A stretch of DNA of 37,511 nt, from positions 1-37,511 of the forward strand of contig JAEURH010000026.1 in the NCBI GenBank assembly GCA_016789365.1, in the 5' to 3' direction. This document shows, in pieces, positions 1-37,511 of this stretch (the first letter of the stretch is position 1; every line of letters begins with the position of its first letter). This stretch comes from Anaerolineales bacterium (lineage in GTDB: Bacteria > Chloroflexota > Anaerolineae > Anaerolineales > Villigracilaceae). The notes below the pieces were generated by a model. That model did no database searches and was not told the DNA's origin. It worked only from the letters and a program-made list of their open reading frames with translations. The position numbers and the translations under genes were made by a program.

Positions 1-8
1 AGGGACGA

Positions 9-245
9 ATGTCATCACCGATTATGTTAGGCTTGGGATTCTTCGCCATCTTTTTTCTGGTGACATGGCAAGGCGTGCTCGGCGCAGACTTAGATTTTCT
101 TTTCATCAGCTATGGCATACCTTCTGATGCAGTCTTTTCAGTGTTGCCATTTTTTATTTTTGTCTTTGGGGTGGTGATATTAGGATTTGCAAGTTTGTTT
201 AATTTGAGAACGTTAAGGTGTTGGTTCCCTGCTAGGGTGAAATAA
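9..245 (+). CDS. Small two-helix membrane protein, possibly the 3' end of a longer gene
   Basis: This reads as 78 residues with two hydrophobic segments (about residues 5-24 and 43-62) separated by a short polar loop, ending in a basic tail (RCWFPARVK). The frame stays open back to the window edge, so the true start may lie outside. The sequence AGGGA just before the ATG could serve as a weak ribosome binding site, so a complete small gene is also possible. I recognise no family. The positive tail after the second helix suggests both ends face the cytoplasm if only two helices exist; this is inference. Confidence 0.5.
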   Translation: MSSPIMLGLGFFAIFFLVTWQGVLGADLDFLFISYGIPSDAVFSVLPFFIFVFGVVILGFASLFNLRTLRCWFPARVK

Positions 246-280
246 AGAGTAAAAGAGACACAAGTGAGTTAAGACCTTTT

Positions 281-350
281 ACCACAGAGACCACAGAGTA
301 CACGGAGAAAAACGAGAAAGAATCTCTGTGCTCTCTGCGCACTCTGTAGT
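281..350. repeat. CCACAGAG-family dispersed inverted repeat, copy 1
   Basis: The unit begins ACCACAGAG and ends CTCTGTAGT, an imperfect inverted repeat of about 70 bp with internal CACAGAG and ACACGGAGAAA motifs. Related copies lie at 15270-15337 and 23980-24048. All three are intergenic. The 195-base gap before the next gene holds this element and a promoter. Confidence 0.8.
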
Positions 351-426
351 GAAATCTTTTAGTAAGCCTATAGAAATATCCACTCTCAAAGGGGAAAGAT
401 ACTTATTTTGAGTTAACCTCTGGACT

Positions 427-432
427 TATAAT
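427..432 (+). promoter_or_regulatory. -10 element (TATAAT) of the CAP-LysM gene, probably leaderless
   Basis: A perfect TATAAT ends eight bases before the ATG at 441, and no Shine-Dalgarno sequence lies between them. The transcript would therefore begin at or next to the start codon. The -35 region is not convincing. Confidence 0.55.
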
Positions 433-440
433 TAACCTAT

Positions 441-1835
441 ATGCGTTCTAGATGTTTTGCTAGTTGGTTCCTGCTTCTCATTATCTTAATGGGGATATTC
501 CCACACCCGCAGGTTGCGAGTGCGGCTCCATCAAATCAGGTGACTGCTTATGATTTGATTATCGCTATGAACACCTTGCGTGTTGCTTATGGATTGCCTC
601 CGTTAATAGAAGACCCGATTATCAATGCGGTTGCTCAATCCACAGCGGCGACCATGGCGGCAAGTAATATGTCGTGGCACATTGGGGATGTACGAGGTCG
701 CATTGCGGCGGCGGGGTATGGTGCTGGTGGTACAGTTTGGGCGACAGAAAACTTTGCGGTAGGTAGTGCAGGGTATGGCATTGACCAAATTATGGCAACC
801 TGGGCTGACCCTGATCATATGCGTCCAGCAGTGACGTCTGAATACTGTCACGTAGGAGCCGGTACAGCCCAAACATCTGATGGAAGAACCTATTACATCC
901 TGCAAGCGGCGTATGTTTCTGGGCAAGAATGTGGCAGTTCAACATCTTCTGGTGGAGGCGTTTCACAACCGGGTTCTATTCCTAGTTTCTCTGGGTTAAT
1001 CGTCCCTGTAAAAATTGCTGAACCAGATGCGGAAGGTAAAGTCTTTCACGAAGTGCAAATGGGGCAATCCTTATGGGCGATTGCAATTGCTTACCAAATT
1101 ACGATTCATGATATTGAAGTGTGGAATAACATTTCACGTGATGACCCTTTGCAAGCGGGGCAGAGATTATTCATCCCCAATGAAAACACGGCAGGCTATG
1201 CCACACCAACGCCCTATGGCATGATTGTGCCACAAACACCCGATGTAAACGGAAAGATTGTGCATGAAGTCGCGCCGTATCAGGCACTTATCACGATAGC
1301 CGATGCGTATCAAGTCTCGGTGGAAAAAATCATCTCGCTGAATGGCATCCAAGCCGATACACCTTTGCAAGTTGGTCAACAACTTGTTATTTCTTTGGGG
1401 AACATCACACCCAGCCCAACATTGAGCAACATCCAAAAGCTCACGCCCGAAGCGGATGGCAAGTACTATCACATGGTGCAAAGTGGTGAAACGCTTTCAT
1501 GGATTGCTGGTTTATATGATGTTTCATTATCTAGTTTGATGGCATGGAATGGGATGAATAATGAATCTGTGATTTACAGCGGACAAAGACTACTATTACA
1601 AGTAACGCCTCCTCCTACGCTGACACCTGCTTCAACCGCGACACTGACTCCAAGCCCGACGCTTTCACCAACCCCATCGGCAACATCAGCGCCAACTGGA
1701 ACTCCACTTGTAGCAGAGACAAATTCATCAAGCGGGTTTAGTTTGGCTGTGATCTTAGGCATCCTCGCCCTTGTGCTAGGCGGTTTTATGACGTGGTGGG
1801 CGTTTTCATCACGCAATAAGGAGGATGAAGAGTAA
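441..1835 (+). CDS. Secreted CAP-domain protein with three LysM repeats and a C-terminal anchor
   Basis: The 464-residue product has a signal peptide (about 1-28, ending VASAA), a CAP/SCP domain (about 36-165), three LysM repeats (about 200-246, 273-319 and 341-388), a Thr/Pro/Ser linker (about 392-428) and a C-terminal membrane helix (about 433-456) followed by the charged tail RNKEDEE. His80, Glu103 and His126 fall where CAP proteins carry their conserved cavity residues, and Cys136/Cys164 could form a disulfide. LysM domains bind N-acetylglucosamine polymers such as peptidoglycan, so the protein probably sits on the outer face of the membrane in contact with the wall. Bacterial CAP domains have no agreed activity. 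The start is supported by the TATAAT eight bases upstream. Confidence 0.9.
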   Translation: MRSRCFASWFLLLIILMGIFPHPQVASAAPSNQVTAYDLIIAMNTLRVAYGLPPLIEDPIINAVAQSTAATMAASNMSWHIGDVRGRIAAAGYGAGGTVWATENFAVGSAGYGIDQIMATWADPDHMRPAVTSEYCHVGAGTAQTSDGRTYYILQAAYVSGQECGSSTSSGGGVSQPGSIPSFSGLIVPVKIAEPDAEGKVFHEVQMGQSLWAIAIAYQITIHDIEVWNNISRDDPLQAGQRLFIPNENTAGYATPTPYGMIVPQTPDVNGKIVHEVAPYQALITIADAYQVSVEKIISLNGIQADTPLQVGQQLVISLGNITPSPTLSNIQKLTPEADGKYYHMVQSGETLSWIAGLYDVSLSSLMAWNGMNNESVIYSGQRLLLQVTPPPTLTPASTATLTPSPTLSPTPSATSAPTGTPLVAETNSSSGFSLAVILGILALVLGGFMTWWAFSSRNKEDEE

Positions 1836-1861
1836 TACTGACCTCTGGTTGAACATACATA

Positions 1862-1905
1862 TAAACCTAATGGGCTATCTGTTTACAGATAGCCCATTAG
1901 GTTTA
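1862..1905. terminator. Bidirectional terminator hairpin between convergent genes
   Basis: This is a perfect inverted repeat with 21-bp arms (starting TAAACCTAATGGG) and a two-base loop (TT). It sits between the stop of the CAP-LysM gene and the stop of the convergent secreted protein. The arms begin with TAAA and end with TTTA, giving A/T flanks on both sides, as expected for a terminator used from both directions. Confidence 0.8.
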
Positions 1906-1931
1906 ATATAACAGTAAGGATAAAATATTGA

Positions 1932-2828
1932 TTAAGGACAAGCGGGGTTGTAAGGGTCTGCTATACAGTCTACAGGGGTAGCAATAGGGACAACGGGAGC
2001 GTTGGGGTCATTGGGGTCTTTTTCTTTGGTAGGGACTGTATGCGTACAGGTAGCACCACTAAATGAGAAGCTATCCACTTGAACGCTATCTACAGTGGTG
2101 CCAATGTTTAATGGGAAGGTTCTGTCTGGTGGCAGGCTACAGGCTAGCAGTTGGTTTCGACTACCTGCAATTGCACAATTGACTTTGTAACCATTAATGA
2201 TTACCTCAAGATTCTTACCTGTTAGGTCTGGCATTGGGTCAGCAAGAGGTAAATTGATATAGCCCAAACCAGTATCACATGCGCTGACACTTCCTGCCAA
2301 AACAGGTTGAAGGATAAGGATATTTGGCTGTGGGATAACAATGGATTGTCCTGGCTGTAGTGGTGTAGCTGTAGGTACAGGAGTAGCTGTAATAGTAGGC
2401 GTTGGTGAAGGAACGAAATTTTTTATATAAACAACTGTGGTCGCTTTTTCTGTAAGGTCTACCGGCCTAAAAGTTATAATGTTATACGTACCTACATGAA
2501 TTAGTGCGGAGGCATTACTGGTGACATACCCTAAGGCGAAGTCTTGTGTGGTGATGGTGTGAGTGGATGTGCAACTCATCTCTCTACTACTGACCTTAGA
2601 ACAGACAGGTGCCTCATCCGCCACATCATTTGTAACCTTATAGCCACTACTAAAAGAGATGTAATCTTCTCCTACTATTTTATATGTAAAGGTAATCTTT
2701 TCGCCCACTGATGTAAAAGTGGAAGGGCTGGTGCTGACAGTTAATTTCAGCGTTTCCGTCCCATCACACAGTCCCCCTGAAAAAAATAGAAAAGCAAATG
2801 CCAACATTGCTTGAAAAGGGATTTTCAT
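1932..2828 (-). CDS. Secreted protein of unknown function with a Pro/Thr linker
   Basis: The 298-residue product starts with a signal peptide (about 1-22, LAFAFLFFSGGLC; the Cys could alternatively be a lipidation site). Residues about 25-135 look like a beta-rich Ig/DUF11-like domain, with motifs such as STFTSVGEKITFTYKI and GTYNIITF. A linker with repeated P/T residues (about 138-155) follows, then a second beta-rich domain (about 170-265) with paired cysteines, and a tail rich in Asp, Pro and Asn. The N-terminal part resembles the conserved-repeat domains of bacterial surface proteins, but the match is only general. No catalytic motif is visible. It is convergent with the CAP-LysM gene and may be another cell-surface component. 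Confidence 0.75.
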   Translation of the reverse strand: MKIPFQAMLAFAFLFFSGGLCDGTETLKLTVSTSPSTFTSVGEKITFTYKIVGEDYISFSSGYKVTNDVADEAPVCSKVSSREMSCTSTHTITTQDFALGYVTSNASALIHVGTYNIITFRPVDLTEKATTVVYIKNFVPSPTPTITATPVPTATPLQPGQSIVIPQPNILILQPVLAGSVSACDTGLGYINLPLADPMPDLTGKNLEVIINGYKVNCAIAGSRNQLLACSLPPDRTFPLNIGTTVDSVQVDSFSFSGATCTHTVPTKEKDPNDPNAPVVPIATPVDCIADPYNPACP

Positions 2829-3196
2829 TATTAATTAGTACTCCTTGGGCTTATTGTAGGATGATTTTCACGTACAGAATGCCTTATTATTTGTTTGTTG
2901 TCAATTATGCCAGATTTGGTACTATGAGGCGGGAAAAAAGATGTTTAAGTATAGGTTAATTATAGGATGACTATAGCCAGACCCCTATTTTTTATCCTCA
3001 GATATTGAGGCGGGCTTGAAAATGCTAGGTGGGGAGAATGTAGAAGGATAGTCGGAGGATGGTCGAAGGAAGAGCGTAAGAGAGGCTATGCCATATATGG
3101 GGGTGGTTTTTAAGGCGTGGGTTCGGGGTGCCTTCGCTCATCCTTCGCTTAAGGTGCGCTTTGAACTGATGTTTAATACCCCCAGATATAGGTATG
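2829..3196. other. 368-base intergenic region without a supported gene
   Basis: No reading frame here looks like a gene. It holds the upstream region of the secreted protein. Close to the DUF559 gene there is an imperfect inverted pair about 75 bases apart (ATATATGGGGGT near 3092 and ACCCCCAGATATA near 3177), which may bound a small degenerate element of about 100 bp. Confidence 0.5.
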
Positions 3197-3565
3197 CTAC
3201 TTTTGGATAAATTCTCTTATTTTGTGCACCACTTTGGGTAAGTTGTGTATGATTTCATTATTGTGAAAGCGCAATATTTCCAAACCTAGTTCGCGCAAAA
3301 CTTTCTCCCGCCTTTCATCTTCATCTTGCTGTAAATCGTGAATATCTCCATCTACTTCAATAACCAATGCCACTTTATGACAGTAAAAGTCAACAATGAA
3401 TCCCTGAATGATCTGTTGACGTCTAAACCGAACGCCCAGCTTGTTGGCGCGGACTTCCTGCCACAGTAGTTTTTCGGCAGGTGTCATTTCACGGCGTAAT
3501 TCTTTTGCACGATGGAGTTTTTCTTTAGTGACTTTCTGGTTTGTGACAATATGTTTTAATGGCAT
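3197..3565 (-). CDS. DUF559 (Vsr-like) endonuclease-fold protein
   Basis: The 122-residue product matches the DUF559 family throughout: the TPAEKLLW motif near residue 28, then FRRQQIIQGFIVDFYC, then VIEVDG, and the C-terminal LGLEILRF strand. Asp59 and Glu70-Val-Asp72 fit a PD-(D/E)XK nuclease core related to very-short-patch-repair enzymes. The family is common as solo genes in uncultured bacteria and its substrate is not established. Length is normal for the family. The gene is flanked by repeat-rich gaps on both sides, consistent with a mobile accessory gene. Confidence 0.88.
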   Translation of the reverse strand: MPLKHIVTNQKVTKEKLHRAKELRREMTPAEKLLWQEVRANKLGVRFRRQQIIQGFIVDFYCHKVALVIEVDGDIHDLQQDEDERREKVLRELGLEILRFHNNEIIHNLPKVVHKIREFIQK

Positions 3566-3584
3566 AGTTTGATTCTAATTCAAA

Positions 3585-3711
3585 ACCTCTCCCCACCCCT
3601 CTCCTAAAGGAGAGGGAGCCAAACCTTCTCCGCCAAGATACCTACCCATCAGAAGTTAATCCCGACCAGCAGGCACCCCTTTCCTTAAGGAAAGGGGACG
3701 GGGGAAAGGTC
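3585..3711. repeat. CCCTCTCC-type composite palindromic element
   Basis: Two hairpins are nested in a larger imperfect inverted repeat. The first (3597-3616) has arms CCCTCTCCT and AGGAGAGGG. The second (3676-3697) is a perfect 22-bp palindrome starting CCCCTTTCC. The outer ends, ACCTCTCCCC and GGGGGAAAGGT, also pair in part. A related mosaic unit lies at 17300-17360. Confidence 0.75.
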
Positions 3712-3757
3712 CAGAACAAGCAAGGGTAAGTTGTAGGATGAATTTTATGAAAATAAA

Positions 3758-3819
3758 AAAGTTTCGTTTCTTGATAAGCATGTTGAACTCCTTGCAAGTC
3801 TTATTTATTAAACGAAACT
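3758..3819. repeat. Spaced inverted repeat AGTTTCGTTT / AAACGAAACT
   Basis: Ten-base perfect arms lie about 40 bases apart in the gap upstream of the DUF488 cassette. This could be a weak hairpin or a binding site; nothing in the sequence decides. The rest of the 356-base gap holds the composite palindrome before it and a promoter after it. Confidence 0.45.
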
Positions 3820-3893
3820 ATTAAGCTAATGTTCCCTATACAGTTTACTTACATTTAATAAAACCCAACTTACGCACCTAACGCAACTTACGC

Positions 3894-3899
3894 TATAAT
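3894..3899 (+). promoter_or_regulatory. Putative -10 element (TATAAT) for the DUF488 cassette
   Basis: TATAAT lies 22 bases before the ATG at 3922, next to a direct repeat of AACTTACGC (about 3868 and 3885) that covers the position expected for the -35. The direct repeat could be an activator or repressor site. The -35 itself is not recognisable. Confidence 0.4.
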
Positions 3900-3921
3900 A
3901 TTAGAACAAAAGAGCAATAAA

Positions 3922-4803
3922 ATGTATTACAGAAGAAAAATTCTACTTGCCTTAATTGAAGTTTTTGGTGGCAGTCTGAAAAGTACGGACTGTGAAAAAC
4001 TTCTATTTAATTTTTGCCAACAGACAGGAAAAAATCATTATGAATTTTTCCCTCATAAATTTGGACCTTTCAGTAATATGTCGTATTATGACAAGAGAAT
4101 TCTAGTAAGTTCAAAGTTACTAAAACCTGTTGATGATTTTCAATTAAGTACAAAACATTCCTACTTGAAGGAACTTACACAGGCTGATAAAGCAGCTTTA
4201 CTGAGATTCAAATCCAATATCGGTAATCTGCGAGGAGATAGTCTTGTCAAGAAGACTTATCGTGAATTTCCACAATACACATTGCGAAGCAAAATAGCTG
4301 GGAAACATTTTAGCGACGAAGAATTAAAGCAGCGTCAATTTGCTTTTGCGATAGAAACTAACCCTGCTGTATTTTCGATTGGTTACGAAGGCTTGACCAT
4401 TGATTCTTTCCTTTACAAACTTATCGTCAACAATATTTCTGTTGTTGTAGATGTACGCAACAACCCGCAATCTATGAAATACGGATTTTCAAAGAAAAGT
4501 TTTAAGCAATATATCGAAAATGCAGGTATGAAATATATTCATATTCCCGAACTTGGAATTCCATCTGCCATGCGTAAAGGGCTTGGTGAAAGTGTTTCCC
4601 ACAAAGCCTTGTTTAAATCATACGAAAACAAACTTTTACCAAAGCAAGAAACTGAAATCAATCAATTAATAGATTTGACTAATAAAAATGAACGCATCGC
4701 TTTAGTTTGCTTTGAATCTGACCATCAATTTTGTCATCGTCATACTTTAATTGAGCATTTGCAAAAGAATAGTTCATTCAAGAGAAAAGTTATTCATTTA
4801 TAA
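3922..4803 (+). CDS. DUF488-domain protein with an N-terminal winged-helix-like domain
   Basis: The 293-residue product has two parts. Residues 1-130 (YYRRKILLALIEVFGG...FFPHKFGPFS) look like a helical, winged-helix-type domain that I have seen in front of DUF488 domains. Residues about 150-290 are DUF488: FSIGYEGLTIDSFL, VVDVRNNP (Asp177, Arg179), and the C-terminal motif C263-FESDHQF-C271-HRH. The paired Cys and the HRH suggest a metal or nucleotide site, but DUF488 has no established biochemical role. It is followed after 18 bases by another unknown gene, so the two are almost certainly co-transcribed. The codons are more AT-rich than in neighbouring ettA, which fits acquisition by transfer. 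Confidence 0.85.
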   Translation: MYYRRKILLALIEVFGGSLKSTDCEKLLFNFCQQTGKNHYEFFPHKFGPFSNMSYYDKRILVSSKLLKPVDDFQLSTKHSYLKELTQADKAALLRFKSNIGNLRGDSLVKKTYREFPQYTLRSKIAGKHFSDEELKQRQFAFAIETNPAVFSIGYEGLTIDSFLYKLIVNNISVVVDVRNNPQSMKYGFSKKSFKQYIENAGMKYIHIPELGIPSAMRKGLGESVSHKALFKSYENKLLPKQETEINQLIDLTNKNERIALVCFESDHQFCHRHTLIEHLQKNSSFKRKVIHL

Positions 4804-4821
4804 ACCCACAACGGGGGAAAT

Positions 4822-5661
4822 ATGTCTTACCTTCCCAACGAACTCCCAAACGCCAGAGTATTAATTACAGTAAAAACTTATCCTCTGCCGTCACGCAGTT
4901 ATACGGAATTGGTTTGCACAGCAGGACTGTTAGACGGCGAAAAATGGATTCGAATGTATCCAATTCCTTATAGATTCCTCCAGGATCAACAAAAATATCC
5001 AAAGTATTCTTGGGTGGAATTGAACTTAGTACGTAATACAAGTGATTTTCGTCCTGAAAGCTATAGTCCAAAACTTGGAGTAGATGAGCCAATAAAAGTT
5101 TTTGAACACATCGGTACAACTAATGAATGGGCTGCACGCAAGAGTTATGTTCTGAAAGAAGTATTTACTTCAATGAATGATTTGATTGTTCTTGCAAAAG
5201 ATCCAAATCAAAGAAAATCACTTGCTACAGTAAAACCGTCACGTATTGTAGATTTTGTTATTGAAGAAGACGAACGTGAATGGAAACAAGAATGGCAAGA
5301 CCAACTAAAACAATTCAACATGTTTGAACTACCAACCGAACGGGGACACAAGAAAATTGTTAAGAAACTACCCTATAAATTCTCTTATCGCTTTTTCTCA
5401 GAAGGTGACAAAGAACCACGCAAAATGATGATTGAAGATTGGGAAATCGGCGCATTATTTTGGAGGTCACTTTATCAAAAAGATGGGGATGAACAAGCTG
5501 CTTTGCAAGCAGTCAAGAAAAAGTATCTTGAGGAATTTGCTGAAAAAGATTTGTATCTCTTCGTTGGTACAACTAAGCAATTTCACAATGTTGCCCCAAA
5601 TCCATTTGTGATTATTGGAGTGTTTTATCCACCTAATACAGATCAATTAAGTTTGTTGTAA
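4822..5661 (+). CDS. Conserved protein of unknown function, partner of the DUF488 gene
   Basis: The 279-residue product begins ARVLITVKTYPLPSRSYTEL and continues VCTAGL...WIRMYPIPYR; it has a central DWEIGALFWRS motif (about 202-212) and a C-terminal strand-rich part (LYLFVGTTKQFH...PFVIIGVFYPP). It has no signal peptide and no membrane helix, so it is probably cytosolic. A GGGGGA ribosome site precedes the ATG. I cannot assign it to a named domain. The many aromatic and basic residues and the conserved-looking motif blocks suggest a nucleic-acid-related function, but this is inference. Its tight coupling to a DUF488 gene is the best clue to its role. Confidence 0.8.
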   Translation: MSYLPNELPNARVLITVKTYPLPSRSYTELVCTAGLLDGEKWIRMYPIPYRFLQDQQKYPKYSWVELNLVRNTSDFRPESYSPKLGVDEPIKVFEHIGTTNEWAARKSYVLKEVFTSMNDLIVLAKDPNQRKSLATVKPSRIVDFVIEEDEREWKQEWQDQLKQFNMFELPTERGHKKIVKKLPYKFSYRFFSEGDKEPRKMMIEDWEIGALFWRSLYQKDGDEQAALQAVKKKYLEEFAEKDLYLFVGTTKQFHNVAPNPFVIIGVFYPPNTDQLSLL

Positions 5662-5726
5662 GTTAAATAGCAATCTCTCTGATAAAATACCCTCTCTAAA
5701 ATATATTCTCTAAATTCTGGAAACCC

Positions 5727-7397
5727 ATGTCAAACGAATCATTAGTCATCTACTCCATGAACAAGGTCGGGAAAATCGTCCCGCCCAATAAACAAATCTT
5801 GCGCGATATATCTATCGGCTTTTATTACGGTGCCAAAATTGGTGTGCTTGGTCTCAACGGTGCTGGTAAATCTACGCTCCTGCGCATCATGGCGGGCGTG
5901 GATAAAGATTACATCGGCGAAATTTCGCAATCCAAAGGCTACACGTTTGGTCTGCTTGAGCAGGAACCAAAGCTTGATGAAACAAAAACAGTCATCGAGG
6001 TAGTCAAAGAAGCGGTTAATCCGATTGTTGAAATGTTGGCGCGCTTCGATGAAGTCAATGCTAAGTTTGCCGAACCCGATGCCGATTTCGATGCGCTCGT
6101 TGCCGAGCAAGCCAAATTGCAAGAACAACTCGATAAGCACGATGCTTGGAATCTTGAGTCGCATTTGGAAGTGGCGATGGATGCGTTGCGTTGCCCGCCG
6201 TCGGATACGCCGATTAAAAATTTATCGGGTGGTGAACGTCGCCGCGTCGCGCTTACCCGACTCTTGCTCACTGAACCCGATGTTTTGTTACTTGACGAAC
6301 CAACCAATCATCTCGATGCTGAATCGGTTGCGTGGCTCGAACATCATTTGCGCGATTACAAAGGCACAGTCATTGCCGTTACACATGACCGTTACTTTTT
6401 AGATAATGTTGCAGGTTGGATTCTCGAATTGGATCGCGGCTATGGAATTCCGTATAAAGGAAACTATTCTTCATGGCTCGAACAAAAAGAAACACGTTTG
6501 AAGCAAGAAGAAAAATCTGAAAGTCAACGACAAAAAACATTGGCACGCGAACTCGAATGGATTCGCATGTCGCCCAAAGCGCGTCAGTCCAAAGGCAAAG
6601 CGCGTGTTACTTCGTATGAAAATTTATTGAGTCAAGAAGCCGAAAAACGCCGTGAAGATTTAGAAATTTACATTCCACCAGGTCCACGACTCGGTGACGT
6701 TGTTTTTGAATTTGATAAAGTGACCAAATCTTATGATGACCGCCTCATTCTTGACGAGTTTACTGCTTCTGTTCCTCCGGGCTCTATCGTCGGGATAATT
6801 GGTCCGAACGGCGCAGGTAAAACTACGTTGTTGAAAATGATTACAGGTAAAGAAAAACCTGATAGTGGCAATATCAAAATTGGTGAAACTGTAAAGATTG
6901 CGTATGCAGACCAATCTCGAACTTTAGATTCTGATAAAACTGTTTACGAAGAAATTTCAGGTGGTGCAGATTTCCTTGAACTTGGAAAAAGAAAAATCAA
7001 TGCCCGTGCTTATTGTGCTTCGTTTAACTTCCAAGGTTCAGACCAACAAAAGAAAGTTGGCGTGTTATCTGGCGGTGAACGCAATCGTGTTCACTTAGCA
7101 AAAACATTAACTGAACCAACCAACGTCTTACTACTTGATGAACCCACCAACGATTTAGACGTTAATACTCTCCGCGCTTTGGAAGAAGCCATCGAAGAAT
7201 TTGCAGGTGTTGTTGTCGTCGTCAGCCATGACCGCTGGTTCTTAGATAGAATCTGTACGCACATCATCGCCTTTGAAGGTGATTCCGTTGCCAAGATGTA
7301 TTTAGGCAACTGGTCTGACTATGAAGCGATGATGATGGAAAAATTTGGCAAAGATTTAACTCCGCACCGGGTGAAGTATAGGACGTTGAAGAGATAA
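5727..7397 (+). CDS. ettA: ABC-F translation factor EttA (energy-dependent translational throttle)
   Basis: The 556-residue length is that of EttA. Two ABC ATPase domains are present without membrane segments. Domain 1 has Walker A GLNGAGKST (42-50), signature LSGGE (from 166) and Walker B LLLDEPTNHLD (from about 186). Domain 2 has Walker A GPNGAGKTT (from 359), signature LSGGERNR (from about 447) and LLLDEPTNDLD (from about 469). The linker between them carries the typical SPKARQSKGKAR block, which in EttA reaches toward the P-site tRNA. EttA binds the ribosomal E site and gates the first elongation step according to the ATP/ADP ratio. The gene appears monocistronic. There is no clear Shine-Dalgarno before the ATG. 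Confidence 0.95.
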   Translation: MSNESLVIYSMNKVGKIVPPNKQILRDISIGFYYGAKIGVLGLNGAGKSTLLRIMAGVDKDYIGEISQSKGYTFGLLEQEPKLDETKTVIEVVKEAVNPIVEMLARFDEVNAKFAEPDADFDALVAEQAKLQEQLDKHDAWNLESHLEVAMDALRCPPSDTPIKNLSGGERRRVALTRLLLTEPDVLLLDEPTNHLDAESVAWLEHHLRDYKGTVIAVTHDRYFLDNVAGWILELDRGYGIPYKGNYSSWLEQKETRLKQEEKSESQRQKTLARELEWIRMSPKARQSKGKARVTSYENLLSQEAEKRREDLEIYIPPGPRLGDVVFEFDKVTKSYDDRLILDEFTASVPPGSIVGIIGPNGAGKTTLLKMITGKEKPDSGNIKIGETVKIAYADQSRTLDSDKTVYEEISGGADFLELGKRKINARAYCASFNFQGSDQQKKVGVLSGGERNRVHLAKTLTEPTNVLLLDEPTNDLDVNTLRALEEAIEEFAGVVVVVSHDRWFLDRICTHIIAFEGDSVAKMYLGNWSDYEAMMMEKFGKDLTPHRVKYRTLKR

Positions 7398-7408
7398 TTT
7401 AATGTAAC

Positions 7409-7493
7409 GTCATTGCGAGGGCGAACTTGCTCTTTGCCCGAAGCAATCTCCTCATCAACTAAAGATTGTTTCGCAACAAACGCTCGCAATGAC
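7409..7493. repeat. GTCATTGCGAG-family inverted repeat, copy 1
   Basis: Perfect 11-base ends GTCATTGCGAG and CTCGCAATGAC enclose inner GAAGCAATCTC and AGATTGTTTCG arms, 85 bp in all. It fills the gap between ettA and the chagasin-like gene. Longer frames through it are artefacts of the repeat. Confidence 0.85.
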
Positions 7494-7515
7494 ATGTTTT
7501 TACACGGAGGCTTGT

Positions 7516-7914
7516 ATGAAAAAAATATTTGTACTACTCGTTCTTTCCGTTTTGCTTTTTGGTTGTGCATCCCCAGTTGCAACTTCAACAACAAACCCAG
7601 CAGGTAGCACGAGACCTGCTCTGACAGACCCATTTCAGCCAATGGAAGTGTCAGCAGGTGAGACGTTTAACATCGTTATTTCTTCAAACCCATCCACAGG
7701 TTATCACTGGGAGATTGTCGGTGAACTTAATGGCGTTGAATTTGTCTCCACTGAATACACAGCCGATGAACCTGTCGCTCCCGGTTCTGGTGGTGTAGAT
7801 GTGTGGACGTTCAAAGCAGTTTCTAGTGGCGAGACTCAAATCACATTGGGAAGTTATCCACCCGGTGCAACAGAGTCAGAACAAAATGTTACGTTTCAGA
7901 TTGTAGTTAAGTAA
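7516..7914 (+). CDS. Chagasin-like (MEROPS I42) cysteine protease inhibitor lipoprotein
   Basis: I place the start at the ATG at 7516 because GGAGG lies just before it and the product then starts MKKIFVLLVL, a lipoprotein signal with lipobox LLFGC (Cys17). The mature 115 residues carry the chagasin loops: NPSTGYHW (58-65), which matches the NPTTGY loop that enters the protease active site; a Gly-rich loop (PGSGGVDVW); and the strand FKAVSSGETQITL. The third loop (RPW in classic members) is replaced by YPPGATES. Such proteins inhibit papain-family proteases. Here it is probably anchored on the outer membrane face, protecting the cell against its own or foreign cysteine proteases (inference). 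Confidence 0.85.
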   Translation: MKKIFVLLVLSVLLFGCASPVATSTTNPAGSTRPALTDPFQPMEVSAGETFNIVISSNPSTGYHWEIVGELNGVEFVSTEYTADEPVAPGSGGVDVWTFKAVSSGETQITLGSYPPGATESEQNVTFQIVVK

Positions 7915-7919
7915 ATTGA

Positions 7920-7952
7920 AAAGAGAGACTTTCTCATCGAAAGTCTCTCTTT
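7920..7952. terminator. Bidirectional terminator hairpin
   Basis: Perfect 14-base arms (AAAGAGAGACTTTC) flank a five-base loop (TCATC). It lies just after the stop of the chagasin-like gene and just before the stop of the convergent BNR-repeat gene; its A- and T-ended arms suit both directions. Confidence 0.8.
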
Positions 7953-7954
7953 AT

Positions 7955-9112
7955 CTATTCAATCACTGCCACTTCCACTGATTGAATCGGCGGCAGAAAA
8001 TCTGCTAACAGTTCAAAGCTATCACCTGAATCGCTCGAATAAAATAGTTGACCTGTATTCGTGCCGAAATAAATTCCAGCATCTTCAAACGTGTCCGTAG
8101 CCATGGCTTCGCGCAATACATCTACATAAGCGCGTTCAGGAAAACCCTTGCGAATTTTTTGCCAAGTCTCACCAGCATCACGGCTTCGCCAAACTGCTAA
8201 CTCGCCATCAATGCTCATGTGATATTCGTCAGTTTCTTCAAGCACTACATAAATTGTTTTCGGGTCAGTGGGGTGCACCGCAATAGGAAAACCAAAACGC
8301 GAAGGCAATTTATTTTCACCAATATCAATCCAATCTTCACCAGCATTATCACTTCGGTACACGCCACAATGATTTTGTTGATAAATCACATTTGGGTTAC
8401 TCGGGTGCATCGCCATCTTATGCACACATTGACCATATTCAGGAAATTTATCATGGTTGAAATCAGCACGCACATTTTTATTGAAAGGTTTCCAAGTCTG
8501 CCCGCCATCATCAGTTCGATAACATCCACCTGTTGAAATTGCGATATACATGCGGTTCAAATTTGTTGGGTCTAACAAAATGGTATGCAAACATAATCCG
8601 CCATTGCCGGGGAATAACGTGCCACGATGTGGATGGTCATACCAACCTTCATTGATTTGCCACGTCTCGCCTCTATCTTTGGATATAAATAATGAGGCTG
8701 GTTGTGCACCTGCATACAAGACTCCCGCTTCTTCACTACGCCCCGGCTTGATGTGCCAAACCTTTATCATCTTTTCAGGGACAGTTTTGATATCTACTCC
8801 TGATTCGGTGTTGAAAGCTTCGTCCACTGTACCGGGCGGCCTCCCTGAGTTTGAGGCGCGTGGAAGTGTCGGCACTTGCTTGGCTTGAATCCACGTTTTT
8901 CCAAAATCATCGGAATAATGAGTTGTGGGTCCATATACATTATGGCTCACCGCCGCATGTAAACGATTATCACGCGGGTCTAATTGCATGTGCATCACAT
9001 TCCAACTCTTAAAATGAATATCACTCATTCCCCATTTTTTACGTTTTGCATCACTAGAAAAAATAAACCCACCTTTGCTTGTTCCAACAAAAACCACCAC
9101 TTTTTTACTCAT
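7955..9112 (-). CDS. BNR/Asp-box beta-propeller protein (sialidase/VPS10-like fold)
   Basis: The start at 9112 is chosen because AAGGAGA precedes that ATG; the product is then 385 residues with no signal peptide. It carries repeated Asp-box motifs (S/T-x-D-x-G-x-T-W), visible as SKDRGETW, TDDGGQTW, SDNAGEDW, SRDAGETW and SSDSGDSF, which mark the blades of a beta-propeller. N-terminal VVVFVGTSKGGFIF is typical of the family often labelled exo-alpha-sialidase or glycosyl hydrolase. The catalytic Arg triad and Asp/Glu/Tyr of true sialidases cannot be assigned, and many such proteins are not glycosidases. Its function is unknown; it may bind or process a ligand in the cytosol. Confidence 0.8.
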   Translation of the reverse strand: MSKKVVVFVGTSKGGFIFSSDAKRKKWGMSDIHFKSWNVMHMQLDPRDNRLHAAVSHNVYGPTTHYSDDFGKTWIQAKQVPTLPRASNSGRPPGTVDEAFNTESGVDIKTVPEKMIKVWHIKPGRSEEAGVLYAGAQPASLFISKDRGETWQINEGWYDHPHRGTLFPGNGGLCLHTILLDPTNLNRMYIAISTGGCYRTDDGGQTWKPFNKNVRADFNHDKFPEYGQCVHKMAMHPSNPNVIYQQNHCGVYRSDNAGEDWIDIGENKLPSRFGFPIAVHPTDPKTIYVVLEETDEYHMSIDGELAVWRSRDAGETWQKIRKGFPERAYVDVLREAMATDTFEDAGIYFGTNTGQLFYSSDSGDSFELLADFLPPIQSVEVAVIE

Positions 9113-9190
9113 GTCTATTCTCCTTGTTTTGAAAAAGAACAAATTTTCTAATTATTATAGCACAAAACTTTACCTCAGACATTGAACATA

Positions 9191-11107
9191 ATGAAATTTT
9201 TGTATGAACAAAGGTACAATATTATTAAGATGGTTACAAAAACGGACACAGACTTTCAATCTGCCATTCCCCTTGGGGAAGTTTATGGGAATGTAAAAAA
9301 TTTAGCGAGAATTTTTAATTCATTCATTACAGTAATCGTACTTGGCTTTGGGTACGGCGCAATTATCACGTTTGATAAAGGAAACACATTTTCTACTCAA
9401 ATATTACTGCTGGGTACACTACCCGTCATTGGATGTTATTGGTTGGTACGTCGTCAAAAATTTGAATTTGTTGCCACTTTTTTATCTATTTTGCTAATTA
9501 GCCTAAATACAATTTTGGCAACCAGAGGTTTGGGAGTTCGTAACATCAGTGTATTTGCATTTCCAGCATTATTAATTATTGCCAGCCTTGTAACCAAAAG
9601 ACGAACCATGTTTTTTTTAACCTTGTACACAGTTGCTTGTTTGGCTTGGCTGGTGTTTGGAGAAATGTATAACTTATACACACCAAGAGCATTAACAAGC
9701 AGTGCGCTAAATGACTTTTTTTCTTCAGCTCTTCTTATCATCTTAACCGCTGTAATGACTCGTGCTATTTCTGAAACTTTGTTTAAGAATTTTTTTCAAT
9801 TACAAAAAGAATTAAACGAAAAAAAACAAGTAGAACAACAAACTGAAATACTCATCAACGAACTAGAAGCCAAAAATGCTGAGTCTGAAACATTACGCGA
9901 AAGCCTTGCCAGCATTACCAGCATGGTCGATTTTTCAGAAATCATCGAAGAAGTGCTAGACCAAATCAAACGGGTCATTCCGTATGACACGGCTTCAATA
10001 TGGAAAGTGGAAGGCAACATACAAACATTACTTGCCGGGCGGAATTTACCAGAAATCGTCATTAATGAATTCAATCAATTTTCGGCAGATGAATCCAATT
10101 CGGCTATTTTTTTAATTCGTGGCGAAGTGCCTTATATTTTGAACAACAATGTGCAAGAAGAACTACCTGATTTTCAAATGGAGCCACATACCTATGTGCA
10201 ATCGTGGTTAGCTATTCCCTTAAAAACACGCGGAAAGATTCTCGGTATCATCGCCTTAGACGGCATAAAGAAAAATCAATTCAACGAGCATCACGCCGAA
10301 CTAGCAGTGTCATTTGCAAATCAGGTGGCGATTGCTTTGGAAAATGCACAACTATTCAACGAGTTACAACAAGAATTAAAAACCCGCGAAACACTGATTA
10401 ATCAATTGGAAACAAAAAATGCCGAACTAGAACGTTTTACGTACACTGTGTCGCATGATTTGAAATCCCCGTTGGTGACGATTAACGGTTTCCTCGGCTA
10501 TCTCGAAGCCGATGTCGCCGCAAATGATATGAAGCGTTTTCGGCATGATAGTGAACGTATCAAAGAAGCCGTTGTCAAAATGCACACTTTATTAAGTGAA
10601 TTGCTTGAACTTTCACGCATTGGGCGGGTTGCGAACCCTTCAGAGATAATTCCATTTGAAGAGTTGATAAAAGATGCCATTGAACTTGTAGGCGGGCGAA
10701 TTGATAAAAACAAAGTCATTATTAATATTCAACCAAACTTGCCAAGTGTTTTTGGAGACCGTCAGCGCTTGACCGAAGTTTTGCAAAACTTAATTGATAA
10801 CGCCGCTAAATTTGTAAGGGCTGAAACAAACCCAACTATTGATATTGGTTATGATGGCGAAGAAAACGGCTTACATATTTTTTTCGTGCGAGATAATGGT
10901 ATTGGCATTCCACAAGAATTACACGATAGAATTTTCGGCCTGTTTGATAAACTAGACCCTCACAGTGAAGGCACAGGGATAGGGCTTGCCATCGTGAAGA
11001 GAATTGTTGAGGTTCACGGCGGCAGGATTTGGGTCCAGAGCGAAGCGGGTAAAGGCTCCACTTTCTTTTTCACATTACCAAAATCAAAAAATCAAATTAA
11101 TCCATAA
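9191..11107 (+). CDS. Membrane-bound GAF-domain sensor histidine kinase
   Basis: The product (638 residues from the ATG at 9191) has six hydrophobic helices in the first ~200 residues, a coiled coil (ELNEKKQVEQQTEILINELE), a GAF domain (about 245-395), a second coiled coil, and a kinase core. The H-box is SHDLKSP with phospho-acceptor His422; the N-box is LQNLIDNAAKF, G1 is DNGIGIP and G2 is GTGIGLAIVKRI. It would sense a signal through the membrane part or GAF and phosphorylate a response regulator. No regulator gene is near, so it is an orphan kinase. Starts at TTG 9182 and at ATG 9230 (TACAAT nine bases upstream) are also possible. Confidence 0.9.
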   Translation: MKFLYEQRYNIIKMVTKTDTDFQSAIPLGEVYGNVKNLARIFNSFITVIVLGFGYGAIITFDKGNTFSTQILLLGTLPVIGCYWLVRRQKFEFVATFLSILLISLNTILATRGLGVRNISVFAFPALLIIASLVTKRRTMFFLTLYTVACLAWLVFGEMYNLYTPRALTSSALNDFFSSALLIILTAVMTRAISETLFKNFFQLQKELNEKKQVEQQTEILINELEAKNAESETLRESLASITSMVDFSEIIEEVLDQIKRVIPYDTASIWKVEGNIQTLLAGRNLPEIVINEFNQFSADESNSAIFLIRGEVPYILNNNVQEELPDFQMEPHTYVQSWLAIPLKTRGKILGIIALDGIKKNQFNEHHAELAVSFANQVAIALENAQLFNELQQELKTRETLINQLETKNAELERFTYTVSHDLKSPLVTINGFLGYLEADVAANDMKRFRHDSERIKEAVVKMHTLLSELLELSRIGRVANPSEIIPFEELIKDAIELVGGRIDKNKVIINIQPNLPSVFGDRQRLTEVLQNLIDNAAKFVRAETNPTIDIGYDGEENGLHIFFVRDNGIGIPQELHDRIFGLFDKLDPHSEGTGIGLAIVKRIVEVHGGRIWVQSEAGKGSTFFFTLPKSKNQINP

Positions 11108-11181
11108 TCACTCTTAGGTACTATTTTTCGTAACACAAACTGATTTTGATTGTTTCAACATGCAAAGTGAAAGGAGGAATG

Positions 11182-11907
11182 ATGAAACGCCGCGATTTGC
11201 TAATGTTACTTTTTTTAATTGCATTAACAGGATGCAATGTTGAAACACAACCGCCTCAACCCATAGCATCCCCTTTGGGGACGCTTGAAGTTGTTTCTAC
11301 ACCCCTGCCGACTTTTACCCCCATACCCACTTTCACCTTCACACCCACACCCGTTGTAATTTCTATGCAAGTGACTGCCGAATTGGTTAACTGCCGTTCT
11401 GGTCCTGGCACAATTTTTGACACACTCAGCCAAATTGCGCAAGGACGAAATTTGCGCGCTACAGGGCGAAATGAATCAATAACTTGGTATTATGTCAATG
11501 ACCCCGGCAACCCAGGCAAATTTTGCTGGGTTTCAGCAGACGTGGTTCAAGTCAGTGGCGAAGCGGATTTACTTCCAATTGTTCAACCACCCTTAGCAAT
11601 GGTCACCAATGTAGATTTACGAGTTGAGCCAAATCGCATTGTTGTAAACTGCAATCAATTTCCGCAAACTGTTTTCTTTGAAGCACTCGTCACCACCAAT
11701 GGACCGACCCTGTTTACATGGAAATGGGAAATCAGTACAGGTGCTGTTTCAGATGTGGGTACTTTGATTTTTGAAGAAGCTGGCACCAAAGCAATTAATG
11801 AATATTATCAAATCAATTCTGCTAATGATTATTGGGTGCGCTTTTATACACTCACACCAAATGAAGTAATGCGACAAGTAAATTTCCCCGTCAGTTGCAC
11901 GCCATAA
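11182..11907 (+). CDS. SH3-domain lipoprotein
   Basis: I choose the ATG at 11182 because AAGGAGG (11171-11177) lies four bases upstream; the ATG three bases earlier is too close. The 241-residue product has a lipoprotein signal (MKRRDLLMLLFLIALTGC, Cys18), a Pro/Thr-rich tether (about 25-58), and a bacterial SH3 domain (about 60-130, with NCRSGPG and WYYV...KFCWVSADVV). The C-terminal half (about 145-241) is beta-rich and has no recognised family. SH3 domains of this type bind peptidoglycan or peptides at the cell surface. It follows the histidine kinase by about 75 bases and could be its accessory sensor, but nothing proves this. Confidence 0.82.
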   Translation: MKRRDLLMLLFLIALTGCNVETQPPQPIASPLGTLEVVSTPLPTFTPIPTFTFTPTPVVISMQVTAELVNCRSGPGTIFDTLSQIAQGRNLRATGRNESITWYYVNDPGNPGKFCWVSADVVQVSGEADLLPIVQPPLAMVTNVDLRVEPNRIVVNCNQFPQTVFFEALVTTNGPTLFTWKWEISTGAVSDVGTLIFEEAGTKAINEYYQINSANDYWVRFYTLTPNEVMRQVNFPVSCTP

Positions 11908-11914
11908 AAATTTC

Positions 11915-12012
11915 CGTCATTGCGAGCCGCGCTCTTGATATTCGCGGCGAAGCAATCTCGTAATTAAGTTTGAGATTGCTTCGGGCGGGAGAACCTCACC
12001 CTCGCAATGACG
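11915..12012. repeat. GTCATTGCGAG-family inverted repeat, copy 2
   Basis: Twelve-base perfect ends CGTCATTGCGAG and CTCGCAATGACG enclose inner arms GAAGCAATCTC and GAGATTGCTTC, 98 bp in all. It fills the gap between two convergent stop codons and could act as a bidirectional terminator. Confidence 0.88.
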
Positions 12013-12020
12013 AATAATAA

Positions 12021-12692
12021 TTAATCATCCGGGAAAATCACCGTATTAAACCCAAGTGCCGCAAAGAACTTAATCAAATACGCTTCGGCATTGCGTTGGG
12101 CTTGAACCAAAATTCCATCTTCCAATGCCGCTTTCAAAATTTCTTGTTCGGCAGTTTGGCGCGCAAGCGTCTCTAAATCTTGCTGACCTTTCGTAAGCAA
12201 ACCAGTTTCACGGTCATACACATAAGATTTTTCATTATCTAACGTGGCGATGAAAATTTCAGCAGGCGGTAAATTGACATACAAAACATTTCCGTCATAA
12301 CGCATATCTTCTGGGCGAAGTTTTTCCATATCAATCCCAGCAATTACAATGCCATGCGCCACAAACAGCAATCTATCACCAAACGCAAAACCAAACGTAC
12401 CCTGACCAATTTCAGCCGTAATTACTTTTTCAACACTATATTGAATCGTTTCTAAACGTGCCAATGCTCGAATCTCATTGATATACGTGACCGGGTCCGG
12501 AATAATCGTTGGCGTAGGGTTCGCCAATTGCGCCACTTGTGTTTGCAATGCCTGATTCGCTTGATTCACTTGGTCAAATGGTCCTTGTGCCGCCGCGGCA
12601 GTTTCGCGCACCGTGTCTACGATAAAATAAACCCCAGCCGCCAACACTATCAAAATCAGGAAGGACATAATTGTGCTAAATGTATTTTTCAT
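12021..12692 (-). CDS. DUF4230 membrane-anchored protein
   Basis: The 223-residue product has one N-terminal helix (about 7-26, IMSFLILIVLAAGVYFIV) and a coiled-coil stalk with NQANQALQTQVAQL. A DUF4230 domain covers about 65-220: LARLETIQYSVEKVI, GDRLLFVAHGIVIAGIDM, the VYDRETGLLTKG block and the helical AEQEILKAALEDGIL tail. The domain is thought to face outward after the single anchor. Its function is not known. An AAAGGAT ribosome site precedes the ATG. Confidence 0.85.
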   Translation of the reverse strand: MKNTFSTIMSFLILIVLAAGVYFIVDTVRETAAAAQGPFDQVNQANQALQTQVAQLANPTPTIIPDPVTYINEIRALARLETIQYSVEKVITAEIGQGTFGFAFGDRLLFVAHGIVIAGIDMEKLRPEDMRYDGNVLYVNLPPAEIFIATLDNEKSYVYDRETGLLTKGQQDLETLARQTAEQEILKAALEDGILVQAQRNAEAYLIKFFAALGFNTVIFPDD

Positions 12693-12741
12693 TCGTATCC
12701 TTTCGATAACCTATTTTATTATATTATGATTACCCCATAAC

Positions 12742-13743
12742 ATGAAAAAAGTATTTCTTATTCTTTCACTTTTGTCATTTGGATGTTCTTTCCCGATACA
12801 AATTACTATCGGCGAACCGACTCCCACACCCGAACCGACTCTTGCTCCCACACCAACGCCTCAAATTAGGGGTGAGTTGGGTACTGAATCCAATCCTTTG
12901 ATTCTCACCCTAGCCCCTTCTTCCCGCCCAACAGATTCTGTTATCTCAGCAGGCGACGTGATTTCAGCATACATTCAATCACGCACAGGTTATCGCATTG
13001 TGACGGTGATTCCAGTTAGCGAAAATGCTTTGCTTGATTCGATTTCAAAAGGCAATGCACATATCGCATCATTATCACCTTATGGGTATGCAATTGCTTA
13101 TCAAAGAAGTGATGTCACGGCTTTGTTAGCCAGAGTGCGAGATGGTCAAATATTTTATGGCGCGCAAATCATTGCCAACCGTACAAAAAATTTCACACCT
13201 TATTTTGATGAAATTAAAAATGAAAATACAACAGATGTTGCTTCGGCATTAAAACAATTTCAAGAAAAGAAAGCATGTTGGAGTGATCCTGTATCACCGT
13301 CTGGGTATGTGATTCCGTTGGGGTTGTTGAAACAGGCTGGTGTCCAAATAAGAAGCGATGCATTTCTTGCCAATCAACCTAGCGTAGTCAGAGCCGTCTA
13401 TGCCGATGACATCTGTGATTTCGGTGCCACCTTTATTGATGCACGTACATCGCCCACGCTTGAAGCCGATTACCCCGATGTAATGGATAAGGTGAAAGTG
13501 ATTTGGCGAACCCCAAATATCATTCCGTATGAAAATATTGTTATGTCTACTGATTTGCCATTTGAAATGCGGCGTGTGATTCAACGTGCCTTTATTGATT
13601 TGATGCTCACACCTGAAGGAAAATCTGCGATGCAAACGGTGTATGGTTTTGATGAAACGCAAGTGATAGAAGATTCTGCATACACAGAATTTGTTACGCT
13701 CGCTACTGCTTCAGGTTTGGATTTGTTAAGTTTGATAGAATAA
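12742..13743 (+). CDS. PhnD-like phosphonate/phosphite-type substrate-binding lipoprotein
   Basis: The 333-residue product has a lipoprotein signal (MKKVFLILSLLSFGC, Cys15), a Pro/Thr tether, and a periplasmic-binding fold of the PhnD/SsuA type: SGDVISAYI-like N-terminal lobe, the SLSPYGYAIAYQRSD loop, and the hinge block CWSDPVSPSGYVIPLGLL. PhnD proteins bind phosphonates, phosphite or related anions for an ABC importer. No permease or ATPase gene is adjacent, so this is an orphan receptor whose ligand cannot be stated. A TATGAT lies 11 bases before the ATG without a Shine-Dalgarno sequence, suggesting a leaderless or near-leaderless transcript. The gene diverges from the DUF4230 gene. Confidence 0.85.
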   Translation: MKKVFLILSLLSFGCSFPIQITIGEPTPTPEPTLAPTPTPQIRGELGTESNPLILTLAPSSRPTDSVISAGDVISAYIQSRTGYRIVTVIPVSENALLDSISKGNAHIASLSPYGYAIAYQRSDVTALLARVRDGQIFYGAQIIANRTKNFTPYFDEIKNENTTDVASALKQFQEKKACWSDPVSPSGYVIPLGLLKQAGVQIRSDAFLANQPSVVRAVYADDICDFGATFIDARTSPTLEADYPDVMDKVKVIWRTPNIIPYENIVMSTDLPFEMRRVIQRAFIDLMLTPEGKSAMQTVYGFDETQVIEDSAYTEFVTLATASGLDLLSLIE

Positions 13744-13757
13744 TGAATTGCGGAAAA

Positions 13758-13810
13758 CGTCCCGCAGGTTTTAATTACAAATTAAATTGTATAACTAAAC
13801 CTGCGGGACG
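13758..13810. repeat. 53-bp CGTCCCGCAGGTTT inverted repeat, copy 1
   Basis: Perfect 14-base arms CGTCCCGCAGGTTT and AAACCTGCGGGACG enclose a 25-base AT-rich loop. The same arms and same total length recur at 18324-18376 and 25315-25367, while the loops differ. This copy lies between the PhnD-like gene and the SanA-like gene and may terminate the first. Confidence 0.9.
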
Positions 13811-13821
13811 GTACATGAAAA

Positions 13822-14469
13822 ATGTTAAAACGAATTATAAAATTTCTGTGGCAACTTTTTGTTACTATAACTTTTCTTACTGCTATCGCTTTGTTCACTC
13901 CAAAATTTTTATTTTGGATGTTTGCTCAACCTCGAACATACACGGTTGAAAATGTAGAATCAACGCGCGTAGCAATTGTTTTCGGTGCAGGTTTATTACG
14001 CGACGGCTCTGCTGGACCCGTATTAAGCGACCGTGTGCAAACGGCTGTGGCTTTGTATCAACAAGGCAAAGTGCAAAAATTGTTAATGAGTGGCGATAAT
14101 AGTTTTATCGAATACAACGAGCCAGAAGCCATGCGACAATATGCGCTAGAACGTGGGGTGCCAGATGAAGATATTGTTTTAGATTATGCAGGCAGAAGAA
14201 CGTATGATACTTGTTATCGTGCCAAGCATATCTTTCAAGTAGATGAAGCAATTTTGATTACGCAAGAATTTCACATGCCCCGCGCTTTGTTTCTTTGTAA
14301 TTGGTTTGGTATTGACTCAAATGGTGTTGAAGCAAATAATCGTTACTTCTTAAAACGCTCGCGCGCTTATTGGAATTTTCGAGAATTGTTTGCAACTTTC
14401 CAAGCCATGTGGGATGTGTTAATTACAAAACCATTGCCTGTGCTTGGTGAACCTGAGCCTATAAACTAA
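13822..14469 (+). CDS. SanA/YdcF/ElyC-family (DUF218) membrane protein
   Basis: The 215-residue product has one N-terminal membrane helix (about 8-30) and a DUF218 domain with the family's hallmarks: AIVFGAGLLRDGSAGPVLSDR, a VQKLLMSGDN strand-turn, YALERGVPDEDIVLDYAGRRTYDTCYRA, and ILITQEFHMPRALFLC. Members such as SanA and ElyC affect envelope barrier function and peptidoglycan or lipid-carrier metabolism, but their reaction is unknown. There is no good ribosome site before the ATG, which is only 11 bases after the 53-bp palindrome. Confidence 0.9.
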   Translation: MLKRIIKFLWQLFVTITFLTAIALFTPKFLFWMFAQPRTYTVENVESTRVAIVFGAGLLRDGSAGPVLSDRVQTAVALYQQGKVQKLLMSGDNSFIEYNEPEAMRQYALERGVPDEDIVLDYAGRRTYDTCYRAKHIFQVDEAILITQEFHMPRALFLCNWFGIDSNGVEANNRYFLKRSRAYWNFRELFATFQAMWDVLITKPLPVLGEPEPIN

Positions 14470-14470
14470 T

Positions 14471-14556
14471 ATGTCATTCTGAGCCGCGTTCTTGTTCTTT
14501 GCGGCGAAGAATCTCTTAAAACATTGTAGAGACCCTTCGCTACGCTTAGGGTGACA
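14471..14556. repeat. ATGTCATTCTGAG-family inverted repeat
   Basis: It starts ATGTCATTCTGAG, contains GGCGAAGAATCTC and GAGACCCTTCGCT, and ends AGGGTGACAT. It is clearly related in plan to the GTCATTGCGAG units at 7409 and 11915 but is a separate subfamily. It occupies the gap before the HD-domain gene. Confidence 0.75.
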
Positions 14557-14577
14557 TGGATAAAAATGGAGAAGATT

Positions 14578-15150
14578 ATGAATCGTGAAACTGCTTTAGC
14601 AATTGTGCGTGAATTTGTAAAAACAGAAAGTTTGGTACGTCACATGTTATCTGTTGAAGCCGCTATGCGTTTTTATGCTGAAAAATATAATGAAGATGTT
14701 GAAGCATGGGGATTAATTGGTTTATTGCATGACTTTGATTGGGAGATTCACCCCACACTTGAACAACATCCGCAAGCGGGTTCGGCAATCTTAAGAGAAA
14801 GAGGCGTGAGCGAAGAAATCATTCAAGATATTTTAAGCCATGCCGACCATACGGGTTTGCCGCGTGATACTTTGAGAAGAAAAGCAATTTGCGCGTGCGA
14901 TGAAGTGACAGGTTTAATCACAGCCGTTGCATTGGTGCGCCCATCAAAATCTTTATACGACCTTGAAGCAAGTTCTGTCAAAAAGAAATGGAAAGACAAA
15001 GCCTTTGCCGCAGGTACAAACCGCGAAGAAATGGAACACGCCGCCAAAGAATTTGGTGTGGAACTTTGGGAACATGTTGGTAATGTAATTCAAGCCATGC
15101 GAAAAATTGCACCTGAATTGGGGCTGGTAGGAAATATAAAGAATGCCTAA
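14578..15150 (+). CDS. HD-domain phosphohydrolase
   Basis: The start at 14578 is supported by GGAG seven bases upstream; an earlier in-frame start would begin inside the repeat. The 190-residue product has the HD metal-binding set: His22, His51-Asp52 (LLHDFDWE), His64 and His88/His91 (LSHADHTG). Small stand-alone HD proteins hydrolyse nucleotides or related phosphoesters, but the substrate here is unknown. The block GLPRDTLRRKAICACDEVTG is well conserved in HDIG-type proteins of Firmicutes and Chloroflexi, from general familiarity. Confidence 0.88.
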   Translation: MNRETALAIVREFVKTESLVRHMLSVEAAMRFYAEKYNEDVEAWGLIGLLHDFDWEIHPTLEQHPQAGSAILRERGVSEEIIQDILSHADHTGLPRDTLRRKAICACDEVTGLITAVALVRPSKSLYDLEASSVKKKWKDKAFAAGTNREEMEHAAKEFGVELWEHVGNVIQAMRKIAPELGLVGNIKNA

Positions 15151-15233
15151 AAGGGCAGGTTTTGAATCACTGCAAGGTTGCTAAATCTTGAAAATTCAAA
15201 GGCTTTAGCGATTTGTGTTTACTCTGTTTTTTA

Positions 15234-15372
15234 GGGAGTGTCTAATTTTATGGGCTTTTAAAACATTTAACCACAGAGCGCACAGAGAACACGGAGAAAA
15301 CTTTTGAAATATCTGTGAACTCAGTGTTCTCTGTGGTGAAAGGTTCTTTAGCCTTCTCTTTTAGACACTCCC
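15234..15372. repeat. Nested inverted repeat: GGGAGTGTCTAA arms around CCACAGAG copy 2
   Basis: Perfect 12-base outer arms (GGGAGTGTCTAA at 15234-15245 and TTAGACACTCCC at 15361-15372) bracket the second CCACAGAG unit (15270-15337). The outer arms do not occur around the other two CCACAGAG copies, so this looks like one element inside another. It accounts for most of the 273-base gap. Confidence 0.8.
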
Positions 15373-15410
15373 GTTTTTTATACCTATCTACTTGTTTACC
15401 TGTTTACCTT

Positions 15411-15416
15411 TATAAT
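15411..15416 (+). promoter_or_regulatory. -10 element (TATAAT), leaderless start
   Basis: A perfect TATAAT ends seven bases before the ATG at 15424 with no ribosome site between. A short direct repeat (TTGTTTACC, then TGTTTACC) lies just upstream in place of a clear -35. Confidence 0.6.
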
Positions 15417-15423
15417 TTCTAAT

Positions 15424-16374
15424 ATGATTCTCGTCACCGGCGCCACTGGATTTATCGGACGTGCGCTCATTCGTCAACTTTCTTCTATTGGATATCCACT
15501 CCGTGCATTGATTCGCCCTTCGCCTCGCACTCCTAAACTTCCAAAGGGTGTGCCAGTGGAAGTAGCAGTCGTATCCCTTGCAGATACTCGCGGTTTACGA
15601 GCCGCCATGCGAGATGTGGAAACCATTTTTCATTTTGCTAGTGCTGAAAATCAAGGCGCACGCGGAGATTTGCAAACCGCAGATATTCAAGGTACACAAA
15701 ATCTCGTAGAAGCGGCGGCAGATGCAGGCGTGGATAGAATCGTATATTTGAGTCATCTTGGCGCGGCAAGGGCATCGGCATATCCAGCTTTCAAAGCCAA
15801 AGGCATCGCCGAAGAAAGTATTCGCAACGGAAAAGTTCCTTACACCATTATTCGCACATCATTAGTTTATGGACCTGAAGACCATTTCACAACCAATTTA
15901 GCAAGTTTGATTCGTGCTTCGGTTGGCGTTTTTCCTATCCCATCTGGTAAGCGAACGGTTGTGCAACCCGTTTGGGTAGAAGATTTGGTGACTTGTTTAT
16001 TATGGGCAATTCAAAAAGAAGAGACCTTGAATCAAGTGTACGAAATTGGCGGCAATGAATTTTTTACCTTGCAAGAAATTATTCAAATTATTATGGATAC
16101 CACACGCAAAAGAAGATATTTACTTCCGCTTTCGCCAATTACCTTAAGAGGTCTCACGCTTTTTCTTGAAAGCGTAGTACCAAACTTTCCTATTTCATCT
16201 TTGTTTGTAGATTACTTTGCAGTGAATCGCACCACTGCCGTAGATTCCATGTCCAGATATTTTGGTCTGATGCCTGCGCGTTTTTCTTATCGGTTAGATT
16301 ACTTAATCAAAAAGCGTTGGTATCAACGGCTTTGGGATTCAATTAAAGAAAGAGTTAATGTAGGACGCAGATAA
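15424..16374 (+). CDS. NAD(P)-binding atypical/extended SDR (NDUFA9-like)
   Basis: The 316-residue product begins MILVTGATGFIGRALIRQL, with the GxxGxxG dinucleotide motif at residues 6-12. It also has LRALIRPS for cofactor ribose binding and a YPAFK block in the position of the YxxxK pair. The set of motifs resembles atypical SDRs of the NDUFA9/NmrA type, which often act on quinone-linked or isoprenoid substrates or only bind NAD(P). The substrate cannot be told. The final residues (VGRR) are encoded by the start of a short CGCAGATAAACGCTGA-type repeat that has apparently become the end of the gene. Confidence 0.88.
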   Translation: MILVTGATGFIGRALIRQLSSIGYPLRALIRPSPRTPKLPKGVPVEVAVVSLADTRGLRAAMRDVETIFHFASAENQGARGDLQTADIQGTQNLVEAAADAGVDRIVYLSHLGAARASAYPAFKAKGIAEESIRNGKVPYTIIRTSLVYGPEDHFTTNLASLIRASVGVFPIPSGKRTVVQPVWVEDLVTCLLWAIQKEETLNQVYEIGGNEFFTLQEIIQIIMDTTRKRRYLLPLSPITLRGLTLFLESVVPNFPISSLFVDYFAVNRTTAVDSMSRYFGLMPARFSYRLDYLIKKRWYQRLWDSIKERVNVGRR

Positions 16375-16413
16375 ACGCTGAGAACGCTGAAATTTTTAAC
16401 TTCACTAATAAAA

Positions 16414-17298
16414 ATGAAAAAAATAAATTACAACATTCGTTTACTTGATACCCCCGATGAATTGCGCCTCATTGAAGAATTGCAACGTGAGGTTTGGCAA
16501 GGTTCTGAAACTGATGTTGTGCCAATGCACATGCTAATCACCGCCGTTCATAATGGCGGCTTGGTTCTCGGCGCATTTGATGAAGAAAAAATTGTTGGCT
16601 TTGTGTTTGGTTTTCCCGGGCTCGAAGAATTACCCGATGGTCCGCGTGCCAAACATTGCTCACACATGATGGGCATTCATCCAAATTATCGTGATAGCGG
16701 CGTTGGCTTTGCACTCAAACGCGCGCAATGGCAAATGGTTCGGCATCAAGGTCTCGACCACATCACATGGACGTATGACCCATTGTTGAGTCGCAATGCT
16801 TATCTCAACATTGCTAAACTTGGCGCGGTTTGTACAACCTATCGTCAATCGGAATATGGCGAAATGCGCGATGGATTAAATGCAGGTTTGCCTTCTGATA
16901 GATTTCAAGTGGATTGGTGGATTAATACCCGCCGCGTTGAAAGAAGATTAGGCAAACGTTCACGTCCGACTTTGAAATTGAGTCATGTAGCTCGTAGCGG
17001 ATTACGTCCTTTTTATTCGCTTCAAACACTGACTGGAAACTTGGTCAAGCCACCTGAGCATTTACCTCCCTTCAACGATAGACTCTTACTTGCAGAAATC
17101 CCTGCTGACTTTATAGAATTAAAGTCTAAAGATTTTTCGTTAGCACGCGATTGGAGATTCTTTACAAGAGAATTATTTGAAACCGCTTTTGCAAAAAGTT
17201 ACATCATCACTGATTTTATTTATGATAATAATGATAATCATCCACGTGGGTTGTATGTATTAACTCACGGCGAAAGCACATTAGATGAGTTTGAATAA
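16414..17298 (+). CDS. COG3375-type GNAT acetyltransferase
   Basis: The 294-residue product has an N-terminal GNAT domain: RLIEELQREVWQG, GGLVLGAFDEEKIVGFVFGF, the acetyl-CoA loop HPNYRDSGVGFALKRAQW, and HITWTYDPLLSRNAYLNIAKLGAV. The pattern is that of the COG3375 acetyltransferase family, whose substrate is not established. The C-terminal third (about 200-294, with LLAEIPADF) is a family-specific extension. It follows the SDR by 39 bases with no good ribosome site, and may be read from the same transcript. Confidence 0.85.
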   Translation: MKKINYNIRLLDTPDELRLIEELQREVWQGSETDVVPMHMLITAVHNGGLVLGAFDEEKIVGFVFGFPGLEELPDGPRAKHCSHMMGIHPNYRDSGVGFALKRAQWQMVRHQGLDHITWTYDPLLSRNAYLNIAKLGAVCTTYRQSEYGEMRDGLNAGLPSDRFQVDWWINTRRVERRLGKRSRPTLKLSHVARSGLRPFYSLQTLTGNLVKPPEHLPPFNDRLLLAEIPADFIELKSKDFSLARDWRFFTRELFETAFAKSYIITDFIYDNNDNHPRGLYVLTHGESTLDEFE

Positions 17299-17299
17299 T

Positions 17300-17400
17300 G
17301 AGTCCCCTCTCCTTTTAGGACGTGTGCCACGAAGTGGTAGAGGGGTAGGGTGAGGTCAAATTAAACGCATGAGATGCCCTTGCGAGCATCTCAGCGGTTG
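17300..17400. repeat. Mosaic CCCTCTCC/AGAGGGGTAGGG-type repeat
   Basis: The gap after the acetyltransferase holds TCCCCTCTCC...AGAGGGGTAGGGTGAGG, related to the unit at 3585-3711, with a second small hairpin inside (GTGCCACGAAGTGGTA). A GAGATGCCCTTGCGAGCATCTC hairpin follows at about 17371. It appears to be a patchwork of two repeat types. Confidence 0.6.
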
Positions 17401-17421
17401 GATGGGGGAGAGGAAACGAAA

Positions 17422-17460
17422 CCTTGTGTACTTGTACCCATTTATGGGTATATGACAAGG
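17422..17460. terminator. Hairpin between convergent genes
   Basis: A two-step stem is visible: outer CCTTGT/ACAAGG and inner TACCCAT/ATGGGTA with a two-base loop. It lies directly before the stop of the minus-strand membrane protein, so it probably ends that transcript. There is no strong U-tract. Confidence 0.55.
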
Positions 17461-17461
17461 A

Positions 17462-18196
17462 CTACCTCCGAACGGAAGGGGTGTTGCTATGTTGATTACG
17501 GTCCATGGCGCTCATGCCGATAGGGTGATATGTCGGTTCAGGACGATTGACATAATTGCTCGGCATAGGGTTGGGTCGTGGCTTGGGGATAGGACGAGGA
17601 TAGTTTGTAGCAGGCAGGTTGGAGGTCCGAGGTTGAGGCGGAGTGTAGGTTGGTTCATTTCGATAAGTTGAATATCGTGTGTTTACATCTGCAAGAGTGA
17701 AGAGTCTATCTCCAGCGATTGAAAAAGTTCCAATCAATAACACGCGAATTAACCAAACCATGCTAGCAACAAAAATGGGGACTGCCTTTGTCATTGTTTC
17801 TTGACCAATAAGTGCGCCACCTTGAATGCTATGATTTTGAATGGCGACTGAAACGCCCCACCATGTGAGAATGGCGTTGAAGCCTGCGGCGAGTAACCAC
17901 GCACCAAAAAGATAATACACTTCGGCGGGTTCATCGCGCCCTTGTTCGGGTGTGAAGATGCGGGCAATGCCGGCAAAGTCAATTGCACAAAATGCAAAGG
18001 CAAGCACAGTTGCCCAACGGATGCCGGCAACTTGCAAATCGCCGAGAATGTCGCCAAGTGCAAATGAAGTGGCACCAAAGTTTGAAATTTCAAATGCAAT
18101 CAAGGCACATAAAAGAATGCCGCCAAAAATTACGCCGCGTTTGAGTGACGCATTTTTGAGGAATGATGTAAGTTGAAAGTTGATTTTGTGGTTCAT
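17462..18196 (-). CDS. Four-helix membrane protein with a proline-rich tail, behind an operator-bearing promoter
   Basis: The 244-residue product has four hydrophobic segments (about 20-40, 60-78, 92-113 and 137-160) and a cytosolic-looking C-terminal tail (about 172-244) rich in Pro, Asn, Thr and Tyr. AAGGAGA precedes the ATG. I recognise no family. Upstream is a textbook promoter overlapped by two GAAC-N4-GTTC-like boxes (18232-18274), so expression is likely to be tightly repressed and induced by some signal. If the boxes are LexA sites, the gene would be a DNA-damage-inducible membrane protein; if TetR-type, a stress- or ligand-inducible one. Both are inference. Confidence 0.75.
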   Translation of the reverse strand: MNHKINFQLTSFLKNASLKRGVIFGGILLCALIAFEISNFGATSFALGDILGDLQVAGIRWATVLAFAFCAIDFAGIARIFTPEQGRDEPAEVYYLFGAWLLAAGFNAILTWWGVSVAIQNHSIQGGALIGQETMTKAVPIFVASMVWLIRVLLIGTFSIAGDRLFTLADVNTRYSTYRNEPTYTPPQPRTSNLPATNYPRPIPKPRPNPMPSNYVNRPEPTYHPIGMSAMDRNQHSNTPSVRR

Positions 18197-18231
18197 GGAA
18201 AATCTCCTTTTGAGAACCTGCTAACAATAAA

Positions 18232-18263
18232 AAACAAGTGTTCTTAATATAGAACACTTGTTC
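18232..18263. promoter_or_regulatory. Tandem operator: GAAC-N4-GTTC box and a second box 20 bp away
   Basis: The first box (18252-18263) is GAACACTTGTTC, a match to GAAC-N4-GTTC. The second (18232-18243) is AAACAAGTGTTC, with one base off. The two centres are 20 bp apart, about two helical turns. One box fills the spacer between -35 and -10; the other lies over the expected transcription start. Together they also form a 12-base inverted repeat (AACAAGTGTTCT / AGAACACTTGTT). GAAC-N4-GTTC is the core of Bacillus-type LexA boxes, but TetR-family operators can look similar. Confidence 0.75.
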
Positions 18264-18274
18264 TAATTTGTCAA
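18246..18274 (-). promoter_or_regulatory. Consensus sigma-70-type promoter (TTGACA-17-TATATT)
   Basis: Reading the minus strand, TTGACA (18274-18269) and TATATT (18251-18246) are separated by exactly 17 bases. This is the strongest promoter match I found in the window and drives the four-helix membrane protein whose ATG lies 50 bases from the -10. The operator boxes overlap it. Confidence 0.8.
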
Positions 18275-18323
18275 GATGGATTCGTTGCAGGAAAATTGCG
18301 ATGATGTTTTCCCCTATGTAAAA

Positions 18324-18376
18324 CGTCCCGCAGGTTGGTTTGATTGATTGTGTTTAAGATTCAAACCTGCGGGACA
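18324..18376. repeat. 53-bp CGTCCCGCAGGTT inverted repeat, copy 2
   Basis: Arms GTCCCGCAGGTT (18325-18336) and AACCTGCGGGAC (18364-18375) match the copies at 13758 and 25315. The total length is again 53 bp, with a different loop. It lies between the YugP-type gene's stop and the four-helix gene's promoter. Confidence 0.88.
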
Positions 18377-18387
18377 GTGAAATTTAA

Positions 18388-19077
18388 TTAATCTCTGCTT
18401 CGTCCACTCACTAACGAAACATAATATAGCAATTGTAAAATCGCAGTGACTAAACCAGCAACGTAAGTGAGCGCGGCGGCATTTAACACGTTGCTTACGC
18501 CGCGCATTTCTTCGTCAGTTTGGATGATGCCGCTATTGGCTAACATTCTTTTCGCGCGGGCTGAAGCGTCAAATTCCACAGGCAAGGTTGCTAAAGCAAA
18601 CAATGCACCACCAGAAAATATAATCACGCCGAGCCATGCCAGACCTGTAAAGTTAAGTAATAAGCCAGCCAAAATTAAAATCCAGCCGAGGTTTGAACCG
18701 ATGTTTACCATCGGAACTAAAAATCCACGCAAACGCATGGGGAAATATTCTTCGGCATCTTGTTGGGCGTGACCAAGTTCATGCGCGGCGATTGCCAATG
18801 CCGCCACCGAAGGCACGTTTGCAACACCATTGGATAAATACACTGTGTTATCGCGTGGGTCGTAATGGTCGGTGAGGTCGCCAGGTGTGCCTTGAATTTT
18901 TAAGCCAGTTAATCCATTCATAGAAATTAATCGGCGAGTGGCATCAACACCTGTGAGACCACTGCTTGCGCGAATTTGACTCCATTTGTTATAAGCATGG
19001 CGTACATACCATGAGGTGATTCCCATGAGAATGAAAGCGGGAATCATGAAGATGAGGTAATTGATGTCAAAGAACAT
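18388..19077 (-). CDS. YugP-type membrane zinc metallopeptidase
   Basis: The 229-residue product has an N-terminal helix (about 5-24), the zinc-binding motif HELGH (His99-Glu100, His103) within LAIAAHELGHAQQ, and three further helices (about 120-140, 145-165 and 200-222). The pattern, including the NTVYLSNGVANVPSVAALAIAAHE block, is that of the YugP family (COG2738), predicted membrane metallopeptidases related in fold to M48. Substrate is unknown. AAGGAGA lies five bases before the ATG. Family length is usual. Confidence 0.92.
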   Translation of the reverse strand: MFFDINYLIFMIPAFILMGITSWYVRHAYNKWSQIRASSGLTGVDATRRLISMNGLTGLKIQGTPGDLTDHYDPRDNTVYLSNGVANVPSVAALAIAAHELGHAQQDAEEYFPMRLRGFLVPMVNIGSNLGWILILAGLLLNFTGLAWLGVIIFSGGALFALATLPVEFDASARAKRMLANSGIIQTDEEMRGVSNVLNAAALTYVAGLVTAILQLLYYVSLVSGRSRD

Positions 19078-19096
19078 GTTTATCTCCTTTTGATGG

Positions 19097-19149
19097 GTGC
19101 GTCGCGCCTAAAATTTTAGATACTCTTTAATTCTTGAAGCGCGACGCAC
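19097..19149. repeat. 53-bp GTGCGTCGCGC inverted repeat, copy 1
   Basis: Perfect 11-base arms GTGCGTCGCGC and GCGCGACGCAC enclose a 31-base AT-rich loop. A copy of equal length lies at 27170-27222 and a longer one at 36892-36977. This copy sits between the S41 protease stop and the YugP-type start. Confidence 0.9.
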
Positions 19150-19164
19150 TCTTGTAAAAGTCTA

Positions 19165-20424
19165 TTATTGACCAATCATTTCCAATAAAATTTCAACGGC
19201 TCTATCCAGTTGCGGGTCTAAACCTGCTTGTCTATCTTCTGGTGTCATTTCTACGGGGTAATCTGGTGTGAGACCAATTTGATGAATCGTATTTTCATTT
19301 GGTGTGAGCCATTTGGCAATCGTCACACGCACGGCGCCATTTTCACCGGAAAGAGGAATCCAATTTTGGACGGAGCCTTTTCCATACGAAACTGTGCCGA
19401 CTAATTTCGCACGACCCAAATCTTGCAAAGCACCCGCTACAATTTCAGAAGCAGAAGCGGAGCCTTCATTAATCAAAACCAACATGGGAATATTTGCGTC
19501 AGTGGCAAGCCCATTTGGTAAAGCGTTAAAGGTTTCGCGTGTTCCATCACCATATTGTTCATATAAAACTACACCTTCACTTACAAATTGAGATGTCACT
19601 TCAACAGATGTTTGTAAATACCCACCACCATTATTTCTCAAATCTAAAATAATGCCTTTGGGATTTTGCGCCATCAATTCATTCAGTGTGGCAAGCAATT
19701 CTGGCATAGTACGAGAACCAAATGTCGTTACTTGAACATACGCAATTCCATTATCAAGCATTTCACCAGTAGCGGCGGCAATGGTGATTTTCGCACGCAC
19801 AATCGTAAATTCAAGTGGAGCCTCAGCACCTTCACGAAGAATGGTCAATACAACCGTTGAACCAGCAGGACCTAACACTTTAAGGCGTGCCAGTTCTGCA
19901 TCTATGCCAGTCATATCTTCACCATCAATAGCAATCACTTGGTCGCCGGGCAATAAGCCTGCTTTTTCTGCCGGCGAACCGGGGATTGGGCTGGTAATTG
20001 TCAGGTATTTTGTGGTTGTATCCACATACGCACCAATGCCTTCATATTCACCTTCTAACCCGGCATTTGCGGCTTCAAAATCTTCTGGGTTCATGTAAGA
20101 TGAATGTTCATCACCTAAGGCTTCCATCATGCCTTTAATAGCACCACGCATTAATGCGACATCATCTACAGGTTGGTCAACATAATTTTCATGCACTAAG
20201 TTCCACGCTTCCCAAAACGGGGCGAAGAGAGCCTGCATTTCTTCCGGCGTTGCAGATTGTTGTTCAGGGGAAGTAGTCGGCGGCGTAATCGGTTCAATTT
20301 CTTCAACAGCGCCCGGTAGAGAAACAGGCACGAGATTTCCGGTCACAAACCCACCAGCAAACGAGCCGAGCATCAAAATTCCAATACCAAAAACGAGCAA
20401 AATTCCTTTTACAGTATTATTCAC
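19165..20424 (-). CDS. CtpA-type S41 C-terminal processing protease
   Basis: I place the start at the GTG at 20424, because GGAGG lies five bases upstream; a longer frame would need a TTG overlapping that site. The 419-residue product has an N-terminal signal anchor (about 5-32), a PDZ domain (about 125-215: GEYEGIGAYVD, AEKAGLLPGDQVIAIDG), and the S41 catalytic domain. The motif GSASASEIVAGAL carries the nucleophile (about Ser324) and YGKGSVQ the general-base Lys (about Lys349), in the Ser/Lys dyad of this family. Such proteases trim or degrade secreted proteins outside the membrane. Confidence 0.93.
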   Translation of the reverse strand: MNNTVKGILLVFGIGILMLGSFAGGFVTGNLVPVSLPGAVEEIEPITPPTTSPEQQSATPEEMQALFAPFWEAWNLVHENYVDQPVDDVALMRGAIKGMMEALGDEHSSYMNPEDFEAANAGLEGEYEGIGAYVDTTTKYLTITSPIPGSPAEKAGLLPGDQVIAIDGEDMTGIDAELARLKVLGPAGSTVVLTILREGAEAPLEFTIVRAKITIAAATGEMLDNGIAYVQVTTFGSRTMPELLATLNELMAQNPKGIILDLRNNGGGYLQTSVEVTSQFVSEGVVLYEQYGDGTRETFNALPNGLATDANIPMLVLINEGSASASEIVAGALQDLGRAKLVGTVSYGKGSVQNWIPLSGENGAVRVTIAKWLTPNENTIHQIGLTPDYPVEMTPEDRQAGLDPQLDRAVEILLEMIGQ

Positions 20425-20529
20425 AATAGCCTCCAATTTGGCTTAATATACGCACAAAGTTATCATTTGGTGATTAAAGATTGCTGAATATTGTATATGA
20501 TTATTATATGTAGGGCGAGGTGTTTTCTC

Positions 20530-21165
20530 CTACCCATTCTCTAAAACGCCTCTTAACTGACCCCAATCTGTGAGCTGAGCGTCGGCATCATCTTCGCTGA
20601 AAGTTTCGTTATACAAAATGCTGAACAAACCTTGTTCTTTTGCGGCACGCGTCGTGCGGTTGATGTCGTCAATCATCACGCATTTGCTTGAGTCAGTTTC
20701 ACCTGCGGCTTCCATAGCAATTTGAAAAGATTCAGGCATGGGTTTGCAATATGGCGCAATTGCGTTTACGTCAATTACTTTTTCAAATAAATCACGCAAG
20801 CCTAATGCTCTTAACACTCTATCAGCGTGGTTGGAGTCTGCATTTGTAAAAATCAGGTTGCGGGTCGGTAATGAAGCGATAACCTCGCGCAGAATCGGAT
20901 TCGGGGTTAGATAATCTTTCAATGGCAAATCATGCACAAAAGCAAGGAAATCTTCTGTATCAATGTTGTGATGCGCTTGCAAGCCGCGCAAGGTTGTACC
21001 GTATTTCAGAAAATATTTTTCGCGCAAGCTATCCACTTCGTTTTGCGGAATGTTCATGTGTTCTTGCATGTATAAACTGATGCGCGATTTTATGTTTTTC
21101 CACAAGCCTGCGCTGGGCGGGTAGAGCGTGTCGTCGAGGTCAAAGAAAATGGTTGTGAATTTCAT
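20530..21165 (-). CDS. HAD-family hydrolase, pyrimidine 5'-nucleotidase type
   Basis: The 211-residue product has HAD motif I FFDLDDTLYPP (nucleophile Asp9, Asp11), motif II IFTNADSNHADR, and motif IV VMIDDINRTTRAAKEQG. The cap block GTTLRGL near residues 55-61 is typical of the SDT1/pyrimidine 5'-nucleotidase group. It would dephosphorylate nucleotides or related small phosphates; specificity is not proven. It diverges from mutL with only 20 bases between the two ATGs and a shared palindromic -10 element. Confidence 0.9.
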   Translation of the reverse strand: MKFTTIFFDLDDTLYPPSAGLWKNIKSRISLYMQEHMNIPQNEVDSLREKYFLKYGTTLRGLQAHHNIDTEDFLAFVHDLPLKDYLTPNPILREVIASLPTRNLIFTNADSNHADRVLRALGLRDLFEKVIDVNAIAPYCKPMPESFQIAMEAAGETDSSKCVMIDDINRTTRAAKEQGLFSILYNETFSEDDADAQLTDWGQLRGVLENG

Positions 21166-21171
21166 TCGGGC

Positions 21172-21179
21172 ATTATAAT
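21172..21179. promoter_or_regulatory. Shared palindromic -10 element (ATTATAAT) for two divergent leaderless genes
   Basis: ATTATAAT is its own reverse complement and reads TATAAT on both strands. Its outer edges are six bases from the ATG of mutL on one side and about six from the ATG of the HAD gene on the other, with no ribosome site on either. No clear -35 is visible in either direction. Confidence 0.65.
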
Positions 21180-21185
21180 CGCGCT

Positions 21186-22940
21186 ATGCCAATTCGATTG
21201 TTATCAAATGAAGTTGCTTCTCAAATTGCCGCAGGTGAAGTGGTAGAACGCCCTGCCTCTGTTGTGAAAGAATTGATTGAAAACTCTTTAGACGCTGGTG
21301 CAAAAAATATTTCGGTTGCCATTGAAGATGCAGGCAAAGTTTTGATTGAAGTTGCCGATGATGGGCACGGCATTCCAGCGGATGAATTAGAGTTAGCAAC
21401 TTCGCGTCATGCCACCTCCAAACTGTTTCGCTCCGATGATTTGTTTTATATCAAGACGCTTGGTTTCCGCGGGGAAGCATTAGCCTCAATTGGTTCCGTT
21501 TCGCAAATGACAATGACTTCGCGCGTGGAATCATCAAAAGAAGCGGCGCGGATAAAAATTGAAGGCGGAATTACAGGCAAAATTGAAAAAGTCGGCGCAC
21601 CTGTTGGCACAGTTGTAAGAGTTGAACATCTTTTTTATAACGTGCCAGCGCGTTTGAAATTTTTGAAAACCGATGTGACTGAAAGACGCGCAATTGATTC
21701 ATTAGTGACACGTTATGCGCTCGCTTACCCAAATGTTAGGTTCAAAGTAACTGACGGAAAACAAGTCACATTACAAACCGCAGGTGATGGTGACAGACGT
21801 GCAATTCTCGCGGCTTTATATGGTGTGGATGTTGCTAAGCAAATGTTGGAAGTAATGACTGATGAAGAATCATTTAAGTTATCTGGCTTTATTAGCCCTA
21901 CTTCATTAACACGTTCTAATCGCAGAGAAATTACATTTTTTATCAATGGTCGTTGGGTACAGGATTCTGCGTTGAATGCGGCTTTGCTACAGGCATATCA
22001 TACATTGCTTATGGTCGGGCGTTATCCGCTGACAACTTTGTTTTTAGAAATTTCTCCAGAAGATGTAGACGTAAATGTTCATCCGACCAAAGCGGAAGTT
22101 CGTTTTAGAAGCCAAGATAAGATTTTTAGTTTTGTACAACGCTCTGTCAGAAAAGCATTATTGGCTTACACACCCGTGCCGACAGTATCGCCTCAATTAT
22201 GGGGTTCACGTTATGTGCCAACATCTGAGCCGAGAGAAGTGGGGATTGATTGGTCAATTGGACATGATGAAGCACTGACCACAGACGACAGACCGCAAAC
22301 CGACGAAAGCCATCAGCGGTCGGCGGTCAGCGGTCAAGAATCATTAAACACAAATGTTCCACTACTGCGTTTGATTGGTCAAATCGGCGCGACATATATT
22401 GTTGCCGAAGGACCCGACGGTTTATATCTCATAGACCAACACGCCGCGCATGAAAGAGTTTTATTTGAAAAACTCATGGCGCAACGTGAGAATAAAAATA
22501 TTCCATCGCAATCTTTATTATCTCCAGAAGTGATAACATTCCCACCACAATCTGCAAAAATATTAACAGAACAATTATCTGCATTAAATCATTTCGGGTT
22601 TGAAGTGGAAGAGTTTGGCACAAACACATTTCAAGTACGCGCTATGCCAGTTTTATTTTCAGGCGGCGACCCTGCTTCGGCATTAAAGTCTTTGGTCGAA
22701 GATTTTGAAGAGGACGAGAGTCCGCTCCAAACAGAGATTGAAGCGAAAATCGCGGGTAGAGTCTGTAAAAGGTTGGCAGTCAAAGCGGGGCAGGTGTTAA
22801 CCACCGAAGAACAACGCAGTTTGTTAAATGATTTAGAAGCGTGTCAAAATCCGCGCACTTGCCCGCATGGCAGACCCACCATGATTCATTTATCGGTAGA
22901 TATGTTGGAAAAACAATTTGGCAGAAAGGGCGCAAGGTAG
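21186..22940 (+). CDS. mutL: DNA mismatch repair protein MutL
   Basis: The 584-residue product has the GHKL ATPase N-terminus (GEVVERPASVVKELIENSLDAGA, about 17-39; GFRGEALASI near 95; the transducer domain to about 330), a short linker, and a dimerisation domain. DQHAAHERVLFE (from residue 417) fits the DQHA(X)2E(X)4E endonuclease motif, and CPHGRP lies near the end, so this is the nicking type of MutL found in bacteria without MutH. The linker (about 364-384) is encoded by a degenerate inverted repeat. The gene appears leaderless. mutS is not in the window. Confidence 0.96.
   Translation: MPIRLLSNEVASQIAAGEVVERPASVVKELIENSLDAGAKNISVAIEDAGKVLIEVADDGHGIPADELELATSRHATSKLFRSDDLFYIKTLGFRGEALASIGSVSQMTMTSRVESSKEAARIKIEGGITGKIEKVGAPVGTVVRVEHLFYNVPARLKFLKTDVTERRAIDSLVTRYALAYPNVRFKVTDGKQVTLQTAGDGDRRAILAALYGVDVAKQMLEVMTDEESFKLSGFISPTSLTRSNRREITFFINGRWVQDSALNAALLQAYHTLLMVGRYPLTTLFLEISPEDVDVNVHPTKAEVRFRSQDKIFSFVQRSVRKALLAYTPVPTVSPQLWGSRYVPTSEPREVGIDWSIGHDEALTTDDRPQTDESHQRSAVSGQESLNTNVPLLRLIGQIGATYIVAEGPDGLYLIDQHAAHERVLFEKLMAQRENKNIPSQSLLSPEVITFPPQSAKILTEQLSALNHFGFEVEEFGTNTFQVRAMPVLFSGGDPASALKSLVEDFEEDESPLQTEIEAKIAGRVCKRLAVKAGQVLTTEEQRSLLNDLEACQNPRTCPHGRPTMIHLSVDMLEKQFGRKGAR
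22276..22336. repeat. Degenerate inverted repeat within the mutL linker
   Basis: Arms of 24 bases (TGACCACAGACG... at 22276-22299 and TCAGCGGTCGGCGG... at 22313-22336) are inverted with 17 of 24 matches over a 13-base spacer. The right arm is built of GCGGTC repeats. It encodes about 20 residues of polar linker, TTDDRPQTDESHQRSAVSGQ. Confidence 0.7.
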
Positions 22941-23020
22941 CCTTATCAAATTGAAAGGTTTTTCTTTTTAGTTTTGTAAGGTTTTGGGATAAACATAAAT
23001 CTTTGCTCTACAATTAAATC

Positions 23021-23935
23021 ATGCAAAACATAGCGGCTGTCGTCACACAACCTGACCTCGAAAAAATATTTGAGCATCTTCATACCGCCGTCGCGGTCAT
23101 TGAAAAAGATGGCTCTTTTTTTGCTTGGAACCCAGCCTTTGAACCGTTCAAAAAAATAATGGGAAATTCATTTTCAAAAAAATTGACTGAAATGCACTGG
23201 CAAGAAATTTTTACTTTTGATGAAGATGATGTGAAGTTGTGTGAATGCTTTTTGATTCCCGCTTCAAACGCACGCTTCATCCTGCTTGCTGAACCTGTAA
23301 CCTCTGATTCCGCCTCAGCAGTTCAAATTCAAAAGTTACATAAACAAGTGAAATTATTTCAGGTGGAAAGTGAATTTTCAAAAAAATTAGCGCACAACAA
23401 ACATGTTGAACTAGAAAGTGTGATTACGCAAGCCAAAGAAGTTTCTCAAACAGATGCGTTAACTTTTATTTTTAATCGCCGCGCCATCATCAACGAACTG
23501 CAAAATGAAGTTTTACGCGCCGAACGCTATAACACCATGCTCTCTATTTCTATTATTGATGTTGACCATTTCAAATCTATCAACGACTCATTTGGTCACC
23601 CCATTGGAGATTCTATTTTGCAACAAGTGGCTCACCGCCTGCGCGATGGCATTCGTCATCCAGATGTAGTCGGCAGATATGGCGGCGAAGAGTTTTTGAT
23701 TATCTTACCGAGTTCAAATGTCCAAGCCGCTTCAGAGCAAGCAACTCGTTTGGGGAAAATGATGCGAGAATCCCCAATCATTGTCAAAGAACATGTCATT
23801 CAAGTGACGTTAAGCATTGGCACAGCACAATTAAAAATCGGCAAAGATACTTGGGAGACATTACTCAACCGCGCAGATAATGCCATGTACGAAGCCAAGA
23901 AAAAGGGCAGAGATTGTTTTGTGGTGGCGGAATAA
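23021..23935 (+). CDS. Diguanylate cyclase (PAS-like + GGDEF)
   Basis: The 304-residue product has a PAS-like N-terminal half (about 10-110: LHTAVAVIEKDGSFFAWNPAF), a linker helix, and a GGDEF domain (about 140-302). The active-site motif is GGEEF (221-225), and the inhibitory site RxxD (Arg212-Asp215) lies five residues before it. It should make cyclic di-GMP and be feedback-inhibited. TACAAT ends six bases before the ATG without a ribosome site, suggesting a leaderless transcript. There is no membrane segment, so it acts in the cytosol. Confidence 0.92.
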   Translation: MQNIAAVVTQPDLEKIFEHLHTAVAVIEKDGSFFAWNPAFEPFKKIMGNSFSKKLTEMHWQEIFTFDEDDVKLCECFLIPASNARFILLAEPVTSDSASAVQIQKLHKQVKLFQVESEFSKKLAHNKHVELESVITQAKEVSQTDALTFIFNRRAIINELQNEVLRAERYNTMLSISIIDVDHFKSINDSFGHPIGDSILQQVAHRLRDGIRHPDVVGRYGGEEFLIILPSSNVQAASEQATRLGKMMRESPIIVKEHVIQVTLSIGTAQLKIGKDTWETLLNRADNAMYEAKKKGRDCFVVAE

Positions 23936-23979
23936 AAAATCGGGAGAGGCTAACTTCAATAGTAAGGAAAAAAGAATTA

Positions 23980-24048
23980 ACCACTGAGAGCACAAAGACC
24001 ACAGAGTTTTTCTCTTATTTTCTCCGTGAACTCAGTGTTCTCTGTGGT
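23980..24048. repeat. CCACAGAG-family inverted repeat, copy 3
   Basis: It starts ACCACTGAG and ends CTCTGTGGT, 69 bp, with inner ACCACAGAG and GTGAACTCAGTGTT shared with the copy at 15270. It lies in the gap between convergent stops of the GGDEF gene and the DUF1501 gene. Confidence 0.8.
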
Positions 24049-24063
24049 AAAAGGCTTTTACCC

Positions 24064-25290
24064 TTATCGAAATATTCCCAAAGGATTATAACTGCCAGAA
24101 AAGCCGGGAAAAACCGCTTCAACATCATTATTGCCCATACGTTTTGACAATAATTCACTTAATATCTGACGATAATCGGTTGTCACTGCTAAATCGGCAT
24201 GGTCGTATAACTGGTCATTATTTAATCCAGGCCATGTCCCAAACACTTGACCGCCATTTACATTCCCACCTAATGTAAACATCACATTGCCATGACCATG
24301 GTCTGTGCCATAGGAATCATTTTGTACAAGCCTTCTTCCAAATTCACTGACGACGACAAGTGACAATCTGTCAGTGTAGCCTGAGTCGAGGTCGAGATAA
24401 AAATTCGCAAGTCCAGAAGCGAGGCTGTTTAACAAATCCGCCATGTAGCCACCGTTGCCATCATTTTGATATTCATGCGTATCCCAGCCGCCGAAATCCA
24501 CCGTAGCGACTCTTAACCCTGCTTCTAACTTAATCATCTGTGCTACTGTTTTTAATTGCCTGCCAAATTCATCATCATTATATTTTGCACCATTGGCTGG
24601 TTGATAGCCACCATCTGAAAGCGGGCTGACGATACTTAACGCATCTAATGTTCTTGCGCCTGCACGGTGCAAAATGCTGTCACCTTGATATAACTGTTTC
24701 AAAGCGTTGATGTGTGAATCACGCAAACCGTTATCCCACAATGAAAATTCTTCTGGCGTGCTCAGACTGACGGTTGGAACAAAGTTTAATAATGAAGTCG
24801 GCTGACCTGATGTAGATAAAGCAGGCAAAATAGATGAAATGCCAACTTTTTGTAAATGGCGCGTAATCCAACCTGAGGCAACACTTTTAGAACCAGGCGT
24901 ACCTAATTCGATATATTCTTGTGCATCAAAGTGACTACGAGTATCCACGTTCAAACCAACTGCATGAACCACACCTGCTTTGCCTTGTTGATATAAATCA
25001 TAAAGCGGTCTCATCGCAGGATGTAAACCAAATTGGTCACTCAATGGCAACAAATCTGAAATTTTTATATCGGGCCTTGCTTTTTCATAAAAGCCTCTGT
25101 CATCACCAGCAATCGGTGCAACAACATTTAATGCATCCCAGCCGCCGCGTAAAAATACAACCACCAATATATCGTAAGGGTTATCTTGCTTGGCAAAAGC
25201 AAGGTTGGTTAATCTTGCGCCGACCATTTCAGCAATAGCGGCAGAACAGCCTTGTAAAAATTGCCTGCGAGGGATAATTGTTTTTGGCAT
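24064..25290 (-). CDS. DUF1501 protein with a Tat signal
   Basis: I place the start at 25290, where AAAGGAAA precedes the ATG; a longer frame would run through the 53-bp palindrome. The 408-residue product begins MPKTIIPRRQFLQGC, a twin-arginine signal with possible lipobox. DUF1501 hallmarks follow: VVVFLRGGWDALNVV, the LHPAMRPLYDLYQQGKAGVVHAVG block, RSHFDAQEYIELGT, VDFGGWDTHEYQ, and VVSEFGRRLVQNDSYGTDHGHGNVM. The fold is alkaline-phosphatase-like (sulfatase superfamily), but no activity is established. It works in a pair with the DUF1800 gene immediately upstream. Confidence 0.92.
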   Translation of the reverse strand: MPKTIIPRRQFLQGCSAAIAEMVGARLTNLAFAKQDNPYDILVVVFLRGGWDALNVVAPIAGDDRGFYEKARPDIKISDLLPLSDQFGLHPAMRPLYDLYQQGKAGVVHAVGLNVDTRSHFDAQEYIELGTPGSKSVASGWITRHLQKVGISSILPALSTSGQPTSLLNFVPTVSLSTPEEFSLWDNGLRDSHINALKQLYQGDSILHRAGARTLDALSIVSPLSDGGYQPANGAKYNDDEFGRQLKTVAQMIKLEAGLRVATVDFGGWDTHEYQNDGNGGYMADLLNSLASGLANFYLDLDSGYTDRLSLVVVSEFGRRLVQNDSYGTDHGHGNVMFTLGGNVNGGQVFGTWPGLNNDQLYDHADLAVTTDYRQILSELLSKRMGNNDVEAVFPGFSGSYNPLGIFR

Positions 25291-25314
25291 AATAATTTTC
25301 CTTTTATAAAAGAC

Positions 25315-25367
25315 CGTCCCGCAGGTTTGGTTGACGAACATAATTATTTTCTAAAACCTGCGGGACG
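25315..25367. repeat. 53-bp CGTCCCGCAGGTTT inverted repeat, copy 3
   Basis: Perfect 14-base arms as in copy 1, 25-base loop, 53 bp in all. It lies between DUF1800 and DUF1501 inside what is probably one transcript and may tune the ratio of the two products. Confidence 0.9.
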
Positions 25368-25374
25368 TTTATAT

Positions 25375-27093
25375 TTATTTCCATTGAAATTCAGGGCTCA
25401 TCAAAATCACTTCAACCATAGCAGACAACACACGTTGCACATGGTCTTCGGGCAATGTTTCATCCCAACCATATTCTTGTGCCATTACTTGAATCACAGC
25501 GTTGCGGCTGGTTTCAGATAATGATTGATTCAAAATTCTACTAATCCAAAAATCTGCGAGCGTTGTTGCTGTGCGAATCTCTGCTGGTGTTTGCGAATAA
25601 ACATCAGTGCGAATGATGTTGCCTTGTTCATCATCCATCCAATTTTCTGTTAAAGCCACTGCGGCATTCCAACGATATAAAAGCGACATTGAATTTGCCC
25701 ACGCTTCGCGCGAATCAGGATAACCATCTGGTGAACGACGTTCAAATAAACCTTGCCCCATTTGACTTAACATCCAATGAAAACCGCTGGGGATGCGATT
25801 AGATTCTGAATTGAGGACTCTCATCATCGAAACAACCGCTTCAAACGGACGTTTGACTTTGCCTCCCCAACTTTGCTTAAACTCGGCTGACAGTAAAATC
25901 GTTTCCACCACGCGCTTCAGCTGGTCAGGCGCGGAGCGGAACTCTATAAAGGTGTTTGCCGCCGCTTGAATAACAGAATCAGGCGGCACGTCAGAGATGA
26001 AGCGTTTGCATAATTTGCGGGCAATGTGACGCGCAGTGCCGGGATGATATGCAAGCAAATCCAACACGTCGCGTCCATCTTGCATATCAGGTTGGTCTGA
26101 TGGAATGTATTTTCCTAAAACAAGTTTGTTGAATCTATCGTGCCACGGTTTGTAATAAACGAAGTTACCAGTTTTGCCAATTTCATTTTCATATTCATAA
26201 ATGTCATCATCCACACGCCAGCCTGTAAATGCGCGCGCTGATTCATAGACATCATTATCCACATACCCAATTGAAATACCATTTGCATCTTTGGGTATTG
26301 TGTTTGGGTCGCGCACGCCTAAATAATTTTCAGCACCTAATGTATGCAATTCAAATAATTCGCGCGCAAAATTTTCATTGGGACCCGCATCGTTACTATT
26401 ATTTTGATTCAAGTAATACAACATAGATGGATGCGTTGCTACACCTTCTAACATTTGACGAAAATTTCCAAGCGCATGTTTTCTTAAGACATCGCGGTTA
26501 TATGAAACCAACAATGGCACGCCATCATCTTGCCAAAAATAAACATTGAAATGATTGTGCCAAAAATCTGCCAAAATTTCTTCGATTTGTTTTTTGCTAT
26601 ACACGGCACGCAATAAAGTAGCATCTACTAATTCATAAGCGGGTTTACTATACCAATCCCAATAGGCTTCATTATTTGAGTCATATTGATTGTTTGCAAT
26701 GTGGTCATAATAAAGTTGTTCATGTGTTTTGTGTAACGTCTCAAAACCTGCGGCGTTATATCTTGATTCAAACTCGCTATCATCAATCGAATCGGGATTT
26801 AATTGTTGTGTAACAAAATTAATGAATCGTTCATCATCATTTGTACCGAGTGAATTAAATAAATCCACATCACCTGGGCGAATACCGAAGGTAAGACGAT
26901 TCAACGCGAGTATGGCAAGCGGAACAGGCGGAAGAGGTGTTTGTGCTTCAGGATTGATGACAGGGTTTTCAGGTGATTCAAATGGCAAGCCGATTTCATT
27001 TTCATTATTCGGCGCACACGCCGCCAAAGCAGATGCCGCCGCAACTGCCGTACTTAACTTTAGAAAATCTCTACGACTAAATTTTGTTTTCAT
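25375..27093 (-). CDS. DUF1800 protein with a Tat lipoprotein signal
   Basis: The 572-residue product starts MKTKFSRRDFLKLS, a twin-arginine signal followed by the lipobox ALAAC (Cys26). DUF1800 features follow: LALNRLTFGIRPGDVDL, DFWHNHFNVY, NFRQMLEGVATHPSMLYYLN, NENFARELFELHTLG, ARAFTGWRVD, and KRFISDVPP. DUF1800 and DUF1501 genes are almost always paired in Chloroflexi, Planctomycetes and others, but their joint function is unknown; export through Tat suggests folded, perhaps cofactor-containing proteins. GAGG lies just before the ATG. Confidence 0.93.
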   Translation of the reverse strand: MKTKFSRRDFLKLSTAVAAASALAACAPNNENEIGLPFESPENPVINPEAQTPLPPVPLAILALNRLTFGIRPGDVDLFNSLGTNDDERFINFVTQQLNPDSIDDSEFESRYNAAGFETLHKTHEQLYYDHIANNQYDSNNEAYWDWYSKPAYELVDATLLRAVYSKKQIEEILADFWHNHFNVYFWQDDGVPLLVSYNRDVLRKHALGNFRQMLEGVATHPSMLYYLNQNNSNDAGPNENFARELFELHTLGAENYLGVRDPNTIPKDANGISIGYVDNDVYESARAFTGWRVDDDIYEYENEIGKTGNFVYYKPWHDRFNKLVLGKYIPSDQPDMQDGRDVLDLLAYHPGTARHIARKLCKRFISDVPPDSVIQAAANTFIEFRSAPDQLKRVVETILLSAEFKQSWGGKVKRPFEAVVSMMRVLNSESNRIPSGFHWMLSQMGQGLFERRSPDGYPDSREAWANSMSLLYRWNAAVALTENWMDDEQGNIIRTDVYSQTPAEIRTATTLADFWISRILNQSLSETSRNAVIQVMAQEYGWDETLPEDHVQRVLSAMVEVILMSPEFQWK

Positions 27094-27169
27094 AAAACCT
27101 CATGGTGATTATGCAACGAATTTTTTATTCCCACATCCTGCATAAGTACCAAAGAAATCTCAAATATGG

Positions 27170-27222
27170 GTGCGTCGCGCTTTGTGAACTAGAAAATCCT
27201 TATTAACGAGAGCGCGATGCAC
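27170..27222. repeat. 53-bp GTGCGTCGCGC inverted repeat, copy 2
   Basis: Arms GTGCGTCGCGC and GCGCGATGCAC (one mismatch) enclose a 31-base loop, giving exactly the length of the copy at 19097. It lies directly after the stop of lipB and could end its transcript. Confidence 0.88.
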
Positions 27223-27223
27223 T

Positions 27224-27928
27224 TTATATAAATGTCTGACAAAATATTTCTTTTACTTTTTCTTTCACATCCTGCATAGTTGGCGGTTCAGGCAATAAAT
27301 CTGCTAACGAAACAACAGGTTCGGGTAAACCGCAAGGAATGATTCCATCCCAATAATCCATGTCTGGATTTACATTCAATGCAAAGCCGTGACGTGAAAT
27401 TCCTTTCGCATCTACTTTGACCCCAATTGCCGCAATCTTAGCAGGCTTTTGCTTATCCTCCGGCTTACAGCGCGGACATTTTGAATGCACATCCGCTTGC
27501 ACCCACACACCAGTTTTTCCTTTTATCTGACCAGATACAATGCCATAGTGCATAAGTACACCAATTAACATTTTTTCTAAATTACGAATATAGCGAACAT
27601 AATCCACATTAGAAATTTTATTTTCGTTATCTAATTTTCCAAGTGGAATTAACGGATACCCCACCAATTGACCCGGTCCGTGATAGGTGACATCTCCACC
27701 TCTATCTACCCAAAATGTAGAAATGCTTTTTTCTTTTAATTGCGTTTCATTCCAAAGTAAATTTTCAGCATTACCTTTTCGTCCAAATGTATACACATGC
27801 GGATGTTCAAGCAAAAGCAATGTCGGTTTGCGTTTTCCCTCTGCAATTTCATTTGCATATTGGTCTTGTAACTTCCAAGCGGAGTCGTAATCTATTAAAC
27901 CTAAATCTATAATTTCAGTGTTCATCAT
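27224..27928 (-). CDS. lipB: Octanoyl-[acyl-carrier-protein] transferase LipB
   Basis: The 234-residue product has the LipB signature RGGDVTYHGPGQLVGYP (76-92), catalytic Cys199 (IIPCGL) and Lys164 (AKIAAIGVKV). It moves octanoyl from ACP onto lipoyl domains of 2-oxoacid dehydrogenase or glycine-cleavage proteins. Between TGVWV and AKIAAIG lies an insertion of about 20 residues with a CPRC motif (151-154), not present in E. coli LipB; with His148 or other residues it could bind metal or just extend the loop. lipA is not in the window. Confidence 0.95.
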   Translation of the reverse strand: MMNTEIIDLGLIDYDSAWKLQDQYANEIAEGKRKPTLLLLEHPHVYTFGRKGNAENLLWNETQLKEKSISTFWVDRGGDVTYHGPGQLVGYPLIPLGKLDNENKISNVDYVRYIRNLEKMLIGVLMHYGIVSGQIKGKTGVWVQADVHSKCPRCKPEDKQKPAKIAAIGVKVDAKGISRHGFALNVNPDMDYWDGIIPCGLPEPVVSLADLLPEPPTMQDVKEKVKEIFCQTFI

Positions 27929-27940
27929 TTTTTACATATT

Positions 27941-27980
27941 ACGCATCACGCATTACGTAATCCGTAACCCGTAATGCGTA
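27941..27980. repeat. GCATTACG-type inverted repeat
   Basis: CGCATTACG (27949-27957) and CGTAATGCG (27970-27978) form a nine-base stem. Further partial copies of ACGCATCACGCATTACG-like sequence lie on the left. It lies between the FAD oxidoreductase stop and lipB start. Confidence 0.7.
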
Positions 27981-27987
27981 AAGAGCA

Positions 27988-29400
27988 TTACCCAAATATC
28001 CTTCTATATAAATCCGACTCTAACAATCCATGCGGGTCACAGCGTTTTTTGAGTTTTCTAAATTTTTCTACAGTTTCTTCGCCGTAAAATATTTTTGTAG
28101 TTTCAGCAGTGGTTTCAGAATTTTTCGCAAAATAAAACCTGCCGCCATTGGCTATGATTATTTTGTCAAATTCTTGAAGCATAGAATAAAGTTTTTTACG
28201 ATTCTTGTCAGTCACTTTGAAATCTAATGCTAGTGAAAAACCATCTACGGCGTGGCTTAGTAAAAATTTATCAGGTCTGTGACGTTTGGTCACACCAAGA
28301 TAAGCAGGTAATTTATTTTTGAGTGAAAGTTTTAGGATTTGAGTCCATACAAATTCAGCGGTTTCTTTGGGAAGGAAAGACTGATATTGAATCAAACCGC
28401 CTTGCCCGAATGAACGCTCCCAATTCGGAACATAATCTAAAAGAAAATGAAACGCGCCATGCGATTCTTTGAATGAATGTTTACGTAATGAAACAATATA
28501 CTTGGCTGTATTCACACCCCATACACCAAAATTATTCACAAACGGTTTCATAAAAAAATGTAAAATACTTTTAGGAAATACTCCAAAAATTCTTGAAGGC
28601 AATGTTTGGTTTTTTAATTTGAAAGTCTCTTGCGGATTTTTATCTTCGCCTTCATGCAAATATTTTGCGGCGTGAATTTGCCCGCGCCCAATAGATGATG
28701 AAGTTGTATCTAACCAACCGACGATGTAATCATAATTTGGCGCATTTTCTTGCAAAGCAAAAAGGTGTGAGTGAAGATTCGGCACCGGGAACGCATCCAC
28801 AGTTAGAAGCCCAGAATAGATGCGTTTCATTTGCAATGTGATTGATGTAAAAATTCCAAGCATCCCCAAGCCGCTAATCATTCCGTAAAATAAATCAGCA
28901 TTAAGTTTTGGCGAGCAAGTTATTTCTGCACCTGTTGGTAAAATTGCAGTGAACTCCAACACATGTTCGCCAATTGGTCCCATTTGAAAATTATTTTTGC
29001 CATGAATGTTGGTTGATAAACATCCGCCCAAGGTTGTTTTCATTGTGCCTGATACAACGGGGGGCCACCAACCATCGGGTTCGACTTTTTGCCAAAGTTG
29101 TTCAATGGTGACGCCAGGCTCGCATCTTACTTGACCTGTATGTGGGTTCCATTCCTGAATCAGATTCCAGGCTGACGTATCCAACACGATGCCGCCGCCA
29201 TTTAATGATGCATCGTTATAGCTTCGTCCCGCACCACGTGCTGTGACTGTTAAGTTTTTTTCTTTAGCGAGTCGAAAAGCAGAATGAACATCATCTTTTG
29301 TTCTTGCTTGAATCACAAAAGATTGCGCGCGAAGCGAATGGCCAAAATTTTCGAGTTGAGTAAATGTGGTTCGCATGAAATTATTTTTTTTGCAAGACAT
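27988..29400 (-). CDS. FAD-dependent oxidoreductase, DprE1-like
   Basis: The 470-residue product is a vanillyl-alcohol-oxidase-type flavoprotein. The FAD-binding PCMH domain has VTARGAGRSYNDASLNGGG (about 52-70), TMKTTLGGCLSTNIHGKN and the EHVLEFTAILPTGAEI block, and the C-terminal part ends in an ALO-like domain. These match DprE1, which oxidises decaprenyl-phosphoryl-ribose at C2 in mycobacteria. The gene just upstream is a DprE2-like SDR, which supports a two-step epimerisation of a lipid-linked sugar. The native substrate here is unknown. The ATG at 29376 is an alternative start; neither has a clear ribosome site. Confidence 0.87.
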   Translation of the reverse strand: MSCKKNNFMRTTFTQLENFGHSLRAQSFVIQARTKDDVHSAFRLAKEKNLTVTARGAGRSYNDASLNGGGIVLDTSAWNLIQEWNPHTGQVRCEPGVTIEQLWQKVEPDGWWPPVVSGTMKTTLGGCLSTNIHGKNNFQMGPIGEHVLEFTAILPTGAEITCSPKLNADLFYGMISGLGMLGIFTSITLQMKRIYSGLLTVDAFPVPNLHSHLFALQENAPNYDYIVGWLDTTSSSIGRGQIHAAKYLHEGEDKNPQETFKLKNQTLPSRIFGVFPKSILHFFMKPFVNNFGVWGVNTAKYIVSLRKHSFKESHGAFHFLLDYVPNWERSFGQGGLIQYQSFLPKETAEFVWTQILKLSLKNKLPAYLGVTKRHRPDKFLLSHAVDGFSLALDFKVTDKNRKKLYSMLQEFDKIIIANGGRFYFAKNSETTAETTKIFYGEETVEKFRKLKKRCDPHGLLESDLYRRIFG

Positions 29401-29547
29401 GACCCCATAGGGGTCAAATGGTTATAGATTTATCATTTTGAAATCCAAACCCAAAAGGGGTGTCATAGATTTTACAATGCTATGTCATCCCTACGGGATT
29501 TGTTTTCTCTTAAAATGTTTTCTACAATCATGCCATCCCTTCGGGAT
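29401..29547. repeat. Array of four small hairpins between the SDR and FAD genes
   Basis: Four short palindromes with CCC/GGG stems stand about 38-48 bases apart: GACCCCATAGGGGTC (29401-29415), ACCCAAAAGGGGT (29449-29461), ATCCCTACGGGAT (29487-29499) and ATCCCTTCGGGAT (29535-29547). A TTTTCTACAATCATG / TTTTACAATGCTATG motif precedes two of them, so a degenerate tandem unit is present. It fills the 150-base gap of the gene pair. Confidence 0.75.
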
Positions 29548-29550
29548 TGA

Positions 29551-30366
29551 TTAAAAAGATAACTTTCTAAAAATAAATGACGGAATATTTTGAATAACAA
29601 ACATAATATATCGCCAGAAGAATGGCGTGTAAATCATTTGTTTGCGTTTTTGCATGGCTTTATAAATATCATCTGCCGCTTTTTCGGGTTCAATCGCAAA
29701 AGGCGTACCACCTTGTGCGGCTTTGAGCATTTCTGTTTTAACAAAACCAGGTTTGACGGTTAATACATTCACGCCATGTCTGGTTAATCTATTTCGTAGG
29801 GCTTCGAGGTATGTTGCAAAACCTGCTTTGGATGTGTTGTAGCCGGGGTTGCCGACTCTTCCTCTATCACCAGCCACAGAACCAATGCCAACAATTTGAC
29901 CTGCTTTGGCTTGGTGGAACATTTCGGCAATTGGAGTGAGCCATGCCATTGCGCCGATTAAATTAACCTCTACCATTTTTTTATCATATTCAAAGTTGTA
30001 TTTGTCTATGCCACCAGGTGGGAAGTTTACGCCCGCTAAAAAGACGACTGTGTCTAAACCACCTAAATCCGCGACGATTTTTTGAAGCAAAGCAGGCACT
30101 TCGTTGTATTGAGTCACATCATGTGGGTATGAAATTGCAACGGTTTCTTTTTGATTTAGTTCACTACATAAAGCCTGTAATTTATCTTTTTGGCGACTAA
30201 TTAAGGCAAGCGTATAACCTTCTTTGGCAAGTTTGCGGGCTAACGCCGCACCCATGCCTTCGGATGCGCCAATCACGAGGGCGCGTCGGCGTGGATTCAG
30301 TGGGGTTGCAGGAGCAAGTTTCCCCGTAGAAGGCGAAGCGGTTTGATTTGTCACGAAAAACCTCAT
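29551..30366 (-). CDS. Short-chain dehydrogenase, DprE2-like
   Basis: The 271-residue product has the classical SDR set: GASEGMG (33-39), FLAGVNFPPGG, and the catalytic Ser163, Tyr176 and Lys180 in GIGSVAGDRGRVGNPGYNTSKAG. The SVAGDRGR...YNTSKAG stretch resembles DprE2, the NADH-dependent enzyme that reduces the 2-keto intermediate made by DprE1. It ends with a hydrophobic, membrane-leaning tail (FFWRYIMFVIQNIPSFIF), in keeping with a lipid-linked substrate. It is upstream of the DprE1-like gene on the same strand. Confidence 0.88.
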   Translation of the reverse strand: MRFFVTNQTASPSTGKLAPATPLNPRRRALVIGASEGMGAALARKLAKEGYTLALISRQKDKLQALCSELNQKETVAISYPHDVTQYNEVPALLQKIVADLGGLDTVVFLAGVNFPPGGIDKYNFEYDKKMVEVNLIGAMAWLTPIAEMFHQAKAGQIVGIGSVAGDRGRVGNPGYNTSKAGFATYLEALRNRLTRHGVNVLTVKPGFVKTEMLKAAQGGTPFAIEPEKAADDIYKAMQKRKQMIYTPFFWRYIMFVIQNIPSFIFRKLSF

Positions 30367-30442
30367 CTAAGAATTTGATTAATTTTCATTTTAACACAAT
30401 CTATCTCTATAAATTTGAGGTGATAAACAGATAATGCAAGTG

Positions 30443-30448
30443 TATAAT
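30443..30448 (+). promoter_or_regulatory. -10 element (TATAAT) of the GAF-GGDEF gene
   Basis: A perfect TATAAT ends 18 bases before the ATG at 30467 and lies downstream of an earlier in-frame ATG (30434). This argues that translation begins at 30467, with a leader of about 10 bases. Confidence 0.5.
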
Positions 30449-30466
30449 AGTAAACGCAATTGTGAG

Positions 30467-31735
30467 ATGAATACGCCTTATAAAAAAACAGGAAGCACAT
30501 TTACCCGCGCTTGGGAAATTATTTCGCAGGATGCGTCCATTCCTCCTGAGGAAAAAAAATCAATACTGCGCTTGATTCAAGTTTTAATTGAATCGAGAGA
30601 ACGCTCTTCGGCTAAAAATGGGGATGATGATGCTATGTCTATCACGCAAGAGGTAATTTCAAAGCATTCATTAATGTCAACCGTGAAGCATCAAGCCAAT
30701 GAGTTGGATGCTTTGAAACGCATCAGTTTGAATTTGACTTCAAGTTTAGATTTGCAAACGGTTTTAGATGCCGTTGTGACAGAGGCAATGGGTTTGGTTC
30801 GAGATGCCCGTTCGGCGCAAATTTATTTGTATGAAAGAAACATTTTGGAGTTTGGCGCGTCGCTTTCTTCGGATGGGATTCGCAATAAGCCGTATGCCCC
30901 GCCACGCGCCAATGGATTAACCTATACAGTTGCAAAAAGTGGCAAACAAATCTTAATTGAAGATATTGTTCAGCACCCTTTGTTCAAGGGAATGCCATCT
31001 GAATGGTATGGTTCTATTATTGGGATTCCGTTAAAGTTTAAGGATGAAGTAATGGGGGTGATGAATTTAGCGCGAAGTGTGACTGGTCATTTTTCACGCT
31101 CCGAGATTCGATTAATTAGTCTGTTAGCCGACCAAGCGGCAGTGGCAATTTTTAATGCAAACTTATATAAACGTGTAACGCAAATGGCGAACACAGATAG
31201 TGTGACTGGGTTGCCCAATCGCCGTGCATTGGATGAACGTTTACATGAAGAATGGCGTTATGCCAGCCGCATGAATACTGAATTTGCGGTAGTGATGATG
31301 GATTTAGATGGCTTTAAGACAGTCAATGATAACTTTGGTCATAACGTAGGCGATGAATTGCTATATTCATTATTTAATTTTCTTGCTCAAAAAATGCGCG
31401 GGTCAGACTTTTTAGCAAGATACGGCGGTGATGAGTTAACATTGGTTATGCGTAATACAGGTATAGATGCTGCACAAGCAGTGACTGAAAAAGTCATTGA
31501 CTTAATGAACGAATATCAATTTGCTTACCCTGAAGACAAACAGATACCATTAGGAATTACGGCTGGAATTGCGGTGTACCCAATCCATGCTCAAACGCCG
31601 AGTGATTTATTGCGCGCGGCAGATGGGGCTTTGTATTATGCTAAAAAATATCACCGTGGCAAATATGCAGTTGCCAAAGGAATGACAGGAACCCTAAACC
31701 CGCTCAAGTTAACGAAAGCCTCGCCCGACGAATAA
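30467..31735 (+). CDS. GAF-GGDEF diguanylate cyclase-like protein
   Basis: The start at 30467 follows the promoter position; the product is then 422 residues. It has an N-terminal helical part, a GAF domain (about 80-235: LDLQTVLDAVVTEAMGLV, IIGIPLKFKDEVMGVMNLA), and a GGDEF domain (about 245-410). The active site is GGDEL (320-324), a variant with Leu for Phe, and an RxxD inhibitory site (Arg311-Asp314) lies five residues earlier. The catalytic Asp/Glu are kept, so activity is likely but not certain. With the GGDEF protein at 23021, it is the second cyclic di-GMP gene in the window. Confidence 0.9.
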   Translation: MNTPYKKTGSTFTRAWEIISQDASIPPEEKKSILRLIQVLIESRERSSAKNGDDDAMSITQEVISKHSLMSTVKHQANELDALKRISLNLTSSLDLQTVLDAVVTEAMGLVRDARSAQIYLYERNILEFGASLSSDGIRNKPYAPPRANGLTYTVAKSGKQILIEDIVQHPLFKGMPSEWYGSIIGIPLKFKDEVMGVMNLARSVTGHFSRSEIRLISLLADQAAVAIFNANLYKRVTQMANTDSVTGLPNRRALDERLHEEWRYASRMNTEFAVVMMDLDGFKTVNDNFGHNVGDELLYSLFNFLAQKMRGSDFLARYGGDELTLVMRNTGIDAAQAVTEKVIDLMNEYQFAYPEDKQIPLGITAGIAVYPIHAQTPSDLLRAADGALYYAKKYHRGKYAVAKGMTGTLNPLKLTKASPDE

Positions 31736-31762
31736 ACAATCTATTTTTCAGGAGATAAAGCG

Positions 31763-32689
31763 ATGCCGAAAAAAGTGAAATTGATTCTTAATCCAATGGC
31801 AGATATGGGACGGGCTTGGAAAACCGCAAATGACCTACGCCCAATTGCACAAGAATTTCAAGGCGAATTAACATGGAGCGGAACTGTGTATCCAACGCAT
31901 GGCATTGAACTTGCCAAACAAGCCGCCGAAGAAGGTTATGATTTAGTGGTGGCGATGGGTGGAGATGGCACTGTTCATGAAGTAATGAATGGACTTATGC
32001 AAGTGCCAGAACACAAACGCCCTGTTATGGGTGTTGTGCCAATTGGCTCAGGAAATGATTTTGCTTATTCAATGGGTATCACACAAAAATCATCTCACGC
32101 CTTAGCCCATGCACTCAAAGCAGAAAATATTAAACCCGTTGATATTGGTTTAATGACAGATGAACAAACTGGACGCAAAGAATATTTTGATAACACGCTC
32201 GGCATTGGTTTTGATGCAATCGTCACCATTCATTCACACAAACTACCAATCGTCAAAGGTTTTATGATGTACCTCACCGCTGTGATTCAAACGATTCTTC
32301 TGAATCACAACCCCATGCAAGTAAACATCGAAACCGATGCAGAAAATTTTGATACAAAAATTTTGATGCTAACGTTATGCAATGGTCCGCGTGAAGGTGG
32401 CGGCTTTATGCTCGCGCCCGATGCAAAAAATAACGACGGACAAATGACTTATGTTGCTGTACAAAAAGTTTCACGTTTGATGATGTTTCGTCTCGTGCCA
32501 GAATTTATGAACGGCACACACCTACGCTTCAAAAATGTACGCACAGGCGAATTCAAAAAACTTACCCTTACCTCTGATTTGCCTTTATACATCCACGCCG
32601 ACGGTGAAATTTTTACAACCTTTGGCAGTAACCTCAAAAAAGTTTCATTTGAAATTTTGCCCAACGCATTAAAAGTCGTTGGTGGTTAA
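31763..32689 (+). CDS. Diacylglycerol/lipid kinase (DagK/YegS/BmrU family)
   Basis: The 308-residue product has the family's GGDGT motif (66-70 in VVAMGGDGTVHEVMNGL) and PIGSGNDFAYS, the nucleotide and substrate binding blocks of DAGK_cat proteins. It would phosphorylate diacylglycerol, a sphingosine-like base or another long-chain lipid at the membrane; the exact lipid is not determinable. AGGAGA precedes the ATG. It follows the GGDEF gene by 27 bases and may share its transcript. Confidence 0.92.
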   Translation: MPKKVKLILNPMADMGRAWKTANDLRPIAQEFQGELTWSGTVYPTHGIELAKQAAEEGYDLVVAMGGDGTVHEVMNGLMQVPEHKRPVMGVVPIGSGNDFAYSMGITQKSSHALAHALKAENIKPVDIGLMTDEQTGRKEYFDNTLGIGFDAIVTIHSHKLPIVKGFMMYLTAVIQTILLNHNPMQVNIETDAENFDTKILMLTLCNGPREGGGFMLAPDAKNNDGQMTYVAVQKVSRLMMFRLVPEFMNGTHLRFKNVRTGEFKKLTLTSDLPLYIHADGEIFTTFGSNLKKVSFEILPNALKVVGG

Positions 32690-32740
32690 TCACTCGCAAC
32701 TTTCCACTTTCTAACTTAAAATAGAAAGTGGAAAGATAAT

Positions 32741-34384
32741 ATGCCTGATTTATCTCAAAGTTTACAAAAATCTGATATTGGACAATTAAGAATCATCGCC
32801 GAGTTTTGGGGATTAGAACTCGAATCAAATGATTTTGATTCTGCACTCGAAGAATTAGGCGCTTCATTAGTTGACCTTGAAACTGTTTCTGAAACCCTCA
32901 GCATTTTACAAGCCCCAGCCCAAACCGCATTGACCGAACTCATTAATTCAAATGGAAAAATGGAATGGTCAGTTTTTGCGCGCAAGCATGGCGAGATTCG
33001 TGAAATGGGCGCAGGCAAACGTGACCGTGAAAAACCGCACCTCAAACCAACTTCCACATCCGAAATTCTTTTTTATCGTGGCTTCATTGCCAAATCATTT
33101 TTTGAAACAGATAAAGGCTTGCAAGAATTTGCTTATATTCCTGATGATTTGTTGGAAGTGATTCAAGAAGTTGGATTACAAAGTAATGAAGTATTATCAA
33201 AAAATGAACCATTAGGTCGCCCTGCCACACCTGTAGAAAAAAGTTTTGAAACCCCAGCCAATGATTTTATTTTAGATGATGCCACCACGTATTTAGCGGC
33301 ATTAAGAATGAATATCCATTATGTAGGGGCGCAATATATTGCGCCCCTACTTGCGACCGCCAACCTTATAAAAAATAACATCCCTCAAACCGAAACTGTT
33401 AAAGCATTTCTTGAAGCCAACAGAACCGATGCGTTAAATACTTTATATCAAGCATGGCTTAAATCTGATACTTTTGATGAACTGCGTTTAATCCCAAGCA
33501 TCATTTGTGAAGGCGAGTGGAAAAATCAACCACAAATCACGCGCGAATTTTTGATGAATTTAATGAATGATATTCCACAAGGCAAATGGTGGAGTTTGAA
33601 TGCGTTCGTAAAAGCGATTAAAGAAAAATTTCCAGATTTTCAAAGACCAGCAGGTGATTATGATTCATGGTTCATCAAACGGGAGTCAGATGGTCAATAC
33701 TTACGCGGGTTTGCTTATTGGGATTCTGTAGATGGCACATTGATTCGATATTTAATCCAAACTTTACATTGGCTTGGGAAAGTTGATTTGGCGAGTGCAG
33801 AAGAGGGGAAAATATATACGGCGTTTAGAGTTACGGAGTTACGAGATACGAGTAACAAGTTACAAGGGAAAATGATTGTTGCTTCAAATGGAAAGATTTC
33901 TGTTTCGAGATATTTTTCGCGTGCGATTCGTTATCAAATTGCGCGGTTTTGTGAGTGGGATGGTCTCGATACGCCTTCGGCTAATGCCTCAGGCTACTCG
34001 ACCATCGGAGATGAATACAAATATTTTATAACTGCAAAATCATTAAAACGAGCCAATGAACAAGGGTTGAAAGCAGAGCAATTATTAAACTTGTTGGTCA
34101 AACATACAAATGGAAATGTTCCGCCAGCATTGGTGAAAGCATTAAAAAACTGGAACGCCAATGGAAGCGAAGTTCGGGTTGAGAATCTGGTTGTGTTGCG
34201 AGTCAACAAGCCTGAAATCATAGAAGAAGCGCGAAAGTCGAAAGCAGGAAAATATTTCGGCGAGCTATTAAGTCCCACTGCGGTTATCATCAAAAGTGGC
34301 GCGATTCAAAAAGTGATGGAAATTTTTGCCGAGTTAGGTTTATTGATTGAAGGAGATGAGCATGACAAAAACAAATTGGATTGA
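32741..34384 (+). CDS. XPB/Ssl2-like (Helicase_C_3) protein without helicase motor
   Basis: The 547-residue product resembles the N-terminal/associated region of XPB-Ssl2-like proteins (PF13625-type), including [15 protein letters not shown] near residue 126. Walker A and DEAH motifs are absent, so it is not a helicase by itself. Stand-alone members are frequent in Chloroflexi, Deinococcus and Actinobacteria with unknown roles, probably in DNA transactions. A perfect 28-bp palindrome is inserted in frame at codons for VGAQYIAPL (33323-33350). The end overlaps kbl by 23 bases, indicating translational coupling. GGAAAG before the ATG is a weak ribosome site. Confidence 0.72.
33323..33350. repeat. 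Perfect 28-bp palindrome inside a coding sequence
   Basis: The palindrome begins GTAGGGGCGCAATA and is its own reverse complement. It encodes VGAQYIAPL without breaking the frame. Sequences of this form are known as intergenic repeats in many uncultured bacteria (general familiarity). Confidence 0.85.
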
Positions 34385-35540
34385 ACAAGAAATTGAAAAT
34401 TTGAAATCGCAAGGTTTGTATAACAACATTCGCACAATTGGCTCGCCACAAGGTGCGTGGCTGATTGTGGATGGAAAAAATGTTTTGAATTTTTGCTCGA
34501 ATAATTATTTGGGTTTGGCGAATCATCCTGACTTAATTTCCGCTTCAAAAAATGCGACAGGCGAGTTGGGTATTGGACCTGCGGCAGTTCGCTCAATTGC
34601 AGGCACGACCACATTGCATGTTGAATTAGAAAAACGAATTGCAAAGTTCAAGGGTGTTGAATCTGCAATTACATTTCAAAGCGGATTCACTGCAAATTTA
34701 GCGACAATCCCTGCATTAGTCGGAAAAGAAGATGTGATTTTTTCAGATAAATTAAATCATGCTTCGATTATTGATGGTTGTAGATTATCTGGCGCGAAAA
34801 TTATTGCGTATGAACATAATGATGTAAAACATTTGGAAGAACAAATTAAAGCAAACTTGAGTCAATATCGCCGTGCATTGATTATCACCGATGGCGTTTT
34901 TAGTATGGATGGGGATGTTGCTCCACTGCCAGAGATTTATGAAGTTGCAAAAAAATATGACATTTTATTAATGGTTGATGATGCACATGGTGAAGGCGTT
35001 TTAGGTAAAGGTGGACGTGGCATTGTTGACCATTTTGGTTTGCATGGCAAAGTGGATGTGGAAGTTGGTACTTTTTCAAAAGCATTCGGTGTGGTAGGTG
35101 GTATAGTGGCTGGAAAGTCAATTATTGTGGAATGGTTACGACAACGCGGCAGACCATTTTTATTTTCATCGGCAATGACCATTCCAGATACAGCCGCATG
35201 TTTAGCCGCTATTGATTTGCTTGAAGATTCAACTCAACTGGTGGATAAACTTTGGGAGAATGCAAAATACTTCAAAGCAGAGATGAAAGGCTTGGGCTTT
35301 AATACAGGTGTCAGTGAAACGCCCATCACTCCCGTCATGTTAGGTGAGGCGAAGTTGGCTCAACAATTTAGCAAAGAATTATTTGAAGCGGGTGTGTTTG
35401 CTATGGCAATCGGGTTTCCCACCGTTCCGCAAGGCAAAGCAAGGATTCGAGTGATGATTTCGGCATCTCATTCAAAAGATGATTTGGATAAAGGTTTGGC
35501 GGCGTTTAAGGATGTGGGGAAGAAGTTGGGTGTGATATGA
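34362..35540 (+). CDS. kbl: Glycine C-acetyltransferase (2-amino-3-ketobutyrate CoA ligase)
   Basis: I place the start at 34362, where AAGGAGATGAGC precedes the ATG. The 392-residue product is an alpha-oxoamine synthase: [14 protein letters not shown], the [12 protein letters not shown] block with PLP Lys240, and [15 protein letters not shown]. The N-terminal [22 protein letters not shown] and overall pattern fit Kbl, which splits 2-amino-3-ketobutyrate into glycine and acetyl-CoA in threonine breakdown. Threonine dehydrogenase is not in the window. BioF and other family members are close relatives, but the length and motifs favour Kbl. Confidence 0.9.
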
Positions 35541-35557
35541 GGAAGTTGAACATCTGG

Positions 35558-36874
35558 CTAACTTTCTAGTAAATCCCCAAGCCAACTGAATAAACCGCCA
35601 TCTTCTTTGGCATCATCCAAATCGCTTTCCACAAATCCATTCTGACCATTAATCAACACCAAATGCTCACGCCCTCCAAATGGGATTTCGGTCATCCACA
35701 CGGGGAGTAGATTCAATTTGAAAGACTCGACTGTAATTTTTGCGGAGGATGTGTGAATAACTTTTACATTGCCGATGAGATATGACATTTCATTTTTATA
35801 TTTTTTATATGCCATACTACGGGCATCTAAAGAAGCATCCGCCATTGCCACATCATAAATCTCCGCTAGCCAACTGGATAGAAAGCGCGGGTCGTACGGT
35901 TTGAGTTGTTTCAAATCAAAGGTCGGAATCAATTCATGGAACACAGAAGATAATTTTCGTGAAGCGGGGATTGGATAATCATCTACAATAATAGGATATT
36001 CATCACTGACACGAATGACTTTCTTTTGTTTTTTTTCGCCAAAAAATTCATCTTCATATTGAATCATTTCACCTGTGTATTCAATCGAACCGCCGATGTC
36101 AAACGTCCATAATGGCACATACAATCCACGAGGCAAATCTACTTTTTTTTCTGGTTTGATTTTATTTTTCTCCACCCAATCGATTAAATATTTTGTGGCT
36201 TGTTTATTATCAAATGCAAAAGGGATGATGGCATCTGGTGCGAGTAAATCTTTTGTGTTTTCCAAACTGACCACATGCGGCGAATCACAGTAAGCACAAC
36301 TTGATGAAATTTGTTTGGGCGGCAAAATAAATTCTGCACCACATCCGTTGCAATGAAAGGCTTGTTCTTGCAACGGCTTGCCATGTCCTTTCATGGTTGC
36401 CATTGCCACAATAAAATCTTTTTCTTCATTATTTTTATGCAAACCCAGCGCATGTCCATTCGTACAATAGTCACATACCAAACTGGAAGAGCCATCAGGT
36501 GCAAACGACATGCGTGCGCCACATTTCGGACACATAAATCTTTGGGCATCGGCATCACGCAAACCTTGTGGCGCGGGTGGTAAATGATTTGGGTCAATCA
36601 CATCATCATCTTTTAATTTGCCATCCAAAATTGCTAAAGCGCGCCGCGCGCGTGCATGACGTAAATCATGTGACAAACAATTTTCTAACGCCTTACGTTT
36701 TTCTTCTTTTGTTTCAACGGCTTCACTCATCCAAAACCATGCTTCGGCTATGGCATCATGTGAACGCGCCATATAAATCGCACGGTCTAAATATCGGCGT
36801 GCAGAATCAAAGTGTTTTGCTTTTACTTCAATAATTCCAGTTCGTAATAATTCTTTTGAATAATCACTACTCAT
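35558..36874 (-). CDS. TPR and zinc-ribbon protein of unknown function
   Basis: The start at 36874 has GGAG nine bases upstream; the longer frame would begin within a repeat. The 438-residue product has N-terminal TPR-like helices (about 8-85: LRTGIIEVKAKHFDSARRYLDRAI), then two zinc ribbons: Cys115/118 with Cys134/137 (CPKCGA...CDYC) and Cys175/178 with Cys193/196 (CNGCGAEF...CAYC). The C-terminal half (about 210-430) contains LPRGLYVPLWTFDIGGSIEYTGE and a beta-rich PVWMTEIPFGGREHLVLINGQNGFVE, a pattern seen in proteins that supply a lipid- or protein-binding surface after zinc fingers. No catalytic motif; function unknown. Confidence 0.8.
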   Translation of the reverse strand: MSSDYSKELLRTGIIEVKAKHFDSARRYLDRAIYMARSHDAIAEAWFWMSEAVETKEEKRKALENCLSHDLRHARARRALAILDGKLKDDDVIDPNHLPPAPQGLRDADAQRFMCPKCGARMSFAPDGSSSLVCDYCTNGHALGLHKNNEEKDFIVAMATMKGHGKPLQEQAFHCNGCGAEFILPPKQISSSCAYCDSPHVVSLENTKDLLAPDAIIPFAFDNKQATKYLIDWVEKNKIKPEKKVDLPRGLYVPLWTFDIGGSIEYTGEMIQYEDEFFGEKKQKKVIRVSDEYPIIVDDYPIPASRKLSSVFHELIPTFDLKQLKPYDPRFLSSWLAEIYDVAMADASLDARSMAYKKYKNEMSYLIGNVKVIHTSSAKITVESFKLNLLPVWMTEIPFGGREHLVLINGQNGFVESDLDDAKEDGGLFSWLGDLLES

Positions 36875-36891
36875 ATTTGCTCCAACAATGG

Positions 36892-36977
36892 GTGCGTCGC
36901 ACCACAATTTTGAATCATCTCTCTATGCAAAAGAATCTTGCTAACGAGTTGATTCTATAATGCAAGGTGCGACGCAC
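36892..36977. repeat. GTGCGTCGCAC inverted repeat, copy 3 (86 bp)
   Basis: Arms GTGCGTCGCAC and GTGCGACGCAC enclose a longer interior with an inner GAATCA/TGATTC pair. The interior contains TCTTGCTAACGAG, also visible in shorter form (TTAACGAG) in the copy at 27170, so the 53-bp form may be a deletion of a longer one. It lies between folP and the zinc-ribbon gene. Confidence 0.85.
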
Positions 36978-36981
36978 TTTG

Positions 36982-37511
36982 TCATTGCCGCACAATCGCA
37001 TCCGTCATTTTTGCAACGCGCGCCATTTCTTTTACATCATGCACACGAATCATATCTGCGCCACGCGCGATTCCAATTGCAATTGTTGATGCTGTACCTT
37101 CGATTCTTTCTTCGGGCGGTAAGTCTAACGTAAAACCGATAAATGATTTTCTGGATGTGCCTAACAAAACGGGATAGCCTAACTTTTTGATTTCATCTAA
37201 TCTGTTGATTAATTCTAGATTATGCTCACGCTTCTTTCCAAAGCCGATGCCTGGGTCGAGCATAATGAGTTTTTCTTCCACCCCAGCCTTAAGCGCGATC
37301 TTCACACTGTCCATCAATTCCCGTTTCACATCTTCAAGCAAGTCATCATACTCTGCACCGAGATACGTCCCGCCCAATTTCTCACGGACTTCGACACTGG
37401 CAGGGTTGCTGCGATTGTGCATGAGAATGACCGGCACCTTATATTTCGCCGCTACCGATGCGAGTTCTGAATCCGCGCGGAAGCCCCAGACATCATTGAT
37501 GATGTTCGCAC
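36982..37511 (-). CDS. folP: Dihydropteroate synthase, C-terminal part
   Basis: The reading frame is open to the window edge, so the 5' part is outside. The visible residues start ANIINDVWGFRADSELASVA and include PVILMHNRSNP, LDPGIGFGKKREHNLELINRL, LLGTSRKSFIG, EGTASTIAIGIARGADMIRVHDV. These are the pterin- and pABA-binding loops of FolP, which joins p-aminobenzoate to dihydropterin pyrophosphate in folate synthesis. Loop blocks DPGIGFGK and SRKSFIG are intact. No other folate gene is in the window. Confidence 0.95.
   Translation of the reverse strand, partial: ANIINDVWGFRADSELASVAAKYKVPVILMHNRSNPASVEVREKLGGTYLGAEYDDLLEDVKRELMDSVKIALKAGVEEKLIMLDPGIGFGKKREHNLELINRLDEIKKLGYPVLLGTSRKSFIGFTLDLPPEERIEGTASTIAIGIARGADMIRVHDVKEMARVAKMTDAIVRQ

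Follow-up and report, generated by a model that had tools for sequence, protein, structure and literature searches.

SOS regulons usually hold genes that are specific to one lineage, and the roles of these genes tend to be found late. SOS inhibitors of the YneA and SidA type block cell division and bind FtsW. LexA regulons with a GAAC-N4-GTTC box are known in Bacillus subtilis and other Gram-positive bacteria (PMC3323433), and YneA has one membrane helix (PMC13396833). A search of the open-access literature, mostly not of full text, returned no description of a LexA regulon of Chloroflexota, nor of the protein family considered here as an SOS target or of its hairpin. Wastewater plants commonly harbour members of this phylum, and bacteria of the kind studied here are mostly uncultured.

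Here, we analysed a 37,511-nucleotide stretch of DNA from an Anaerolineales bacterium (the whole stretch is called the window below), the genome of which is a draft (3.8 Mb, 398 contigs, 86% complete). From a single promoter, the analysis led to a predicted operator, part of a regulon, an unannotated conserved membrane protein family, and a conserved RNA hairpin. Overall, sequence comparisons are best explained, with good confidence, by a putative LexA-repressed SOS promoter driving a four-helix membrane protein.

Promoter architecture and predicted operators

An earlier note on this DNA had described a TTGACA-17-TATATT promoter, the best in the window, with two spaced GAAC-N4-GTTC boxes. A script check located the promoter on the minus strand (18274..18246), and a promoter scan of positions 9000-28500 found it to be the only promoter-like site in that range with 11/12 matches. 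Both boxes are also present, the first perfect and the second with one mismatch (Table 1). The 17-nt spacer reads AATTAGAACAAGTGTTC on the minus strand, and box 1 forms its end part. Box 2 covers the expected transcription start, at a centre-to-centre distance of 20 bp from box 1, and is followed downstream by AAGGAG and then by ATG. A perfect 12-bp inverted repeat (GTCCCGCAGGTT, window 18325-18375) was additionally observed between a zinc peptidase gene and the predicted SOS promoter.

Table 1. Positions of the promoter, gene, and hairpin features in the window
Feature	Position	Strand	Details
-35 hexamer TTGACA	18269..18274	-	Letters checked by script and promoter scan
-10 hexamer TATATT	18246..18251	-	17-nt spacer to -35; script check and promoter scan
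Box 1 GAACAAGTGTTC, predicted LexA operator in promoter spacer	18252..18263	-	Exact GAAC-N4-GTTC
Box 2 GAACACTTGTTT, probable second LexA operator	18232..18243	-	One mismatch
Ribosome-binding site AAGGAG	18204..18209	-	Letters by script; assignment by reading
Gene for 244-aa membrane protein (C188-type), predicted to have four helices and a disordered C-terminal tail	17462..18196	-	
Conserved four-helix core, residues 17-172	17681..18148	-	pLDDT 80.8, pTM 0.72
Pro-rich tail, residues 168-244, pLDDT < 50	17465..17695	-	Conserved EPTYHP motif near end
Covarying hairpin, GNRA loop, predicted 3' UTR	17364-17403	-	Between gene's stop (17462) and convergent neighbour

LexA control of the membrane gene is predicted with high confidence, and strong repression with induction is a plausible prediction from the geometry of the boxes. 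In an undamaged cell, a LexA dimer would sit on box 1, between -35 and -10, and block RNA polymerase; at the paralogue and in the window's genome, a further dimer could bind downstream, on the same face and two (or three) helical turns away. We infer that, upon DNA damage, RecA filaments would lead to self-cleavage of LexA and hence to expression of the membrane gene. As an integral protein of the membrane, the product would have four helices that carry a conserved polar network, as well as a disordered proline-rich tail, and its mRNA would end in the conserved hairpin.

Conservation of the predicted operator

The GAAC-N4-GTTC boxes do not exceed chance by number; their position and conservation do. 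Box counts were accordingly rejected as evidence, the numbers being not above chance: sites with at most one mismatch numbered 13 in the window (14.4 expected), and a genome-wide search for exact 8-base matches returned 21 sites, compared with 49 for the pattern read backwards. The form with inner A..T (GAACANNTGTTC) was the only one above its control (6 sites vs 1), with two of the six sites representing the lexA locus on overlapping contigs.

Promoters were read for 33 genus orthologues, 32 genus paralogues (C346-type, one of which was too short to read), and 25 order-level relatives. A spacer box with at most one mismatch was found in 33/33 orthologues, 31/31 readable paralogues, and 20/25 order-level relatives (the box lay elsewhere in L161, L171, L176, and L177, and L173 had none). 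Exact boxes anywhere within 220 bp were present in 33 orthologues, 28 paralogues, and 17 order-level relatives, and the control pattern was found in none of these promoter sets. Similarly, 80 named loci were compared (the best 80 out of 500 relatives, a selection that overlaps the genus set), of which 75 had an exact box within 200 bp upstream, compared with 0/80 for the control CTTG-N4-CAAG; four of the other five had a box with one mismatch, and the fifth (L248) had only 47 bp of upstream sequence. From a further set of 29 loci, which partly overlaps the other locus sets, 28 were located, 24 with an exact box and 28/28 with at most one mismatch. Alignment of 84 promoters showed that the half-sites, the -35 hexamer, and three letters of the -10 hexamer (T, A, and T) are nearly fixed, and that the flanks are variable. 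The earlier note had proposed boxes in front of orthologues as a test, and the spacer box was recovered from every genus orthologue (33/33); a predicted operator overlapping the promoter is conserved across the sets compared (31/31 and 20/25 for paralogues and order-level relatives; exact in 75/80 named loci).

In the 60 bp on either side of the spacer box, second boxes were mostly downstream (21 vs 2 upstream), with 20 of the 21 at 20-22 or 30-33 bp and one at 25 bp. Such spacing would correspond to two or three turns of the helix, the arrangement expected of a pair of dimers that share one face. A second box with at most one mismatch at 20 bp was found in only 2/33 genus orthologues, including the window, and two boxes are often present at the paralogue. 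The window's genome itself carries a second LexA-boxed paralogue (L015, G000:C346), with two boxes ~21 bp apart. It is conceivable that the two boxes act as a hairpin (a terminator or attenuator) rather than as operators, since together they can fold into a 14-pair stem with T's behind it, and a terminator scan listed them. We consider this highly improbable, given that box 1 is upstream of the expected start and that 31/33 genus orthologues are without box 2 (at most one mismatch), yet all 33 keep box 1 in the spacer.

LexA and other candidate regulon members

The reading of the boxes as LexA operators is consistent with the repressor encoded in the same genome. This LexA has DNA-binding (PF01726) and S24 peptidase (PF00717) domains, both over their cut-offs, and its best PDB relatives are solved LexA repressors. 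In an alignment, this LexA has an Ala-Gly pair as well as the regions around Ser and Lys that belong to the S24 fold. At lexA itself, an exact box occupies the spacer between a TTGAC-like hexamer and TAnnnT in 30/30 loci, including that of the window's genome (loci taken from 34 genomes with a match among 37). Farther afield, the box was exact within 250 bp at 14 of the 30 best-scoring lexA loci beyond the order, in a phylum-wide search. An exact box also lies shortly upstream of uvrB in the window's genome (on two contigs, one of which had its UvrB domain confirmed by Pfam) and in the relative G026. The earlier note had suggested an SOS regulon and asked for boxes at lexA, recA, and uvr genes, and the SOS reading is supported by lexA, by uvrB in two genomes, and by a LexA with both domains.

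The result for recA was mixed. No exact box was found within 400 bp upstream in 30 recA loci (taken from 36 genomes with a match among 37), and a one-base variant, GAAC-N4-GTGC, occupies the promoter spacer, the position of the exact box at lexA, in 23 of them (22 within 302 bp and one 664 bp upstream; matched control pattern, 0). Counting against LexA control of the membrane gene are the lack of genome-wide box enrichment, a recA without an exact box, and the 5/25 order-level relatives without a spacer box.

A TetR-family repressor, the main alternative in the earlier note, could bind the boxes in place of LexA. A TetR-family gene is preceded by GAACGTTCGTTC in the window's genome (L005, G000:C44), and another is preceded by the reverse complement, GAACGAACGTTC, in G026 (L305). 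This palindrome shares the GAAC-N4-GTTC core, but its inner bases (GTTC/GAAC) differ from the A..T of box 1 and lexA, and the membrane-gene operator is thus not identical in form to that of the TetR gene. The inner bases of the membrane-gene box are instead mostly A..T, a form common to lexA and, with one change, to recA. Moreover, no TetR gene was recognised among the listed open reading frames of the window (by reading, with part of them scanned). Binding by a TetR-family protein is therefore very unlikely.

Other boxed promoters were observed in the course of these searches. In the window's genome (G000), GAACTTATGTTC lies between TTGAC and TATAAT (L010, G000:C199, box at 1501) ahead of a gene for an FAD-binding/BBE oxidoreductase (Pfam), making this a further candidate SOS promoter. 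A near-identical promoter pair (L013 and L014, G000:C341) has GAAC-N4-GTTC behind a TTGACG-like hexamer, with the L014 promoter placed before a RibD_C-domain gene. The sequence of box 1, GAACAAGTGTTC, recurs at position 592 of L003 (G000:C72), directly ahead of a short ATPase-like open reading frame (AAA_22, below its cut-off). In G026, where contexts were read for 26 of 58 exact sites and many sites lie inside genes, a gene for an AlkZ-like DNA glycosylase has a box behind TTGACA.

The membrane protein family

The four-helix protein and proline-rich tail proposed in the earlier note agree with structure models. The full-length model (mean pLDDT 62.7) has four helices and a tail below 50, and the core was modelled separately with 52 sequences. 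In an alignment that includes three phage relatives, residues E36, N39, T43, D73, and R151 do not vary, and the tail motif EP(T/N)Y(H/E) is present in 32/32 paralogues and 12/25 order-level relatives. No match to the protein was found in Pfam (E up to 1), in NCBIfam, or in a sequence search of the PDB, and the sole match in PHROGs was weak (E 0.024). Fold searches of the PDB (E up to 0.001) gave no match with the full or the core model; a viral structure library gave a best match of E 1.5e-3, with the full model only.

Beside the membrane gene, a convergent acetyltransferase gene and an epimerase-like gene are kept in 57/80 named loci. An operon with the downstream gene was rejected, as the next gene is convergent. 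The neighbouring S41 and zinc peptidase genes, considered as checkpoint partners (by analogy with CtpA and YneA; PMC13396833), were likewise rejected, as they occurred close to the membrane gene in no more than 13 and 14, respectively, of the 80 named loci, some of which are short contigs.

The protein had matches in 56/61 relatives searched, and genomes of the window's genus mostly had two each. The closest named match (among the best 80 of 500) was from an Anaerolineales MAG, with 98% identity, and one relative in this set is named Candidatus Villigracilaceae. A draw of 400 Chloroflexota genomes recovered the family in 35 (31 from the same order or nearer, and four from the same class), and none of the 400 carried it outside the window's class. 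All 35 carriers had a LexA match, which says little because lexA was found in 381/400 genomes of the phylum.

Relatives of the protein are also encoded on four IMG/VR viral contigs (L311-L314; 39-52% identity over the matched part), two of which (L311 and L312) resemble each other and could represent a single virus. A holin gene adjoins the relative in L313, which ends shortly after its last helix; close to the relative in L312 is a protein that has an intein and matches terminase weakly (E 7e-5); and L314 encodes a ribonucleotide reductase, SSB, and a Mom-family gene. No GAAC-N4-GTTC was found in the fetched stretches of these contigs. The placing of the phage relatives in a tree was unsure, with long branches.

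As for function, our best guess, held tentatively, is a damage checkpoint effector at the membrane, acting on division or the envelope. We infer such a role because of the analogy with SOS membrane proteins (PMC13396833), the restriction of the family to one lineage, and the absence of an enzyme signature. The conservation of the helical core counts against a checkpoint or division-inhibitor role, as does the number of predicted helices, four compared with one in YneA. Known SOS division inhibitors are usually far less conserved than this core.

Next after the checkpoint guess is a pore-like role, in which the LexA-controlled protein would be a pore, a transporter, or a membrane-depolarising protein (toxin- or holin-like). 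The invariant E36, D73, and R151 lie within predicted helices and are kept in the three aligned phage relatives, and a holin gene adjoins one of the phage copies. A plain toxin, however, would be unsuitable for a family present in 56/61 relatives, often twice, and no known channel was matched in fold (no match in the PDB, E up to 0.001). We rate this role slightly below the checkpoint guess. Less probable still, in our estimation, is that the LexA-controlled protein aids in defence against phages, in the uptake of DNA, or in some other membrane task linked to damage. The relatives on four viral contigs would fit this role, as would the full model's weak resemblance in fold to phage proteins, which in some cases are annotated as DUF2637. 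Nevertheless, no DUF2637 match was obtained by sequence, in nine members scanned or in the genome, and the window protein had no match among plasmids (E up to 0.01) or phage records (E up to 10).

A conserved hairpin in the predicted 3' UTR

Past the stop codon, the sense strand of the membrane gene carries a 40-nt element of the form ATCCAACCGCT-stem-GNRA-stem-ATGCGTT. A regular expression for this hairpin matched 42/79 named loci (median of 37 nt after the stop; control 0/79), 0/32 paralogues (control 1/32), and 0/24 order-level relatives. A covariance model, built from the window and 32 of the 41 matched loci, detected it in the window and in 41/80 named loci with E below 1e-6, along with a few weak further matches, and did not confirm the regular-expression match in L260. 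The model found none in 70 other loci (including those of paralogues, order-level relatives, and phage, and part of the lexA and recA loci). One copy was present in each of five genomes with a looser pattern, and a stricter pattern gave 0 in three genomes. The hairpin stays beside the membrane gene in several loci where the acetyltransferase gene is 1-2.5 kb away.

Among 32 distinct rows, 99.4% of cells were paired and 7/15 pairs had changed on both sides. Shuffles scored as high in 0/500 cases for four of five measures, and the fifth, the number of pair types, was not exceptional (155/500 shuffles). Pairing is better in sense than in antisense (477/480 vs 448 cells), and GNRA loops occur in 27/32 rows in sense and in one in antisense; hence, it is the RNA of the gene's strand that is kept. 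The fold z of the hairpin in the window was -3.88. Neither the promoter region nor three hairpin loci had an Rfam match at the gathering score, and a search of 17250-17560 by E-value threshold gave one unrelated match, which is at chance level and lies outside the hairpin. The hairpin may stabilise the mRNA or give rise to a small RNA.

Through the LexA switch it would share with repair genes, and through the hairpin of its mRNA, the membrane protein is probably an undescribed part of the damage response. A bolder scenario, which we put forward as speculation, is that Anaerolineae have an SOS output of their own, in which a LexA-controlled four-helix family, usually with two copies in the window's genus, would halt division or remodel the envelope once DNA is damaged. 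The hairpin of one copy would be, or be released as, an SOS-induced RNA, and phages would have taken the protein without its LexA control for use on their hosts.

Comparison with known systems

Membrane proteins known from SOS responses offer one comparison. As for YneA, SosA, SidA, and ChiZ, the family described here is a membrane protein under damage control (predicted in this case) and is restricted to one lineage, although no homology to these four proteins was found. It differs from the YneA/SidA type in having four predicted helices with a polar network and a disordered tail, compared with a single helix, and from YneA in the absence of a LysM domain (Pfam, E up to 1). DUF2637 proteins of actinobacterial phages show a weak Foldseek likeness (E 8.1e-3, Gordonia phage Jace), but there is no sequence-profile match (PF10935), TM-scores are low, and the full-length model is of low confidence; a link to DUF2637 was rejected as a weak fold likeness not supported by sequence (nine members and the genome scanned). 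The IMG/VR phage relatives (L311-L314), by contrast, belong to the same family and differ in having no GAAC-N4-GTTC in the stretches fetched.

A further parallel lies with LexA regulons of the Bacillus type, which share the core motif, boxes at lexA, recA (as a variant), and uvrB, and a LexA with an S24 domain. The present case differs in its host phylum, Chloroflexota, in a box that is usually located in the promoter spacer, and in a recA box with one base changed, and it has among its predicted targets a family that the literature searched does not describe. While LexA control through GAAC-N4-GTTC is already known, the membrane protein family as a putative SOS target and its covarying hairpin appear to be new.
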